From: Sinomonas mesophila
GTDB lineage: Bacteria; Actinomycetota; Actinomycetes; Actinomycetales; Micrococcaceae
Direction of reading: 5' to 3'
Assembly (NCBI RefSeq): GCF_001999765.1
Contig: NZ_MTIC01000003.1
Coordinates: 1 to 64,000, forward strand
Length of the DNA: 64,000 bases
The position numbers and the translations under genes were made by a program. The notes under the pieces are model-generated. The model made no database searches, had not been told where the DNA came from, and saw nothing but the letters and a program-made list of their open reading frames with translations. Shown here one piece after another: positions 1 to 64,000 of the stretch (position 1 is its first letter; every line of letters starts with the position of its first letter).

Positions 1-59
1 CGCTCACCCATCCACCCAGCCAACCGCAGACTCGGCCTCGATCGGTTTAGCAACACGCC

Positions 60-506
60 CTAGGCCCGGGAGCCGGTGAGGGTGGCATGCAGCGCCTCGA
101 CACGCGCCTTGATGTCGTCGCGGAGCAGGCGCATGCGCCCCATGCCTTCGATGCCGCGCGTGGACGGCTCGTCGGTCTCCCAGAGCTCGAATCGCGTGTC
201 CTCCCGCGGCTCGAGCTTGGCCTCGGTCCCGAGCACGACGACGACGTCGACCGCGCCCAGGACGTCCTCCGTCACGGGCTTGGGGTGCTCGCCGGCGACG
301 TCGATGCCGAGCTCCTCGAGGGACTCGACGGCGAGCGGGTTCAGCTCCCTGCCCGGCTTCGTGCCCGCCGAGTAGACGTCGACGGCCCCGCCCGAGAGCT
401 GGCGCATGAGGCCCGCGGCGAGCTGGGACTTGCCTCCGTTCTTGCTGCAGACGAACAGGACGGCGGGCTTGCGGCCCTCGACAGCGGCGGTGGCGGGATC
501 GGTCAT
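60..506 (-). CDS. LMW phosphatase / arsenate reductase-like protein with a CX5K loop
   Basis: 148 aa, low-molecular-weight tyrosine phosphatase fold. The N-terminal strand LFVC is followed by the anion-binding loop C20-SKNGG-K26. The family signature is CX5R, as in the two arsenate reductases of this operon, so the phosphate-binding arginine is replaced by lysine here. The start codon overlaps the stop of the upstream arsC (ATGA), so it is translationally coupled and the last gene of the operon inside the window. It could be a divergent arsenate-mycothiol transferase, a weak phosphatase or an arsenic-binding accessory protein. The fold is clear; the activity is not. Confidence 0.85.
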   Translation of the reverse strand: MTDPATAAVEGRKPAVLFVCSKNGGKSQLAAGLMRQLSGGAVDVYSAGTKPGRELNPLAVESLEELGIDVAGEHPKPVTEDVLGAVDVVVVLGTEAKLEPREDTRFELWETDEPSTRGIEGMGRMRLLRDDIKARVEALHATLTGSRA

Positions 507-1177
507 GAAGAAGTTCCTTCCGTAGACGGGGCGGGCTTGTCGAGCAGGGACGCGACGAGCGCCCTGACGTGGTCGTGGATCTCGTCGCGGACGGCGCGCA
601 CGGCCTTGAGGGACTGCTGGGCGGGGTCAGCCAGGTCCCAGTCCTCGTAGTGCTTTCCGGGGTAGATCGGGCAGGAGTCGCCGCAGCCCATGGTGATGAC
701 CACGTCCGAGGCGCGCACGACGTCGTCGGTCAGCGGCTTGGGGTAGCTGGCGGAGAGGTCCAGGCCCATCTCGGACATGGCGGCAATGACGGCGGGGTCC
801 AGCTCCGCGGCGGGCATGGACCCGGCGGAGCGGACGCGGATCCGTCCCTTGGCCTCGACGGTCAGCAGGGCCGCGGCCATCTGGGATCGGCCGGCGTTCC
901 GGACGCAGACGAAGAGCACCTCCGGGACCTCGGACGGCGCGGGGTCCCTGGACGTCGCGAGGGCGCTGAGGCGGTCGTTCGCGAAGTGCTCGGTGGTGGC
1001 CGGCAGGTGGGTGCTGATCCTCGCGGTGCGGGCGAGGGAGGTGTAGGACTCGAAGACGTAGCGCTCGACGGTCTCGGCGGCGAAGACGCCGGCGAACCGT
1101 TCGGCCAGTCGTGCGCTGATGCGGTAGAGGACCTCGGTGCTGTCCTGCAGCCCTAGGGCGGTGTGCTGTTCGGTCAT
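503..1177 (-). CDS. arsC: Arsenate reductase with N-terminal three-helix bundle domain
   Basis: 224 aa from the ATG at 1177. Residues 1 to about 80 are helical and resemble the three-helix-bundle dimerization domain found on actinobacterial ArsC proteins. Residues 86-215 are an LMW-phosphatase fold with C91-VRNAG-R97 (CX5R), a GCGDSC segment and a DP loop (DLADPAQ). It should reduce arsenate to arsenite, probably through a mycothiol adduct, in the cytoplasm. An open frame runs much further upstream, but that part is antisense-type translation of the neighbouring flavoprotein gene; the chosen start agrees with the domain boundary. Fourth phosphatase-type domain of the operon counting from arsR. 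Confidence 0.9.
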   Translation of the reverse strand: MTEQHTALGLQDSTEVLYRISARLAERFAGVFAAETVERYVFESYTSLARTARISTHLPATTEHFANDRLSALATSRDPAPSEVPEVLFVCVRNAGRSQMAAALLTVEAKGRIRVRSAGSMPAAELDPAVIAAMSEMGLDLSASYPKPLTDDVVRASDVVITMGCGDSCPIYPGKHYEDWDLADPAQQSLKAVRAVRDEIHDHVRALVASLLDKPAPSTEGTSS

Positions 1178-1203
1178 GGCAGGTGTCCGTTCCTCGCAGG
1201 GTT

Positions 1204-2601
1204 TCAGTTCTCGCCGGACCGGCCGTGGGCCAGCCCGGTCGGGAAGCCGATCAGCTGCGGCTCCGGGGCCGTGCAGCATCCGGCGTCCGTCGCGGCGGCG
1301 GTCTTGGCTTCGGCGCCGACTCCCAAAGACGACGGCGCGTCGCAGCTCGTCCCCGCGCCGGCGGAGCAGACCCCAGTCTCGGGGAGCTCGAGCTGCACGG
1401 TGTCCGCGGCCTCGCGGTCCCCGGCCAGGGCGGCGACGACTGAGCGGACCTGCTCGTAGCCGGTGGCCAGCAGGAACGTGGGGGCCCGGCCGTAGGACTT
1501 CATGCCCACGATGTAGAAGTCCTTCTCCGGGTGGGCCAGCAGCCTGGCCCCGTGCGGAGGGACGGTTCCGCAGGAATGGAACTCGGGGTCGATGAGCGGC
1601 CCGAGCTCCCGGGGCGCCTCGACCGCCGGGTCCAGCTCGAGGCGCAGCTCCCGCAGGATGACCAGGTCGGGGCGGAAGCCGGTGCAGGGGACGACGACGT
1701 CGACGTCGAGCGTGCGCCCGTCGACGGCCTCGACGACGACGTGGGTGTCGAGCGCCTTGAGCGAGCCGACGCCGAAGCCCGTGTACAGTTCGATCGTGCC
1801 GGCCTCGACGAGGCGGCGCAGGCGGGAGCCGAGCTGGCCTCGCGCGGGCAGCCCGTCGGCGTCGCCCCCGCCATAGGCCTTCTCGGCGGACGCGCCGCGG
1901 ACGGCCCACAGGATAGTCGTGTCAGGCTCCGCCCTGGCGAGGTCGGCGAGGCTGACGAGCGTGTTCGCCGCCGAGTGGCCCGCGCCGACCACGAGGACCC
2001 GGCGCCCCGCGAAGCGCTCCCGGTCGCGTCCGACGACGTCGGGCAGCGGCGAGGAGATCCGCGCCTCGGCCGCCACCTCGCCTTCCGCGGGCAGGCCGGA
2101 GGTGCCGAGGGGGTTGCGGAGGGCCCACGTGCCCGAGGCGTCGACCACGGCCGAGGCGGCGACGTCCCGGACGGTCCCGTCGGCGTGCCGCACCCGGACG
2201 GTGAACGGGGTGCCGTCGCGGTCGCTGGAGTGGGTCTTGTCCAAGCCGCGGCGGGTGACGGCGACGACGCGAGCGCCGGTCTGCAGCCGCGGGGCGATCT
2301 CCGGCAGCGCGGCGAGGGGCGCGAGGTAGCGGTCGACGAGCTCGCCCCCGTAGGGGAGGGCAGTCGGCCGGGGAGCCTCCCAGCCGGACGCCTTGAGCAG
2401 GCGGACGGCGGCGGCGTCGAGGTTGAACCGCCAGGGGGAGAAGAGGCGGACGTGCCGCCACTGGTCGATGGCCGCGCCAGCGGCATGGCCGGCCTCCAGG
2501 ATGAGGGGCTCGAGCCCGCGTTCGAGCAGGTGGGCGGCCGCGGCGAGCCCGACGGGCCCGGCACCGATCACGACGACCGGGAGCGTGGCCTTCTCATCCA
2601 T
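1204..2601 (-). CDS. FAD/NAD(P)-dependent oxidoreductase of the ars operon, Cys-rich tail
   Basis: 465 aa from the ATG at 2601. A Rossmann motif GAGPVGLAAAAHLLERG near the N-terminus binds FAD, and a second one (VVGAGHSAANTLVSL) in the middle should bind NAD(P)H, as in flavin monooxygenases and ArsO-like flavoproteins. The last 60 residues contain four cysteines, including a CC pair, in a low-complexity stretch, which could bind arsenite or shuttle electrons (inference). It lies 19 bp downstream of trxB and is clearly part of the arsenic operon. The reaction is unknown. Confidence 0.8.
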   Translation of the reverse strand: MDEKATLPVVVIGAGPVGLAAAAHLLERGLEPLILEAGHAAGAAIDQWRHVRLFSPWRFNLDAAAVRLLKASGWEAPRPTALPYGGELVDRYLAPLAALPEIAPRLQTGARVVAVTRRGLDKTHSSDRDGTPFTVRVRHADGTVRDVAASAVVDASGTWALRNPLGTSGLPAEGEVAAEARISSPLPDVVGRDRERFAGRRVLVVGAGHSAANTLVSLADLARAEPDTTILWAVRGASAEKAYGGGDADGLPARGQLGSRLRRLVEAGTIELYTGFGVGSLKALDTHVVVEAVDGRTLDVDVVVPCTGFRPDLVILRELRLELDPAVEAPRELGPLIDPEFHSCGTVPPHGARLLAHPEKDFYIVGMKSYGRAPTFLLATGYEQVRSVVAALAGDREAADTVQLELPETGVCSAGAGTSCDAPSSLGVGAEAKTAAATDAGCCTAPEPQLIGFPTGLAHGRSGEN

Positions 2602-2620
2602 GGGGTGTCCTCTGCGTGCT

Positions 2621-3613
2621 CTAGGCGTGAATGGGTTCGTCGATGAGTGCGGTCGCGAGGCTGTCGGCGTCCGCCAGGGCGGCGAGGTACCGTTCGGCGT
2701 CGAGCGCCGCGGCGCAGCCCGTGCCGGCCGCGGTGATGGCCTGGCGGTAGCGGTGGTCCACGGCGTCGCCGCATGCGAACACCCCGGACAGGCTCGTGCC
2801 CGTCGTGGGGGAGTCGACCTTGATGTACCCCTCGGGGTCGAGCTCGACCTGCCCGGCCACGAGGTCCGTGCGCGGTACGTGACCGATGGCCACAAAGACG
2901 CCGCTGGCCGCTTGCTCGCGCGTCTGGCCGGTGCGGGTGTCCGTCAGCGTGACGCCCGCGACCTTCCCGTCGCCGTGGATCGCCGTAATGGCGGAGTTCC
3001 AGGCGAAGCTGATCTTGGGGTTGTCCTTGGCCCGCTGGGCCATGATGCGCGAGGCGCGCAGCTCGTCGCGGCGCACGACGACGGTCACGGACTGCGCGAA
3101 CCGGGTCAGGAAGGTGGCCTCCTCCATCGCGGAGTCCCCGCCGCCGACGACGACGATGTCCTGGTCCTTGAAGAAGAACCCGTCGCACGTGGCGCACCAG
3201 GAGACCCCGTGCCCGCTGAGCCTCTTCTCCTCGGCCAGGCCGAGCTCCCTGTAGGCCGAGCCGGTGGCCAGGATGACAGCCGGAGCCTCGTATGCCTGTC
3301 CGCTGCCGGTGACCACGCGCTTGAGGTCGCCCTTCAGCTCGACCTGCGTGGCGTCGTCGAACACCACCTGCGCGCCGAACCTCTCGGCCTGCTCCTGCAG
3401 CCCGTCCATGAGCTCGGGGCCCTGGATGCCGGACGCGAAGCCCGGGAAGTTCTCCACCTCCGTGGTGTTCATCAGCGCGCCGCCGGCGGTGACCGACCCG
3501 GCCACGACCACGGGCTTGAGGCCCGCGCGGGCCGCGTAGATGGCCGCCGTGTAGCCGGCGGGGCCCGAGCCGATGATGATCAGCTGCTCGGTGCTGGGGG
3601 TCTCAGTGCCCAT
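2621..3613 (-). CDS. trxB: Thioredoxin reductase
   Basis: 330 aa from the ATG at 3613, the normal TrxB length. FAD motif [17 protein letters not shown] at about residues 15-31, redox-active disulfide C140-A-T-C143, and NADPH motif [15 protein letters not shown] just after it; the C-terminal [16 protein letters not shown] segment closes the FAD site. It transfers electrons from NADPH to thioredoxin or a related dithiol. In the arsenic operon it presumably regenerates the thiol system used by the arsenate reductases. Spacing to arsC upstream is 35 bp. Confidence 0.92.
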
Positions 3614-3648
3614 GGGCCGTGCTCCTCGTCGCTCCTCGTCCGTTCCGG

Positions 3649-4083
3649 CTACTGGGCGTCCGGGTGCCGGGCCGGCAGGAGCTCGGCGACGAGGGCCTCG
3701 ATGCGGCCGCGGATCTCGTCCCGGATTGGCCGGACGGAGTCGACGCCCTTGCCGGCCGGGTCCTCGAGGACCCAGTCCTCGTAGCGCTTGCCGGGGAAGT
3801 ACGGGCACTCGTCGCCGCAGCCCATGGTGATCACGACGTCGGACTCCTTGACCGCCTCGGTGGTCAGGACCTTGGGGATCTCGGCGGAGATGTCGATGCC
3901 GAGCTCCGACATCGCCTCGACGGCCGCCGGGTTGACCGTGTCCGCGGGCTGGGACCCGGCGGAGCGGACCTCGATCGCGCCCCGTCCGAGCGAGGTGAGG
4001 AACGCCGCGGCCATCTGGGAGCGGCCGGCGTTGTGCACGCAGACGAACAGGACGGAGGGCTTCTTGGCGGTCTCGGTGGTCAC
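3649..4083 (-). CDS. arsC: Arsenate reductase (LMW-phosphatase type)
   Basis: 144 aa, full length for the family. C15-VHNAG-R21 forms the CX5R loop; a second pair of cysteines lies in MGCGDEC, and the general-acid loop is VLEDPAGKG. About 45% of positions look the same as in the ArsC domain at 503-1177, so the two are paralogues. It reduces arsenate to arsenite with mycothiol or thioredoxin as thiol partner. Located 38 bp downstream of the ArsR fusion gene. Confidence 0.92.
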
Positions 4084-4121
4084 AGTGGTTTCTCCTGGAT
4101 TCGGTGGTGGTTCTGTTCGGT

Positions 4122-4796
4122 TCAGGCGACGGACAGCCGCCCCGCGAGGTCGCCGACGCGACGGGACAGGTCCTCGTAGGCGTGCTCGAACGCCTCGTCT
4201 GTCCCCCGGCGCACGGGATCGGGCACGGACCAGTGAACCCGGCCGAGGCCGGCGAGCTCCTCGTGCGCGTTGTCGCAGACGGTCACGATGAAGTCGCCCT
4301 GCCCGAGCACCTCGTCGAGGCGGCGGGGGGATGACTTGCCGAGGCTGAGCCCGTGGCGACGAGCGACGGCGGTGGCCCCCGCCGCGATCCGCTCAGCCGG
4401 GTGCGTGCCCGCCGAGGCGGAGGGGATGGCGCTGGCTCGGGACCACAGCGCCGTCGCGAGCTGCGAGCGCGCCGAGTTGGCGGTGCAGACGAAGACGACG
4501 CGCCGCGCGTCGTGCCCGATGCCCGGAACCAGCCCATGCAGCGCGCCGTCGGCGAGCCGGAGGTAGCTGCGCCGTCGGTCACCCTCGGAGCGGTGCCGCG
4601 TGACGAGGCCCGCGCCCTCGAGCGTGCGCAGGTGGTGCGAGAGCAGGTTCGAGGGCATGCCGAGCTCGGCCTGGAGCTCCGTGGGGGAGAGGTCCCCCAC
4701 TGTCAGCAGGTCGACGATGCGCAGGCGCCCCGCATCGGCCAGGGCCGCGTGCTTGGCGACGCGCTCCCTGAACCCCGGAGTTTGCTCAATGTCCAT
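4122..4796 (-). CDS. arsR: ArsR-type repressor fused to LMW-phosphatase domain
   Basis: 224 aa. Residues 1-88 are a winged-helix ArsR domain ([38 protein letters not shown]). Residues 99-224 are an LMW-phosphatase domain with C104-TANSA-R110 and a DP loop (VPDPVRRG). No typical ArsR vicinal cysteine pair is present in the DNA-recognition helix, so sensing may occur through the phosphatase domain or other cysteines. First gene of the minus-strand operon, divergent from the aquaporin across 47 bp, where it probably binds and represses both directions. ArsR-ArsC fusions are known in actinobacteria. Confidence 0.9.
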
Positions 4797-4800
4797 TGGT

Positions 4801-4810
4801 TCAAGTTTGA
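4801..4810. promoter_or_regulatory. Candidate ArsR operator in the divergent arsR/aquaporin promoter
   Basis: TCAAGTTTGA, an imperfect palindrome with TCAA/TTGA arms, lies in the only 47 bp between the two divergent start codons (4797-4843). ArsR-family proteins bind short AT-richer inverted repeats of this kind. A TTGACT hexamer overlapping it could serve as the -35 of the aquaporin promoter. The regulator is inferred from position only. Confidence 0.45.
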
Positions 4811-4843
4811 CTGAGCTAATTCCTCTGGGTCAAGCTGGTTCGC

Positions 4844-5587
4844 ATGACTTCCTCCCAGCCGCCGCTGTGGCGCCGCGCCGTCGCCGAATTCCTCGGCACG
4901 GGCCTCCTCGTGACCGTCGTCGTCGGCTCGGGCATCGCCGCCGAGCAGCTCTCCCTGGGCGACGTCGGCCTGCAGCTGCTCGAGAACAGCACCGCCACGG
5001 TGTTCGGGCTGACCGTGCTCATCCTGGTGCTCGGGCCGGTCAGCGGGGCGCACTTCAATCCCATCGTGTCCCTCGCGGACTGGATCCTCGGCCGGCGCAG
5101 CGGCACGGGGCTGAACCTTCCCGAGCTCGGCGCGTACGTCGCGGCCCAGGCGGCCGGCGCCGTCGGCGGCAGCGTCCTCGCCAACGCGATGTTCGAGGTC
5201 GGCACCTCCATCTCCGGCAAGGAGCGGGCGACGCCGGGCCACCTCCTCGGCGAGGTCGTCGCCACCGCGGGGCTCATCCTGCTGGTCTTCGCCCTGGCCC
5301 GCACGTCCCGCGGGCTGCTCGCCGCCCCGGCCGTCGGCGCCTACATCGGGGCCGCGTACTGGTTCACGTCGTCGACCTCGTTCGCGAATCCTGCCGTGAC
5401 GCTCGGGCGTGTCTTCAGCGACACGTTCGCCGGCATCGCGCCGGGCTCGCTGCCCGGGTTCGTCGCCGCGCAGCTCGTGGGCGCCGCCGTCGGCCTCGGC
5501 CTCGTCCTGGTCCTCTTCCCGGCGGCGGGGCGCTCGGCGGGCGACGTCGTCGTCCCCCATGCCGCAGAGGCCGGCCCCAGACATTGA
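4844..5587 (+). CDS. Aquaporin / glyceroporin family channel (AqpS-like)
   Basis: 247 aa, six predicted membrane segments. Two half-helix boxes are visible: GAHFNPIVSL (NPI instead of the first NPA) and SFANPAVTLGR (NPA). MIP channels in ars operons conduct arsenite out of the cell down its gradient, as described for AqpS of Sinorhizobium meliloti, replacing an active pump. It is transcribed divergently from the ArsR fusion. No ArsB or Acr3 pump is seen in the window, although one could lie beyond the left edge. Confidence 0.88.
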   Translation: MTSSQPPLWRRAVAEFLGTGLLVTVVVGSGIAAEQLSLGDVGLQLLENSTATVFGLTVLILVLGPVSGAHFNPIVSLADWILGRRSGTGLNLPELGAYVAAQAAGAVGGSVLANAMFEVGTSISGKERATPGHLLGEVVATAGLILLVFALARTSRGLLAAPAVGAYIGAAYWFTSSTSFANPAVTLGRVFSDTFAGIAPGSLPGFVAAQLVGAAVGLGLVLVLFPAAGRSAGDVVVPHAAEAGPRH

Positions 5588-5650
5588 CGGCCGTCGGTGC
5601 GGGCGGCCAGTGTCGCTTGGACCGCCCCACCCCGCCGATAGAGTAGCCGC

Positions 5651-6001
5651 ATGGCTATCATCGGCATCGGCGTGGACGTCGTGGACATCGCACGGTTCGA
5701 GCGGCAGCTCGAGCGCACCCCCGGCCTGCGGGACAGGCTCTTCGTCCCCGCCGAGCGAGAGCTGCACCCGCGCTCCCTCGCTGCCCGTTTCGCGGCCAAG
5801 GAGGCCGTGGCGAAGGTCCTCGGCGCCCCGGCCGGCATGAACTGGCAGGACTGCTGGATCGGCCTGAGCCCCGCCGGCCCCGAGATCCAGGTCAAGGACA
5901 CCGTCCTGGCAGTCGCCGAGGCCCGCGGCGTGAAGCGCTGGCACCTGAGCATGAGCCACGACGGCGGGATTGCCACCGCGATGGTCGTCGCCGAGGGCTG
6001 A
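5651..6001 (+). CDS. acpS: Holo-[acyl-carrier-protein] synthase
   Basis: 116 aa, normal AcpS length. N-terminal [18 protein letters not shown] carries the metal-binding Asp, and [13 protein letters not shown] carries the conserved Glu; the C-terminal [16 protein letters not shown] is typical. It transfers 4'-phosphopantetheine from CoA to ACP. In related actinobacteria acpS usually lies next to nnr; here 4.5 kb of other genes intervene. Confidence 0.93.
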
Positions 6002-6020
6002 GGCCAGCGGCGCCCTCAGC
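5997..6020. terminator. Possible short bidirectional hairpin between convergent genes
   Basis: GCTGAGG (5997-6003) pairs with CCTCAGC (6014-6020) over a 10-nt loop, right after the acpS stop and before the end of the convergent flavin reductase gene. No T-run follows, so termination is only suggested by position. Confidence 0.35.
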
Positions 6021-6031
6021 GCGACAGTCGC

Positions 6032-6607
6032 TCACATCACCATCGAGTCGGCGCTGAGCGAGTGCCAGGACCGGTTGTGGTAGACGAGCGGACGGGCCTG
6101 CTCGGCGTCGGGGTGCGCAGCGGATTGGCTCTTGACCTGCAGCACCTGTACTGCGACCACCGTCGAGTCGCCGACGTTCATCTCGCTGACGATCCTGCCA
6201 CGGAGCCAGGCGCTGGCCCTGGGCAGGACGGGCTCCCCAGTGACCAGGCGTGACCACATGGAGGTGTCCTCAAAGCGGTCGATGCCGCCGGTGGCGAACG
6301 TCGTGGCGAGGTCAACCTGATCTGCCCCCAGCAGATGGACGACGACCGTCCCGGCCTCGCGGATTGCGGGTGCCGCGGATGAGTGCGCGGAGAGCGAGAA
6401 GACCAACGTCGGCGGGTTGGCGGAGACGGAGAAGACTGAGCTTGCCGTCAGGCCTACCGGACCGCTCGGGCCTTGGGCGGTGATGATGGAGACGCCGGCA
6501 GGATGGTTGCGGAAGGCTGCCTTGAAGTCGTCGACGGCGACCATGTCTGCGGAGTGGTCGACCGTGCGAGGCAGCCGGCGGGCTGCGAGGACGTGCTGTG
6601 TTGCCAT
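6032..6607 (-). CDS. Flavin reductase-like protein
   Basis: 191 aa from the ATG at 6607; an upstream in-frame ATG at 6676 would add 23 residues without a good ribosome site. Flavin_Reduct domain: FRNHPAGVSIITAQGPSGPVGLTASSVFSVSANPPTLVFSLS is the classic flavin-contact segment, followed by LPRASAWLRG and a C-terminal LVYHNRSWHSL. It should reduce free FMN/FAD with NAD(P)H, or act as a small flavoprotein partner of a monooxygenase. The DtxR-type box upstream suggests it helps to release iron reductively. Confidence 0.85.
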   Translation of the reverse strand: MATQHVLAARRLPRTVDHSADMVAVDDFKAAFRNHPAGVSIITAQGPSGPVGLTASSVFSVSANPPTLVFSLSAHSSAAPAIREAGTVVVHLLGADQVDLATTFATGGIDRFEDTSMWSRLVTGEPVLPRASAWLRGRIVSEMNVGDSTVVAVQVLQVKSQSAAHPDAEQARPLVYHNRSWHSLSADSMVM

Positions 6608-6752
6608 ACGAGTGCCTTGGGGTTGTGGGCGACGAAAGAGGGACCGCCTCCAATGCTCGACCGCGGCGATGGCCAACCCCCTGGCACATCACAGCTCGAG
6701 ATTGAATGTTTCCTGGCGTCCCCTTCCATCTACGATCACCGGACAATGTGCT

Positions 6753-6771
6753 TTAGGTAAGCCTTACCTTG
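6753..6771. promoter_or_regulatory. DtxR/IdeR-type iron box
   Basis: TTAGGTAAGCCTTACCTTG matches the 19-bp actinobacterial iron box TTAGGTTAGSCTAACCTAA at 15 of 19 positions and is itself close to palindromic. It lies 146 bp upstream of the flavin reductase start and 123 bp upstream of the divergent membrane protein gene. It predicts Fe2+-dependent repression of the flavin reductase gene. Confidence 0.7.
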
Positions 6772-6893
6772 TTCCGCTCAAGGTAGCAGTGTTCTGAATT
6801 ACCTCACAACCGCGTGGCGTAATAGAAGGACTAGCGTCTGATGGTCAGCGCGCGCCCTTCCCGCCGTGGGGGGCACGGGCCTACCATCGGCGC

Positions 6894-7568
6894 ATGCGCT
6901 GGGGGTCAGGCACGGCCAGCGTGCCGGGGGCGGGGGCTCTGGGCCGGCGACGGGTCTCTCCGGTGGCCATCGGAATCGCCATGGCCCTCGGCGGTGCCCT
7001 GTGGTATCTCTACGGGCTCTCCCTCATGGAGCCGATGGGCGCGGCGGTGGTGTGGCGCGAGGAACTGCGCTACACCCAGATCCTCCAGACGGGACTGTGG
7101 GTCCTCTACAGCCTTCCGGGGATTCTCGCCGTCGTCCTGACCGCAGGGGCAGGCCTGGTGGCGCTGCCGGCATGGGCCTCAGCCGCAGGCGGCCGCTGGC
7201 TCCGGCAGGCGGGCCGAGCGTTGCTCGTGGCAGCGCTGGGCTTCGCCGCGCTGGCCGTCCTCGGCCTGGCGGTCCGTCTCGATGCGCCGGTGACGGGGGG
7301 CCTGTCCTTCGGCACTGTTGCGCTGGGGACCGGGATGCTGCTCGGCGGGCTGGGGCTGAGGCGGGCGGCCACCGGCCAGCAGGGCACGGTGCCTGCCCTG
7401 ATGATCGCGGTGGGCCTGCTGGGAGTGCTCTCCCTGCTCATGTGGCCTCTTCTGTATGCGCTCCGGCTGCTGCCCGTGTACATGGCCCTGATCGTCTACG
7501 CGGTCTTCGGCCTCTCCTGGGCCGTCCTCGGACTCAGGGCCCGCGACGTGGCCGAGACAGGCCTGTAG
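6894..7568 (+). CDS. Hypothetical membrane protein
   Basis: 224 aa with about six hydrophobic segments (roughly residues 25-45, 70-95, 103-125, 135-160, 165-185, 195-215) and a short basic N-terminus. No family recognised and no catalytic motif. Divergent from the flavin reductase. The ATG at 6894 was chosen because alternative upstream frames give no membrane protein; the start could also be the ATG at 6981. Confidence 0.6.
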   Translation: MRWGSGTASVPGAGALGRRRVSPVAIGIAMALGGALWYLYGLSLMEPMGAAVVWREELRYTQILQTGLWVLYSLPGILAVVLTAGAGLVALPAWASAAGGRWLRQAGRALLVAALGFAALAVLGLAVRLDAPVTGGLSFGTVALGTGMLLGGLGLRRAATGQQGTVPALMIAVGLLGVLSLLMWPLLYALRLLPVYMALIVYAVFGLSWAVLGLRARDVAETGL

Positions 7569-7610
7569 GACCGCACCGCCAATGCCCGCTTCGTTTCGCC
7601 CGATGCTGGG

Positions 7611-7826
7611 CTAGCGGAGGGTTTCGTGGATCTCCCGGCGGATGAGGCGCCGGGCGCTCTCGTCCAGGTCAAGGTTCAGAATGGCGTTCAAGGCCCTGGC
7701 CATCTGGGGTGCGGCGGCCAGGAGCTCGGCGAGCTCGGGGTCGTGGGCGAGGTCAAGAGATGCCACGTCGGTAGCGGAGAGGCGATCCGCGACGTGCGGG
7801 TTGGTCAGGACAGCGGAAACGGCCAT
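7611..7826 (-). CDS. Small hypothetical protein
   Basis: 71 aa from the ATG at 7826, preceded by a strong Shine-Dalgarno (GGAGGAAAG, 6 nt spacing), which rules out the longer reading frame. Mostly helical and acidic (LDLAHDPELAELLAAAPQMARALNAIL), with no cysteines and no membrane segment. No family recognised. Converges with the membrane protein gene at 6894-7568. Confidence 0.6.
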   Translation of the reverse strand: MAVSAVLTNPHVADRLSATDVASLDLAHDPELAELLAAAPQMARALNAILNLDLDESARRLIRREIHETLR

Positions 7827-7959
7827 GGGGGCTTTCCTCCACTCGAGCCAGTGCTTGCACCCATGGTGGCTTCCGTGGCGTTCGCGCCGCACGCCGAAAC
7901 GCCGGTCTTCACGCGAAGTTCACCGGACCTTTGGCCGGTGCCGGGCGCTGGCGTTCAGG

Positions 7960-8250
7960 CTACCGCCCCGCCGGCTGCGGCACGGTCTGTGGCAGGCCCG
8001 CGCCCCGGAAAGCGGGGAGCGGGCGCGGCACCGCGGCGGCGGGGCGGGCGACGGCGTCCTCCGCGGCCGGGCGCAGGGCGTTGCGGTGCGCTGTACGCGC
8101 CTGCCGGACGGAGGCGAACCCGAGCACGAGCCCGAACAGGCCGACGGAGGCCCACACCAGGAATCCGAGATCGAGCGCAGGCCCCGCCAGAAGACCGGCG
8201 ACGGTTGCGGCAAGAGCAGTGACGGCAGCGGCCAGCGCAGCGCGCTTCAT
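7960..8250 (-). CDS. Small membrane protein
   Basis: 96 aa from the ATG at 8250. Two hydrophobic helices (residues 4-22 and 27-47) are followed by an alanine/proline/arginine-rich cytoplasmic or periplasmic tail. Nothing identifies a family. The start follows a run of G residues that could act as a weak ribosome site. Confidence 0.5.
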   Translation of the reverse strand: MKRAALAAAVTALAATVAGLLAGPALDLGFLVWASVGLFGLVLGFASVRQARTAHRNALRPAAEDAVARPAAAVPRPLPAFRGAGLPQTVPQPAGR

Positions 8251-8747
8251 GTATGTGTCCCCCCATGGAACCCGGCGGAGCCGGTGCTTATACGACGTCG
8301 CCGGAGACTGCAAGTCACATCCGGCGGCTCTGCCATCCTATCTCGGCCCGAGCCCCCGTAAATCCACTCGACGCATTTTTTGCGCCCAGTTCAGCCTCCA
8401 CGACCCACGGTCACGTCCCGCCGCATGCCATGACCGGTCTCGCTCCGAGGCCGGTCCTTTCCTGCGAGGCCGGTCTGCCGAGGACCGGTGTCGCGGCAAG
8501 GCACCGCTCTCATGACGAGACCGGCGCCAAAAAGGCAGCCAGTTCCGCCCGCTGGACCGGAGGAGAAGAAGGGCACGGTTTTTACGCAGGGCGTCTGCCG
8601 AAATTTTCCTGAGGGTCTTGTAAGGGGCACCGGGGATAAGTGTCAATAGGAGTGACAGGATTCCGGGTCCAGTGGGGGAGAACGCGGTTGGGAGAATCTC
8701 GGGGCAGGGATGCGCGGCCGTCGGCAGCACACAGGTTCTTCTACGAG
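8251..8747. other. About 500 bp without a convincing gene
   Basis: Contains short repeats of the type GAGGCCGGTC (about 8440-8500) and weak open frames on both strands. An in-frame GTG at 8640 could extend the histidine kinase by 36 unconserved-looking residues. No RNA gene or terminator recognised. Confidence 0.4.
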
Positions 8748-10391
8748 ATGTCTCCCAGACGACGGGTCATCCTGAGCCAACTGCCCCTGACCCTGGCCAC
8801 CGGCCTTGCGGCAGTCATCGTCGCGGTCTGGCACCCTGACATGGCGGCAGGCCCGCTGTTCCAGATAGGGCTGCTCTTCCACGGGGCCATGCTGGCCCTC
8901 GCCTGCGCCGTCCCGTGGCAGAGGCTGCCGGCGGCAGCTGCGCTGGCCATGCCGCTGCTGGACTTCATCCCGGTCGGCATGGTCGGAGTCGCCGGGTTGG
9001 GCACGGTCATCCAGCTCGGCGTGCTGGCCGTCATCCCTGTGGTCTGGCTGGCCTGGTCGGGGGTCCTGACGCGATTCTGCCTGGCCATGACGTTCCTGGG
9101 CCCGCTGGCCGTGGTGTGGCTGCCGGTGGTCGCGGCCGGCTCCAGGGAGCCGGCCGAGTACGCGGACGTCCTCATGCTCCCGGCGATGATGCTCGCCACT
9201 GGCTGGGTGGTCCACATGCTCTCGACCAGTGCCAGGGACCAGCATGAATCCGTGGCCGCGGCCCGAGACGATCTCCAGAGCGCCCTGGAGGCCCTGCGCC
9301 GCGAGCAGCGCCTGCGCGATGCGGTCCTGGAGACGGTGGACGTGGGCGTCCAGGCGATAGACAGCGAGGGCCGCACCGTCTTGGCCAACCGGCAGCAGCT
9401 CCTGAACGAGGCCCGTGCCGGCAGCGTCCCGGGCAACCAGGGCCGCGAGTGGCCCGAGGTCTACGGGCCGGAGGGAGAGCCGCTGCCCCCGGAAGCCCAG
9501 CCCGCGGTCCGCGCCCTGCGGGGCGAGACGTTCTCGGACCAGGTGGTCCGGCTGGGCACGGGCGCCTCCCAGAGGGTCTTCTCCACGTCGGCCAGGCCGA
9601 TCCCCGGTCCCAGCCCTGAGGGGGCCGTCCTGGCGTTCACGGACGTCACAGGGCTCGTGCAGGCCCTGGCGGTGAAGGACGACTTCCTCTCCAGTGTCTC
9701 CCACGAACTGCGCACGCCGTTGACCTCGGTGCTCGGCTATGTCGACATGCTCCTGGCCGCGGGCGACCTGCCCGACCACACCAGGGAGGGCCTGGACATC
9801 GTGCGCCGCAACGCCGAGCGCCTCCAGCGCCTCGTCGCCGACCTCCTCGCAGCGGCCTCAGGCACAGGGAACCTCCGCCCCGAGCCCACGGACCTGGGTC
9901 AGCTCGTCCGCGAGGCCGTCGAGGCCGCCGCCGAGGAGGCCGACGCCGCCGGGGTCTGGCTCAAGCACAGGACCGAAGGGCCCCTGCCCGCCGTCCTCGA
10001 CCCCGTGCGCATCTCCCAGGTCCTGGACAATCTGCTCTCCAACGCGCTCAAGTACACCCCTCCCGGCGGCCGGGTCACGGTCCGGGCCTACCGTGCGGAC
10101 AGCGGGCACGTCATTGAGGTCGCTGACACCGGCATCGGGATGGGCGCCGGTGAGGCAGCAGGCCTGTTCGAGAAGTTCTACCGCACTGAGACGGCCCGCA
10201 AGTCCGGCATCCCCGGCATCGGGCTCGGGCTCTCCATCGCCAAGGCCATCGCCACCGCCCACGGCGGCACCATCGCCTGCACGAGCTCCCCCGGACAGGG
10301 CAGCACCTTCGCAGTCCACCTGCCCGACCGCCACCCCGTCCCCGGCCACCGCACGCCGCCCGAAAGGGAGAGGGGGACCCATGCCCGCTGA
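8748..10391 (+). CDS. Membrane sensor histidine kinase (orphaned)
   Basis: 547 aa from the ATG at 8748 (a GTG at 8640 is possible). Four to six membrane segments cover residues 10-160, followed by a coiled linker, a PAS-like domain (about 190-300), a HisKA domain with H319 in SSVSHELRTPLTSVLGY, and an HATPase domain with N-box DNLLSNALKYTPPGG, G1 VADTGIGMG, F-box FEKFYR and G2 GIGLGLSIAKAIA. All kinase boxes are intact. The response regulator that starts inside its 3' end is destroyed after about 21 codons, so the kinase has no cognate partner here. Confidence 0.9.
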   Translation: MSPRRRVILSQLPLTLATGLAAVIVAVWHPDMAAGPLFQIGLLFHGAMLALACAVPWQRLPAAAALAMPLLDFIPVGMVGVAGLGTVIQLGVLAVIPVVWLAWSGVLTRFCLAMTFLGPLAVVWLPVVAAGSREPAEYADVLMLPAMMLATGWVVHMLSTSARDQHESVAAARDDLQSALEALRREQRLRDAVLETVDVGVQAIDSEGRTVLANRQQLLNEARAGSVPGNQGREWPEVYGPEGEPLPPEAQPAVRALRGETFSDQVVRLGTGASQRVFSTSARPIPGPSPEGAVLAFTDVTGLVQALAVKDDFLSSVSHELRTPLTSVLGYVDMLLAAGDLPDHTREGLDIVRRNAERLQRLVADLLAAASGTGNLRPEPTDLGQLVREAVEAAAEEADAAGVWLKHRTEGPLPAVLDPVRISQVLDNLLSNALKYTPPGGRVTVRAYRADSGHVIEVADTGIGMGAGEAAGLFEKFYRTETARKSGIPGIGLGLSIAKAIATAHGGTIACTSSPGQGSTFAVHLPDRHPVPGHRTPPERERGTHAR

Positions 10392-10464
10392 ATGCACCGC
10401 CCTGGTCATCGAAGACGACGACGACGTCCGACGCCTCATCTCGGCCCGGAGCAGCGCTCACTAG
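10381..10464 (+). pseudogene. Truncated response regulator (first ~21 codons)
   Basis: Starts with ATG overlapping the kinase stop by 11 bp, the usual coupling of a two-component pair. The peptide MPAECTALVIEDDDDVRRLI is a typical receiver-domain N-terminus with its acidic triad, but the frame then runs into unrelated sequence and stops at 10462. The sequence after about 10445 looks like the native leader of nnr, so this is a deletion or insertion junction. Confidence 0.8.
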
Positions 10465-10475
10465 ACTGGCGAACC

Positions 10476-11930
10476 ATGATCGAGGTCTTCACCGGTGCCC
10501 AGGTCCGCGCCGCGGAGCGCCCCCTGCTCGACGCCGGGGCCGGCCCCGCGCTCATGGCGAGGGCCGCGCACGGGCTCGCCGGCGCCGTCGTCCGCGAGCT
10601 CAAGCGCACCCGGGGGCGCGTGTACGGCGCGCGGGTGGCCGCCGTCGTCGGCAAGGGCAACAACGGCGGCGACGCGCTCTTCGCGCTCGCGGGGCTCGCG
10701 CGGCGCGGAGTGCGCACGACGGCGGTGCTCGCCGCCGGATCGGCGCACCCCGAGGGCCTCGCGGCCTTCGGGCGCGCGGGCGGGCGGGTGACGGAGGAGC
10801 TCGAGGCGGCGGAGGTCGTCGTGGACGCCGTGCTCGGCACGGGCTTCTCGGGGGACTACCGGCCCGTGCTGGAGCGGCCGGACGCGCTCGTCGTGGCCTG
10901 CGACGTCCCGAGCGGGCTCGACGCGGACACGGGCGAGGCCGGGAAGGGCGTGTGGCGCGCGGACGTGACGGTGACGTTCGGCGCGGCCAAGCTCGGCCTC
11001 CTCCTGGGCCGGGGACGCGAGCTCGCGGGGCGCGTGGAGGTCGTCGACATCGGGCTCGGCCCGCACCTGCCGGAGCCCGAGGCGCGCGGGCTCGGCCCCG
11101 CGGACGCGGCCGCGCTCCTGCCCGCCCCGCGGGACGGCTGGCATAAGTACTCCCGCGGGGTGCTCGGGATCGTGGCCGGCTCGGAGCGGTACCCGGGCGC
11201 GGCGGCGCTCGCCACGGCGGCGGCGTCGGCGGCCGGGGTGGGCATGGTGCGGCTCGTCGCGCCGGACGCGGTGCGGATGCTCGTGCTCGCGGAATGCCCG
11301 GAGATCGTGGGCTCGCCGGAGCCGGAGGGGCGCGTGCAGGGCTGGGCCGTCGGGCCGGGCATCGCGGACGACGCCGGCCAGCTCCTCGCGCTCGAGGCCG
11401 CCCTCGCGTCGGGCCTCCCTGCGGTCGTGGACGCGTCCGGGCTCGAGGCGCTGGGCGAGGGGACCGCGCTGGGGGAGCACGTCGTGCTGACCCCGCACGC
11501 GGGGGAGCTCGCCGCGCTCCTGGGCCGGCTATGGCCTGACGCCCCGGACCGGGACGCCGTCGAGGCCGAGCCCCTGCGCTGGGCGCGCGAGGCCGCCGCC
11601 CGCATGGGGGTGACCGTCCTGCTCAAGGGCCCGACGACGGTGTGCGCGGCGCCGGACGGGACCGCGTTCGTCCAGCCCGAGGGGCACCCGTACCTGGCCA
11701 CGGCCGGCTCGGGCGACACGCTCACGGGGCTGCTCGGGGCCCTGCTCGCCACCGCGGGCGGGGGAGCGGGCACTGACGACGGCGGCGCCCCCCGGCCGGT
11801 CGAGCTCGCCGCCGCCGCGGCGCTCGTCCACGGGACGGCGGGCCGGATCGCGGCCGAGGCCGGGCCGTTCGGGGCGAACGCGCTGGCCGTGGCCGTGCGC
11901 GAGGCCGTGAGGCGGCTGCGCCCGGCGTGA
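10476..11930 (+). CDS. nnr: Bifunctional NAD(P)H-hydrate epimerase / ADP-dependent dehydratase
   Basis: 484 aa. The N-terminal YjeF_N epimerase domain has GKGNNGGDALFALAGLARRG and VVDAVLGTGFSGD. The C-terminal ribokinase-like dehydratase domain has HKYSRGVLGIVAGS, VLTPHAGELAALLG, LLKGPTTVCAAPDG and the ATP-loop TAGSGDTLTGLLGALLA. It repairs NADHX and NADPHX damaged by hydration. This copy is complete; decayed pieces of a second nnr occur at 22109-22146 and 33928-34417. Confidence 0.93.
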   Translation: MIEVFTGAQVRAAERPLLDAGAGPALMARAAHGLAGAVVRELKRTRGRVYGARVAAVVGKGNNGGDALFALAGLARRGVRTTAVLAAGSAHPEGLAAFGRAGGRVTEELEAAEVVVDAVLGTGFSGDYRPVLERPDALVVACDVPSGLDADTGEAGKGVWRADVTVTFGAAKLGLLLGRGRELAGRVEVVDIGLGPHLPEPEARGLGPADAAALLPAPRDGWHKYSRGVLGIVAGSERYPGAAALATAAASAAGVGMVRLVAPDAVRMLVLAECPEIVGSPEPEGRVQGWAVGPGIADDAGQLLALEAALASGLPAVVDASGLEALGEGTALGEHVVLTPHAGELAALLGRLWPDAPDRDAVEAEPLRWAREAAARMGVTVLLKGPTTVCAAPDGTAFVQPEGHPYLATAGSGDTLTGLLGALLATAGGGAGTDDGGAPRPVELAAAAALVHGTAGRIAAEAGPFGANALAVAVREAVRRLRPA

Positions 11931-11951
11931 GGCGAGACGCCCGGAGCCACC

Positions 11952-12887
11952 TCAGTTCTCGACAATCCATTCCGACCATTCCAAGAGGTCCGCGGCACTT
12001 GCGCTCTGAAGAGTCCTCGCACTCACGTTGCTCGCGTATCCCGCCCCCGAGGGCAGAGACGCGCGGATCTTGCTGGCGAGCCTCTTCTCCGCTGTCTCAA
12101 TAGTGTGGTGATCGAAGTCAACGGAGGGCGCCTTCCACAGTCCGCATGCCTTGGCTGTGGCCTCACTGATCAGGGGGATGAAAACGACCCGCTTGTCGTT
12201 TCCACCCAGATACCAGCTGCTTGTGGCCCCAACGAGGCGGACCTCCGGATCCTTGCGATCGCCCGCTGCGTATCTCGCGGCCAGGTCCCGGATGATCTTC
12301 GCTGCCTTTGGGAGGACGTCCCGCTCTAGGTTGTCGGGGTGCGGAACGCGGGCGTAGCGCGCGCCCACCCACCGGCCGAATCCGGCCCGCTGCGGGGCAG
12401 ACAGTGGGTGCAGCACTCTGACGCTTTCGTGCAGGATCGCCGTCTTGTCGACACTCGTCACGAACCTCAGATCCGCCACTGGCAGCAGCCCGTCCAACCC
12501 CGGGAGCTTGTTGGAGTCCGGGAACGCGAAGAACCGTGGCGACGTAGGTCCCGACGCGAATCTCTGCCACTCTTGCTTCGGCACGTACTTGATCGGGCAG
12601 ACCACCAGACAGGGCTCGATGCTCGGGTCGCGAACTATGTCACAGTCCTGAGTGATCACGACGTACCACTCGACGTCGCTTTCGATGCTCAGAGACCAGA
12701 GTTCTTCTCCGGGCTCCCGCTCAGGCATGCCCTCGTGTTCAGCGATCGAATGCCACGCAGCACTCGCACCCACCCCAACAATGTTCACCGCTCCCAAGGA
12801 GATGACATCACCCTGCCCGATCGTCTTGAGGATCTGACCGACTCGGCGTAAGTCAGGGGCTGAATGCTGCGCGACATTCTCGTTCAT
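11952..12887 (-). CDS. Hypothetical protein with TQDCD motif, partner of MerR-like regulator
   Basis: 311 aa, predicted cytosolic, no membrane segment. The strand-like segment WYVVITQDCDIV (about residues 73-85) resembles a motif seen in uncharacterised accessory-genome proteins; nothing else is recognised. Lower GC than its neighbours, and it follows a small HTH gene by 40 bp, the layout of toxin-antitoxin or defence pairs. Function unknown; a defence role is inference only. Confidence 0.6.
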   Translation of the reverse strand: MNENVAQHSAPDLRRVGQILKTIGQGDVISLGAVNIVGVGASAAWHSIAEHEGMPEREPGEELWSLSIESDVEWYVVITQDCDIVRDPSIEPCLVVCPIKYVPKQEWQRFASGPTSPRFFAFPDSNKLPGLDGLLPVADLRFVTSVDKTAILHESVRVLHPLSAPQRAGFGRWVGARYARVPHPDNLERDVLPKAAKIIRDLAARYAAGDRKDPEVRLVGATSSWYLGGNDKRVVFIPLISEATAKACGLWKAPSVDFDHHTIETAEKRLASKIRASLPSGAGYASNVSARTLQSASAADLLEWSEWIVEN

Positions 12888-12927
12888 TTTGTCTCTTCCG
12901 ATTTTGAGGGCGGGGCCTCCGTCTCAG

Positions 12928-13329
12928 CTATCTGCCAGCTGCGACCAATACCCGTCGTGAATGAAACAGTACTTCGTCAATTGCAGAATTCGGCTCCTCA
13001 TCAACCGGCTCGGGAAGCTCCATTTCCTTCGCAGTTCGGGTGGCGCGGAGATCTTCTCTAAGGCGGGACTGCGGGCTCATCGCCACTTCGGGGCCGGCAA
13101 CAAGCCGCCGGCTCCCCGCAGGCCGTGCCTGCAGCCTTTCCTTGGCTGAGGACCTCTCGGAAGCTAGAGCCTCCATGACCTCCTCGATGTCAAAGCGGCG
13201 GTGGCCCTTAGGTGTCGTGTCGAACGGGATCAGGCCTTCTCGTGCATACCTGCCCACCGTGTCAACGGAAATCCCCAAGGCTGTTGCAACTTCCCTGGGG
13301 AGGTGCGTGCGGGAAACCTTGGTATTCAT
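12928..13329 (-). CDS. MerR-like helix-turn-helix regulator
   Basis: 133 aa. Residues 8-55 form a MerR-type winged helix: EVATALGISVDTVGRYAREGLIPFDTTPKGHRRFDIEEVMEAL. The rest is charged and lacks a classic effector domain, so it resembles short DNA-binding proteins of toxin-antitoxin or plasmid-type operons. Good ribosome site (AAAAGGAT) before the ATG. First gene of a two-gene operon with the TQDCD protein; probably autoregulatory. Confidence 0.7.
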   Translation of the reverse strand: MNTKVSRTHLPREVATALGISVDTVGRYAREGLIPFDTTPKGHRRFDIEEVMEALASERSSAKERLQARPAGSRRLVAGPEVAMSPQSRLREDLRATRTAKEMELPEPVDEEPNSAIDEVLFHSRRVLVAAGR

Positions 13330-13425
13330 GGTTTATCCTTTTGTATTTCTTGCTATTTCAATATGATATTTTTAGATGATGAGAATTGTTCTTTATTCAT
13401 ATCAATTGCTCATGGGTCTTTGAAT
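13330..13425 (-). promoter_or_regulatory. AT-rich promoter region of the MerR/TQDCD operon
   Basis: About 95 bp with roughly 70% A+T, a striking contrast to the flanking DNA at about 65-70% G+C. It contains AATTGATATGAATAAAG and AAAAATATCATATTG, each able to contribute -35 and -10 elements. The bias suggests imported DNA. The rest of the gap to 13612 holds nothing recognisable. Confidence 0.5.
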
Positions 13426-13612
13426 GTCGCTAGTGGCAGCACCTAGTCACACAGGGTTCGCAGGTTTTGCGGCATTTGCAGGGTTCCATCATGGGTCAGC
13501 CCGGAGGAGGAGTCAAGGGGGCTGCAGGTCGCGATCGCCGGGTCGCCCAACCCTCTGGTCAGACCACCCTATTGGTCCCGCCGTGTGGCTGTGCCTCCCG
13601 GCTCAACGGCAG

Positions 13613-14962
13613 TTAGGGGAGCTTCTCGAGGATCTCGGCCGCGGCCCGGTAACCGGAGCGGATGGCCCCGTCCATGTAGCCGTTCCAGACCGTGGAGGTC
13701 TCCGCGCCGGCCCAGTGGATCCGGCCCACGGGCACGGCGAGTGCCCTGCCGTACTGGGTCCAGACGCCGGCTCCGAGCCGTCCGCCGTAGCAGCCCCGGG
13801 TGAACTCTTCGGCCGTCCAGTCTTGCTCGACGATGTCGAACGGGTTCGCCGCCTTCGGACCGAAGTACTTCACCAGTGCCGCGATCACGAGCTCGCGGCG
13901 CTCGTCGGCGCCCATCAGGCTCGCGGTGCGGGCGTGGGCGCCCTCCAGAAAGCCGACCAGCACCCCGCAGGAGCCGTCGTGCGGGCTGTTGTCCAGGACC
14001 ACGGTCAGCGCGTCGTCGAGGCTCAGCACCAGGCCGCTGAGTCCGTCTTCGCGCCAGAACGGGGCGTCGTAGCCGACCTGGAGCTTGATCACCGACCCGG
14101 CCGGCATCTGCTGGGTGAGCCCGTCGCGCAGCGCCGGCAGCGGGGGGACGTAGCGCAGCCGGCCGGCCAGCGTCTGCGGAACGGCGACCACGACGCGCCC
14201 GGCCGTGATGCTGCCGCCCTCGTACTCGACGAGCACGCCCGACTCGTCCTGGCGGATAGTCCGGACCACGGCGTTGAGCCGCACCGCGTCGCCCAGGTCG
14301 GCGGACATCCGCTCAGAGATCTGGTGGGTGCCGCCGAGGACGCGTCTCTCCTGGGCGCCCCCTGTGGTGGCCGCCAGTGTCTCGAGGCTGGTGCCGGACC
14401 TGACGTAGAAGAGGAAGTGCAGGAACGAGAGCTCGGGGGTCTCGGCCGAGAACAGCACGGGCACCAGCACGCGGAAGAACCGCCGCGCGATGCTGTCCTC
14501 GGTGTTGGCGACCAGCCACCCGTCCAGCGTCTGCCGGTCCAGCTCCTCCGCGCCGTCAGTGTCCCACGGCGCCTCGACCGCGACCGCCGAGGCCAGGGCC
14601 TCCAGCTGCTCCCAGAGTCGGCCGACCTCCGCCGCCGATTCCGGCGGAAGGCCGAAGTCCTCATCGGAGTACCGAACGACGTTGCCGTCGAAGACGGTCA
14701 GGGCGTCGCCCTCGTCGAAGGTGGGGAAGGTCTTCAGGGCCAGCTCCTCAATGAGCTCAAGCGCCGCCAACTGCGTCGGACCAACCCATTGGCCGCCCAT
14801 CTCCACCGGCACACCGTTGCTGAGGAAGCCTCCCAGTGTGCGCCCGGCCACCCGGTCGCGCGCCTCCAGCACGGCAACAGTCCGACCGGCCCCAACCAGC
14901 GTGCGGGCCGCGCTCAGGCCGGCCAGCCCCGCACCCACGACGACGACGTCCACATCGTGCAT
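13613..14962 (-). CDS. Flavin amine oxidase
   Basis: 449 aa from the ATG at 14962, preceded by GGGGAGG. FAD motif VVVVGAGLAGLSAARTLVGAGRTVAVLEARDRVAGR at the N-terminus and GRIHWAGAETSTVWNGYMDGAIRSG near the C-terminus are the hallmarks of monoamine/polyamine oxidases; MGGQWVG is also typical. It should oxidise a primary or secondary amine to an aldehyde with release of H2O2. No signal peptide. Substrate unknown. Confidence 0.85.
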   Translation of the reverse strand: MHDVDVVVVGAGLAGLSAARTLVGAGRTVAVLEARDRVAGRTLGGFLSNGVPVEMGGQWVGPTQLAALELIEELALKTFPTFDEGDALTVFDGNVVRYSDEDFGLPPESAAEVGRLWEQLEALASAVAVEAPWDTDGAEELDRQTLDGWLVANTEDSIARRFFRVLVPVLFSAETPELSFLHFLFYVRSGTSLETLAATTGGAQERRVLGGTHQISERMSADLGDAVRLNAVVRTIRQDESGVLVEYEGGSITAGRVVVAVPQTLAGRLRYVPPLPALRDGLTQQMPAGSVIKLQVGYDAPFWREDGLSGLVLSLDDALTVVLDNSPHDGSCGVLVGFLEGAHARTASLMGADERRELVIAALVKYFGPKAANPFDIVEQDWTAEEFTRGCYGGRLGAGVWTQYGRALAVPVGRIHWAGAETSTVWNGYMDGAIRSGYRAAAEILEKLP

Positions 14963-15117
14963 CCCGGGATCCTCCCCACTCGGCTCAGTTGCACGTACGA
15001 GCTTGGATGACGAGCCTACAGAAGTAGGTTTCGGGATGCTCACCACAGGTCCGATGTTTGCCGGAACCGGGGCTCGGCCACTTCCGGCGAAGCAGGAAGG
15101 GGTGTCATCGTGGCGTC

Positions 15118-16149
15118 ATGAGCGGTGCAGCCGGTGGTCCGGTCTCTTCGGGGGGTGCAAGCGCTCCCGGGGGTGGCGGGCGGAACAGCGTCCGGAGCCG
15201 TCGCCTCCTCGCTGCCGCTGTGGCCCTCGTGCTCGTGCTCGGCGCTGCGCTGGTGGCGATCCTTCTCGCCACGCAGCGCCTGTCCCCTCCAGCGGCCGGC
15301 CCTACCCTGCCGGAGCTCCGGCAGGGGCCCATGAACATCCTGATCATGGGCAGCGACATCCGCGGGAGTGCGCAGCAGGCCCTGCAGGGCCAGGCGGCCA
15401 CCGGGGGAACCACGGACCAGCACGCCGACATGATCATGCTGATCCACATCCCGGAGGATCGTCGCCGGATCTACGGGATCTCCATCATGCGCGACAGTTG
15501 GATTCCCGTCCCGGGCCACGGCGACTCGAAGATCAACGCGAGCCTGGGGTCCGGCGGGCCCCAGCTCGTTGTCGACGCCGTCAGCGGGCTCCTGAAGACC
15601 CGTATCGACCACTATGTGCTGACGGACTTCGACGGCTTCAAGGCGCTCACGGACGCGCTTGGAGGCGTCGACGTCAACGTGACGGTGCCCTTCACCGCGG
15701 ACTTCGACACGCATCACACGTTCACGCCGGGGATGAACAAGCTGGATGGCCAGGCTGCCCTCGAGTTCGTCCGAGCGCGCTACGTGTTCCCTGACGGCGA
15801 TTTCCAGCGTGTTCGGAATCAGCAGACTTTCGTCCGCGCGGTCATCGGTCAGTTGCTGAGCACCGGGAAAGTCCGGGATCCAGCGAGTGCCATCGGGATC
15901 ATCGCCGCCGTTTCGCCTCATCTCGTGGTGGACAAGTCCTTCGACCCGATGACCATGGCGGCCCTTGGCTACGCGCTGAGGGACGTGGATCCGGCGTCGT
16001 CGGTCTTCTTCACCCTCCCGACGTCCGGCACAGGCACGTCGCCGGACGGGCAGTCCATTGTGCTGCCCGACCACGCGGGGATCGCTGAGGTCTCGGCGGC
16101 CCTGGCCTCCGATGGGCTCGCAGACTACGCCGCGGCCCACGGGTTGTGA
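15118..16149 (+). CDS. LCP (LytR-CpsA-Psr) family protein
   Basis: 343 aa. A cytoplasmic Gly/Ser tail is followed by one membrane segment (about residues 30-50) and an extracellular LCP domain: MNILIMGSDIRG, ADMIMLIHIPEDRRRIYGISIMRDSW, KINASLGSGGPQLVVDAV and a DGFKALTDALGGVDV block. These proteins attach glycopolymers to peptidoglycan from lipid-linked precursors. Upstream ATG at 15058 is possible but only adds a non-hydrophobic 20 residues. Confidence 0.88.
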   Translation: MSGAAGGPVSSGGASAPGGGGRNSVRSRRLLAAAVALVLVLGAALVAILLATQRLSPPAAGPTLPELRQGPMNILIMGSDIRGSAQQALQGQAATGGTTDQHADMIMLIHIPEDRRRIYGISIMRDSWIPVPGHGDSKINASLGSGGPQLVVDAVSGLLKTRIDHYVLTDFDGFKALTDALGGVDVNVTVPFTADFDTHHTFTPGMNKLDGQAALEFVRARYVFPDGDFQRVRNQQTFVRAVIGQLLSTGKVRDPASAIGIIAAVSPHLVVDKSFDPMTMAALGYALRDVDPASSVFFTLPTSGTGTSPDGQSIVLPDHAGIAEVSAALASDGLADYAAAHGL

Positions 16150-16278
16150 CGGAATCGTAGAGGCGTCTGAAACTGCACAACTCAGGGCGGAAACAGGGCG
16201 CAGACCTGCGGCCAGCCGCCTGAATTATGCACCTTCTGACACCGGACCACCCGGGCGGGCTCGGGGTGGGGGAACGAA

Positions 16279-17103
16279 TCACCCCATCCCTGGCATCCCC
16301 GGCATCATTGGTGTCACTGGCGTCAACGCCACGCCAACCGCGATCGCGGCCAACGCGAAGGCGACCGAACGGTTGGCAAGCCGCTGCCATGGAAGCATCT
16401 TCTCCACGGCGATGAAGGCCCCCACCACCGCCATCCAGCCGACACTCATGACCCCCAGCGCGAACAGCGCCACCATGAGCGCCCAGCAGCACGTGATGCA
16501 CCACGTGCCGTGCTCAACTCCCAGGCGCAGCGCTCCGACGTACCCATGCCGGAAGCGACGCAGGATGAAGTCAATGGGCGTCCGGCATTTCATGAGGGCC
16601 ATGTTCTTGGCCGGCGTGAATTGGTAGATCGCCGCTCCAAGGATCACCCCCGCTGCCACGTAGCGGCCGCCCGGCTCCGAGGCGAGGAAGCCTGGGGCGA
16701 GGGCCGCGACTGCCGCGTAGAGCGCATAGGCAGCGAGGCCGAACACCGTCCACGCGATCAGGTAGCCAGCCACGAAGACGGTCGTGGAACCCAACGGGGC
16801 ATGACGCCCAGTCGCGCGACGATGGCGGCTGATCCGAGCGTACGCGACGACCATGGGCGCGACCGACGGAAACATCATCGCGGCCAGCATCACGACCCAC
16901 GTGGCGAGGAAGAAGCCCAACGATCCCGGGTCCGTCCAACGCCCCATGTCCATCCCGGACATCTGCACGGCATTGACGGCCCAGCCCACGGCGGCGAGCA
17001 CGAGCAGGACCACGACCAGGCCGGCTGCCCGCAGATCAACTCCGAAAAGCGTGGCGCGCGCCGAAGCACGCGCCACGTTTCCCGGGTTCAGTTCCCGGCC
17101 CAT
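16279..17103 (-). CDS. DUF2182 membrane protein
   Basis: 274 aa from the ATG at 17103, six to seven membrane segments. The family signature is GVEHGTWCITCCWALMVALFALGVMS, with a CxxCC cluster in a helix, plus methionine-rich segments (VQMSGMDMG near the start, TPMMPGMPGMG at the end) that suggest metal binding, perhaps copper. Located 13 bp downstream of the DUF1326 gene; the two families are often paired. Confidence 0.85.
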   Translation of the reverse strand: MGRELNPGNVARASARATLFGVDLRAAGLVVVLLVLAAVGWAVNAVQMSGMDMGRWTDPGSLGFFLATWVVMLAAMMFPSVAPMVVAYARISRHRRATGRHAPLGSTTVFVAGYLIAWTVFGLAAYALYAAVAALAPGFLASEPGGRYVAAGVILGAAIYQFTPAKNMALMKCRTPIDFILRRFRHGYVGALRLGVEHGTWCITCCWALMVALFALGVMSVGWMAVVGAFIAVEKMLPWQRLANRSVAFALAAIAVGVALTPVTPMMPGMPGMG

Positions 17104-17116
17104 GTGCCACCCGCGA

Positions 17117-17722
17117 TCATGCCCGGCCCTTGGGGGCGCCTTCGGCCATCTCGCTCGCGAAGGTGAACTCTGCGCTCTCGCCGTAGACACCTTCAAAGTC
17201 GAGGCCGAAGAGACCCATAGGCCCTGGTGACCTTCCGATCATGAACTCGGGGGCGAAACCGAACATCGCGTTCTTGACCGTGGTCACGCCGCCGTCAGGT
17301 CCGCGCAATGGCTCGAACTGGATCGTCTGCCCGGTCACAGTTCCCTCGCCGTCCGAGACCGCGACTCTCCCGCGCTCGACGCCCAACCACTCCCCGAACA
17401 GCCCCGCAAACTCGGCGAACGGTCCGCCTTCGTCGCCGTGCAGGATGCGTTCGAGAGCGGCCGCCTGGCCATCCGACGCCCCTTCATCGATGACGATGCC
17501 CACCTTCCAGCCGCCTGCGCTCAAGTTCGAAGGAAACCAGTTCGCGAAGGCGAAAGCGACTCCCGAAAGATCCGTGCCATCGGAATTCCCGCTCGCAATA
17601 TGGAACAGGGCGACTCCGCGGCATTCGCCGTTCGGACCGGTGGGCGGACCGTCATACGGGCACGGACAGATCAAGGAGCAGCTGCAGCTTTGCACATATT
17701 TCCCGGACATTTCCCACGACAT
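17117..17722 (-). CDS. DUF1326 protein
   Basis: 201 aa from the ATG at 17722 with a GAGGAGGG ribosome site. The N-terminal VQSCSCSLICPCPYDG is the family signature, a cluster of four cysteines that could bind a metal or Fe-S cluster. No signal peptide. Cotranscribed with the DUF2182 membrane protein; together they probably form a metal-related membrane complex of unknown role. Confidence 0.85.
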   Translation of the reverse strand: MSWEMSGKYVQSCSCSLICPCPYDGPPTGPNGECRGVALFHIASGNSDGTDLSGVAFAFANWFPSNLSAGGWKVGIVIDEGASDGQAAALERILHGDEGGPFAEFAGLFGEWLGVERGRVAVSDGEGTVTGQTIQFEPLRGPDGGVTTVKNAMFGFAPEFMIGRSPGPMGLFGLDFEGVYGESAEFTFASEMAEGAPKGRA

Positions 17723-18172
17723 TTGGGACCCTCCTCGCTGGCGATATCGCCTAGCGGAGCGCCCCCAGCTGCGCAGCGCCGGACACACATGCTGAACGGG
17801 GCCGGAAGCCCGTTCATGGAAAAGGTACTCCCGCTCTCGGGCGTGTCACAATAGCCCGCTCAGCGGAGTGGCCGGAGCGCCGTCGGCATGCCCGTCGCGG
17901 CGGCGACGGGCCGTCCGGGCGTGCACCTCGACCCCTTGAGAGCGAGGCAGAGCGCATCCCTGCATATCGTCGCGTGCTCCACCCAGGAAGCCCACAGCCA
18001 GTTCGACTGTCTTCGCTACGCTGGTTGGGCGCAGTGGTGCGGCCGACGTTGTCTCGGGTCGAGCCAGTCCGCATAGAGTTTGTCGGCGGATTCGTCGGTA
18101 CTGAATTGACGGCTAGTGATCAGACTAGATGCTTCGCGTTTTTCAAAAGGGCAGCCCCAAGATGAGCCTTGT
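17723..18172. other. 450 bp without a recognised gene
   Basis: Short open frames only, none with a ribosome site plus conserved-looking sequence. It separates the DUF1326 gene from the end of the FAD-Rieske gene; both are on the minus strand, so it should hold the DUF1326 promoter close to 17750. Nothing else seen. Confidence 0.4.
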
Positions 18173-19726
18173 TTAGTCAAAACCTTCCGGGAGGCGGGAC
18201 GGCCCGGGTGGGAGGTTTTTGGCGGCTGGTCCTTGGATGACGGTGCCGTCGGTGGCGAATCGGGAGCCGTGGCATGGGCAGTCCCAAGTGTTGTCGGAGG
18301 GATTGAAGCCGACGGTGCAGCCCAAGTGGCTGCAGGTTGCCGAGAGGGTGTGGACCTGCCCACCTTCGTCTTTGTATACAGCAGTCTCCTGGCCGCCGAC
18401 GTTGATGACTGCTCCCGCCCCGGGGGCCAGGGCCAGGACCTGGTGGCCAGGTCGCCCGCTGAGCTTGCCCACCAGGACTGCCATCGTGGTTTTGACGTTC
18501 TCCCTGATGAACCGGTTGGCGCTGGCCTTGGGGGTGATCCGGTTGCTGTTGAACACTCGGGCCCACCGGTTCTCCTGGCCGCTTAGGGTATCGGCGAGAA
18601 TAAGGGCTGCGGCGGTTCCGTTGGACAGGCCCCACTTGCGAAGGCCTGTGATGACATACACGTGCTTGGCGAGGGGGGACATGAGTCCGACGTAGGGCAG
18701 CCCGTCGAGCGGCATCCCGTCCTGGGTTGACCAGCGGTAGTCCACTTCGCCGACGCCGAGGCGGTCGTGAGCAAAGGCTGCGAGTCTCCTGTAGCGCCCC
18801 GCTGTGTCTTCGGCCTCCGACACGCGATGGCCTTCGCCGCCGGCAAGCACGTAACTCGTGCCGCCGACGTTGACAGTCAGAATGGATCTCAGCGGTTCGT
18901 CGGCGCTGATGAAAGTTGCGTCCAGCGTCGAGGTGTCCCCCCGTCCGGCGACGATGTAGGAACGGTGCGGGTGGCAGCGCAGGTAGAACAGGCCGTGGCC
19001 GCCGAATGGCACATTGGTGGCCACGATAACGTCATGAGCGTGGACTGTGCCATGCTCGGCGTCGACCATCCCCGGGGAGCCGTCGTGCACTTGGTGCGCA
19101 CGTGTGTCCTCGAAGACGAAGCTGCCCTCGCCGTTGACCGCCCGGGCAAGTCCTTGGAGGTATTTCACGGGGTGGATTTGCGCCTGCCCGTCGAATCGGA
19201 TCGCGCCCTTGACCGGGAAGGGCAGCGGCACGTCAGTCGTGAACGTGGAAGGTAGGCCGAGTCGCGCGGCAAGGGAGGCTTCGGCACGGACGAGTTCGAG
19301 CGCGTCATCGGATTCGGCGTAGGTGTAGTTTGCGACTCGGCGGAAGTCGCAGTCGATGCCCTCGTCGACCACGACGTGCGCGACGTGGTCGATCGCCGCC
19401 TCGTTCGCCTCCCCGTAGGTGCGGGCAGCGTTGGTGCCGTGGCTGCGCGCGAGTCCTGTATAGACCTGACGATGCAGGGAAGTGATTTTGCCCGTCGTAT
19501 GGCCGGTGACGCCGGTCCCGACGCGGGCGGCCTCGATGACCGCGACCGTGCGGCCCGCGCGTTTGAGCGCAAGCGCGGCGGTCAGGCCCGCGATGCCCGC
19601 GCCGATCACCGCCACATCGACTTCTATATGCCCGCGCAGGGCGGGGTAATCGGTGGTTCCGGCGGTAGCAACCCAGAGCGAGACGGGCTCACCTTCTGGC
19701 CGTGCATCGTTCGATGGGGGAGTCAC
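18173..19726 (-). CDS. FAD-dependent oxidoreductase with C-terminal Rieske domain
   Basis: 517 aa. A DAO-type FAD fold (VAVIGAGIAGLTAALALKRAG at about 38-58, HTTGKITSLH, KWGLSNGTAAALILAD) fills residues 30-400. A Rieske [2Fe-2S] domain at about 425-510 has CSHLGC and CPCHGS, all four ligands present. This architecture occurs in soluble actinobacterial oxidases of small amines or acids, but the substrate cannot be read from the sequence. Followed by two membrane protein genes on the other side of its start, not in the same direction of flow. Confidence 0.88.
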   Translation of the reverse strand: MTPPSNDARPEGEPVSLWVATAGTTDYPALRGHIEVDVAVIGAGIAGLTAALALKRAGRTVAVIEAARVGTGVTGHTTGKITSLHRQVYTGLARSHGTNAARTYGEANEAAIDHVAHVVVDEGIDCDFRRVANYTYAESDDALELVRAEASLAARLGLPSTFTTDVPLPFPVKGAIRFDGQAQIHPVKYLQGLARAVNGEGSFVFEDTRAHQVHDGSPGMVDAEHGTVHAHDVIVATNVPFGGHGLFYLRCHPHRSYIVAGRGDTSTLDATFISADEPLRSILTVNVGGTSYVLAGGEGHRVSEAEDTAGRYRRLAAFAHDRLGVGEVDYRWSTQDGMPLDGLPYVGLMSPLAKHVYVITGLRKWGLSNGTAAALILADTLSGQENRWARVFNSNRITPKASANRFIRENVKTTMAVLVGKLSGRPGHQVLALAPGAGAVINVGGQETAVYKDEGGQVHTLSATCSHLGCTVGFNPSDNTWDCPCHGSRFATDGTVIQGPAAKNLPPGPSRLPEGFD

Positions 19727-19773
19727 TCCGACACCTCCGGATCATTCGGCAACACTTTGCAGCGTTGAGGCCA

Positions 19774-20184
19774 TCAGGAGCGGCCGATTCCAAGGGCCGT
19801 CAGTAACACCAGCACGATGGTCGTGACAGCAAGCAGGCCATGACCGTAGACGAGGGCAACCGGGAACCGCGCTTCCGGGGTGGCCTCCTTCCGGCTACGC
19901 CACCAGCGCAGGAACATCACATCCCCGAGGATCGCGACGACGATCAGGAGACCAAAGGCGATCCAGGTCAAAATATCGCTGTCGATGATGACGTAGACGA
20001 TCCACAGAACCAGGCCGCCGCCCGCGAGGAGGAAATGAGAGAAGATCAGCGGCGGTACAAGTCGCGTGGGGATGGTCGCGTCGCTTTGGGCGGCACGCAA
20101 ACCTCCTTTGCTCAGCCATAGGCCGAGCATGGTGGACCCGAGTGCAGCAGTGAGTATCCAAGTGACGAGCGCTGCGATGGCCAT
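19774..20184 (-). CDS. Small four-helix membrane protein
   Basis: 136 aa with four clear membrane helices (residues 3-25, 43-65, 70-92, 108-130). No motif or family recognised; cytochrome-like histidines are few. It lies 5 bp downstream of the DUF2231 gene and upstream of the FAD-Rieske gene, so the three are probably one operon and may form a membrane redox unit (inference). Confidence 0.65.
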   Translation of the reverse strand: MAIAALVTWILTAALGSTMLGLWLSKGGLRAAQSDATIPTRLVPPLIFSHFLLAGGGLVLWIVYVIIDSDILTWIAFGLLIVVAILGDVMFLRWWRSRKEATPEARFPVALVYGHGLLAVTTIVLVLLTALGIGRS

Positions 20185-20189
20185 GCAAG

Positions 20190-20711
20190 TTAGTCCTTCG
20201 CTGTAGAGGTCGGGTCGAAACCGGCGGCCTGGGCTTCCTGGTCGACTACGCGGATGCCGTATTGGAAGGCGAGCTTGCCGCCGAGGTACCCGGAAACGCC
20301 AAGCGCAGCGATGCTAAGGGCGGACATGACGATCAGTCCGGTTGGAACCGGACCTTGCCCGAGTCTCAGGAGGAAGTTGACCAGATAGGCGGCGGTGATG
20401 GTCACGTTGAGACTCATGTGGACCATGGCAGTGCGGAAGGCCGGCGTACGCGTGGGGATGGCAAACAGGTCCAGGAACCCGATCAGCGCCGCTGCCGCCG
20501 CGCCCAGCACGCCGATCGCGATCAGCCACCTCGAGCCGGTCGCCAGTGCGGCCGCATCACTGTCCACGAGGCGTGAGCCGATATCGAAGACGAGGCTGGC
20601 CACCCACGCGCCGATCGGGACGGTGACCAGAATCGGGTGGAAGGGGTGGCCGTATGGGCCAGCGAGGACAGTTACGGGTTCCTTACCCCGACCTAGACCA
20701 TTCATGGACAT
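20190..20711 (-). CDS. DUF2231 membrane protein
   Basis: 173 aa from the ATG at 20711 (ATG at 20705 also possible). The N-terminal GHPFHPILVTVPIGAWVASLVFDI is the family signature, with two histidines on the first helix; four membrane segments in total. DUF2231 proteins often accompany Rieske or heme proteins, which fits the FAD-Rieske gene two genes downstream. A longer upstream frame to 20819 looks like non-coding extension. Confidence 0.75.
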   Translation of the reverse strand: MSMNGLGRGKEPVTVLAGPYGHPFHPILVTVPIGAWVASLVFDIGSRLVDSDAAALATGSRWLIAIGVLGAAAAALIGFLDLFAIPTRTPAFRTAMVHMSLNVTITAAYLVNFLLRLGQGPVPTGLIVMSALSIAALGVSGYLGGKLAFQYGIRVVDQEAQAAGFDPTSTAKD

Positions 20712-20882
20712 CCCCAAAATGGGGCGTCCAGATTCGCGTCGTACTCCTTCAGGACAGAATCGAGATCCACGGAAACTCTCCTGCAATCCTCGTGGGACCA
20801 GCGAGTCTACCTCCGCCATTGCCTTAGGTGTAGGGATGAGAGGCTGAGCTTCAGGGCCAATAAGCCACTCCGGAATAGTCGT

Positions 20883-21806
20883 CTATGCCGGTAGCCAGAA
20901 TTCGGTGAGCCGCCCGGCAAGGTCTCTGCCCTGGTCGTAGCCGGCTCGAGCAGCGGGCGGACGCAGGGACAGATCCATCGCATTGGCGCCGAACATGTGC
21001 TCGGAGTCGCTGCCCGGGAAGATCGTTTCGACCCTGCTGCCGCGTGCGCGGAGTTCGTCGACCTGTGCTGCGAGATGCATGCCCCAGTCCACTGGAGTCC
21101 GTGATCTGCCGCCGAAAGGTGACAGCACCAGCACCCGTGCGTATCCGGTGGCCAGATCGGCATTCTCGGCGTTGGATCGGTAGCCGCCGTCGATGTATCG
21201 GCCACCGCCGATCTTGTAGGCGAAGCCACTGGCACAGCTGGCGGCCACTGCGTCCACCAGGTCGACCCCGCTGTGGCGGTCGAACACGACCGGCTCACCG
21301 GTATGGGCATCGACCGCCGTGATGAGCACCGTTCGTTGCGGCCAGTGCTGGCTGGGCAGCCGGGCGGCGACGGTGGCGCGCCACCGCGTCTGCCCGGAGC
21401 CGTCTGACGCCGCATCCATCTCGAGCGCCGCCGCGCCCATTCTGCGGCGCATGTCGGCCGCGTCCTCAGCGGCGGCGATGATCCTGCCTGTCCTCTCCAG
21501 ATGGTCCGCTGCCGATCTGACCGGCACGCGTCCGCCGTCGGCTCCGGCCGGAGCTGTACGTGGCTGGGGTGCCGCGGCAAGGATGGCGGCAAGCAGGTCG
21601 GCTGGGGCCGCGCCGGTGATCTGGGCCGCGGCCGTCGAGCCGGCCGACGTCCCGACGATCAGATCGGCCTCGGTCACGTCCAGCCCGGCATCGAACAGGC
21701 CGGCGACGACGCCGATCAGCCACGCGTTGCCTGTCGACCCGCCGCCGCCGAGGACCAGCGCTCGCTCGCCCGTGAAGCGCGGAGCTGAAGAAGGGGTGGT
21801 GTTCAT
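20883..21806 (-). CDS. Patatin-like phospholipase
   Basis: 307 aa. Oxyanion loop GGGGSTGNAWLIG (about residues 20-32), nucleophile Ser in GTSAGS (about 53-58), and catalytic Asp in GGGRYIDGGYRSNAENADL. A complete Ser-Asp dyad lipid acyl hydrolase, cytosolic, with no signal peptide. It is preceded 46 bp upstream by a 19-codon ORF with a perfect ribosome site and is divergent from the ATP-grasp ligase gene. Confidence 0.88.
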   Translation of the reverse strand: MNTTPSSAPRFTGERALVLGGGGSTGNAWLIGVVAGLFDAGLDVTEADLIVGTSAGSTAAAQITGAAPADLLAAILAAAPQPRTAPAGADGGRVPVRSAADHLERTGRIIAAAEDAADMRRRMGAAALEMDAASDGSGQTRWRATVAARLPSQHWPQRTVLITAVDAHTGEPVVFDRHSGVDLVDAVAASCASGFAYKIGGGRYIDGGYRSNAENADLATGYARVLVLSPFGGRSRTPVDWGMHLAAQVDELRARGSRVETIFPGSDSEHMFGANAMDLSLRPPAARAGYDQGRDLAGRLTEFWLPA

Positions 21807-21852
21807 GGGAGTCGCCTTTCGCGAAGTGCCTGACGGGCGCTCCCGGTGGCGA

Positions 21853-21912
21853 CTACCTCAGTCGCGCGATCGTGGACTGCGGGGGAGCACCCACTGCGGA
21901 TACTGCGTTCAT
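21853..21912 (-). CDS. Tiny ORF, possible leader or precursor peptide
   Basis: Encodes MNAVSAVGAPPQSTIARLR (19 aa) and stops 46 bp before the patatin start. The ATG at 21912 follows AGGAGGTGAGACCC, a near-perfect Shine-Dalgarno at ideal spacing, far better than that of the patatin. The frame stays open to an upstream ATG at 22002 (49 aa) with a weaker GGAG site. It might be a regulatory leader peptide or a substrate for the adjacent peptide-ligase-like enzyme. Expression unproven. Confidence 0.45.
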   Translation of the reverse strand: MNAVSAVGAPPQSTIARLR

Positions 21913-22035
21913 GGGTCTCACCTCCTGTCCTGGAACACGATCGCCACCACGATGGCACACGGGCGGCGCAGGCGCAATCGCCTCACGCCGACTGCCATTC
22001 ATGGGCCTACTCCAGGTGATCAACTCTCCACCCCA

Positions 22036-22087
22036 TGCGAAAACCGCGAACACGTTTGAGAGCGGCCCGTGACTATTGTTCCGTCAG
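22036..22087. repeat. Direct repeat copy A
   Basis: Shares GCGAAAACCGCG and CGGCCCGTGAC in the same order and spacing, plus a CCGTC end, with copy B at 23846-23899. On the minus strand both copies can be read as DGxxVTGRS peptides. Lies directly upstream of the ATP-grasp gene and beside an nnr fragment. Confidence 0.6.
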
Positions 22088-22108
22088 CGCGGGCGGCGGG
22101 CGGGGGCG

Positions 22109-22146
22109 GACGACGGCGGCGTCCCCCGCCCGGTCGAGCTCGCCGC
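22109..22146 (+). pseudogene. Short nnr fragment
   Basis: 38 nt match nnr 11775-11812 at 36 positions, from GACGACGGCGGCG to GAGCTCGCCGC; the flanking G-rich stretch 22088-22108 also resembles nnr just upstream. It is a scrap of the dehydratase domain with no coding capacity. Confidence 0.75.
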
Positions 22147-22173
22147 TGATGGTCTGGCGCAGGAGGATGGTCA

Positions 22174-23709
22174 TTGCACGGGAGTTCGTTGGAGAATCGC
22201 GCCATGGGCGGATCGATGTCCATGAAGGACTTTGACCAGCTACAGGCACAGCTTGGGCGGGTGTGGGCCCTGAACCGGCCGGGCATGGCTGTCGAGCACG
22301 TGCTGGTGGTGCTGCCGTCCTTCAGTCTTGGCGAGTCACTGCTGCACCACTACGCCTCTCGGATTCCGGCGCTCGAGCATCGCTATCTGGTCACCCACCT
22401 CATGCTGCACCGGATCCAGTCATGTGAGCTGGTGTTCCTGACCTGTCAGGCACCCGGCCAGGAGGTGATGGACTATTACACCTCGCTGGTGCCTGCAGAC
22501 CTTCGGGCAAGCGTGCGAGCCCGCTTCCGGCTGACGGTCGTGCCTGACGACACGCCCCGTCCCATCGCGGCCAAGTTGCTTGACCGGCCCGAACTGCTCA
22601 AGGAGATTCGGAGTTCGTTCGGGGATCGGCCTGTCCTTATTGCGCCGTGGAACGTGACCGACAGTGAGGTCGAGGTGGCCCTGCAGCTGCAGGCGCCGAT
22701 CGAGGGCACCGCGCCCAACCTGTGGCCGCTTGGCTACAAGAGCGCAGGCCGACGGCTGTTCGCCGAGGCAGGGGTCCCGGCCCCCGTCGGATGTGAGGAC
22801 GTCCGCAGCGTCGAGGATGTGGTGGCCGCCATCGCCGCGATCCGGGCTGCGCGGCCAGCCTCCCCTGGCGTTGTGATCAAGCACGACAACAGCGGCGCCG
22901 GTGACGGCAACGTCGTCGTCGACCTGCGGCACGTTGGCGGCGGACCCGCAGCGGGCGAGCATGTCCGCAAGCGGGTGGCGGCGCTGCCGGAGTGGTATCT
23001 GCGCGATCTTGGTGCCGGGGGCGTGGTCGAAGAACTGATCGCCGGCGCCCGGTTCGCCAGCCCCAGCGTGCAGCTGGACATCTCGCCGTACGGTGAGGTT
23101 GCGGTGGTGTCCACCCACGAGCAACTGCTCTCCGGAGAAAGCGGCCAGGTGTACGTCGGGTGCCGGTTCCCAGCCGACCCGGCGTATGCGCGCGACCTCG
23201 CGCGTCACGGGCGGGCCGTCGCCACCCAACTCGCCGCGCGTGGCGTCATCGGGCGCTTGAGTCTCGACTTCGCGGCCGCGGGCGATGGCGCCGGCGGCTG
23301 GCAGCTGTTCGCGCTGGAGGTCAACCTTCGCAAGGGCGGCACCACCCATCCCTTTGCCGTGCTTCGCAACCTGGTTCCCGGCCACTACGACGCCGACGCC
23401 GGGCAATGGGTGGCCGACGATGGCACCGCTCGTTGGTACTGGGCGACTGACAACCTGGTCGACCCGGGCTGGCTCGGACTTCCGCCCGCCACGGTGATCA
23501 AGGCCGTCGCTGACGCCGGCCTGCAATTCGACTACCGAACTGGGACCGGTGTGGTGCTGCACATGCTGTCCTGCCTGGCCATCGACGGCCGTTTCGGTCT
23601 GACCGCGATTGGGCGGACCCCCGAGCAGGCGGCCGACCTCTACCACGCCACCAAGGCCGCCATCGACGGTCACGCCAACCCTGCCAGACGTGATAGTCCG
23701 CACCGCTGA
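22174..23709 (+). CDS. ATP-grasp peptide ligase-like protein (PGM1-related)
   Basis: 511 aa from the TTG at 22174, which follows AGGAGG by 7 nt; in-frame ATGs at 22204, 22216 and 22222 lack a ribosome site. N-terminal Rossmann-like part (HVLVVLPSFSLGESLLHHY) and a C-terminal ATP-grasp region with KSAGRRLFAEAGVPAP, VVIKHDNSGAGDGNVVVDL and FALEVNLRKGGTTHPF (metal-ligand ENxxxxG type). It resembles the ATP-grasp ligase PGM1 of pheganomycin biosynthesis, which joins an amino-acid-like starter to ribosomal peptides. Divergent from the tiny ORF and the patatin. Family fairly sure, substrate unknown. Confidence 0.75.
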   Translation: MHGSSLENRAMGGSMSMKDFDQLQAQLGRVWALNRPGMAVEHVLVVLPSFSLGESLLHHYASRIPALEHRYLVTHLMLHRIQSCELVFLTCQAPGQEVMDYYTSLVPADLRASVRARFRLTVVPDDTPRPIAAKLLDRPELLKEIRSSFGDRPVLIAPWNVTDSEVEVALQLQAPIEGTAPNLWPLGYKSAGRRLFAEAGVPAPVGCEDVRSVEDVVAAIAAIRAARPASPGVVIKHDNSGAGDGNVVVDLRHVGGGPAAGEHVRKRVAALPEWYLRDLGAGGVVEELIAGARFASPSVQLDISPYGEVAVVSTHEQLLSGESGQVYVGCRFPADPAYARDLARHGRAVATQLAARGVIGRLSLDFAAAGDGAGGWQLFALEVNLRKGGTTHPFAVLRNLVPGHYDADAGQWVADDGTARWYWATDNLVDPGWLGLPPATVIKAVADAGLQFDYRTGTGVVLHMLSCLAIDGRFGLTAIGRTPEQAADLYHATKAAIDGHANPARRDSPHR

Positions 23710-24140
23710 GCTCTTCCGTGGACGAGATTCACTCAAGGGATTCCCCGGTCGGCTGATGCAGCTCCCTCGATGCATTTCATTGGGTAACCCTGGAAATTGA
23801 TAAAGGCAAAACTGAAAAGGGCCGACGGCAGCAAATATCCGCCCGATGGCGAAAACCGCGGAAGAATAGAGAACGGCCCGTGACGAATAATCCGTCGGTT
23901 CGGCCGAAGCTCTTCAGCAACGCCAGGTTAGCCGGCAGCCGGTTGTGCTGGCATCCAACCCCCCAAAACATCCCCCATGTACGCGCCAAGCGCAACCAAT
24001 ATTAGCCCTCTCGGCTAGCTCGTCAAGCCCTCCGGCGATCCTGTTGAGCTATTGACACTGATCACTCGACTTGCCAGCATTCGGTCTGTCAGTTCGATTG
24101 GTCCCAGCGAAATTCCGGATCAGTCGACGGCGGTCTCGAG
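23710..24140. other. Intergenic region before the sugar operon
   Basis: No gene supported. Holds direct repeat B (23846-23899) and, at 24052-24080, TTGACA followed after 17 bp by CAGCAT, a possible but weak promoter for the plus-strand operon. Confidence 0.4.
23846..23899. repeat. Direct repeat copy B
   Basis: Second copy of the element at 22036-22087: GCGAAAACCGCG, a variable 13-nt spacer, CGGCCCGTGAC, then a short GACG...CGTC hairpin around an AT-rich loop. The two copies bracket the ATP-grasp gene in the same orientation. Confidence 0.6.
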
Positions 24141-24208
24141 AATTTTGATCAACACCGTATTTTGATCAGCCCTGTATTTTGATCGACAGTGTATTTTGAT
24201 CAGCACTG
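24141..24208 (+). repeat. Four tandem 17-bp repeats
   Basis: Four adjacent 17-bp units of the form TATTTTGATCARCACTG (24141, 24158, 24175 and 24192), with a partial fifth unit TATTTGG after them. The conserved core is TTTTGATC. AT-rich inside GC-rich DNA, 240 bp upstream of the GH15 start. Looks like an array of protein binding sites, either an operator of the sugar operon or iterons. Confidence 0.85.
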
Positions 24209-24447
24209 TATTTGGAATCAGACTGCGCCTCCGGGGGGACGGGACGGGATGATTGGCTGGCCAGTTCGTTGTAGCTCCTGGCTTGAGCTTGCGCCTGAAC
24301 GTTCTCGCCGTGGCGTATCTGCCGGCTGCGCTCCACCACGCCATGACGCCATGAGTCGGCCAGGAGCCTGCGGTCGGCGTGGACCGGCGGAAGAGCTCGC
24401 CGCTTCCCGGCCCGACACATCCGCCCGAAAGAAAACGGAGTCCAGCA

Positions 24448-25872
24448 ATGAGCGCGTCCACCACGTTGTCCGTCATGCCCGCCCGCACGAGCCGGCCGAC
24501 CGGCACGACTCAACCGCGGGCGACCGTCCAAAACTCCTTTGCCCCGGGAGCGGTCGATCTGCCGTCGCTCGTCCCGACCATGTTCACCTTCATGTTCCGG
24601 AACATCGCCAGCGACGGCTTCATCTTCAGTGATCCGCAGTCGCCGGGCGACGTCTCCCGGGACTCGAGGCCGGGCTGCATCATCGCCGCCCCCTCCTTCC
24701 CGGCTGAAACCCCCGGCACCGACGAGGACTACGTCTTCAACTGGGTGCGCGACGGGGCCATCACGGCCATGGAGGTGGCCAAGGCCATCCTGCCCACCGA
24801 CCAGGACGGGTCGGTGCAGACCCTCAACGACTACGTGACGTTCGCCAACCTCTGCCACTCCAACGCCCAGCCGACCAAGGGCCACGCCTGCTTCGCCATC
24901 GCCGGCGACGCCCGCCCCTGGACGGAGCAGAACGACGGCCCGGCCCTGCAGTCGATCACGCTCCTGGCCGCCTACGACCAGCTCGATCCCAGCACGCAGA
25001 AGGTGGCGGTCGGGCTGGTCAACGCGAACGTGGCCTTCCTCCTCGGCGTCTACGAGGACCCCACCACGAACCTGTGGGAGGAGCACACCGGCTACAGCTT
25101 CTTCGCCCGCTCCGCCCAGCTGCGCTGCTTCGAGGAGATCCAGGCCTCGACCGTCGCCGGCATCGAGAAGCCGGCCGGGCTGCAGCCGGCCATCGACTGG
25201 CTGCGCCAGGCCATCGCAGGCCACTGGGACGGGAGCAAGTACGTGAGCATGATGGCCGATCCGGGCAACGGCGCCCCGCCGTCGCCGCAGGACCCGGTCG
25301 TCGCCGGCTACGACCCGAACATCGACATCGTCCAGGCGGCCGTCTACGGCGCCGTTTCCGTCACGGACCCCAAGCTGCTGGCCACGGCGGCCCAGCTGCG
25401 GTCCCAGTGGGAGGAGGGCGGGATCGCCTTCTACCCGATCAACAAGGTGGACAAGGAACAGTTCGGCATCGGGCCGATGTTCGGCCGCTACCCGGGCGAC
25501 GTGTACGACGGCGACGCCGCGCACCCGGCGCTCGGGGAACACCCCTGGGCGCTCTCGACGTGCAACGTCGCCGAGCTGCACTACAGGCTGGCCGCCGAGA
25601 TCGCCTCCAGCGGCACGGTGCCCGTGGACGAGCTGTCGGCACCTTTCTTCGCCCAGTCCGGCATCGACGGGACGACGAAGCCGGCGGCGGCCGCGGCTGC
25701 CCTGGCGGCGACCGGCGACGCCATGGTGCGCGCCGTCGTCTACCACAGCGACCACCTGGAGCTCTCCGAGCAGTTCGACGGCACCACCGGCTACGAGCGC
25801 AGTGTCCGCAACCTGACGTGGAGCTACGCGGCCTACCTGTCCGCCATGCGGGCCCGCGCCGACGTCGTCTGA
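24448..25872 (+). CDS. GH15 family glycoside hydrolase (glucoamylase-like)
   Basis: 474 aa from the ATG at 24448 with an ACGGAG ribosome site. GH15 (alpha/alpha)6-barrel features: DYVFNWVRDGAITAMEVAKA (catalytic-region Asp and substrate-binding Arg-Asp), NLWEEHTGYSFFARSAQLRCF (general-acid Glu-Glu region) and a late PWALSTCNVAELHYR block. No convincing signal peptide; the Thr/Pro-rich N-terminus is unlike a Sec signal, so it may act inside the cell. It should release glucose from alpha-glucosides. First gene of an eight-gene operon. Confidence 0.85.
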   Translation: MSASTTLSVMPARTSRPTGTTQPRATVQNSFAPGAVDLPSLVPTMFTFMFRNIASDGFIFSDPQSPGDVSRDSRPGCIIAAPSFPAETPGTDEDYVFNWVRDGAITAMEVAKAILPTDQDGSVQTLNDYVTFANLCHSNAQPTKGHACFAIAGDARPWTEQNDGPALQSITLLAAYDQLDPSTQKVAVGLVNANVAFLLGVYEDPTTNLWEEHTGYSFFARSAQLRCFEEIQASTVAGIEKPAGLQPAIDWLRQAIAGHWDGSKYVSMMADPGNGAPPSPQDPVVAGYDPNIDIVQAAVYGAVSVTDPKLLATAAQLRSQWEEGGIAFYPINKVDKEQFGIGPMFGRYPGDVYDGDAAHPALGEHPWALSTCNVAELHYRLAAEIASSGTVPVDELSAPFFAQSGIDGTTKPAAAAAALAATGDAMVRAVVYHSDHLELSEQFDGTTGYERSVRNLTWSYAAYLSAMRARADVV

Positions 25873-25896
25873 GCCGTCGCAGAAGGAGGGAGTGAC

Positions 25897-27822
25897 ATGT
25901 ACGTGAGATTCCCCCACGGGGCGGCGAACCGCACCGATCCCGCGGCGGCGGCCGAGGTCCTCTACGACGCCGTCATCGTCGGCGGCGGGATCGCCGGCTC
26001 CATCATCGCCTCGCGGCTGAGCGAGGCCGGCAGGAGAGTGCTCATCCTCGAAGCGGGCTCGGCCCAGGACCTCACCCTGAAGGGCTACGAGGCCTACCTC
26101 GAGCGCTTCTACTCCGCGACGAGCAAGGACAACCAGGCGCCCTACCCTGTGGTGCCCAACGCCCCGATGCCCCGCGGCACGGACGCGCGGCGGATCGCCC
26201 CGGGAACGCCCGACTCCTCCTCCTACATCGTCCAGAGCGGACCCTTCGCCACCGACACCACCTACACGAGGGTTCTCGGCGGCACGACCATGCACTGGGA
26301 GGGCAAGACGCCGCGGATGCTGCCCGAGGACTTCCGCATGCGCACGCTCTACGGCGAGGGTGCCGACTGGCCGCTCACCTACGAGGACCTCTCCCCGTAC
26401 TACGACGAGGCCGAGCGCGAGATCGGCGTCTCGGCCGACGTCGAGGACCAGGCCTACCTCGGGACCACCTTCGACGAGGGCTACGTGTACCCCATGAAGG
26501 GCCTGCCCCTCTCGTACCTGGACCAGATGGTCGCCAGGGACGTCGACGGGATGCCGGTCGAGCTCGACGGGGAGAAGCGTCAGCTGCGCGTCCGGCCGTG
26601 GCCGCAGGGCCGGAACGGGATACCGAACCCGGCGTACGACGGCGGGAAGGGTTACGTTCCGCGGGGGGCGGTGAGCACCTTCCAGGTCGAGCTCGGCCAG
26701 CGGTGCCAGGGCAACAACAACTGCGTGCCCATCTGCCCGGTGCAGGCCAAGTACAACGCCGGCAAGACCCTCGCCGTGGCCCTCCAGAGCGGCCGGGTCG
26801 ACCTGGTCGCGCAGGCGGTGGCCTACAAGGTGCACGTCGACGAGCAGACCGGACGGGTGACCGAGATCGAGTACCGCCGCTACGAACGGCCCGACAGCAC
26901 CAGCTTCACCACCCTGAGGGCCCGGGGCCGGCTGTTCATCCTGGCCACCAACGCCGTCGAGAACCCCCGGCTCATGCTGGCCTCCGGCCTGCGCAGCTCG
27001 AGCGGCCTCATGGGGCGGAACTTCATGGACCACGCCTACCTGCTCGCGTGGGCCCTGCTCCCGGAGGTGGCCGGCACCTTCCGCGGCACCAACTGCACCG
27101 GCGGCATCACCGACCTGCGCGGCGGCCACTTCCGCCGCCGCCAGGCCGCCTTCAGCGTCGACATCCACAACGACGGCTGGGGCTGGGCCCGCGGGGCACC
27201 CATGACGGACCTGATCGACCTGGTCGACGCCGGCGGCCGCTACGGCGAGACCCTCCGGCAGGGCCTCGTGGACCGGGTGTCACGCCAGCTGCAGCTGGCC
27301 TTCATGGTCGAGGTCCCCGCCAACCCGAGCAACCGGATCACCGTGGACCCGGCCTACACCGACCATCTGGGGAACATGCGGCCCATCCTCACCTACGACA
27401 TCCCCGACTACACGATGCGCGGCGTGGCCTACGCCAGGCAGCTGTCGAAGCGGATCTTCGCCCGCCTCGGGGCCGAGGACCACACCGAGTACGATCCCAC
27501 CTTCTGGGGCTACGCCGTCCACGAGGGCGAGGGGTACGAGATCCGAGGAGGCAACCACCTCGCCGGCACCCACATGATGGGCCGCGTCCCGACCAATTCC
27601 GTGGTCAACCCGGATCAGCGGTCCTGGGACCACGCGAACCTCTACCTGGTCGGCGGGGGGAGCATGCCGACCGTGGGCACCTCGAACATCACGCTCACCC
27701 TCGCGGCCCTGTGCCTGCGGAGCGCCCGCGCCATGCTTGCCCAGCTCGACGCCGAGAGCGCACCGATCGAGGTCTCCTCGAAGGGCGCCACCCGTCCTCA
27801 ACACCAGGAGGTGTCCCAGTGA
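25897..27822 (+). CDS. GMC oxidoreductase with Cys3 iron-sulfur motif
   Basis: 641 aa. FAD motif VIVGGGIAGSIIASRLSEAGRRVLILEAG, FAD-contact GGTTMHWEGKTPR, and GMC C-terminus with GTHMMGR (His) and TVGTSNITLTLAAL (Asn). C270-X5-C276-X3-C280 in QRCQGNNNCVPICPVQ has the spacing of the 3Fe-4S ligands in bacterial FAD-dependent glucose dehydrogenase (212/218/222). So it is a sugar dehydrogenase, not an oxidase, and should pass electrons onward. Its small subunit is two genes downstream. Ribosome site GAAGGAGGG. Confidence 0.88.
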   Translation: MYVRFPHGAANRTDPAAAAEVLYDAVIVGGGIAGSIIASRLSEAGRRVLILEAGSAQDLTLKGYEAYLERFYSATSKDNQAPYPVVPNAPMPRGTDARRIAPGTPDSSSYIVQSGPFATDTTYTRVLGGTTMHWEGKTPRMLPEDFRMRTLYGEGADWPLTYEDLSPYYDEAEREIGVSADVEDQAYLGTTFDEGYVYPMKGLPLSYLDQMVARDVDGMPVELDGEKRQLRVRPWPQGRNGIPNPAYDGGKGYVPRGAVSTFQVELGQRCQGNNNCVPICPVQAKYNAGKTLAVALQSGRVDLVAQAVAYKVHVDEQTGRVTEIEYRRYERPDSTSFTTLRARGRLFILATNAVENPRLMLASGLRSSSGLMGRNFMDHAYLLAWALLPEVAGTFRGTNCTGGITDLRGGHFRRRQAAFSVDIHNDGWGWARGAPMTDLIDLVDAGGRYGETLRQGLVDRVSRQLQLAFMVEVPANPSNRITVDPAYTDHLGNMRPILTYDIPDYTMRGVAYARQLSKRIFARLGAEDHTEYDPTFWGYAVHEGEGYEIRGGNHLAGTHMMGRVPTNSVVNPDQRSWDHANLYLVGGGSMPTVGTSNITLTLAALCLRSARAMLAQLDAESAPIEVSSKGATRPQHQEVSQ

Positions 27823-28931
27823 CCGCATCGACCATCAACACCCGCGACGACCTGATCGACTACCTGCACGTGGCGATCGCCCTCGAGCACGCCACCATCC
27901 CCCCGTACCTGACCGCGCTCTACTCCATCCATCCCGCCACCAACTCTGACGCCGCCCACGTCATCCGGGTAGTCGTGGTGGAGGAGATGCTGCACCTGAC
28001 CCTCGCCGCCAACGTGCTGAACGCCATCGGCGGGTCTCCCGACCTGACCCGTCCCGGCTTCGTGCCCTCCTACCCGGCCCGTCTGCCCGACGGGGAGGAC
28101 GACTTCTACGTCGACCTGCGGCCCTTCTCCCCTGAAGCGGTGGAGACGTTCCTCAATATCGAACGGCCGGGCGCCGCTCCCAGCGGCAGGTCACGGCTCG
28201 TGCCGACGCCGGACGGCGGGAGGCCGTTCCTCGTCTCCAGCCCGACGGTCGAGGGGATGCACTTCTACAGCATCGGCGAGTTCTACGAGGAGATCATCGA
28301 GGGGCTGGAGAAGGTGGCTGCGGCCGACCCCGGGCTCTTCAGCGGGGACCCGGCCAGGCAGGTGGGGCCCGAGTACTTCTACTCCGGCGGCGGGGCGGCG
28401 ATCCCCGTCGTCGACCTGGACTCGGCGCGGCGGGCGCTGCGCTTCATCGCCGAACAGGGCGAGGGCCTCGACTCGGGCATTTACGACGACGACGGCGAGC
28501 TCGCGCACTACTACCGGTTCCGGCAGCTGAAGCTCGGCCGCTACTACCAGGCTGGCGACCACCCCGACTCGCCCTCCGGCCCGCCTCTCAGCGTCGCGTG
28601 GGACGAGGTGTTCAGGGTGAAGGTCAGCGCCAAGCTGGCCGACTATCCGCCCGGATCGGAGCTCGAGGCTGCAGCGCTGGACTTCAACGCCGACTACGAG
28701 GCTTTTCTCGCCCTCCTCACTCAGGCGTTCAACGGCCAGCCGGGCCTCCTGCTCGATGCCGTGCCCTACATGTTCCGCCTGCGCGACGCGTTCAACCGCC
28801 TCGTGCGCAACCCCCTGCCGGGCAGCGGCGGGCACCATGCCGCCCCCACCTTCGAGGTCCCGACGGTGGCCGGGTCGGGCCCGGAGGCCTCCCAGGCCGC
28901 CAGCGACACAGCCCAGGCGGTGGGGCGGTGA
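27819..28931 (+). CDS. Ferritin-like protein (VioB-type di-iron domain)
   Basis: 370 aa from the GTG at 27819, whose 4-bp overlap with the GMC stop (GTGA) and AGGAGGTG ribosome site fix the start. The N-terminal helices carry HVAIALEHATIPPYLTALYSI and VVVEEMLHLTLAANVLNAIGG, i.e. E...EEMxxH ligands of a ferritin-like di-iron centre. Such domains occur in iminophenylpyruvate dimer synthases and related oxidases. Its role between the two dehydrogenase subunits is unknown. Confidence 0.8.
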   Translation: MTASTINTRDDLIDYLHVAIALEHATIPPYLTALYSIHPATNSDAAHVIRVVVVEEMLHLTLAANVLNAIGGSPDLTRPGFVPSYPARLPDGEDDFYVDLRPFSPEAVETFLNIERPGAAPSGRSRLVPTPDGGRPFLVSSPTVEGMHFYSIGEFYEEIIEGLEKVAAADPGLFSGDPARQVGPEYFYSGGGAAIPVVDLDSARRALRFIAEQGEGLDSGIYDDDGELAHYYRFRQLKLGRYYQAGDHPDSPSGPPLSVAWDEVFRVKVSAKLADYPPGSELEAAALDFNADYEAFLALLTQAFNGQPGLLLDAVPYMFRLRDAFNRLVRNPLPGSGGHHAAPTFEVPTVAGSGPEASQAASDTAQAVGR

Positions 28932-29437
28932 GCACCGAGCCGTTCGACGAGTTCCTCCGCCTCTCGGCCGAGCTCACCGCCTTCGAGGAGACCGACCTGC
29001 TCGGCACCGGGCTGGCCCACCAGTACCTGGCCAAGGTGCGCGCCGCCTGCGGTGACGACGTCGTCGTCGCCCTTCTGGACGCCTACCGCGCCGCCCGCGC
29101 CGACGCGGAGGACGACGGCGGACGCCGCGACCCGATCCTGCTCGACCGGGCCCTGCGCCACCGGATCTTCAGCGACGACCGCCTCGGGCCGGTGGCCCGC
29201 AACGTCGTCAAGCTCTGGTTCGCTGGGATGTGGTACGGGCTGCCACCCGAGTGGACGGACCGCTACGGGGCCCACAGCGCGGCCGAAACCTCCACCGTCA
29301 CCTCCGCCTCCTATCAGGAGGGGCTGCTGTGGCGGGCCATCGCGGCCAACCCCCCGGGCGCCAAGGCGCCCGGCTACGGCTCCTGGGCCGAGCCACCCCG
29401 CATCGAGCAGCGCTATCTGAAAGGGGCAGGAAAATGA
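28928..29437 (+). CDS. Small subunit of FAD-linked sugar dehydrogenase
   Basis: 169 aa from the GTG at 28928 (GTGA overlap). Starts FDEFLRLSAELTAFEETDLLGTGLAHQYL and has VARNVVKLWFAGMWYGLP, the hallmark motifs of the FAD-sorbitol/glucose dehydrogenase small subunit family. That family usually has a Tat signal that carries the large subunit out; here there is none, so the complex is probably cytoplasmic. Partner of the GMC protein at 25897. Confidence 0.75.
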   Translation: MSTEPFDEFLRLSAELTAFEETDLLGTGLAHQYLAKVRAACGDDVVVALLDAYRAARADAEDDGGRRDPILLDRALRHRIFSDDRLGPVARNVVKLWFAGMWYGLPPEWTDRYGAHSAAETSTVTSASYQEGLLWRAIAANPPGAKAPGYGSWAEPPRIEQRYLKGAGK

Positions 29438-30348
29438 CAACACTAGCGGATGGCCTCGGTCCGGACAGGGTGAAGCTCGGCGTCTGCTGCACGCTCTGGT
29501 GGAACGATGATTTCCCCACCATCGACGCCGGCATCCCCTTCGGCCAGGCCGTGAGCGAGATGGCCCTCGCGGGCTTCCAGGGCTGCAGCATCGGGCACAA
29601 GTACCCCTCCGACGCCGCGGTGCTCAAGGCCGCCCTCGACCTCCGCGGACTGCAGGTGTCCGAGCCCTGGACGAGCACGTACTTCACGATCAAGAACATG
29701 CGGCAGAAGACGATCGACGCCTTCGAGCAGACGCTGGCGCACATCAAGGCCCTCGGCGGAACCGAGCTGGTCGTGGCCGAGTTCGGAGCCTCCTCGCACC
29801 TGCTCCCCATCGACCTGTTCGCCAATCGCCCGGTCTTCACCGACGCCCAGTGGGACGACCTGACCTCCGGCCTGGAGGAGCTAGGCAAGATCGCCAACGC
29901 GGCCGAGATGAGGCTCAGCTACCACCACCACATGGGCACCGGCGTCATGTACCGGGCCGATATCGACCGGCTGATGGCCTCGACGGATCCGGAGCTGGTC
30001 CACCTGCTGCTCGACACCGGCCATGTCGCCTTGGCGGGCGACGATCCGCTGGACGTGGCCCGGGCCCACGCGGACCGCATCGGCCACGTCCACCTCAAGA
30101 GCGTCCGCCCCGAGTTCGTGAGCCAGGTGCAAGAAGAAGGCCTCTCGTTCCAGGAGGGCGTCGAGCTCGGCGTCTTCACCGTGCCCGGCGACGGCACGAT
30201 CGAGTTCCGGCCGATCCTCGAGGCGCTCGCCGAGGCCGACTACGAGGGCTGGCTGGTCGTGGAGGCCGAGCAGGACCCGAACAAGGCCAACCCGCTCGAA
30301 TATGCCCAGAGGGCCCGCGCCTACCTCGCGGATGTCCTGGGCTGGTAG
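29434..30348 (+). CDS. Sugar phosphate isomerase/epimerase-like TIM barrel (IolE type)
   Basis: 304 aa from the ATG at 29434 (ATGA overlap). AP-endonuclease-2-type TIM barrel: VKLGVCCTLWWNDD, LSYHHHMGTGV, LLLDTGHVALAGDDP, IGHVHLKSVRPEF and a final VVEAEQDPN supply the Glu/His/Asp metal ligands. Closest by pattern to inosose dehydratase IolE. Next to a 3-keto-forming type of dehydrogenase it may isomerise, dehydrate or cleave an oxidised sugar. Confidence 0.82.
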   Translation: MTTLADGLGPDRVKLGVCCTLWWNDDFPTIDAGIPFGQAVSEMALAGFQGCSIGHKYPSDAAVLKAALDLRGLQVSEPWTSTYFTIKNMRQKTIDAFEQTLAHIKALGGTELVVAEFGASSHLLPIDLFANRPVFTDAQWDDLTSGLEELGKIANAAEMRLSYHHHMGTGVMYRADIDRLMASTDPELVHLLLDTGHVALAGDDPLDVARAHADRIGHVHLKSVRPEFVSQVQEEGLSFQEGVELGVFTVPGDGTIEFRPILEALAEADYEGWLVVEAEQDPNKANPLEYAQRARAYLADVLGW

Positions 30349-30360
30349 AGGAGATCAGGA

Positions 30361-31413
30361 ATGGACACGACACCCCAGCGAGACGTCTTCTTCAGCTTCT
30401 TCATGTTCACCGCCGACCTGAGGCCCCAGGACCCGAGCTACACGAAGGTCCTGATCGACCATCTGAAGGTCCTCACCGAGATGGGCTACGACGGCTTCGA
30501 CGTGCACATCGCCTCCCAGCCGGCGACCGTCGACCATCGGCGCGAGGTCGAGGCCTACGCCGGCCTCAAGAAGGCGTTCGACCATGCGGGGCTGAGGGGG
30601 ACGAAGTTCACCACCAACGTCGGGACCACGCGGACCTTCGACCCGACGTCACCCTACGAGGAACAGCGCAGGCAGGCCCTCTCCTACCTCACGTCGCGCG
30701 TCGACATCACCCAGGTTCTCGGCGGCGACTCGATCATGTCCGGGCCGTTCCTCTACCCCTACGGAGTGTTCCCGCTCACGGACGCCAATGAGCAGATCTG
30801 GTCCGATGCCCTCCAGGACTGGATGAAGCCGCGCTTCCGCGCGGCGCGCGCCGTCTTCGAGGAACTGGCGGAGTATGCCGCGGCGCAAGGGGTGAAGCTC
30901 GCCGTCGAGCCCGTCAAGAGCTGGGAGACGCCCCCGCCCAACATGGTCTCGGAGGCGCTGGACTTCCTCGACACCCTCGGGAACCCGCACGGCGCCGGCG
31001 TGACGATCGATACCGCGCAGGTCGTGATGGAGAGCCAGGGCCCTGGGGTCTTCAGGGAGAACGTCGCCCGGGCCGCGAGCCAGGACCGGCTCCACTATGT
31101 CCACATCTCCGCGCCCGATCGGGGTGCGGTGCATGACAGCTGGATCCCGTGGGAGACCATCCTGAACGAGGTCGAGCCGGTCTACCGCGGGCCCTATCTG
31201 GTCGAGGTGTTCAACGCGATCCCGCCGTTCGACAGCTCCATGCGGATGGCCCGCCGCCGCTTCTGGCGCCCCGGCGAGGACGCGCCGTCGTCCGCCGACA
31301 GTGCCTACGACGTCGCCAAAGCCGCGCTGGAGGAACTCCGGGAGCAGATCGCCCTGTCCGCCCGAACCCGGTCGGATGCGACGCTGCTGGCCTACACCGG
31401 AGAGGACGACTGA
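30361..31413 (+). CDS. Second sugar isomerase/epimerase-like TIM barrel
   Basis: 350 aa, 12 bp after the previous gene. TIM-barrel features: GYDGFDVHIASQPA, KLAVEPVKSWETPP (Glu), GVTIDTAQVVMES (Asp), HYVHISAPDRGAVHDSWIPWETI (His) and YLVEVFNAIPPF (Glu), as in ketose 3-epimerases. It is distinct in sequence from its neighbour, so the pathway uses two different steps rather than a duplication. Confidence 0.8.
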   Translation: MDTTPQRDVFFSFFMFTADLRPQDPSYTKVLIDHLKVLTEMGYDGFDVHIASQPATVDHRREVEAYAGLKKAFDHAGLRGTKFTTNVGTTRTFDPTSPYEEQRRQALSYLTSRVDITQVLGGDSIMSGPFLYPYGVFPLTDANEQIWSDALQDWMKPRFRAARAVFEELAEYAAAQGVKLAVEPVKSWETPPPNMVSEALDFLDTLGNPHGAGVTIDTAQVVMESQGPGVFRENVARAASQDRLHYVHISAPDRGAVHDSWIPWETILNEVEPVYRGPYLVEVFNAIPPFDSSMRMARRRFWRPGEDAPSSADSAYDVAKAALEELREQIALSARTRSDATLLAYTGEDD

Positions 31414-32240
31414 TGTTGGCCCAGGTGTCAGATCCCATCAGCATGGTCGTGAAGCAGACGGGCGACGTCCGTCTTCACACCTTCGTCTCGTCCTTCGAGT
31501 ACAGCAACATCGCCAACGCCACCCACATCGTCGAGACCGCGAACCAGCTGGTGCTCGTCGACTCGCAGTTCCTCGTTCCCTACGCGAGGGCCTTCAGGGA
31601 CTACGCGGACAGTCTCGGCAAGCCGATCAAGAGGCTGTACCTTTCCCACCGGCACCCCGACCACTGGTTCGGCACGGGGGCCGCGTTCGCCGACACCCCG
31701 ATCTACGCGCTGCCCGAGACGATGAAGTTCATCCAGGAGCACGGCGAGGACTCGAGGAGCGACCATTGGAAGCTCGGCGACCTCGTCCCGGATCAGATCG
31801 TCGTCCCCGGAGAGGTCGCGAGCCTGGGGGAGGAGACCATCGACGGGGTCAGGTATCTCTTCGACCGCGTCACGGACACGGAGATCGACGTCACCCTCAC
31901 GATCCGGCTTCCCGAGCTGGGCGTGTACTTCGCCCAGGACCTGATCTACAGCGGCACCCACCTGTACCTGTCGGAGGACCTGGGCCACTGGATTCGGGTT
32001 CTGCAGGACATGCTCCTGACGGACTATGAGCTGTTCATGCCCGGCCACGGTCTGCCGGCCGACAAGAATGAAGTGGCCCGCAACATCGAGTATCTCAATG
32101 CCGCGCAGCAGGCCATCGGCAACGGGGTCACGGACGAGGCCTTCAAGGAGTTCATGCTCCAGCGATACCCCGAACGCAAATGCCCGGGGATCTTTGACAT
32201 CTACCTGCCCCGGCTGTTTGGCGGCGCGAGCAGCTACTGA
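31413..32240 (+). CDS. MBL-fold metallo-hydrolase
   Basis: 275 aa; the ATG overlaps the previous stop (TGATG). Metal-binding LSHRHPDHWFGTG (HxHxDH), followed by a later Asp (YFAQDLIYSG) and MPGHGLP (His). All zinc ligands are present. Substrate unknown; it may hydrolyse a lactone or ester formed by the dehydrogenase. Confidence 0.85.
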   Translation: MLAQVSDPISMVVKQTGDVRLHTFVSSFEYSNIANATHIVETANQLVLVDSQFLVPYARAFRDYADSLGKPIKRLYLSHRHPDHWFGTGAAFADTPIYALPETMKFIQEHGEDSRSDHWKLGDLVPDQIVVPGEVASLGEETIDGVRYLFDRVTDTEIDVTLTIRLPELGVYFAQDLIYSGTHLYLSEDLGHWIRVLQDMLLTDYELFMPGHGLPADKNEVARNIEYLNAAQQAIGNGVTDEAFKEFMLQRYPERKCPGIFDIYLPRLFGGASSY

Positions 32241-32259
32241 TTATGGAGGCGATCACACC

Positions 32260-33915
32260 ATGGACGCGGGATACACCGTAGGGAAATACCTCGTCGAGCG
32301 GCTGCATCAACTGGGGCTCGAGCACCTGTTCTCCATCGCCGGGGACTATTCGATTGATTGGCTGAACCGGTACGTCACGCCGAGCAGCATCGAGATCATC
32401 GAAGAAGTCAACGAGATGAACGCCGGCTATGCCGCGGACGGCTACGCGCGGCTGAAGGGAATCGGTGCCCTCTGCGTGACCTACTCGGCAGGCGCACTGT
32501 GTGCGGTGAATGCACTCGCCGGTGCCTACGTCGAGAAGGTGCCGCTCGTGCTGATCAACGGCACGCCGAGCATCAAGAAGACCATCACCTTCGAGCAGAC
32601 CGGGTTCAGCGCGCATCACTTCATCACCGGGCGCGAGACGGACCTCCAGTCGTTCGAGCACATCACCGCCGCGGCGGTCCGCGTGGACAGTCCGGATCTG
32701 GCGCCGGTGCTGATCGACTATGCGCTGACGCGGTGCATCAGCGAGCGGCGCCCGGTGTACATCGAGCTCCTCCAGGACATGGTCGAACTGGAGTGCGAGC
32801 CGCCTAGCGGTGTGCTGAAGCCGGCCAGGGCGATATCGGATGAGACGAGCCTCGAAGAGTCGGTCGCGCAGATCTGCTCGAGGCTCGAACGCGCCGATAA
32901 TCCGCTCATCTGGGTCGGCGTGGAGGTGGACCGCCTCGGCCTGCAGGAGAAGACCACGAGCTTGATCCAGCAGCTGAACGTCCCCTTCGTCACGGAGCTC
33001 CTGAGCAAGGCCGTCCTCTCCGAGGACGACGAGCTGTTCGTCGGGGTGCTGGACGGCCAGGCCTCATCGGCAGCTGTTTTGGATCTGGCCAAGACGTCCG
33101 ATTTCATCCTGGCCCTCGGCGTGTGGCTGACGGATATCAACTCGCTGGGCTGGGACCCGGACTTCGACAAGACCGCCTTTGCCTCGATGGATGCGGTCAA
33201 GCTCGGAACCTATTTCGGCGGGCAGGTCGCGCTGGAGCACCTGATCGACGGGATCCTGGCACAACAGGTCGCGCCCAAAGTTCGGAATCTGGAGGCGACA
33301 CTGGCTTATACCGGGCAGACCGTGGCCTTAACCGATGAGATCACGTACCAGGGATTCTACGATTTCATCCAGCCGTACATCGACGAGAACACCATTGTCG
33401 GCAGCGATTCGAGCCTGAACTACTTCGGGAGCATTCTGCTCGAGGTGCCCACGCCGGGCGCGTTCATCGCCCAATCGTCCTATTCCTCGATCGGCTACAT
33501 TGGGGCGGCCGCGACCGGTCTTTGCTTGGCAAAGAGCCCCCACCAAAGGGTGATGGTCTTCTCTGGGGACGGAGGCTTCCAGATGACCGCCCAATGCCTC
33601 TCGACCCAGACGCGTTTCCAGCTCAACCCGATCGTCTTCGTCATCGACAACGGTGTCTACGGGGTGGAGCAGTGGCTCGCTGATGCAAGTGTCTTCCATG
33701 ACGACAAGCCGTTCTACAGGTCGTGCATCCTGCACCCGTGGAATTACAGCAAGCTCGCGGAGGTGTTCGGCTACCAGGGGTGGAAGGTCAGCACCTATTG
33801 GGAGCTGGAGGAAGCCGTGGCGGGTGCACTGGCGAACTCGAACAGCCCGTCCATCATCCAGGTCGTGGTGCCCGACCATTCCATTCCCGAGAATGCGGAG
33901 TGGAAGGCGCAGTAG
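32260..33915 (+). CDS. Thiamine-diphosphate 2-keto acid decarboxylase
   Basis: 551 aa from the ATG at 32260 with a TGGAGG ribosome site. The Pyr domain has EEVNEMNAGYAADGYAR (catalytic Glu) and FSAHHF (the HH pair of pyruvate/indolepyruvate decarboxylases); the PP domain has FSGDGGFQMTAQ through IDNGVYGVEQ (GDG...N ThDP/Mg site). All catalytic positions are in place. Last gene of the operon; it probably decarboxylates a 2-oxo acid made by the preceding steps. Confidence 0.9.
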   Translation: MDAGYTVGKYLVERLHQLGLEHLFSIAGDYSIDWLNRYVTPSSIEIIEEVNEMNAGYAADGYARLKGIGALCVTYSAGALCAVNALAGAYVEKVPLVLINGTPSIKKTITFEQTGFSAHHFITGRETDLQSFEHITAAAVRVDSPDLAPVLIDYALTRCISERRPVYIELLQDMVELECEPPSGVLKPARAISDETSLEESVAQICSRLERADNPLIWVGVEVDRLGLQEKTTSLIQQLNVPFVTELLSKAVLSEDDELFVGVLDGQASSAAVLDLAKTSDFILALGVWLTDINSLGWDPDFDKTAFASMDAVKLGTYFGGQVALEHLIDGILAQQVAPKVRNLEATLAYTGQTVALTDEITYQGFYDFIQPYIDENTIVGSDSSLNYFGSILLEVPTPGAFIAQSSYSSIGYIGAAATGLCLAKSPHQRVMVFSGDGGFQMTAQCLSTQTRFQLNPIVFVIDNGVYGVEQWLADASVFHDDKPFYRSCILHPWNYSKLAEVFGYQGWKVSTYWELEEAVAGALANSNSPSIIQVVVPDHSIPENAEWKAQ

Positions 33916-33927
33916 CTGCTCCTGATC

Positions 33928-34417
33928 GCGGATGCTCGTGCTGGCGGAGTGCCCCGAGATCGTGGGGTAGCGGCCGAGCCGCAGGTGCGGGTGCAGGCGT
34001 GGGCGGTCGGGCCCGGAATCGCGGACGACGCCAGCCAGCTCCGCGCGCTCGAGGCGCCCTCGCGTCGGGCCTGCCCGCGGTGGTCGACGCGTCCGACTCG
34101 AGGCGCTGGGCGAGGGGACCGCGCTGGGGGAAGATGTCGTGCTGAACCCGCACGCAGGGGAGCTCGCCGTGCTTCTGCACCGCCTCGGGCCAGAACCCCG
34201 GAAAGCGCGGAGGTCGAGGTCCGGCGCGTGGGCTGGGCGAGCGAGACCGAGGCCCCCAAGGGGGTGACCATGCGGCTCAAGGGCCCGGCCACTATGTGCG
34301 GGGTCCCGGCCGGGTGTGGTCGTCGGCATATGGGCACCCGCACCTCGGGCCGCAGGGATGGGAACTCCGGCCCTGCCGCCCGTGGAGCTCGCCGCGGCAG
34401 CGACGCTCATCCATGAG
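33928..34417 (+). pseudogene. Decayed second copy of nnr (dehydratase domain)
   Basis: Follows nnr 11273-11835 along its whole length, beginning GCGGATGCTCGTGCT and ending GAGCTCGCCGCGGCAGCGAC, with several small deletions, frameshifts and an early TAG. The first 200 bp are clearly more than 80% alike. No function can remain. It begins 13 bp after the decarboxylase stop. Confidence 0.85.
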
Positions 34418-34527
34418 TAGTGCTAGCAGAACTGCGGCGGAAGGAGGCCCATACGGCGCGCACGTGCAACGGGTTATGCGGGGGGGCGTCCGGCGGGTGT
34501 ACTCGTCCTTAGCGAAGCTGTGAGTCC

Positions 34528-35109
34528 ATGTATTCTTCTCGGGTGAATGGGGAATTTCGGTGCTTCGTGGCCAATCTGGCAGGGTCTCCCGCCTTTTCGG
34601 TTAAGGCCAGGTGGGCCATGCTTCGGCTCGCTGGAGTCTCAATCGGCCGGTCCCGAGTCTGGCATGGAGGGGCCATCGTTGGGGATCCGTCCAAGCTGAG
34701 AATCGGGAGCGGCGTCTTCATCAACGTCGGCGCCTCGTTGTTTCCCACCGGTGGGATCACGATCGGGGACGGGGTGGCGATAGGGCCGCGGGCACTCATC
34801 ATGACCGGAACACACGACATCGGCCCGTCCGACCGCCGCGCCTCCGAGCCCACGCGGTACAGCCCCGTTCGCATAGGTAAGGGGGCGTGGCTCGGGGCAG
34901 GTGTCGTCGTCCAGCCCGGCGTGAGCATCGGCGAGGGATGTGTTGTCGCGGCCGGCGCTGTCGTGACCAAAGATCTCGATCCAAACGGGCTGTACGCGGG
35001 GGTTCCCGCCAAGTTGGTGCGAAGCTTGGCAGGCGAGCCGGAGGGTACAATTCCGGCGGTTAGGCCTCGTCTGCTGGGGGCGCGTCCCGCGCTTCCAACT
35101 CCTGATTGA
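34528..35109 (+). CDS. Hexapeptide-repeat O-acetyltransferase
   Basis: 193 aa left-handed beta-helix: IGSGVFINVGASLFPTGGITIGDGVAIGPRALIMTGTHD and VRIGKGAWLGAGVVVQPGVSIGEGCVVAAGAVVTKD with the catalytic-type His, ending YAGVPAKLVRSL. Typical of acetyltransferases that modify exopolysaccharide repeat units. First gene of the polysaccharide locus; its 3' end overlaps the tiny convergent ORF at 35060-35182 by 50 bp. Confidence 0.85.
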   Translation: MYSSRVNGEFRCFVANLAGSPAFSVKARWAMLRLAGVSIGRSRVWHGGAIVGDPSKLRIGSGVFINVGASLFPTGGITIGDGVAIGPRALIMTGTHDIGPSDRRASEPTRYSPVRIGKGAWLGAGVVVQPGVSIGEGCVVAAGAVVTKDLDPNGLYAGVPAKLVRSLAGEPEGTIPAVRPRLLGARPALPTPD

Positions 35110-35182
35110 GACGGGCGATTTCCGCCTCAGCCGCGGCGAGAGCCCGGCCCAGCATCTCGATGACGTACGCGGTGCCGTTCAT
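35060..35182 (-). CDS. 40-aa coiled-coil ORF coupled to the tailspike-like gene
   Basis: Starts at the ATG that overlaps the stop of the upstream gene (ATGA). Predicted single amphipathic coiled coil (IEMLGRALAAAEAEIARLNQ). Small coiled-coil ORFs after tail proteins are common in phages of this group. Function unknown. Confidence 0.5.
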   Translation of the reverse strand: MNGTAYVIEMLGRALAAAEAEIARLNQELEARDAPPADEA

Positions 35183-36291
35183 TTGCCGACCCATCCGGTG
35201 TTCCCGGTCCCCGCCTCTTTCACGTACAGCGTCGTCGCTGACCCGCCGTCTGTGCGGAGGTATACGGACCCCACGGAGGCTGTCTGCACGCCGTTGGGGT
35301 TGCCGGCGCCCCATAGGATCCGGCGGGATGAGTCGGACTGTTGACGGAACTGAGCACCCAGGACGTCGCCCGAGGCGCTCATTGCTCCGGTCATGATCAG
35401 GCCAGCGTCCAGCCCGAGTGCCGTGCTACTTCCTTGGTAGAGGCGGTGCCCGCCGATGTACGCGCTCTGCGACTGGGCGACAGTCAGCCCCGCGGCCGCT
35501 GTGATGGGGCCAGCGAACCATGACTTGCCGCCTTCGACGAAGATGGCGTAGGCCTCGGCCGATCCGAGCGCGCCGGCTGGGACGTTGTCCACGTAGAGGG
35601 CGTAGACGTAATCAGCCGTCGCGGTGGTGGCCCCGTCTTTGCGCTTCGGCACCCCAGCTTTGAGCGAGGTCATGTTTCCGACGTGGGCGCCGTCGGATGA
35701 TGCTCCCATGAACGCGGCCTCGCCGTGGAGGCCGATGACCCTTCTGATGTTGGACCGGGAACGCACGGAAGCTTCGATGAGTGCCCCGAATATCCAGTTT
35801 GTTCCCTCGCCGTCCCCCGGGGCCGTACCTGTGGCGGTGAAGACGTTCATCCCCCATAAGAATCCGGGATTCGTGGACGGGGCGCCATCGTATTTGCCGG
35901 CGATGATGGAGCACATCGCGTGCCCAACGAAGTCCTGCGTCCCCGCGAGGTCGGGTGTGAGGTGCTGCCGAGACTGAAACGGGGCTCGGGGGTAGGCGTT
36001 CGCCGACCCGAAGCCCGGAAGCTGCCGAGACGCGAAGGAGGCGGACAGGTCGGGCAGCTGTGCCGCCGGGATCTTGGACGCGCCATCCAGTGTCGCGACT
36101 CCGGAGGGCGCGCCCTTTTCGGCGATGGGGACGTAGCTGTTGGGCTGGGATTTGTCGCCCGGTGCCGCGTGGGCGGCAGCAGCCGACACCACTGCTGCCC
36201 CAGTGGCAGCAGCGGCCGCCGCCCCGAACTTCATAGCGCCGCGGCGGCTGGTCTTCCGGGCAGCCGTCACGCTCGTTTCCCTATCGTTCAT
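35179..36291 (-). CDS. Secreted protein with phage tailspike-like features
   Basis: 370 aa. Twin-arginine-type signal (TSRRGAMKFGAAAAAATG, cleavage near AHA-AP). Then PIAEKGAPSGVATLDGASKIPAAQLPDL, a linker typical of phage tail fibres, a beta-rich middle, and a C-terminus GSVYLRTDGGSATTLYVKEAGTG that is common on phage tail and capsule-associated proteins. Inside an exopolysaccharide locus it may be a domesticated polysaccharide-binding or -cleaving protein. No catalytic residues recognised. Confidence 0.65.
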   Translation of the reverse strand: MNDRETSVTAARKTSRRGAMKFGAAAAAATGAAVVSAAAAHAAPGDKSQPNSYVPIAEKGAPSGVATLDGASKIPAAQLPDLSASFASRQLPGFGSANAYPRAPFQSRQHLTPDLAGTQDFVGHAMCSIIAGKYDGAPSTNPGFLWGMNVFTATGTAPGDGEGTNWIFGALIEASVRSRSNIRRVIGLHGEAAFMGASSDGAHVGNMTSLKAGVPKRKDGATTATADYVYALYVDNVPAGALGSAEAYAIFVEGGKSWFAGPITAAAGLTVAQSQSAYIGGHRLYQGSSTALGLDAGLIMTGAMSASGDVLGAQFRQQSDSSRRILWGAGNPNGVQTASVGSVYLRTDGGSATTLYVKEAGTGNTGWVGK

Positions 36292-36453
36292 GCAAAGAAC
36301 CTAGGACCCGTAGATGCCTTTCAACCAGCGTGAGCGGTACGCGATTATGGGGTTCTGGAGCCGTCGGGCTACTTGGTCAGCCAGCCTAGGTACTTGGTCT
36401 CGCAAGGGTAGAATCGGCTGGTCTGCGGCATCGTCCGGTTGGGGGTTCTGAGA

Positions 36454-37755
36454 ATGGCTGCTGTGTTGGCGCTGTACGCCCTCGCGTGCCTGCTGGTCCT
36501 GGCAGTCAAGGACTACACGGTCCTTCTACTGGCTGCCGTCGCCGCTGGGCTCCTGCAGGCCCCGCTTCTGTCGCTGACGCATGACACGGCGTTCCAGTTC
36601 GTGGATGACATCCCCGCGGCACTGGTCCTTGTCGGGGCTGTGCTGACAGCGCTGGGCGGGCGCTTGAGGTCTGGCCGGCGTGCGCTTCTGCTTCTGGCCG
36701 CCCTGTTGGGCCTGGTCGCGTTCGGCGTGGCCCGGTCACCGGACATTGGGGTCGGGCTCGCACAGGCGAGACAGGTTCTGCTACCGCTCGGGCTGGTGTT
36801 CGCCGGGTACGTGCTGCGGGACCGGATCCGCTGGCGGGTCCTCTACGGCGGGGTGGCAGTCTTCGCCGCCGCGGCGGTCGCCTGGACCCTCACTGAGGAG
36901 GCCATCCAAGCGCCGCTGATTGACCCGGTGTGGTACTACGTCGAGGCGGTCGGCGGGAAGCCGTCCAGCCTGCGTGAGGGGCTTCCCCCGGCGTACTTCG
37001 CTGACGGGGTGGGCGGGGAGACGGTGTTCCGCCCGGGGGGTCCGTTCATGAATCCGCCAGTGCTCGGGTTCTTCCTCGGCCTCGGCTCTCTGGCCGCGAG
37101 GTTCGCGATCCACTCCATGCCGCTGCGGTGGGCGTTCTACGGGATGACTGCGCTGGCCTTGTTCTTCTCCTACGCCCGGGCCGGGATCCTGATCTTCCTC
37201 GTGCTGACCGTCGTGTACATGATCTGGGTCAAGCTCGGCCGATTCGCCGGCACTGCAACCGGGGCAATGCTCGGCCTGTATCTTGCGGCGACGTTCATCG
37301 AGCAGGGCAACACGGCCTCACACTCGAAGGGGCTTGGCGACGGGCTCATGGCCGGGGTTACCAGTCCACTAGGGATCGGATTCGGCAGCACGGGCTATCA
37401 GGCTGCGCTCGAGGGCGCCGAGAATGCGGGGGTCAGCGAAAGCCTGCTGGGGCTGTACTTCGCATGGCTCGGACTCCCGATGATTATCGCCGTGGTGGCC
37501 TATGCGTGGGCGTGCTGGCGTCGGATCCTAGCCGCTCCCCGGAAGCTGACGAGCACCCTGTGGGTGTCGCTCGCGATGGCGCTCGGAGCGGCCTCGTCCG
37601 AGTCGGCTTCCTCTATGGCTGCCACACCGGTCCTGTGGTTCGTCTGTGGGGCCGTTCTGGTGTCAGCCCCACAGACGAGGCGGGCGGTCAGTCGACGGCG
37701 GTCACCTTCATTGAGGATGCTCCGTAGTTGGGACCCTGGGAGAGTGCCACTGTGA
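36454..37755 (+). CDS. O-antigen ligase/polymerase-like (Wzy) membrane protein
   Basis: 433 aa from the ATG at 36454, about eleven membrane segments with a large extracellular loop (about residues 165-200, KPSSLREGLPPAYFADG). PFMNPPVLGFFLGLGSL and the LFFSYARAGILIFL segment are typical of Wzy/O-antigen ligase proteins, which polymerise lipid-linked repeat units. Ribosome site weak. The 3' end overlaps the end of the broken glycosidase gene on the other strand by 68 bp. Confidence 0.78.
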   Translation: MAAVLALYALACLLVLAVKDYTVLLLAAVAAGLLQAPLLSLTHDTAFQFVDDIPAALVLVGAVLTALGGRLRSGRRALLLLAALLGLVAFGVARSPDIGVGLAQARQVLLPLGLVFAGYVLRDRIRWRVLYGGVAVFAAAAVAWTLTEEAIQAPLIDPVWYYVEAVGGKPSSLREGLPPAYFADGVGGETVFRPGGPFMNPPVLGFFLGLGSLAARFAIHSMPLRWAFYGMTALALFFSYARAGILIFLVLTVVYMIWVKLGRFAGTATGAMLGLYLAATFIEQGNTASHSKGLGDGLMAGVTSPLGIGFGSTGYQAALEGAENAGVSESLLGLYFAWLGLPMIIAVVAYAWACWRRILAAPRKLTSTLWVSLAMALGAASSESASSMAATPVLWFVCGAVLVSAPQTRRAVSRRRSPSLRMLRSWDPGRVPL

Positions 37756-37946
37756 CGCCCGAGGTGTTGGCACGCATCGCCCACTTGTAGGTGTAAGACG
37801 TCCCCGGTGTCAGGCCGGTCACGAGGATTTCGTCGTAGTTCCGGCGGGGGTTGGTGCCCTTGCCCATGAGCATTTCCGTGTTGGCGACGTTGGATGCGCC
37901 CTCGCGGAGTGCCCCAATAGTTGTTGGGCCCTTCGGATCTAAGCGT
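37688..37946 (-). pseudogene. C-terminal piece of the glycosidase-like gene cut by IS elements
   Basis: Open frame TTIGALREGASNVANTEMLM...LTPGTSYTYKWAMRANTSG to a TGA at 37688. It has the look of a beta-sandwich domain. It continues logically from VTTYRPTGSDVNFSTT at 40504 on the far side of the IS composite; together they would restore one domain. Confidence 0.65.
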
Positions 37947-38041
37947 GGTTGAGGGATCCGGCGGCGTGGCGTTGCCGGGGTGAGAGAGGTCGAGGTCTTC
38001 AGGATGGGAAGCGACGAAGCCGCCCAACTGAAAACCTCGAC

Positions 38042-38889
38042 ATGGACCACTGTACTTGTGGGCCCGGAGCGCGCTGGTGCGCCCGTGCCGATGCCCTGTT
38101 CCATTTCCCCGGCCTGCATGTGCTCGATGTGGGCTGCGACGATGGCGACGGCCGCTTGAGTGTCACGGTGGAGACCGACGCCGATGTCGGTGGCTGCCCG
38201 GAGTGCGGGTGCGTCGCTGTCGGCCACGGCCGCCGCGTCCACACCGTCGCGGACACGCCCTGCTTCGGGACCCCGGTGCGGGTGCAGTGGGCCAAGCGGA
38301 TCTGGCGCTGCCAGGAGCCGACGTGCCCGAGGACAACGTTCTCCGAGGCCCACGCCTTCGCCTCCCCGCGGGCCAAGCTCAGCGCCCGGGCGGTCTCCTG
38401 GGCCACGGACGCGCTCGAGCGCGACGACACGTCCGTCTCGGCCCTGGCCCGGCACCTCGGGGTGGACTGGCACACCCTCTGGGACGCCGTCGCGGCCGAA
38501 GCCCGCCGCCGGCTCGAGGCGCCCGAGCGGCTGGCCGGGATCGACGCGCTCGGGGTCGACGAGCACGTGTGGTCCCCCACCGGCCTGCCCGGGTCCGGGA
38601 TGGTCACGGGCATCGTGGACCACACCCGCGGACCCGACGGGAAGCCCAGGGCGAGGCTGCTGGACCTCGTCGAAGGACGTTCCGGGCCGGTCTACCGCAG
38701 CTGGCTCACCGACAGGGGCGAGGAGTTCAGGGCAGCGGTGAAGGTCGCGGCCCTCGACCCCTTCCAGGGCTACAAGAACGCCATCGACGACACCCTCCAG
38801 GACGCCGTGGCCGTGCTGGACGCCTTCCACGTCGTGAAGCTGGGAACCCAGGCGGTGGACGAGGTCCGCCGCCGCGTCCAGCAGCAGAC
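38042..38889 (+). pseudogene. ISL3 family transposase, truncated
   Basis: From the ATG at 38042: zinc-finger region with CGCVAV and CQEPTCP, helix-turn-helix (SALARHLGVDWHTLWDAV), then the DDE core IDALGVDEHVW, GIVDHTR and LDPFQGYKNAI, DAFHVVKLG. The frame is cut after VRRRVQQQT by the IS256 end; the C-terminal third is missing. Confidence 0.85.
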
Positions 38890-38948
38890 TCGGGGGTGTC
38901 AGATGGTTTGTGTGAGGGCGGTGTCCCCGACAGAAAGCCGAGACACTG

Positions 38949-39857
38949 ATGACCATGGTCGACAAGGAAGCACGCGAGGAACGCCGACGCGCCCAGCGTG
39001 AGGGGGTGGAGGCGCTGGAGGCATCCGGTGCGCTGGATGAGCTGTACTCGATGATCGATTCGGGTCAGGTCCAGCTCGAGGGCAAGGACGGGCTGATCCA
39101 GCGGCTGATCAAGGCCGGCCTCGAGCGCGGCCTGCAGGCAGAGCTGAGCGCCCACCTCGGCTACGAGAAGGGCGACCCGGAAGCGGCGCTGTTCCCGAAT
39201 TCGCGCAACGGCGTGTATTCCAAGACGGTCGCGACCGGGGCCGGGGGGCGTCGAGCTGGCCGTGCCGCGGGACCGGGAGGGCACGTTCGCCCGTCCCTGG
39301 TCCCGAAGGGCTCCCGCCGCCTCGGCGGGCTCGATGACATGATCGTGAGCCTCTACGCCGGTGGGATGACCGTGCGCGACATCGAGCACCACCTCGTGTC
39401 CACGATCGGGTCGGAGATCAGCCGCGAGACGATCAGCAAGATCACCGATGAGGTCCTCGAGGAGGTCATGGCCTGGCAGCGCCGCAGGCTGGAGGCCTTC
39501 TACCCCGTCATCTACCTCGACGCGATCGTGGTCAAGGTCCGCGACGGGGCGCACGTGCGCAACAAGGCAGCGCACATCGCCGTGGGCGTGGACATGGACG
39601 GGATCAAGCACGTGCTCGGGATCTGGGTCCAGGCCACCGAGGGCGCGAAGTTCTGGGCCGGGGTCTGCGCCGAGCTGGGCAACCGCGGCGTGCGCGATGT
39701 GCTCATCGTCTGCTGCGACGGGCTCACCGGCTTCCCCGAGGCGATCGAGGCGACGTGGCCCGACTCGCTCGTGCAGACCTGCGTCGTGCACCTGATCCGG
39801 GCCTCGATGCGCTTCGTCTCCTACGGCCAGCGCAAGGCCGTCGCCGCTGCCCTGAAG
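38949..39857 (+). pseudogene. IS256 family transposase, N-terminal part
   Basis: Mutator-type transposase: LIKAGLERGLQAELSAHLGYEKGD, SLVPKGSRRLGGLDDMIVSLYAGGMTVRDI, VIYLDAIVVKVRDG (first Asp) and ICCDGLTGFPEAIEATWP-type second Asp region. A local double frameshift between about 39243 and 39298 scrambles about 18 residues and then restores the frame. The gene breaks at 39857 after AVAAALK. Confidence 0.85.
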
Positions 39858-39945
39858 ATCTCAACTCATACCAGAACGAGGCGATGCGCACGGCGATCTA
39901 CCCGCCGGACACCGCCATCGCCTACACCGCCCTGGGCCTCCGAGG
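39858..39945 (+). pseudogene. MazG-like pyrophosphohydrolase fragment
   Basis: LNSYQNEAMRTAIYPPDTAI followed by YTALGL is the N-terminal signature of phage-type MazG nucleotide pyrophosphohydrolases. Only about 29 codons exist, joined directly to the broken IS256 transposase. Confidence 0.6.
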
Positions 39946-39990
39946 AGGCCGGCAACGCGCAGTCAAGGTCGGGGTCGGGGTGAGCAGGTG

Positions 39991-40076
39991 CTTGCAGTTC
40001 TCCGCCGCCGGAGGGGGAACGTCACCCTCATTGCCGTCGGGCCCGGCACCGGCAAGTCCGCCCTCGTGCCCTGCGC
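39991..40076 (+). pseudogene. P-loop (DnaB-like helicase) fragment
   Basis: RRRRGNVTLIAVGPGTGKSA contains a Walker A motif in a context like phage DnaB-type helicases. Frameshifted before and after. Part of the scrap DNA between the two halves of the IS256 gene; the remainder up to 40265 holds nothing recognisable. Confidence 0.5.
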
Positions 40077-40265
40077 CCAAGAAGCGGGTCCGGATCAACG
40101 GGTACGCCTACGTCTCCATCATCAGGACGCCGTTCAGCTACGGCGGCATTGCGGGCCCCCAGGGCCCCTGCCTTGATCCAGGTCACATCAGGACCCTTTG
40201 AACGAGGCCATCATAGATCTCGCCAAAAGTGAAGCCCTCGTGCGCAAAGACCGTGTACCAGGCCC

Positions 40266-40503
40266 GAACGAGGCCGCCGCGAGGACGGCCCTGGAGGAGT
40301 TCGCGGCCTCGGAGCTGGGGAAGAAGAACCCCAACACGGTCAGGGCCTTCGAGGACGCCTGGGGCCGTTTCACCCCGTTTCTGGCCTTCCCGCCCATGCT
40401 GCGCCGGGTCATCTACACTACCAACGCGATCGAGTCGCTGAACTACCAGCTGCGCAAGATCATCGAGAACCGCGGCCACTTCCCCTCCGACGACGCCGTC
40501 GTG
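40266..40503 (+). pseudogene. IS256 family transposase, C-terminal part
   Basis: EAAARTALEEFAASELGKKN, FTPFLAFPPMLRRVIYTTNAIESLNYQLRK and IIENRGHFPSDDAVV match the last third of IS256 transposases, including the catalytic Glu region. It breaks off before the end of the protein and the right terminal repeat. Confidence 0.85.
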
Positions 40504-42102
40504 TGGTGCTGAAGTTGACGTCGCTGCCGGTCGGCCGGTACGTCGTCACTTCGAGGACTGTGCCCGGCCGTGAGGTAGTGCCCCGGGGGATCGGCGCGAC
40601 GGGCAGGGAGCGGATCGCGTCGAGGTATCCGAAGCCATCCTGCTTGTTCGGGATCAGGCCCGCTCCGCTCTCTGCCCACTCGGACACGTTGTAGATCGTC
40701 ACGATGCGGCGCATCTTGTTTCGGATCACATGGGAGACGGCCTTGCGCAGAACCTTCTTGAACAGATCCGGGGTGTTTCCGTTCAGGTCGAACTCGCTCG
40801 GGTGCGGGTACTGCGTGTTCGCCGCGGTGATCACGTTGAAAATGCCCTTGGTCGGGAACGTCACGTTGTTCGCGTAGTTGGAGTACGAGTTGCTAGGTCG
40901 CGTCGGTGGCGTATCGGGTCTCGTAGCCTGCGTTCACGACCAGCGCCCCGTCCTTGCGGAGGCTCGAGAGCGTGGACGAGGTGGCAGTGATCGTCCCGCC
41001 GTTGGGTGCCATGACTGCCATGACCATCACGCCGTCGTAGCCGATCGTGCGGAACTTCCCCGCGAGCGCCTTGAGGTACGCAACTGTGTTCGTCGACCCG
41101 ACGAAGCTGTCGTAGACTCCATGGATCGCCTCGGGGTCCCACACGAACACGGCCGCGTACGTCTTGCCGTCCTCGTTGTAGGCGTACGCGTCTGGGTAGG
41201 CCGAGTACGTGGCCACGAGGTCGTCGTTCTGCGCCTCAATCTCTTGGTCGTGCCGGCGTACTTGAGCCAGAGCATGTACTGCAGGGCGCTGAAGTTCGCG
41301 ATGTTGTTGAACAACTGGTAGGCTCAGTGGTTGAGGTTCACCGGGTCGGACCAGCCCGTCGAGGTGAACCCCGGCGCCTGGGTGATGCTGACGATGTTGA
41401 CGCCGGCCTCGCCAGCCAGAGGCACTGCCACCCGAAGATGTCGGGGTCGTGGCCCTTGTAGGAGCCCTGAATGGGGTGGCGCGACCCGTCGCAGCCCATC
41501 CTGGTCGTGCCGTTGCCCGTGTTCGTGGTGAGGTTCCACTGCCAGTGCTACCAGCCGTACCAGCCGTTCGCGGACGACGAGGACAGTGCCACGGCGTCAA
41601 GGCCGAAGTCGTTGTGCCAGTGCGCCACGATGTCGAACCCCTTGCTAGCCGGGGCGAGCGCGGGCGGGGGCGGGGTCGACGGCCCGAAGTTGAGAAGGTT
41701 CGGGTAGGAGTAGGTAGTCCCATCCTCGTGCTGCGGGGTGCCGATCTCGTCGTATCGGCTCGCGGCGGCGCCGGGGACGGCCTGCTTCGCTATAGCGGCG
41801 GATATTGCAGTCGCAGCCTCAGCCTTGTCCAGCTTCGGCTCTAGTGCCGGCGCGATGATGGGAGCCAGATCGGGCAGCTGTGTCGCTGGGAGCTTGGACG
41901 TGCCGTCCAGCGTTGCAATTCCGGAGGGAGCGCCCTTTCGGCGATGGGGACGTAGGCGCTGGGCTGGGCCTTGTCACCCGGGGCGGCATTGGGAGCAACA
42001 GCCGACACCACTGATGCGCCCGTTACAGCAGCGATCATCCCGCAGCCCATGACGCGGAGTGTCCGGCCCTGCATCGGGGGGAAGTCTTCCCTATCGATCA
42101 TA
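40504..42102 (-). pseudogene. Secreted GH99/GH71-like glycosidase, frameshifted and IS-interrupted
   Basis: Start at 42102 with a secretion signal and the same PGDK...YVPIAE linker as the 35179-36291 protein. One T is missing from a run at 41936-41938 (three instead of four in the paralogue), giving a frameshift. Other frames then carry FGLDAVAL, LWLAEAGVNIVSITQAPGF, KTYAAVFVWDPEAIHGVYDS and IYNVSEWAESGAGLIPNKQD, the last like the catalytic-end motif of GH71/GH99 enzymes. A further frame change lies near 40890. The end is at 37688, beyond the IS block. Confidence 0.7.
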
Positions 42103-42306
42103 CAAAGAACGTATTGCCCCCGGCAGTCACGAATCAACCGTGGTGAGCACGCGTCTTTTGCGTTCCTGGCAACCTTGGATACTTAGTTAACCGTCGAGGT
42201 ACTTCTACTCGCGGACCCCGTACGAGGCGCACTTGCTTGCACTGGCCGTGCGGGAGGTCGTTCGGCGGCCGCAGCCCGAATGAGAACGGCCGCCCGCCAT
42301 ATCGGA

Positions 42307-42996
42307 TCAGTCCCCTCCGGCGCTGAGGACCTCGGGGAGCTGCGCGAGGACGGCCTTGGCCATACGGCGCCCGCCGGCGTCGTTCGCGTGGATGCCGTCG
42401 GCGCTCATGCCCGGCAGCCACGTCCCGTCCTCCATGGCGACGCAGGTTGTGACATCCACCCAGCCGAGGCCCTGGACGCGTGCCCAGGCGGACAGCAGGG
42501 AGTTCACCTCGAGCACCTCGTCGCCGAGAGTCTCGGATGGCGGCACGGAGACCAGGATAGGTCGCGCGCCTGCCTCCTCGACGGCCCGAACGAGCGCCGC
42601 GACGTCCTTGGCAGTCTGGTCCGGAGAGGAGCCTGTGAGGAGCATGTCGTTGGTGCCGGCCTGGATGAGCACAGTCCCGCCGCCCGCCGTCGTCTCCCGG
42701 ACCCACGTGCGCAGAACGACGGAAGTCTTGCCGGGGTGGGAGGAGAGCACGCCCGGGGCCACGCCGGCCAGAGTTCCGGCGGCGACCGTCCGCTCGTACC
42801 ACGATCCGGGCCAGCTGGAATGGGAATCGCCGAGGACGTTTACGATTGTCAGCTCGCCGACGGGGCCGGCGGCGACAGTTCCGCCCCCGGCGCGCCCGGC
42901 CGTGGCGGGCGACGGCGCGGTGTCGTGCGCCGGGGCGGGGGAGCAGGCGGCGAGTGCCAGCACGAGGGCGACCGCCGCCGTCAGCGGTCTGGGCAC
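42307..42996 (-). CDS. SGNH/GDSL-like lipoprotein
   Basis: 229 aa from the GTG at 42996. Lipoprotein signal PRPLTAAVALVLALAACS (lipobox LAAC). SGNH blocks: VLGDSHSSW (Ser), IQAGTNDML (Gly-Asn) and a late SADGIHANDAGGRRMA (Asp-xx-His). It should deacylate polysaccharides or other esters on the cell surface. Probably modifies acetyl groups of the exopolysaccharide made by this locus. Confidence 0.85.
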   Translation of the reverse strand: MPRPLTAAVALVLALAACSPAPAHDTAPSPATAGRAGGGTVAAGPVGELTIVNVLGDSHSSWPGSWYERTVAAGTLAGVAPGVLSSHPGKTSVVLRTWVRETTAGGGTVLIQAGTNDMLLTGSSPDQTAKDVAALVRAVEEAGARPILVSVPPSETLGDEVLEVNSLLSAWARVQGLGWVDVTTCVAMEDGTWLPGMSADGIHANDAGGRRMAKAVLAQLPEVLSAGGD

Positions 42997-43158
42997 GAGG
43001 ACTCCATGACTCCTATGATGCCGCTGGTTCCGCTTCCGCGGTCCCCGGCGCATCCGCGTGTGACGTGGCGGGTTTGGTTAACAACGGGCTCTCGCGGTAG
43101 ATGTTGAATTGGGAGCGTGCATCTAGGCGCGTGCAGAAAACCATCGGAGGGGGCATCG

Positions 43159-43308
43159 ATGAGTCGCGAGAAGACGACCGAGCGCGGGCGCTACGACCGC
43201 GAGAAGTGGCGGATGCAGAACCAGCGGAGGATCGACACGGCCAAGACCGTGCTCGTGCTGGGCCTCGTGGTCATGACGGCCGGTTTCATCATCCTGAACT
43301 GGCGATAA
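43159..43308 (+). CDS. Small single-span membrane protein
   Basis: 49 aa from the ATG at 43159 (GGAGGGGG ribosome site). A charged N-terminal half (SREKTTERGRYDREKWRMQN) is followed by one membrane helix (VLVLGLVVMTAGFIILNW). Charged-head, single-helix proteins like this one are also found at 51554-51682, at the other end of the gene block. Role unknown. Confidence 0.65.
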   Translation: MSREKTTERGRYDREKWRMQNQRRIDTAKTVLVLGLVVMTAGFIILNWR

Positions 43309-43314
43309 GGCGAA

Positions 43315-43366
43315 AGAGCCCGGCGCCGTCGAGTCCCCTATGTGGGACTCGACGGCGCCGGGCTCT
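43315..43366. terminator. Strong bidirectional terminator
   Basis: Perfect 23-bp inverted repeat: arms 43315-43337 and 43344-43366 around a 6-nt loop (CTATGT). It lies between the end of the small membrane protein gene and the end of the convergent sugar transferase gene, so it should stop transcription from both sides. Confidence 0.85.
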
Positions 43367-43378
43367 GTCTGTCCAGGC

Positions 43379-44857
43379 TCAGTAGGCGCCGGACTTACCG
43401 ACTACGGCACGGAAGGTCCGCATGAGGATCATGAGGTCCTGGGTCATGGACCAGTTCTCCACGTAGTAGAGATCCAGCCGTACGGTGTCCTCCCACGAAA
43501 GGTCGCTGCGGCCCGAGACCTGCCACAGCCCGGTGATGCCGGGCTTGACGAGCAGCCTGCGGTGCGCGAAGTCGTCGTAGCCCTCCACTTCCTTGGGCAG
43601 CGGCGGTCGTGGCCCCACGAGGCTCATGTCGCCCGTGAGCACGTTGATCAGTTGGGGGAGCTCGTCGATCGAATAGCGTCGCAGGAACCGCCCTATCCGC
43701 GTGATGCGCGGATCGTTCTTCATCTTGAACATCACCGCATTGCCCTCGCTCTGGGCCTGGAGGGCCTTCAGCCGTGCCTCGGCGTCGACGACCATCGAGC
43801 GGAACTTGAGCATCTCGAACGGCGCTCCCGCCTTGCCGATCCGCTTCTGCCTGAAGATGGCTGGCCCCGGATCGTCCAGCTTCACGAGACCAGCGACCAA
43901 GAGCATTGGTACAGCCAGGACGAGCAATATGCACCCAGTTGCCACGACATCGAACCCGCGCTTCAGGAGCCTCTTGGCGCCGACGAGCTTTGGCGTCGTG
44001 ACGTGGATGAGCGGCAGCCCGGCCACAGGCTGAGTGTGGATGCGCGGTCCCGCGACGTCGGTCAATGCCGGGGCCATGACCATTGCAACCTCACGCGCGG
44101 ACAGCTGCCAGCCGAGCTGCCGCAATGCGGTCGGCTCCAATGCGGCACCAGCGGAGATCGCGACCGTGTCCACGCCACTCTCCTCGATCGCATCGAGGAT
44201 GTCATGAGGCTCCGAGCTCGTACCGACAACGGGCAGGGAACCCGCCTCCGAGTGGACGGAACTCCTTCCCGGGTAGCCCGGCAGGTAGGCCGCGACGGGC
44301 AAGTAGCCTGCCTCAAGGTGGCCACCGAGTTGACGGTGCAGGTGGGCGACGGAGTGCTCGCCGCCGATCAGCAGGATCCGCCGCAGGTTACGGCCTAGAT
44401 TGCGGGCCGAGATCAGAAGGGCACGCATCATCCACCGTGCAAGGAGCAGGGAGAGGATCCCGATAGGAAGCGCGATGGCCACATATCCGCGGGCCGTTTC
44501 CAACTGGAAGACGTACGAAAAGATCGCGATTCCGCCGAAGAGCCACAGTGTAGCCGAAATGACCCGCCTATACTCCTCTGCACCGTAGCCAAGTACGCGC
44601 GGTTCGCGACTCCCCCAAAGCCCAAGCATGAGCCACCATGCGAGGATGAGGAGCAGGGAGACAAGCGCATATGGGGCTTGTTGATTTCCCACGTCTAGTG
44701 TTTGATTCGTTCCGCCGAAGCGCAATACCTGCGCTCCTGTCGTCGCCCACGTGACGCAACCTAGATCGACGAGGACGAGCTTGGCACGATGCGAGCCCAG
44801 CCAGTTGGAGAGAGTCTGCGTCCGGACCGCAGAGTGCGGCTGTATGGCTGTCTTCAT
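43379..44857 (-). CDS. Undecaprenyl-phosphate sugar phosphotransferase (WbaP/ExoY-like)
   Basis: 492 aa from the ATG at 44857 (AGAAGGTG site). Four membrane segments in the N-terminal half, a Rossmann-like middle (RRILLIGGEHSVAHLHRQL), then a membrane helix and the catalytic bacterial sugar transferase domain: RGFDVVATGC, PAIFRQKRIGKAGAPFEMLKFRSM, TRIGRFLRRYSIDELPQLINVLTGDMSLVGPRPPLP. It transfers the first sugar phosphate to undecaprenyl phosphate and starts exopolysaccharide synthesis. Confidence 0.92.
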   Translation of the reverse strand: MKTAIQPHSAVRTQTLSNWLGSHRAKLVLVDLGCVTWATTGAQVLRFGGTNQTLDVGNQQAPYALVSLLLILAWWLMLGLWGSREPRVLGYGAEEYRRVISATLWLFGGIAIFSYVFQLETARGYVAIALPIGILSLLLARWMMRALLISARNLGRNLRRILLIGGEHSVAHLHRQLGGHLEAGYLPVAAYLPGYPGRSSVHSEAGSLPVVGTSSEPHDILDAIEESGVDTVAISAGAALEPTALRQLGWQLSAREVAMVMAPALTDVAGPRIHTQPVAGLPLIHVTTPKLVGAKRLLKRGFDVVATGCILLVLAVPMLLVAGLVKLDDPGPAIFRQKRIGKAGAPFEMLKFRSMVVDAEARLKALQAQSEGNAVMFKMKNDPRITRIGRFLRRYSIDELPQLINVLTGDMSLVGPRPPLPKEVEGYDDFAHRRLLVKPGITGLWQVSGRSDLSWEDTVRLDLYYVENWSMTQDLMILMRTFRAVVGKSGAY

Positions 44858-45444
44858 CTCTGCACCTTCTGGACAGCTGATGAGTTGACTCTTGCCGAAT
44901 TGTTGGTGGCCGTGTGCCGCCCGCGGCGAGTACTTTGAGTCGATCATGAGCGCCCCCCCGCGCTTCTCGCTCTGCGAGAAGATTCTGTACTAACAAATCT
45001 CGCACCGGTCGAACCGGGACGAGGGACCTACGATGAAGTCAACGCGCGACAGCAGGGCCATCAGGTACCAATCCTGCTCCCAACTGACTTGCCCTCGATC
45101 CCTTGCAACGGCCTTCAATGTAGCACGTGGCACTTCGCTTACTACTGGCGTTAGTGCCCAGCAGGGAGCCGCCGCCGCACGGACCGGAAGAGTGCCAGTG
45201 CTGGCTCGTAGTGAAGTAATGCACAGACCGGAGAGCCAACCCTCTGGGGTAGGATGAGCACTGCATACTTAGCCTCTCGGGGGGATTCGAGTCCAAGTAT
45301 GGAGTCAGTGGGTCGGACGTCCTTGGAAGGTCTGACCATCCACAGGCCCTCCGAGTGCTGCATCCCGCAGCTTGGCACAAGTAGAGCGCTACACCCGGGC
45401 GCAATTGTCCGGTGCCGAAAGTGTTTGGCCATAAGGAGCAGCAA
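44858..45444. promoter_or_regulatory. Divergent promoter region of the polysaccharide operons
   Basis: 587 bp without a supported gene, between the sugar transferase and the plus-strand biosynthetic genes. A perfect 8-bp stem (CTTCTCGC at 44963-44970, loop TCT, GCGAGAAG at 44974-44981) lies 106 bp upstream of the sugar transferase start. Small open frames here lack ribosome sites. Confidence 0.5.
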
Positions 45445-46395
45445 TTGAAGGCGACTCTGAAGCGACTTCTCCCTGAGAACTTGCTGAACATTCTGCGTTT
45501 CGCCCGTTCGAGAGCTGCCAAAGGTATCGACTACCCGCGCGAGTTTGCCCAGGATCTAGCGAGGTACATCCGGCATTCTGGTCCGGATGATCAGGGCGTA
45601 AGAGCTTCGAGCCATTTCAAGCACATCGAAATGCAGCTCACGAAGGACTATCACCGGGTCGAGAAGGGTCTGGCCCTGGCGGCTCCCCGGAGACCGTTCG
45701 GGAACGCGCTGATGGACCGTCTGGAGCTTCTTGTTCCGGCCGCTGAACTGACACCTACCGGCCGGGGCGAGTACGTTGCTCATGCGCGCGACGCGCTGTC
45801 GGCCTTAAAGAAGTGGAACTCCGGCGGCGACGTGACCGATTTGGTAAGCCCGGAAGTGGAAGTGGATCGTCCACATATTCCCGCCGAAGAATTTTTCAAA
45901 TCCCGGCATAGTATTCGCAACTTCTCCCACAAGCCCGTCGACCAGGCCGTTTTCCATGAAGCCGTTGAGTTGGCGCTCCATTCGCCCTCCGTATGCAATC
46001 GTCAGCCGTGGAAAATTCGCTTCTACAACACCCCAGAAGCGGTCCGGCAGGCGTTGTCCTTCCAAAATGGCAACAGCGGATTTGGCCAAACGACGCCAGC
46101 TGCGGCTCTCATCACCGTGGATCTGCGGCTGTTCGCAGGCGCCGGCGAGCGGAATCAGGCCTGGATCGAGGGCGGGATATTTTCCATGTCCCTAGTGTGG
46201 GCGCTACATGCACTCGGCATTGATTCATGCATGCTCAACATGAGTCTGCCGAACAAGAAGATTTCAAACCTCAGGCGTGACCTAAATGTCGAAGACAACG
46301 AATTGGTCGTCATGTTCATTGCGATGGGATACGGTGCCGCCGGTCGTCGTCGCGCCCGATCTCCAAGACGTGGAATCGATGAAGTAGCGCTTTGA
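45445..46395 (+). CDS. Nitroreductase-fold protein of the polysaccharide cluster
   Basis: 316 aa from the TTG at 45445, which has AAGGAG at 6 nt; a GTG at 45412 has no such site. The C-terminal half has RHSIRNFSHKPVD, ALHSPSVCNRQPWKIRFYN and a late GGIFSMSLVWALHALGIDSCMLN, an FMN-binding nitroreductase fold. The N-terminal 130 residues are helical and unfamiliar. Similar proteins occur in exopolysaccharide loci, sometimes with pyruvyl transferases. Reaction unknown. Confidence 0.75.
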   Translation: MKATLKRLLPENLLNILRFARSRAAKGIDYPREFAQDLARYIRHSGPDDQGVRASSHFKHIEMQLTKDYHRVEKGLALAAPRRPFGNALMDRLELLVPAAELTPTGRGEYVAHARDALSALKKWNSGGDVTDLVSPEVEVDRPHIPAEEFFKSRHSIRNFSHKPVDQAVFHEAVELALHSPSVCNRQPWKIRFYNTPEAVRQALSFQNGNSGFGQTTPAAALITVDLRLFAGAGERNQAWIEGGIFSMSLVWALHALGIDSCMLNMSLPNKKISNLRRDLNVEDNELVVMFIAMGYGAAGRRRARSPRRGIDEVAL

Positions 46396-47660
46396 ATCGC
46401 GTACAAGTTCCGAGGCATATGGCGGTAAAGCGGCCTCCACCAATTGCGATCTTCGTCGGAAGTGTGTGCCGCAGAATCATTCTGCCGGCCGGCTCGCAAA
46501 TCGTGGCAAGCGTGGCGACGCTAGTGCTCTCCGTCTTTGCGGCCAGCTCATTCGAGACGAGCGAATTCGGCGCTTTGGGACTTTTAGTTGCCGGTCAGGC
46601 GATCGTATTAGGATGCGCTCGTTCCCTAACGTCTGAGATAGTGGTCTACCATTACTCATCCGAAGCCGGCAGAAAGCTCGCAAGGAAGATAGATTCGTCA
46701 ACTGCGGCCGCCCTATTTTGGGGAATAGCTGCCGGCATTATTACGCTCGCCTTCGCGTTTTTGGCTTCCGACGCCGGTGGCTATCTTTTCGTTTTCGCAT
46801 TGTCGCTCCCGGGGCTTTTCATGCAGGATCACTTTCGTCAATGCCTCATTGCTTGCCGCAAGGGATCCATCGCGCTCCTCGTGGACATTGCTTTCGTTTC
46901 ATTATTGGCGATATCCCTGTGGCTATTGAGGCCGACAGGTATGGCGACATTTCTGGGAATTTGGGGCGCAGTGGCGGCAGGGGCCGCCATTGCGGCCGGC
47001 CTGGCGTTGCGTACGCGGCCACGAGTTGACATAGCACGGGATTGGATAGCCAAAGAGTTTCTGCACGGAAAGTATTTTCTGGGCGACTTTCTTACGACAA
47101 ATCTCATCGCCCAGGGTGCGATCTATCTTGTGGCACTGGTCGGAGGCTTATCCGAGGCAGCAGGTCTGCGCGGAGCCCAGGTCCTCCTTGTTCCAATCCT
47201 TCTGGTAAGCAGGGGACTGCTGATTGCTTTGGGGCCAGAATCAGCGTCAAGGGCTCGTGAAGGAAAGCTTCGTTCGCTCTTCCTTCTGTGCATGGGATAC
47301 TCCGTCGCGTGCGCTGTTACCTGCGTCGCTGCCTTAGTCTTCGTAACCTCCTTGTCAATTGATACGCTCGTGATATTCCTTGGCGATTCGGCAATGGCGT
47401 CAAGGGATGTCTTTCCGTCAGCTGCCTTGGCCGTGGCAATGCTTGGAATTGCGGGCGGGGGCGCATTGGGGCTCCGTGCGCTAGGTGATGTGCGTCAGGC
47501 CATGATAATGAAACTTTGGAGTGTACCCATTACTGGAGTCGGAGTGGTGGCAGGCTGTCTTTATGGGGGTGCTGCCGGGTCTCAACTGGGGCTTGCGAGC
47601 GGTGAAATCCTTCGAACAATCTTGAACTGGCGAAGCTACACGCGAGCTGTTCAGAAATAG
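46392..47660 (+). CDS. Wzx-like polysaccharide flippase
   Basis: 422 aa if it starts at the TTG overlapping the previous stop (46392); an ATG at 46419 is the alternative. About eleven to twelve membrane segments throughout, with the LVAGQAIVLGCARSLTSE type of loop and no catalytic motif. It fits the MOP-superfamily flippases that move lipid-linked repeat units across the membrane. GC content is visibly lower than in the flanking regions. Confidence 0.75.
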   Translation: MNRVQVPRHMAVKRPPPIAIFVGSVCRRIILPAGSQIVASVATLVLSVFAASSFETSEFGALGLLVAGQAIVLGCARSLTSEIVVYHYSSEAGRKLARKIDSSTAAALFWGIAAGIITLAFAFLASDAGGYLFVFALSLPGLFMQDHFRQCLIACRKGSIALLVDIAFVSLLAISLWLLRPTGMATFLGIWGAVAAGAAIAAGLALRTRPRVDIARDWIAKEFLHGKYFLGDFLTTNLIAQGAIYLVALVGGLSEAAGLRGAQVLLVPILLVSRGLLIALGPESASRAREGKLRSLFLLCMGYSVACAVTCVAALVFVTSLSIDTLVIFLGDSAMASRDVFPSAALAVAMLGIAGGGALGLRALGDVRQAMIMKLWSVPITGVGVVAGCLYGGAAGSQLGLASGEILRTILNWRSYTRAVQK

Positions 47661-47692
47661 ACTCATATCGGCTCGGTCGGGGTGGAGGAAGA

Positions 47693-48931
47693 ATGCGTAG
47701 ATGGGTCAAGAAGTTGGCGTCTAGCGATGTCTCTTTGATGGCTATTTCTTGGCTGGACGGGCTCATTGCAAGAGCACCATCAGTAGAAACTTCGGAGAGC
47801 GACCGATTCCATGTATTGCTCGCAGCGACCGGTGACGGCAACATCGGCGATCAGGCCATGCTGGATGCGTTCTTGCGCCTAGTTCCTGGGCGAGTAAAAG
47901 TTCTGTGCAGCAGTCACGAGGCTTTGCAGATCCCGGCCGAATTTCTTGACCGGGTTCAGGTCGTTTCGGTTCCCGGCCTCATAGGCGCCCCAGGCTTTCG
48001 TCGTGCCGCGTCGCTAAGAACTTTTGGGCGACTCATGAAATCCGCGATGAGCTTTACCGTTACGGGTGCGGATGTCATGGACGGAACTTATTCAGTTCTT
48101 CATTCCGCTGCGCGTATCTCCTTGCTACGAATTGCGCGTAGACATCGCGTGCCGTGTGAAGTGCTGGGCTTTAGCTGGTCTGCCACTCCTTCCAAGTCAA
48201 TCGTCAAGCAGTTGCGGGACGTGTCAGGCTACACTCGCCTTCTCGCAAGGGATCCTCGATCTCGTGAGCGTCTCAGAGAACATGGGGTTCCAAATGCTGA
48301 GCTTGTCACAGATGTCGTATTTTCTGACTTGACCAAGGATGATCTTCCGCCGAAATTGAACGCTTGGCTCGAGCAAGCCAAGGAGGCCAATCAGCGCATA
48401 GTTGCAGTGAATGTCAGTGGTCTCATCGGACGGAAGATGGCCCAACTATCCGAGTACGAGACCATCGTTGCGGCGCTTCGTAAGCATGACTGTAGGATAT
48501 TGTTCCTGCCGCATGTGCTGCGTCTGAATGATGACGACCTTCTTGAAACGCGGAAGGTCTTTGATGCGCTGTCGAATGAGAACGATTTTCTTGTAGAATC
48601 GATGCTTTCCCCTGGTCAGGTTCGCTCTATTGTGCCATTCCTGACTCTTACCCTCACAGGTCGCATGCATTTGGCAATCATGAGCCTAGCGCAGGGTACG
48701 CCCGCCGTGACCTTGGCTACGCAGGGGAAGGTCGAGGGACTCTACGAGCTTTTTGAGCTTCCACAGCTGCGGATCAGTCCAGTTTCAGGATTTGGCGCAG
48801 AGGTGGGCGACGTGGCTAGTCAGCTTTTGGACGGGGATGAGGCCTCCGTGCGAGGGGCCATCATGACGGCGCTGCCCAGGGTCATGGAGCTTTCATCAGA
48901 GAATGGACGTACGGCCCGGGGTGCGGTGTGA
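47693..48931 (+). CDS. Polysaccharide pyruvyl transferase family protein
   Basis: 412 aa. Two Rossmann-like halves: FHVLLAATGDGNIGDQAMLDAFL at about 40-60 and a second half with RIVAVNVSGLIGRK, CRILFLPHVL and TGRMHLAIMSLAQGTPAVTLATQGKVEGLYE, which is the conserved C-terminal block of the family. It should add a pyruvate ketal from phosphoenolpyruvate to a sugar of the exopolysaccharide, giving it negative charge. Confidence 0.85.
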   Translation: MRRWVKKLASSDVSLMAISWLDGLIARAPSVETSESDRFHVLLAATGDGNIGDQAMLDAFLRLVPGRVKVLCSSHEALQIPAEFLDRVQVVSVPGLIGAPGFRRAASLRTFGRLMKSAMSFTVTGADVMDGTYSVLHSAARISLLRIARRHRVPCEVLGFSWSATPSKSIVKQLRDVSGYTRLLARDPRSRERLREHGVPNAELVTDVVFSDLTKDDLPPKLNAWLEQAKEANQRIVAVNVSGLIGRKMAQLSEYETIVAALRKHDCRILFLPHVLRLNDDDLLETRKVFDALSNENDFLVESMLSPGQVRSIVPFLTLTLTGRMHLAIMSLAQGTPAVTLATQGKVEGLYELFELPQLRISPVSGFGAEVGDVASQLLDGDEASVRGAIMTALPRVMELSSENGRTARGAV

Positions 48932-49917
48932 GCGTGGTGAATGATGTCCTCGTAGGCAACCCTCTCCCTCAAGCGCTCCGTCACTACGTCGTTGAACTCA
49001 ACGACACCCTTGAACGAATCGGCGTGGGCATGACAAACGCGAATGTGCCGTCGGCGGAGGGTCTGTCTCGTACCGATAAGGCTGCTTTCCTTCCGCGCAC
49101 GCTCCTGAAGTCGGTGGGTCTTCGAAGGAGCCCTCAACCGTTTATCCAGCTGTGGCCGTCGTTTGGATTCGCGGAACTCGGCATATGGCGGTCGGGTGAG
49201 GACCGGGCTTCTTCTGTGATCATTCATGATCCGGTCCCGCTGCGAAGGCAAGTCGGATATGGTGCCGTTGGAAGGTACATCGGCCGCTTGTCCCTTTACG
49301 GACGGGCGCCGGCGATTGTCTCCCACTCTCGGGACGCGAGTGATGCCATCCGTGAATTGCTCCCCGGGGGTCGGATTTTCGACGTTGCACACCCCGTAAG
49401 GACAACCCAGGTGCGGCACGCCGAAGGTACATCGCCGAAAGTGGTGGTGGCGGGACAATTCAAGCCTGTTCGCGATTTGGAAATGCTCCGGTGGCTCGGT
49501 CCCCGGCTCAGGCGGCGTGGATATATTCCCCAGATCATTGGCCGCGGGTGGCCTGCGGATCTCGAAGGCTGGGACATTGATTCGCGTTTTGTATCCGAGG
49601 CAGAGTTGGATCAGGTGCTCGGGTCCGCCGCAGCGGTCGTCATTCCATATAAGCGATATTTTCAGAGTGGCATCATGTTGAGGGCCCTCGAGCAGGGTAC
49701 GCTCTCGATCTCTCCGAATACGTCCTTTGCGCGCCAAGTGCTTGGTGCTAGCAGCGGATGCGTTCTAGAGGATTCCGAGGACGGGTCTGCCTGGCTGGAC
49801 GCCATCGATTCAGTGGTCGGACAACCAGAGCAGGTTGCAGATGTTTTTGATCGGTACAAGGATCTGTGTGACGACAGTTGGAGATCCCTTATAGCGGATC
49901 TTCCAAGGCCGGAGTAA
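48928..49917 (+). CDS. Glycosyltransferase, GT4-like
   Basis: 329 aa from the GTG at 48928 (GTGA overlap with the pyruvyl transferase). The C-terminal half has KVVVAGQFKPVRDLEMLRWLG, DIDSRFVSEAELDQVLGSAAAVVIPYKRYFQSGIMLRALEQGTLSI, a variant of the GT4 E-x7-E region (QSG...ALEQG). Family assignment is by fold pattern; donor and acceptor unknown. Confidence 0.7.
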   Translation: MSVVNDVLVGNPLPQALRHYVVELNDTLERIGVGMTNANVPSAEGLSRTDKAAFLPRTLLKSVGLRRSPQPFIQLWPSFGFAELGIWRSGEDRASSVIIHDPVPLRRQVGYGAVGRYIGRLSLYGRAPAIVSHSRDASDAIRELLPGGRIFDVAHPVRTTQVRHAEGTSPKVVVAGQFKPVRDLEMLRWLGPRLRRRGYIPQIIGRGWPADLEGWDIDSRFVSEAELDQVLGSAAAVVIPYKRYFQSGIMLRALEQGTLSISPNTSFARQVLGASSGCVLEDSEDGSAWLDAIDSVVGQPEQVADVFDRYKDLCDDSWRSLIADLPRPE

Positions 49918-49938
49918 CGTGCAAAAAGATTGGATGGA

Positions 49939-51090
49939 ATGTCGATGAAGCCGTCAGTAGCCATCATTGGCACGAGGGGTTATCCAAGTTATTATGGCGG
50001 CTTTGAGACGGCCGTGCGAGAATTAGCACCCTATCTGGTGGACGCAGGCTGGGATGTCTCGGTTTACGGACGTTCGTCGGCGATTTTCGCCGATGACCCG
50101 CTTAGGGACGCACGTGTCAATTCGGTCTTGACACGCGGCGTTGACCTCAAGTCTATTAGCACCCTCAGTTATGGTTTTACGGCGGCATGGGACGCTTCCA
50201 GACGCAAACCAGATGTAGCGTTAATCATGAACGTTGCAAACGGATACTTCTTGAGAATGCTCAAGCGCGCTGGTATTCCGACCGTGGTTAATGTGGACGG
50301 AATTGAGTGGGAGAGGGCAAAGTGGGGCACCGCAGCCAAGAATGTGTTCAAGAACGGTGCTCGACTAACAGCCAAGCACGGTGACTTTTTGGTCTATGAT
50401 GCTGACGCGATTTCCCGCCGTTGGCAGTCTGAGTATGGTCGCTCAGGAACTGTGATCCCCTACGGTGGCCACGAGCGGCCCACGCTGAATTATGCCGATG
50501 AGTTCCCTGCGCACGGCTACGTTCTTCTTGTTGCGCGCTTCGTGCCAGAAAACTCTGTGCCCGAGTTTCTCACCGCCAGCGAAGAGATCGCGGCGCGATG
50601 GCCCGTTGTAATCGTGGGATCAAGCGGCTATGGTGGCGAGCTAGATGAACGAGCTGAGTACCTTAGCAGAACAAACGCGAACATTCATTGGCTCGGACAT
50701 ATCAGCGATGACGATCGACTGCACAGTCTGTGGCAGAACGCTGGAGTTTATTTTCACGGACACAGCGTCGGGGGCACTAATCCGACACTGGTCCAGGCGA
50801 TGGCCCTAGGCGCTCCGACTGTAGCTCGGGACACGGTTTACAATCGAGAAGTATTGGGAGATCTCGGTATATTCGCGTCTCCCGATCGGAAGTCCATCGT
50901 TGAGTCGATATCCCGGGTGATGAGCATTCCATTCTCAGAACGAGAAGTTGTCAAGGAGCAGCTCAGGGCTCGAGCTCGAGACCGCTATGGTTGGGGCTCC
51001 GTGTGCTCTGCTTATGAGAGGCTACTTAGGGTTGCGGGAGGCATTCCGGTGCAGGATGTCAGTCGACCCGCTGAGCAGCTGAAGAGTTGA
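49939..51090 (+). CDS. Glycosyltransferase of the DUF1972/rhamnosyltransferase type
   Basis: 383 aa from the ATG at 49939 (ATG at 49945 also possible; ribosome site poor). N-terminus VAIIGTRGYPSYYGGFETAVRELAPYL is the family signature; later GIPTVVNVDGIEWERAKWG, LLVARFVPENSVPEFLTASE and VYFHGHSVGGTNPTLVQAMALGAPTVA (GT4 acceptor/donor loop with E-like position replaced by Gly-Asn-Pro). Probably adds one sugar of the repeat unit. Confidence 0.83.
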   Translation: MSMKPSVAIIGTRGYPSYYGGFETAVRELAPYLVDAGWDVSVYGRSSAIFADDPLRDARVNSVLTRGVDLKSISTLSYGFTAAWDASRRKPDVALIMNVANGYFLRMLKRAGIPTVVNVDGIEWERAKWGTAAKNVFKNGARLTAKHGDFLVYDADAISRRWQSEYGRSGTVIPYGGHERPTLNYADEFPAHGYVLLVARFVPENSVPEFLTASEEIAARWPVVIVGSSGYGGELDERAEYLSRTNANIHWLGHISDDDRLHSLWQNAGVYFHGHSVGGTNPTLVQAMALGAPTVARDTVYNREVLGDLGIFASPDRKSIVESISRVMSIPFSEREVVKEQLRARARDRYGWGSVCSAYERLLRVAGGIPVQDVSRPAEQLKS

Positions 51091-51553
51091 AGGACCGCGC
51101 ATTGGACGCCTGCTTTTGCCGAGTGATCGTCCAAGCTGGCCCGACTTTCCACATTAAAGAGTCAAAACATGATTGAATTCGCAATTCTGGGGATTTTTGG
51201 ATTGGGCCTCTTAGGCCTGTAGCTCCGCGCTTCGGGGTGGGCAGCACCGATTCTTGCATTGGTGCTGCTCTCCCTGTGCGTTGCACCCGCGCGCGTGCTC
51301 GGTGATGCAGTTTCACATGATGGCATTGCGGGTTTGGGGCCCCAGCCAATGACATTCGGCTTGGTTCTCATGCCGGTCGGCGGCGGAGTTATCGCCTTCT
51401 AGCGGTAACGCTCTGGCTTGATTGGGTGGCTCGCGAGGCTTCCATGGCTCAGGCGTTCCATTCGCTTCTGTTAGCGGTCGGTCGAGTGTCGGGCCCGCAT
51501 GCTTACGACGTTCGTCGTCGAGCCCCTTGGGAAAGCGTCGATCGTTTAGTCGC
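51091..51553. other. Region holding a broken small membrane ORF
   Basis: Apart from the interrupted frame at 51169-51402, nothing coding is supported here. GC content rises towards the right, marking the end of the lower-GC polysaccharide block. Confidence 0.4.
51169..51402 (+). pseudogene. Small membrane protein ORF with in-frame TAG
   Basis: ATG at 51169, then a hydrophobic stretch MIEFAILGIFGLGLLGL, a TAG at 51220-51222, and in the same frame a second hydrophobic helix (WAAPILALVLLSLCVAPARV) and a third towards the TAG at 51400. Reading is clearly protein-like on both sides of the stop. Most likely a nonsense mutation in a small membrane protein gene. Confidence 0.55.
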
Positions 51554-51682
51554 TCAGATAGCGAATGCGTAGGCCCCCAGCCCAATGGTCACAAGGATGA
51601 GGATCGCCAGGCCAACGATCTGCAGAATGGCGTGTCGGCGCTCTCGGCCCGAGTTGAAGCGCTTCTTGGGCATGGTGGACAT
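51554..51682 (-). CDS. Small single-span membrane protein
   Basis: 42 aa from the ATG at 51682, with an AAGGGG ribosome site. Basic N-terminus (MPKKRFNSGRERRHAIL) and one membrane helix (IVGLAILILVTIGLGAYAFA). Same plan as the 49-aa protein at 43159-43308. No known family. Confidence 0.6.
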   Translation of the reverse strand: MSTMPKKRFNSGRERRHAILQIVGLAILILVTIGLGAYAFAI

Positions 51683-51763
51683 GGTGCGTTCCCCTTCTTC
51701 GGCCCCGCGGCGGCCGGTCCCCGAGTGATTCCCCGGGAGTAGGGTACAGGACGGGCAGTCTTT

Positions 51764-52849
51764 CTATGCGGCGTTCTGTTTATCTGCCGTTTGACTGGCA
51801 TCTCGGGCGCTGCGCCTGCTATTGGCCTGAGCCGCAATCTTTCCCGCGCCTTCGACCAAAGCGTCCCTGACCCATGGATGCCTCTGCTTGTTCGAGAGCC
51901 AGTTCATGATCCGTGAGCCCGTCACTGCGCGCTGGGCCGGCTTCCGCCTGGCCGCGTCGTAGGCCGCCAGCCCCTCAGGGACGCTGCCCGCGGCCAGGAG
52001 CGCGTCCGCGAGGGCGAGCCCGTCCACGAGCGACTCGCAGCCGCCACGGCCGAGGTGCGGCGCCATCGCGTGCGCAGCGTCCCCGACGAGCGCGACGTGG
52101 CCGGAGACGAAGCTCCGCAGCGGGACGGCCTCCTCGATCTGTCGCCGGTCGACCTGCACGGACGTCACCGAGGCCAGGACCTCGTGCACCTGCGGGTGCC
52201 AGTCCCGGTAGAGCCCGCGCAGCACGGCGAGCGGGTCGTCGTCGCGCGCCCCGGCCAGGTCGGCGCGCACGCCCGCGTACCAGTTGGAGCCGCCGCCCGG
52301 GAACGGCGCCCGTCCGAAGATGAGCCCGCGGCCCCACGTCTCGGAACCGGTGGCCGACTCGATCGGCGCCACGCCGCGGAAGGCGACCACCCCGGCGTCG
52401 CGCAGCCGCGCCCCCGGGAAGGCGGCGGCCCGCACGGCGCTGTGCACGCCGTCGGCCGCCACCACGACATCCGCCGCTGGCAGATCCTCCAGCGAGCCGA
52501 AGGGGGAGTCCCAGCGCACGGTGCCCTCGGGCAGCCCGGCGAGGAGCGACTCGAGCAGCCCCATCCGCGCCACGCCCCGCGAGCCCTCCGGCAGGGCTAG
52601 GCGCGCGAGCACGCGCCCGTCCAGGCGCAGGAGCTCGCCCGAGCCGACGCTCACCGACGCGAGCCCCTCCGCCGCGCCGAGCCTCTCGAGCGCGGTGTAC
52701 GCCGTGGGCCACAGCGCCAGGAGCGTCCCCGCCGTCGAGAGCCCGGCGTGGCGCTCGCGCACCTCGACCTCCCAGCCGCCCGCCACGAGCGAGCGGGCGG
52801 CCGCGAGGCCCGCGATGCCGGCGCCGACGATGACCGCAGTGCCTCTCAT
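51764..52849 (-). CDS. FAD-dependent monooxygenase
   Basis: 361 aa. FAD motif AVIVGAGIAGLAAARSLVAGGWEVEVRER, DG motif VVVAADGVHSAVRAAAF and GD motif GHVALVGDAAHAMAPHLGRGG, the three fingerprints of group A aromatic hydroxylases (UbiH/PHBH type). Single-component enzyme using NAD(P)H and oxygen; substrate unknown. Controlled by the divergent TetR gene through the palindrome right at its start. Confidence 0.87.
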   Translation of the reverse strand: MRGTAVIVGAGIAGLAAARSLVAGGWEVEVRERHAGLSTAGTLLALWPTAYTALERLGAAEGLASVSVGSGELLRLDGRVLARLALPEGSRGVARMGLLESLLAGLPEGTVRWDSPFGSLEDLPAADVVVAADGVHSAVRAAAFPGARLRDAGVVAFRGVAPIESATGSETWGRGLIFGRAPFPGGGSNWYAGVRADLAGARDDDPLAVLRGLYRDWHPQVHEVLASVTSVQVDRRQIEEAVPLRSFVSGHVALVGDAAHAMAPHLGRGGCESLVDGLALADALLAAGSVPEGLAAYDAARRKPAQRAVTGSRIMNWLSNKQRHPWVRDALVEGAGKIAAQANSRRSARDASQTADKQNAA

Positions 52850-52859
52850 GCCGCCACGG

Positions 52860-52875
52860 TACTACGGCTGTAGTA
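52860..52875. promoter_or_regulatory. Perfect palindrome, probable TetR operator
   Basis: TACTACGGCTGTAGTA: 6-bp arms around a 4-bp centre, 10 bp upstream of the monooxygenase start codon, so bound protein would block its promoter or translation start. The divergent TetR gene is the obvious regulator. Confidence 0.65.
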
Positions 52876-52883
52876 ATCCTGTC

Positions 52884-53078
52884 AGCAGTGCGGCACCCCG
52901 CTCTGGGCGGACCGGCCGATCGTGGTGCCCGCGGTGACCTGCCAGCGGCCCGAGTAGCTCTTGCCCTGGGTAGCCTGCCGCCCACGATGTAGTACCACTC
53001 GTCCGTGCCCTGGTACTGCACGGTGCGCACGTCATAGCACCTCACCGTGATCACGGTCCCCGGTTAGAGCCAAGGCCG
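52884..53078 (-). pseudogene. Remnant of a secreted SH3-like domain
   Basis: One frame reads VITVRCYDVRTVQYQGTDEW, and after a frameshift near 52975 another frame reads QGKSYSGRWQVTAGTTIGRS before a stop. This is the look of a bacterial SH3-type domain. No start codon or intact frame. Confidence 0.45.
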
Positions 53079-53114
53079 GCCGTTGGTCACGCCGTCGCCC
53101 CGAGACCATGCCCT

Positions 53115-53139
53115 AGGCCGGGGGAGAACCCCCCGGCCT
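53115..53139. promoter_or_regulatory. GC-rich hairpin before the TetR gene
   Basis: AGGCCGGGGG (53115-53124) and CCCCCGGCCT (53130-53139) form a perfect 10-bp stem with a 5-nt loop, 15 bp before the TetR start codon. It could be an attenuator, an operator or the terminator of upstream transcription. Confidence 0.45.
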
Positions 53140-53154
53140 CCTAGAGTTGGTCCC

Positions 53155-53700
53155 ATGTCTGCACGGGAGAGGGCCCTCGACGCGGCCGTGGAACTGCTCG
53201 GGACGCAGGGCCTTCGCGCTCTCACCCATGTGCGTGTCGATGCCGCCGCGGGCTTGCCGCGCGGCTCGACGTCCAACCACTTCCGCACGCGCGCCGCGCT
53301 CCTGGCAGGGGTCGTCGAGCAGATCGTGGACCAGGAGGTCGGCGGGGCCGACGCCGAGGGCGCCCTCCCACCGGATCCCGAGGCCTTCGCCGAGCTCGTC
53401 ACCGCCATGGTCCTAGCCCTCACGGGCCCGTTCCGGGTGCGCACGACGGCGCGGTACGTGCTGTTCCTCGAGGGCACGCACGACGACGACGTCCGCGCCC
53501 CGCTGCTTGCCGGCCGCGCGCGGTTCCGTGCCCTGGCCGAGGCGGCGCTCGCGCGGTACGGGGCGCCCGCGCCGTCGGTCGCCGCGACGGCGGTGATGGC
53601 CGCGGCCGAGGGGATGATCATGCACCGCCTCGCCGTAGATCCCGACGCCGAGGTCGGGGAGGCCGTGCGCCTCGTGGTGCGGGCCGCCGTAGCCGGATAG
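53155..53700 (+). CDS. TetR family regulator
   Basis: 181 aa from the ATG at 53155. N-terminal HTH: ALDAAVELLGTQGLRALTHVRVDAAAGLPRGSTSNHFRTRAALLAGV. The helical C-terminal domain is unremarkable. Divergent from the FAD monooxygenase across 305 bp and likely its repressor, with the monooxygenase substrate as possible inducer. Confidence 0.88.
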   Translation: MSARERALDAAVELLGTQGLRALTHVRVDAAAGLPRGSTSNHFRTRAALLAGVVEQIVDQEVGGADAEGALPPDPEAFAELVTAMVLALTGPFRVRTTARYVLFLEGTHDDDVRAPLLAGRARFRALAEAALARYGAPAPSVAATAVMAAAEGMIMHRLAVDPDAEVGEAVRLVVRAAVAG

Positions 53701-53801
53701 ACCCCGGGGCCACCTCCCTGAGCGTCTGGGCCAGCCCAGACGCTGGACGGCCTGTGGCGGCGGCCGTAGTCTCGTCCCACAGCGGGGCCGAGGGGGACGC
53801 C

Positions 53802-56552
53802 ATGGTGCAGGGGCAGCCGGAGACGCCGGAGACAACGGAGCCGGAGGTCCTCGAGCTCCGCATCCACGGGATTCGGAACACCCCGCCGCACGAGATGCTC
53901 GCCTGCCCGGCGGACGAGACTGTCCTGGTCACGGCCGCCGGCATTCCGCAGGGGGACCGACTCGCAGGCTTCTACGAGCACGCCGCCCCGTCCACGCCCG
54001 ACGCCCCCACGCCCGCCAAGCCCACGCGCGTCGAGGCCTACAGCTGGGGGAACTTGGCCCGCACCGCTCCGGACCTCGGGTTCCTCCAGGTCGCCGGGCG
54101 CACCGTGAGCAACCTCGGCTGGCTCCTGCTCGTCCCGTTCGGGCTCGCCAACGCGGCCTACTGGGCGAGGCCCATCCGGCGCCAGCCGCGGTCCAGGGGA
54201 GAGGCACCCGCCCCAGGGCAGCTCCGGGCGGGCCCCGGGGCCGGCGCGGTCCGGCTCTTCGCCCTCCTGCTCACACTGCTGTACACGACATCGTTCGCGA
54301 CGGTGTCCCTGGACCTCGTCGGTGCCCAGTGCTTCGATGCCGGGGCCCGCGTCTGCAGCGCCCTGCCGGGGATCGCCGACCCGCTCACGGCCTGGACGCG
54401 GGGCCAGCGGCTCGTGGCGCTGACGGCGGTGCCGGTGCTCGCCGTCGTGCTCCTGATGGTCCTCTCGGTCTTCGGCAACGCGCGCTACCAGCGCGTCGTC
54501 GCCTTCTCCGCGGGCGGCGGCGCACTCGAGGCCACGGTGCAGCCGGGCACCACCGGGGCGGCCGCGGGGCGAGTTCTAGCGGCGGCGCACTTCTGGGACA
54601 GGCCCTTCGTGACGTCCCCGACGGGGCTCGTGCACATCGGCGCGAGCCTCGCGCTCCTGGCCGTCCTCCTGTGCAGCGACCGGCTCGCCGCCCTGGTCCC
54701 CGAGGCCGCCGGCGGCGTGCCCTGCCGGACGGTGGCCGGCTGGTACACGCCTGACTGCTACGCGGTGTCCATTTCGGCGTTCCGGGCCGACGGCGTCACC
54801 CTCGTCGCGCTCCTGGCCTCGGCACTCCTGCTGCTGGCCGGCGGCGGGCTCGTGGTCGCGTGGTCGCGGGACCTCCGCTTCGCGCCGTCCGGGCCGTCCG
54901 GGAGGCACAAGCGCGTCGCCTGGGGCTACGCGGTGACCTCAGGGGCGGCGCTCGGCGTCGTGCTGTGGAACGTGGGCTGGGGCGCTGCGGCGGCGGGGGT
55001 GGGCGACGGGCGGCGCGAGTTCTCCGGGACGGCGACCGCGGCCCTGGTCATCATGGGGCTGCTGACGATCCTCGCCCTCGTGGGCTGCGCGGTCCGGAGC
55101 TGGGTGCCGGCCTGGGCGGCCTTCGCCCTCATCCTCTGCTCGACCCTCGGGCTCCTGTACTGGGCCGCCGTTGACACAGGGCACCTCTCGCTCGTGGTGC
55201 CGGGCGCCGCCGTCGCCCTCTTCGCCGTCCTCCTCCTGGCACGCCGCACGGGTGACTACACGCGGCAGGCGTGGGCCGGGGCCGGGCCGGGCGTCTTCAT
55301 GTTCCTGTCCCTGTTCGGCGCCGCGTTCCTCGCGAGCGCCCTGCCCGTGGGGTTCGCGTGGTTCCTGCGCACGGCCGGGACCACGCGCACGCCGCTCGAG
55401 GAGGACACATACTGGAGCACGGTCACCGCCCCCGGTGCGATGCGCGCCGTCGTCCCCAAGGCCTTCGAGGCGATCGGCGGCATGCAGGTGTTCTTCGTCG
55501 TCGTCATCCTCGCCGCCACCCTCGCGGTCCTCGCCGTGCGGCTCCTGCGGCCGTCGAGCATCGCCGCGCCGCCCGTGGTGGACACGGAGAGTTGGTTCGC
55601 GCAGGCGATCCTGCGCCGGCGCGCCGTCAGCGCGATCGCGCACCGGGCCGAGCCGATCCTCGGCGTCGTCGCGGTGGGCGTGTGGGCCGCCGTGACGGCG
55701 GCCCTCCTCGCCTCGGCCGCCGTCCGCGGATCCGGCTTCGGGAAGCAGTGGCTCGCCGACTTCACGGTGTTCCTCGCCGACGTCCTCGCCGACTGGGGCG
55801 TCCTGCTGGGCGGCGCGCTCCTGCTCCTCGAGGCGATTCGCGCCGCGGCGACGCATGGGGGCCGACCCGTCGGGCTCCTGTGGGACCTCATGTGCTGGCT
55901 GCCCCGCGCCGCCCATCCCTTCGGGCCCTCGTGCTACGGCGAGCGGGCGGTCCCCGAGATCGGTGATCGGCTCGTGGCCTGGCTCGAGGGGCACCCCCAG
56001 CGCCGCGTGCTGCTCTCGACCCACAGCCTGGGGACCGTGCTGGCCGTGTGCTCGCTGTTCGAGCTCTGCGCGCGGCAGAAGGAGGAGCTGCTCGGCCGGG
56101 TGCAGGTCCTCTCGTACGGCATCCAGCTGCGCCCGTACTTCGGGAGGCTGTTCCCCGAGCTGCTGGGCCCGGATGAGCTCGGCCTGCGGCCGGCGCGGAT
56201 GCCCGCGCTCGTCGCGGGCGACCCGTGGGGCCGGCAGATGGAACTCGACGCCGCCGCACCGGCGCGGGACGTCCGCGAGGGCACCCTCCTCGCACTCCTC
56301 AGCGACAGCACGCAGCCCGGGGGCCGCCGCGCGTGGCTGAGCCTCTGGCGGCGCACGGACTACCTCGGCTTCCCGGTTGACTCGTACGCGAAGCCCGACA
56401 GGGAGCACCTCCTCGCGCGCGTGCCGGCGCTCGACCGCTACGCCGAGGAGCTCGAGCCGTCGAGCTACCTGGCCCGCGTCGCGACGCACGGCAACTACCT
56501 GGCGACCACGGGCTACGCTTCGGCGCGGGAGGAGCTCCTCGGAAGCCCCTGA
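53802..56552 (+). CDS. Large membrane protein with alpha/beta-hydrolase motif
   Basis: 916 aa from the ATG at 53802. N-terminal VLELRIHGIRNTPPHEML, then about ten to twelve membrane segments between residues 110 and 690, and a cytoplasmic-type C-terminal part with RRVLLSTHSLGTVLAVCSLFE (GxSxG-like nucleophile elbow T-H-S-L-G). Probably a membrane-anchored lipase- or esterase-like protein; the family has no described function that can be read here. Confidence 0.65.
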   Translation: MVQGQPETPETTEPEVLELRIHGIRNTPPHEMLACPADETVLVTAAGIPQGDRLAGFYEHAAPSTPDAPTPAKPTRVEAYSWGNLARTAPDLGFLQVAGRTVSNLGWLLLVPFGLANAAYWARPIRRQPRSRGEAPAPGQLRAGPGAGAVRLFALLLTLLYTTSFATVSLDLVGAQCFDAGARVCSALPGIADPLTAWTRGQRLVALTAVPVLAVVLLMVLSVFGNARYQRVVAFSAGGGALEATVQPGTTGAAAGRVLAAAHFWDRPFVTSPTGLVHIGASLALLAVLLCSDRLAALVPEAAGGVPCRTVAGWYTPDCYAVSISAFRADGVTLVALLASALLLLAGGGLVVAWSRDLRFAPSGPSGRHKRVAWGYAVTSGAALGVVLWNVGWGAAAAGVGDGRREFSGTATAALVIMGLLTILALVGCAVRSWVPAWAAFALILCSTLGLLYWAAVDTGHLSLVVPGAAVALFAVLLLARRTGDYTRQAWAGAGPGVFMFLSLFGAAFLASALPVGFAWFLRTAGTTRTPLEEDTYWSTVTAPGAMRAVVPKAFEAIGGMQVFFVVVILAATLAVLAVRLLRPSSIAAPPVVDTESWFAQAILRRRAVSAIAHRAEPILGVVAVGVWAAVTAALLASAAVRGSGFGKQWLADFTVFLADVLADWGVLLGGALLLLEAIRAAATHGGRPVGLLWDLMCWLPRAAHPFGPSCYGERAVPEIGDRLVAWLEGHPQRRVLLSTHSLGTVLAVCSLFELCARQKEELLGRVQVLSYGIQLRPYFGRLFPELLGPDELGLRPARMPALVAGDPWGRQMELDAAAPARDVREGTLLALLSDSTQPGGRRAWLSLWRRTDYLGFPVDSYAKPDREHLLARVPALDRYAEELEPSSYLARVATHGNYLATTGYASAREELLGSP

Positions 56553-56559
56553 GCTCCGG

Positions 56560-56735
56560 GGCCTCCTGGACGATTGGCTCGCTGCGCACGGCATGAACTC
56601 GTGTTCGCCGAGTTCAAGGGCCCGGTCAAGGACCGGCTGCTGCGCTCCAGGACGCGCGCGGGCGATTCGGGCCGGACCTGCCACCCCACCGAGAGCGCCG
56701 CCGTGCGGGTCCTGCGCTCGGACACTGCGCCCGGC
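56560..56735 (+). pseudogene. Remnant of a SulP transporter STAS domain
   Basis: Frame one reads GLLDDWLAAHG; after a shift, ELVFAEFKGPVKDRLLR and CHPTESAAVRVLR follow, the end of a SulP-type anion transporter (STAS domain). The membrane part is absent. A dead gene end lying between two intact genes. Confidence 0.6.
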
Positions 56736-56836
56736 AGTTCATCCGACGATCCATCTGGCGGCGAAACCACCGACGACGGCGGCCCCCGCACGTGAGCGGG
56801 GGGCGCTGGGTTCCACAGATCTAGACGAGGCCTAGA

Positions 56837-58345
56837 TCAGGGAGTGATCGTCGTCGCGGCAACGTCTGTCCGGTTCGCGGTGTTGCCGTCGTTTGCCCGG
56901 ACAGACAGCGACACGAAGTTGCTGCCCGAGGCGTCGAGCCCTTGATAGTCCCCCGTGAAGAAGCCGCGGGCGAACGGGGCAGTCAGCATGTCGAACGGAC
57001 CGTAGAGGTGGGTCTCGTTACCGAAGGCGGCGCCGCCGGCGGGCGATGAGGTGAACCAGTAATCCGTGGGCAGCGTGCTCGTGTTCCCGACGGTCAGGTT
57101 GCGGAAGTCATAGTACGTGACCCCCACGGTGCCGCTCGCGTTGACCCGCACGCTCGGCGTGAAGGCTGGCGTGCCGGTCGGCGTGTTGACGCGCGCCGGG
57201 GCCGTCCAGGTCGCGCCGCCGTCAGACGACGTGGAGATCGCCACCTGGTCGAACGCGAAACCGGTGAAACGAGCATCCTGCCAGACGACGTAGAGCTGGC
57301 CCGTAGCCGGGTCGATCGCCGGTTCCGGAATGATGTCGCCCGTGCGGATCGGCGCTCCCGTATTCGGATCCCTCACGCCGACCGTGAAGAGCTTCGCCAC
57401 GATCTTCGGCGCCGTCCAGGTCGCGCCGCCGTCAGTGGACTTGACGAAGGCGACGTTGAGCCCGTGGAGCCCGTCCACGCCGTGAGGGCCGGTTCCGAGA
57501 ATGAGATCGAAGAAGTTGTAGAGCGTGCCGGTGCGTGGATCGACGACAATCTGGTTGCCGATCGTCTGCTGACGCTGCGCCGTCGGGACGATGACCTTCG
57601 CGGCGCTCCACGTGACGCCGCCGTCCGTGGTCTTGGAGAACCAGGCCGGGCCGGTGAAGGCGCGGATGTGCGGGGCAGCCTTGGGGTTACCCGTTGGGGA
57701 GACGAGGCGGTCCCAGACGGCGTAGGCCGTTCCGGCCTTAACTGGATCGGCCGTCACCGACTCCTTGTCGTTGAAGAACCGCGCTGTGCCAAGGTCTTCC
57801 TTGATGATGCGGAGATTGCCCCAGGTCTTGCCGCCGTCAGTCGACGTCGCGGCGGCCACAGCGTTGTCAGGGCCAGCGCCCTGCAACGAGAGGGACACCG
57901 AGTACGCCGTACCGTCCGGGCCGAACGATACCCAGGGGTCGGTGGCCCGATCGTAGCGGCTCAGACCGCCGGGCGCGCACGCGCTGAAGGGTTGCGTGGC
58001 CTGGCCCCAGGTCTTACCGCCGTCGGTCGAGTAGCCCGCGACCAGGCCGTGGGCACCACCGTCCGACCAGCGGTCCTGCTGCCACACGCCGATGATGTTG
58101 TCGGGATTCGCCGGGTTGACGGAGACCCACGGCTCGACTTCGGCGTTGACGTAATTGACCGACCCGGGCGCGGCCCCGACCGTGCAGGACGCATAGGGGC
58201 TCGGCCCGCTCACGGTGGCGAGTGGCGTGAAGGTTGCGGCCGAGGCGGCGCCCGCCGAGTTGAGCATGAGCGCGGCTGACAGCATGGCCGGCAGCGCGAG
58301 ACGTACGGAACGTGTGCGGTTCCGCGCGGAGGGATCCACGGTCAT
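56837..58345 (-). CDS. Secreted sialidase-like protein with Asp-box repeats
   Basis: 502 aa. Signal peptide about residues 1-36 (VRLALPAMLSAALMLNSAGA, cleaved after ASA). At least five Asp boxes: STDGGKTWG (twice), TTDGGVTWS, STDGGATWT and SSDGGATWT, which mark a six-bladed beta-propeller of the sialidase type. No clear catalytic Arg triad was verified. It may be an exo-glycosidase or a binding propeller. Good ribosome site (TAGGAGAG). Confidence 0.82.
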   Translation of the reverse strand: MTVDPSARNRTRSVRLALPAMLSAALMLNSAGAASAATFTPLATVSGPSPYASCTVGAAPGSVNYVNAEVEPWVSVNPANPDNIIGVWQQDRWSDGGAHGLVAGYSTDGGKTWGQATQPFSACAPGGLSRYDRATDPWVSFGPDGTAYSVSLSLQGAGPDNAVAAATSTDGGKTWGNLRIIKEDLGTARFFNDKESVTADPVKAGTAYAVWDRLVSPTGNPKAAPHIRAFTGPAWFSKTTDGGVTWSAAKVIVPTAQRQQTIGNQIVVDPRTGTLYNFFDLILGTGPHGVDGLHGLNVAFVKSTDGGATWTAPKIVAKLFTVGVRDPNTGAPIRTGDIIPEPAIDPATGQLYVVWQDARFTGFAFDQVAISTSSDGGATWTAPARVNTPTGTPAFTPSVRVNASGTVGVTYYDFRNLTVGNTSTLPTDYWFTSSPAGGAAFGNETHLYGPFDMLTAPFARGFFTGDYQGLDASGSNFVSLSVRANDGNTANRTDVAATTITP

Positions 58346-58480
58346 GATGCTCTCCTAGGGTGACATTTCGGTGATGCGAACGGTGCGAGTGCATGAGGTG
58401 CGTGCCGCTGGCAGCCGACGGCACGATCCTGCCGACTTGCGTCGACGCGGGGAGGATTCAGGAACTGAAGCGGTACATTC

Positions 58481-58972
58481 CTACCAAGACGCCTGAGCTC
58501 CCTTGTCTTCCGGGCACGGAGTTTCGCGCTTCGGTTTAAGGCCGACGACCCCGCACCACGCGGCCGGGTAGCGGAGCGACCCGCCGAGGTCATTCCCGTG
58601 GGCGAGCGGTACGAGGCCCGCACCAACTGCCGCCGCCGAACCTCCGCTCGAGCCGGACGTCGAGCGGGATAGGTCCCAAGGGTTATGCATGGGCCCGTGG
58701 AGTGTCGGCTCGGAGCTCGGCGCGAGACCGAAGGGCACCCCAGCGAACGGTGCCTCGGCCCTCAGTAGGCGCGCTGCGCCGTCGTCCGGCTCGCCGCCTT
58801 CCGGCAGCCGGTTTCCCGACTCGTCGGCGAGCCAGACGACGGCGTTCAGGGCGAGGTTCAGAACCCGGATCCGTTCGCGCGCCTCTTCCTCGAGCTCCGC
58901 CGGACTCGCGCGTCCCGTGCGGACCAGTTCCGTCTGGCCAAGGCCGTCGAGCCATCGAAGCTCTTCGTCCAC
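58481..58972 (-). pseudogene. Amidase gene fragment
   Basis: Amidase-signature N-terminus with DLSRSTSGSSGGSAAAVGAG and GNDLGGSLRYPAAWCGVVGL (cis-Ser and nucleophile Ser). The catalytic Lys segment (normally LLKD after GVPF) has been deleted, the frame ends soon after GLKP, and about two thirds of the protein are missing. Inactive remnant. Confidence 0.8.
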
Positions 58973-59354
58973 GCGCTCAGAGGACCACTGGACCCGCGGA
59001 CGCGCAAGGTCCCGAGTAGCCGAATTTCAGCGGGCGGCGCGCACGAATTGAGATGAGGCCTGCGGCCTTCATCGCGCCCTCGGCGACCGCCATCGACGCC
59101 ATGCGCCCACCCAAAGATTTTCCCGCAGTCACAGCGGTTCGGGGGCCGACCGCCGTCGTGCCTCCACCTCCACGACGGCGGCCCAACCAGGAATCGCTTT
59201 GGGCGCCCGGTCCGGAAGCTTCTTTGCCGACTTCCATGTAGGCGAAGTTGAAGTCGCGCCCGAACGCATCGCTGCGACGAGTTCGTCCACCATCAGCTGG
59301 CGCCGCGACTGGACCAGGGCCGCCAACGTCGGGGCGAGCAGCGCCCGTGCGCGC
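58973..59354. other. 380 bp without a recognised intact gene
   Basis: On the minus strand, short pieces such as DFNFAYMEVGKEASGPGAQS look protein-like but are broken by frameshifts; no family recognised. Likely more decayed coding DNA next to the amidase fragment. Confidence 0.4.
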
Positions 59355-59708
59355 CTACGGCTTGCCGTTGACGGCGACGATGGCCACGTCCCTCCAGTTG
59401 CCGAAGGCGAGGACCGTCTGGGTGGGCGGCGGCTGTCCCGCAGATCCGCCCAGCATGGTGTGGAAGAACCGGTGGAGATTCCGGTGGACGCCGGATCCGA
59501 TCGTGTGCCCCGCGCCATTCGTGCCGTCGGTCGCGCGGCCGGGCCGCGTCCAGTCGATCATCGTGTACTCCGCGGACGAACCGTCCGAGGAAGGGCGGGA
59601 GAGGATCACGACCATGTGGTCCGGCGAGACCGCGCGGACGTTGAAGGGCCGGGGACCTGCATCGGCGAACACGACCTTGTCGCCGAGGGTGAGATGGCGG
59701 AAGTCCAT
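59355..59708 (-). CDS. Small conserved-looking hypothetical protein
   Basis: 117 aa from the ATG at 59708 with a CGGAGGGG ribosome site. Beta-rich: DFRHLTLGDKVVFADAGPRP, FNVRAVSPDHMVVILSRP, YTMIDWTRPG, GNWRDVAIVAVNG. No signal peptide, no cysteines, no known family. The long open frame extending it to 62144 is only the antisense of glgX. Confidence 0.65.
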   Translation of the reverse strand: MDFRHLTLGDKVVFADAGPRPFNVRAVSPDHMVVILSRPSSDGSSAEYTMIDWTRPGRATDGTNGAGHTIGSGVHRNLHRFFHTMLGGSAGQPPPTQTVLAFGNWRDVAIVAVNGKP

Positions 59709-59864
59709 GGGGCCCCTCCGGAAGGCACTGGGTTGGACACAAGCGTAAGCGCTTACGCAGCCCTGCGCGAGTGGGCCGGGAAACTCCGCCAATGTGACGT
59801 TCGGCATACGCGCGGCTCGCCGGGCAGCCGACGACTGTCGGCGCGGTCCGCTAGGGTCACTCTC

Positions 59865-62000
59865 ATGGACGCGACAACCGCAGGCGCCTTCTGGGGTGCC
59901 CGGCCAACGGCGCTTGGGACGGACTTCGCACTCGCAACAGCCCCCGAGGCGGAGCGGGTGGAGGTCTGCCTCGTCGATGCGGACCGGGCCGAGCGCAGGG
60001 TCGAGATGACGCGGGCCATGGCGCTCGTCGGCGGGGCCGTGAGGTGGGAGGCGAGCGTCCCCGGGGTGCGCGCCGGCCAGCTCTACGGCTACCGCGTCCA
60101 CGGGCCCTGGGACCCGGACGGCGGACTGCGCTTCAACCCCGCGAAGATCCTCCAGGACCCCCGCGCGCTCGCCGTCTCCGGCCGCAACGAGTGGGGCCAG
60201 GAGATGCACGCCTACCGCTTCGGGGACCCGCGCACGATCGACACCTCGGACTCGCTCGGGCACGCGATGCTCTCCGTCGTCGTGGACCACGGCGAGTACG
60301 ACTGGGAGGACGACGCGCCCCCGCGCACCCCGTACAACGAGAGCGTCATCTACGAGGCACACCTCAAGGCCCTCAGCAGGCTCCACCCCGAGGTTCCCGA
60401 AGCGCTCAGGGGAACCTACGCCGGGGCGGCCCACCCCGCCGTCGTGCGCCACCTCGCCGAGCTCGGAGTGACCGCGATCGAGCTCATGCCCATGCACCAG
60501 TTCGTGCACGACGCGGTGCTGCGCGAGCGCGGGCTCGCGAACTACTGGGGCTACAACACGATCGGCTTCTTCGCGCCGCACTCGTTCTACGCGTCGTCGG
60601 GGGACCGGGGGCAGCAGATCTTCGAGTTCAAGGAGCTCGTCAAGGCGTACCACCGCGCGGGCATCGAGGTGATCCTCGACGTCGTCTACAACCACACGGC
60701 GGAGGGCAACCACCTCGGCCCGCAGCTGAGCCTGCGCGGGATCGACAATGCCGGTTTCTATCACCTCGTCCCGGGGAATGAATTCCACTACATGGATTAC
60801 ACCGGGACGGGAAACTCGCTCAATGTCGGCAACGCGCATGCGCTCTCGCTGGTCATCGACTCGCTGCGGTACTGGGTCACCGAGATGCACGTGGACGGCT
60901 TCAGGTTCGACCTCGCGGCGACGCTCGCGCGCGAGGAGGGCACGGTGGACATGGTCTCGCCGTTCTTCGAGCTCGTCGCCGCGGACCCAGTGCTGAGCCG
61001 GGTCAAGCTCATCGCCGAGCCGTGGGACGTGGGTCCCGGCGGCTACCAGGTGGGCAACTTCCCGCAGCAGTGGACGGAGTGGAACGGCAGGTTCCGCGAC
61101 TGCGTGCGCGACTTCTGGCGCGGCGAGCAGGGCACGCTCCGGGAGCTCGCGATGCGCGTGGCCGGCTCGGCGGACCTCTACCAGGAGGACGGGCGCAAGC
61201 CGAGCGCCTCGATCAACTTCGTCACGGCGCACGACGGCTTCACGCTGCGCGACCTCGTCTCCTACAACCACAAGCACAACGAGGCCAACGGTGAGGGCAA
61301 CCGCGACGGCGAGAACCACAATCGCTCGTGGAACTGCGGCGTCGAGGGCCCCACGGACAATCCCGCGGTCCTCGAGCTGCGCGCCCGCCAGCAGCGCAAC
61401 CTCCTGCTCACGCTGGTGCTGTCCCAGGGCGTGCCGATGCTCTCCCACGGCGACGAGCTCGGCCGGACCCAGCACGGGAACAACAACGCCTACTGCCAGG
61501 ACAGCGCACTGGCCTGGATCGATTGGGAATCCGCGGACGCCGAGCTGCTGGACTTCACGCGCCGGCTCCTGCGCCTGCGCCACGCGCACCCCGTCTTTCG
61601 GCGGCGCAGCTTCTTCGACGGCTGCCCCGTGGCCCCCGCCGAGGGCGAGCCGCTGCCGGACATCGCGTGGCTCGACGCGGACGGGACCATGATGGGCGGC
61701 GAGGACTGGGACAACGACTGGGCCCGCTCCCTCGCCTTCTACCTCAATGGGGCCGCCGTCCCCGGAACCGGCCGGCACGGATCGGCCGGCGATTCGGACT
61801 TCCTCGTGATCCTCAACGCCGCGGTGAACGACGTCGAGTACCTCATCCCGTCGGGCCACTTCCCCGCGAAGTGGACCACCGCGCTCACCACGTGCTCGCG
61901 GCAGCTCGTGGGGGAGACGACGGCGGCAGGTGAGCGATTCGTGGTCCCGGCGCGCAGCGCCGTGGTCCTCGAAGCAGTCACGGACAGCCCAAGGAGCTGA
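59865..62000 (+). CDS. glgX: Glycogen debranching enzyme
   Basis: 711 aa. N-terminal CBM48-like domain ([22 protein letters not shown]), then GH13 barrel regions: [15 protein letters not shown] (region I), [12 protein letters not shown] (II, nucleophile Asp), [16 protein letters not shown] (III, acid Glu) and [18 protein letters not shown] (IV). It hydrolyses alpha-1,6 branch points of glycogen limit dextrins. Confidence 0.93.
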
Positions 62001-62001
62001 C

Positions 62002-64000
62002 ATGGACATCTGGCCCGGAACCGCATATCCCCTGGGGGCTACCTTCGATGGCACGGGGACGAACTTTGCCCTCTTCAGCGAAGCGGCGAGCGGCGTTGAG
62101 CTGTGCCTCTTCGACGACGAGCGCAACGAGAAGCGCGTGCCCATGACCGAAGTCGACGGCTTCGTGTGGCACTGCTACCTCCCGCACGTCCAGCCGGGGC
62201 AGCTCTACGGTTACCGCGTCCACGGTGACTACGATCCCGACACTGGGCAGCGCTGCAACCCCAACAAGCTGCTCCTCGACCCCTACGTCAAGGCCGTCAA
62301 GGGCGAGCCCGACTGGGCGCAGCCCCTCTTCTCGTACAACTTCGGCGAACCGAACAGCAAGAACCACGAGGACTCGGCCGAGCACATGATGCTCGGCGTC
62401 GTCACGAGCCCGTTCTTCGACTGGCAGGGAGACGCCCTGCTCAAGGTCCCCTACCACCGCACGGTCATCTACGAGGCCCACGTCAAGGGCCTCACCGAGG
62501 CCCACCCCGAGGTGCCCGTCGAGCTCCAGGGGACGTACGCGGGCGTGGCCCACCCCGCCGTCGTCAGCCACCTGACCAAGCTCGGCGTGACCGCCCTCGA
62601 GCTCATGCCCGTCCACCAGTTCGTGGACGACAACACGCTCCGGGAGAAGGGCCTGTCCAACTACTGGGGCTACAACACGATCGGCTTCTTCGCCCCGCAC
62701 AATGGGTACTCCGCGAGCGGGGACAGGGGCCACCAGGTCCAGGAGTTCAAGGCGATGGTCCGCACGCTCCACCAGGCGGGCATCGAGGTGATCCTCGACG
62801 TCGTCTACAACCACACGGCCGAGGGCAACCACCTGGGCCCCACGCTGTCCTTCAAGGGCATCGACAACGCCGCCTACTACCGGCTCGTCGAGGACGACCA
62901 GCAGTACTACATGGACTACACGGGCACGGGGAACTCGCTCAACGTCCGCCACCCGCACTCCCTCCAACTGCTCATGGACTCGTTGCGGTACTGGGTCACC
63001 GAGATGCACGTGGACGGGTTCCGGTTCGACCTCGCCGCGACCCTGGCCCGCGAGTTCTACGACGTCGACAAGCTCTCGAGCTTCTTCGAACTCATCCAGC
63101 AGGATCCGGTCGTCTCGCAGGTCAAGCTCATTGCCGAGCCGTGGGACGTCGGCCCCGGCGGCTACCAGGTGGGCAACTTCCCGCCGCAGTGGACGGAGTG
63201 GAACGGCAAGTACCGGGACACGGTCCGCGACTTCTGGCGCGGCGAGCCCGCGACCCTTGGCGAGTTCGCCTCCCGGCTCACGGGCTCGGCGGACCTCTAC
63301 CAGCACACCGGGCGGCGGCCCGTGGCGTCGATCAACTTCGTCACGGCGCACGACGGCTTCACGCTGCGCGACCTCGTCTCCTACAACAGGAAGCACAACA
63401 AGGCCAACGGCGAGGGCAACGAGGACGGCGAGAGCCACAACCGCTCGTGGAACTGCGGCGCCGAGGGGCCGACGCACGACCCGGCTGTGCTCGAGCTGCG
63501 CGCCCGCCAGCAGCGCAACTTCATCGCCACGCTCCTGCTCTCCCAGGGCGTGCCGATGATCTCGCACGGGGATGAGCTGGGCCGCACGCAGAAGGGCAAC
63601 AACAACGCCTACTGCCAGGACACGCCGCTGACCTGGATCAACTGGAAGAACGCAGACGGCCCGCTCGTCGAGTTCACCGCCGCCGTGGCCCGGCTCCGGG
63701 CCGAGCACCCGACCTTCCGGCGCTCCCGCTTCTTCGACGGCCGGCCCGTGCGCCGCCGGGGTGAGGGCCTGCCGGACATCGAGTGGCTGCGGGCCGACGG
63801 CGAGCCCATGGTCCCGGAGGACTGGGACATCGCCCTGGGCCGGAGCGTGGGGGTGTTCCTCAACGGCCACGGCATCCGAGGCAAGGACACCCACGGCCGG
63901 CCCATCACCGACAAGAACTTCCTCCTGTACTTCAACGCGGACGACACGGATGTGGACTTCCGCATCCCGCCGGACGAGTACGCCCCCGGCTGGGACGTCC
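62002..64000 (+). CDS. glgX: Second glycogen debranching enzyme (partial at window edge)
   Basis: At least 666 aa; the end lies beyond the window. The ATG at 62002 follows AAGGAG and sits 1 bp after the stop of the first glgX. The same four GH13 regions occur ([61 protein letters not shown]). Clearly a tandem paralogue, about 60% alike by eye. It starts with the family-typical [23 protein letters not shown], so it may be the canonical GlgX and the first copy the divergent one. Confidence 0.93.

Follow-up and report, generated by a model that had tools for sequence, protein, structure and literature searches.

The eight genes at positions 24448–33915 of the window (the whole 64,000-nucleotide stretch of Sinomonas mesophila DNA analysed here) form a conserved oxidative sugar operon that occurs in very different bacteria. 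We give an even chance to the combined reading that this operon is a self-contained, horizontally mobile cassette and that it encodes a cytoplasmic oxidative glucose route proceeding through C2 to glucosone, for which we infer the enzyme complex, the regiochemistry, the dehydration and the substrate of the first step. A sequence-only reading of the same DNA had proposed an oxidative glycoside or sugar pathway; gene-order counts bear out a real, conserved oxidative sugar operon, and the accompanying analogy with C-glycoside deglycosylation is now less supported.

An eight-gene operon with largely intact active sites

All eight open reading frames (ORFs; starts taken from the DNA) lie on the + strand and are as tightly packed as first described. 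In gene order, the seven junctions are a gap of 24 bp, three overlaps of 4 bp, a gap of 12 bp, an overlap of 1 bp and a gap of 19 bp, so that there are four start/stop overlaps and the largest gap is 24 bp. Family-profile scans of the eight genes found no transporter, kinase or cytochrome, and simple patterns, used rather than a signal-peptide program, found neither CXXCH nor a twin-arginine-like motif in the eight proteins, in keeping with the earlier impression that the set carries none of these genes and no export signal. The features are as follows.

24142–24225, no strand assigned: array preceding the operon, some five 17-bp units in tandem, roughly 80% alike and containing TGATC
24448–25872, +: GH15 glucoamylase-type inverting alpha-glucosidase, 474 aa (PF00723, 6.4e-30; PDB glucoamylases)
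25897–27822, +: GMC flavoprotein with CX5CX3C (3Fe-4S-type), 641 aa (PF05199/PF00732)
27819–28931, +: ferritin-like protein, 370 aa, GTG start (PF12902, 1.1e-65)
28928–29437, +: dehydrogenase small subunit-like protein, 169 aa, GTG start (no Pfam family; predicted-fold match)
29434–30348, +: TIM barrel 1, IolE-like, 304 aa (PF01261; NCBIfam IolE TIGR04379)
30361–31413, +: TIM barrel 2, ketose 3-epimerase relative, 350 aa (PF01261)
31413–32240, +: MBL-fold metallo-hydrolase, 275 aa (PF00753, 2.9e-6)
32260–33915, +: ThDP 2-keto acid decarboxylase, indolepyruvate/pyruvate decarboxylase-like, 551 aa (PF02775/PF02776/PF00205)

The 17-bp array is a possible operator; when the 500 bp preceding the operon were compared with a short pattern in 14 relatives, only 2 gave matches.

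At the active-site and ligand positions examined, which were selected from family motifs, the operon enzymes are largely intact. Both catalytic Glu residues of GH15 are conserved in 44 of 44 sequences, as are three Cys, a His and an Asn of the GMC protein (64 of 64), four putative metal ligands of the IolE-like protein (73 of 73), HxHxDH and two further ligands of the MBL protein (33 of 33) and the six residues examined in the decarboxylase (36 of 36). TIM barrel 2 keeps three putative ligands in 53 of 53 sequences, the fourth being His in 40 and Gln in 13; its PDB matches are 2qw5 (5e-153) and epimerases (3e-12). The decarboxylase matches pyruvate and branched-chain decarboxylases in the PDB, and the MBL protein has no match among PDB sequences at 0.001. 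TIM barrel 1 passes the NCBIfam model for IolE, the inosose dehydratase (TIGR04379, 346.8 bits against a cut-off of 290), an addition to the sequence-only reading.

The operon recurs in distant bacteria

The gene set and its order, which had been proposed as a search in other genomes, do recur. Among the best 80 of 223 relatives found, the complete eight-gene set is present in 33, and order and strand are kept in 24, from Streptomyces, Lentzea, Saccharothrix and rhizobia; Vibrio, Pseudoalteromonas and Aquimarina have a rearranged version. This conservation of gene order rules out a chance assembly of eight genes. In Rhizobium etli CFN 42 the operon lies on p42f, adjoining a LuxI/LuxR pair, and is complete in the annotation (RHE_RS28730 to RHE_RS28765). 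The marker gene is absent from all 14 further genomes compared within the genus of the window, so the operon was probably acquired.

We also considered whether the operon belongs to a larger natural-product cluster, and rejected this: across 20 actinobacterial loci and the window (up to 7 kb per side, ORFs of at least 120 aa, E 1e-15), no flanking ORF family was common to more than two genera. The BesA-like ligase gene upstream (22174–23709) had no tblastn match in the loci compared. Within the best 80 of 223, 37 loci have an MBL or decarboxylase gene, 36 of them both, and 60 loci carry GH15 or, in other relatives, a debranching-enzyme-like or MGH1-like glycosidase; the remaining 20 have no recognized glycosidase within the stretch compared. 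Full-text literature searches returned no published description of the operon among the matches listed, which agrees with the earlier remark that no set of this composition was known.

A probable dehydrogenase trio containing a ferritin-like protein

The GMC flavoprotein, the ferritin-like protein and the small subunit co-evolve. In the best 80 of 223 relatives, the best matches to the first two are adjacent and on the same strand in 78 of the 79 loci with both, and those to the ferritin-like protein and the small subunit in 78 of 78. Distance correlations, calculated from the window and 25 of the 33 loci with the full set, are 0.98 within the trio and 0.76–0.95 with the other five genes. A ferritin-like gene between the two subunit genes had been called unusual; it is, and it is also constant among the relatives.

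The best PDB matches of the GMC protein are FAD glucose dehydrogenase (GDH; 6a2u, 7.3e-73) and fructose dehydrogenase (FDH; 7w2j, 8.4e-62). It is homologous to their catalytic subunit and shares the CX5CX3C cluster motif; against the pyranose oxidase model TIGR02462 it scores 57.4 bits, over its C-terminal 65 residues only, below the cut-off of 544.9 for a pyranose oxidase. The small subunit probably has the same fold as its counterpart in membrane FAD-GDH and FDH (6a2u, 7w2j/8k6j): the two best PDB matches of its AlphaFold model (pLDDT 84.9) are to the fructose dehydrogenase small subunit, with a probability of 0.99 but E values of 0.015 and 0.016, a profile search at E 1 gave a sole match (E 0.19), and 5 of 32 family members have a weak Pfam FAD-SLDH match (E up to 1; best 0.0014). 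Unlike those three-subunit enzymes, which have a cytochrome c subunit and Tat export, the operon has a ferritin-like gene between the subunit genes; a twin-Arg-like motif occurs in 1 of 95 small subunits, and CXXCH in none of 551 unbroken homologues of the eight operon proteins.

The ferritin-like protein matches PDB 3hl1 (6.8e-19; fold E 1.1e-9), and its conserved Glu and His residues are putative iron ligands: Glu (68 of 68), Glu (68 of 68), His (66 of 68), Glu (57 of 68, with Asp in 11), Glu (68 of 68) and His (68 of 68). We infer that the trio probably forms one cytoplasmic dehydrogenase complex in which the ferritin-like protein replaces cytochrome c. As a general rule, an association of such ferritin-like proteins with GMC does not hold: it applies to the operon subfamily and to distant loci L013 and L162, but no GMC lies beside the distant relatives from the Ebo clusters L161 and L163, and two more (L164 and L165) have none by annotation.

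Genomic associations favour oxidation at C2

A homologue of the fungal aldos-2-ulose dehydratase propeller (PF22301, 1.4e-49; PDB 4a7k, 2.6e-61 over residues 20–417) lies near the operon in 8 of the best 80 of 223 relatives. These loci, from Gamma- and Alphaproteobacteria, Actinomycetota and Bacteroidota, represent about five lineages; three of the eight loci are titled MAG and one ‘uncultured’. All eight have IolE, and none has TIM barrel 2 or the decarboxylase. Among 879 background genomes of three groups, a set that leaves out two centre genomes chosen for having the propeller homologue, none had a match above 100 bits and five weak matches exceeded the cut-off. The window's own genome has no PF22301 match, and its operon has no dehydratase homologue.

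In one Saccharothrix locus (L118), genes for a pyranose oxidase (TIGR02462, 630.9 bits; cut-off 544.9), IolE (302.6 bits; cut-off 290) and the propeller stand in a row, and this IolE belongs to the operon-IolE clade; the same genome has another dehydratase homologue (L117), which has neither an IolE nor a GMC match in the 19 kb around it. The pairing of pyranose oxidase with IolE was observed once and is not a general rule, as four other actinobacterial genes (L151–L154; two above the TIGR02462 cut-off and two below) lack an IolE or dehydratase neighbour. Taken together, the dehydratase homologue and the Saccharothrix row favour oxidation of free glucose at C2 followed by dehydration, although IolE and the dehydratase would be redundant where they co-occur if both catalyse the same elimination. 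The nearest solved relatives of the GMC protein speak against C2, as GDH oxidizes at C1 and FDH at C5. The low pyranose oxidase score of the GMC protein, the missing dehydratase homologue in the window's genome, the loci with no recognized glycosidase, the Gln at the fourth ligand of TIM barrel 2 and the distant ferritin-like proteins with no GMC neighbour likewise count against the proposed route.

Alternative routes

Oxidation at C3 is an unlikely alternative. The GMC protein would produce a 3-keto-glucoside, one TIM barrel would eliminate the aglycone and the other would hydrate 2-hydroxy-3-keto-glucal, on the model of C- and O-glycoside pathways. An oxidoreductase with two isomerase-type TIM barrels matches this overall scheme, the IolE-like protein is weakly related to 2-hydroxy-3-keto-glucal hydratase (8ro4; 2.6e-5), and the Agrobacterium operon, in passages of PMC10628242, includes two ‘sugar phosphate isomerases/epimerases’. 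Oxidative deglycosylation of C-glycosides is C3 chemistry, and in the same passages that operon has a Gfo reductase as its final step, whereas our eight genes include no Gfo-type reductase and add GH15, MBL, decarboxylase and ferritin-like proteins. GH15, with both catalytic Glu residues, looks like an ordinary inverting hydrolase, which makes elimination unnecessary; the MBL protein and the decarboxylase would have no role, and the dehydratase association indicates 2-uloses. The earlier comparison with C-glycoside deglycosylation is weakened on these grounds.

The IolE-like protein could instead belong to a cyclitol route, in which the GMC protein oxidizes an inositol-like compound to an inosose, IolE dehydrates it and the ThDP enzyme replaces IolD. 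Besides passing the IolE model, TIM barrel 1 has a solved IolE as its best PDB match (3cny, 3.5e-72) and is 40–46% identical to five annotated IolE proteins. We nevertheless regard this route as improbable: Pfam scans of the eight genes and 22 further ORFs (30 of the 51 picked in the window) found no iolB, iolC, iolD or iolG; the operon-IolE clade (75 tips, support 0.89) excludes the five annotated IolE proteins, four of which adjoin further iol genes, and includes the neighbour of the pyranose oxidase; and the genes alongside encode alpha-glucosidase families.

Oxidation at C1, in which the GMC protein would yield gluconolactone for an MBL lactonase, IolE would dehydrate to a 2-keto-3-deoxy acid, and decarboxylation would fall to the ThDP enzyme, is more doubtful still: it fits FAD-GDH as the closest solved relative and accounts for the paired MBL and decarboxylase genes, but leaves the dehydratase and pyranose oxidase associations unexplained, and MBL is not an obligatory second step because it is absent from 43 of the best 80 of 223 loci (a few being contig ends), 41 of which have GMC and 36 IolE.

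A proposed route through glucosone

In the C2 route that we favour, GH15 would free beta-D-glucose from an alpha-glucoside. The GMC protein, small subunit and ferritin-like protein, acting as one dehydrogenase, would oxidize it at C2 to D-glucosone. Electrons would leave FAD by way of the Fe-S cluster for the di-iron protein, which would have the role of cytochrome c in membrane FAD-GDH and FDH and may pass them to oxygen. IolE dehydrates inosose and aldos-2-ulose dehydratase acts on 2-uloses; glucosone is a ring analogue of inosose, and the IolE-like enzyme may dehydrate it to a 4-deoxy-2,3-dicarbonyl sugar. TIM barrel 2 could then isomerize or epimerize the dehydrated keto-sugar, after which the MBL protein and the decarboxylase may together open it and split off a short product, which might serve as food, a signal or an antimicrobial.

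The closest known system is a fungal pathway leading to pyrone antibiotics: according to passages in PMC7910265 and PMC11650716, pyranose 2-oxidase and pyranosone (aldos-2-ulose) dehydratase convert glucose to cortalcerone. The chemistry proposed for the operon would be the same, with a GMC enzyme turning glucose into a 2-ulose that is then dehydrated, and some operon relatives have the dehydratase propeller-domain homologue. Compared with the fungal route, the operon has an Fe-S GMC protein accompanied by a ferritin-like protein and a small subunit, its dehydratase is of the IolE type, it has an additional TIM barrel, MBL protein and decarboxylase, and it is bacterial and apparently cytoplasmic.

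A wider reading, rather unlikely as a whole, is that the di-iron protein is a working GMC subunit that replaces cytochrome c and has oxygen as its electron acceptor, within a glucosone pathway that is widespread in bacteria, borne on plasmids and islands, with a shared product (a pyrone-type antimicrobial or signal) and quorum-sensing control in rhizobia. R. etli CFN 42, a standard strain with the complete operon beside LuxI/LuxR, makes its function and a role in symbiosis testable. In RefSeq, the proposed keto-sugar dehydratase currently carries the name iolE, for inositol catabolism. The trio, if a real complex, would be a new flavo-dehydrogenase design, and a conserved bacterial route with glucose oxidation away from C1 and subsequent dehydration, if true, would add a new branch to sugar chemistry.

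Organization and conservation of the operon

The eight genes at 24448-33915 lie on the + strand at the positions proposed by the sequence-only reading, and their junctions (overlaps of 4, 4, 4 and 1 bp; gaps of 24, 12 and 19 bp) fall within the limits it had set. From 5′ to 3′ they encode:
GH15
GMC oxidoreductase
ferritin-like protein (PF12902)
small subunit, a 169-aa protein with no Pfam hit
TIM barrel 1 (PF01261), scoring 346.8 bits against the NCBIfam IolE model (cut-off 290)
TIM barrel 2 (PF01261)
metallo-beta-lactamase-fold protein (MBL)
ThDP decarboxylase

Among the matches listed in a full-text search of open-licence papers, no description of this gene set was found, in line with the earlier remark that no set of such composition was known. 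Genome contigs were scanned with six ferritin-like sequences, and the best 80 of 223 loci were compared, a selection biased towards sets resembling that of the window. The search for the set in other genomes that had been recommended earlier recovered all eight genes, scored by tblastn, in 33 of these best 80 loci, with the order and strand of the window in 24/80. Elsewhere the operon halves are exchanged (L043 and L045) or divergent (seven loci of Vibrio, Pseudoalteromonas and Aquimarina). At 40% coverage, the best 80 of 223 loci hold GMC in 77, the small subunit in 78, IolE in 73, TIM barrel 2 in 56, GH15 in 44, MBL in 37 and the decarboxylase in 36, some absences (as in L083 and L087) arising where a contig stops or the copy is disrupted; MBL and decarboxylase co-occur in 36 of the 37 loci with either. 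A second operon type (L002, L003, L033, L036, L038 and similar loci) has an additional small subunit and GMC pair, a lipocalin-like protein and an annotated heme-binding protein, without MBL and decarboxylase.

A proposed three-part dehydrogenase

The nearest proteins of known structure to the GMC protein are FAD-dependent glucose dehydrogenase (FAD-GDH) and fructose dehydrogenase (FDH). The CX5CX3C cysteines and the His/Asn pair of the GMC protein are kept in 64/64 homologues, and in all 36 aligned rows when second GMC copies are included. For the model of the small protein (pLDDT 84.9), the two top fold matches are both the FDH small subunit (probability 0.99, E 0.015), and the other 48 rows among the matches listed reach at most 0.21. 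The ferritin-like model matches 3hl1, a structure named only ‘ferritin like protein’, and the Glu and His positions expected of a putative di-iron site are, judged by sequence, largely conserved. Among the best 80 of 223 loci, the GMC and ferritin-like genes are adjacent on one strand in 78/79, and the ferritin-like and small-subunit genes are adjacent in 78/78. Distance matrices of the three proteins correlate at 0.98, and those of other gene pairs at 0.76–0.95, all values being inflated by shared descent.

Neither a Tat signal on the small subunit nor a signal on GH15 had been seen in the window, and the homologues bear this out: a twin-arginine-like motif occurs in 1/95 small subunits, and a hydrophobic N-terminal stretch in 1/55 GH15 proteins, 1/80 ferritin-like proteins and 6/95 small subunits. 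Such a stretch is also present in 77/90 GMC proteins, where we interpret it as the opening strand of the FAD domain. None of 551 unbroken homologues across the eight proteins contains CXXCH. We infer that GMC, small subunit and ferritin-like protein form a cytoplasmic three-part enzyme; whereas the related enzymes use cytochrome c, here the ferritin-like protein would occupy its place. Distant ferritin-like relatives lie directly upstream of Ebo clusters at two further loci (L161, 4866-6134; L163, 4914-5972), in both cases following a large protein that has no Pfam hit.

A 2-ulose intermediate is favoured

The product of pyranose oxidase is reported to be glucosone (PMC7910265, PMC5849585), which pyranosone dehydratase converts to cortalcerone, a proposed antibacterial (PMC7910265). 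At eight of the best 80 of 223 loci, among them L050 and L034, a protein of about 420 aa near IolE matches this fungal enzyme, aldos-2-ulose dehydratase; for the L050 copy, E is 1.4e-49 against PF22301 and 2.6e-61 against 4a7k (residues 20-417). The eight loci come from a Contendobacter MAG, an Actinomycetales MAG, three Aquimarina, a Propionibacteriaceae MAG and two Roseococcus; IolE is present in 8/8, and TIM barrel 2 or the decarboxylase in 0/8. In a background set of 296 Actinomycetota, 289 Alphaproteobacteria and 296 Bacteroidota genomes, some of which may carry the operon, matches to the dehydratase above 100 bits occurred only in two centre genomes, both picked for carrying one, and five further weak matches (28–41 bits) exceeded the cut-off. 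Among 30 core-holding genomes drawn from the 80 so as to cover the eight dehydratase loci, matches were seen in 11 and exceeded 100 bits in nine.

Saccharothrix sp. ALI-22-I, which carries the related loci L017 and L046, also carries L118, a row of consecutive genes for pyranose oxidase (630.9 bits; cut-off 544.9), IolE (302.6; cut-off 290) and the dehydratase homologue. In a FastTree phylogeny of 100 IolE-type sequences, in which the 20 generic sequences do not form one group and the root is uncertain, the L118 IolE nests within the clade of operon proteins (75 tips, support 0.89); five annotated IolE proteins fall outside it, four of which adjoin other iol genes. The IolE cut-off was passed in 2/148 actinomycete genomes, that of the window and one (G236) in which the gene sits in a seven-gene copy of the operon without GH15. 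RefSeq names the operon dehydratase iolE, for inositol catabolism (for example, RHE_RS28750 in L198), although its surroundings carry no further annotated inositol gene; the name is probably misleading.

A rival explanation, oxidation at C3, is modelled on a C3 deglycosylation operon described in PMC10628242. Taken together, the dehydratase homologue near IolE, its rarity in the background, the L118 row and the IolE tree favour a 2-ulose intermediate. Against the 2-ulose reading, pairing of IolE with a true pyranose oxidase was observed a single time and was missing at four other such genes. Another dehydratase homologue, in Saccharothrix (L117, 8658-13606), lies near an FAD enzyme weakly resembling bagremycin/ferroverdin oxygenases.

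Both catalytic glutamates of GH15 are present in 44/44, and some other loci have debranching-enzyme-like or MGH1-like glycosidases; at least one of the three types occurs in 60 of the best 80 of 223 loci, and none in the examined stretch of the other 20. TIM barrel 2 groups with 2qw5, which has no name beyond ‘Xylose isomerase-like TIM barrel’, ketose 3-epimerases being more distant. At one of the four putative metal-ligand positions of TIM barrel 2, Gln replaces His in 13/53. The checked residues are conserved in MBL (33/33) and decarboxylase (36/36).

Neighbouring features and probable horizontal spread

Other features of the window are:
16279-21806, minus strand: PpoB2-type copper chaperone, FAD oxidoreductase with a Rieske domain, and patatin
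22174-23709, + strand, upstream of the operon: ATP-grasp/PGM1_C ligase, BesA-related (119 bits, below the cut-off of 750), with no match in 14 other genomes of the genus or in related loci
24142-24225, immediately before the operon: a tandem array of about five TGATC-containing 17-bp units; a short-pattern check upstream of 14 related operons gave matches in only two
37949-39983, downstream: two overlapping ORFs for transposases, one of the ISL3 and one of the Mutator family
43379-51090: sugar-transferase, nitroreductase-like, pyruvyl-transferase and glycosyltransferase genes, which look like an exopolysaccharide island; G+C drops to 0.56–0.58 across 46001-52000

The ferritin-like gene was found in 0/14 other genomes of the genus, 0/21 genomes of other genera of the family and 1/22 genomes of other families of the order. 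A class-level scan of 340 genomes gave 13 matches at E 1e-40: that of the window, one 74% identical and eleven 37–65% identical by piece. The window proteins are 76–89% identical to their counterparts in Kitasatospora (L015) and Lentzea (L018), and no flanking gene family common to more than two genera was found. This patchy presence, high identity and lack of common flanks fit a self-contained cassette recently gained by horizontal transfer.

The ferritin-like protein also had matches in 171 plasmid records. Among 19 inspected neighbourhoods containing the gene, seven hold eight-gene sets (Rhizobium lentis, R. sp. N621, R. bangladeshense, R. etli 8C-3, R. etli CFN 42, by annotation, Sinorhizobium meliloti pMl1, with GMC split in two pieces, and Pseudoalteromonas xiamenensis, divergent) and three are of the second-GMC type, the remainder being remnants or distant relatives. 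A search of 93 loci for LuxI homologues placed one close to the operon in 10, every one of them rhizobial. Nearby quorum-sensing genes, occurrence on plasmids and a scattered distribution weakly suggest that the operon may serve a specialised function, not a housekeeping one.
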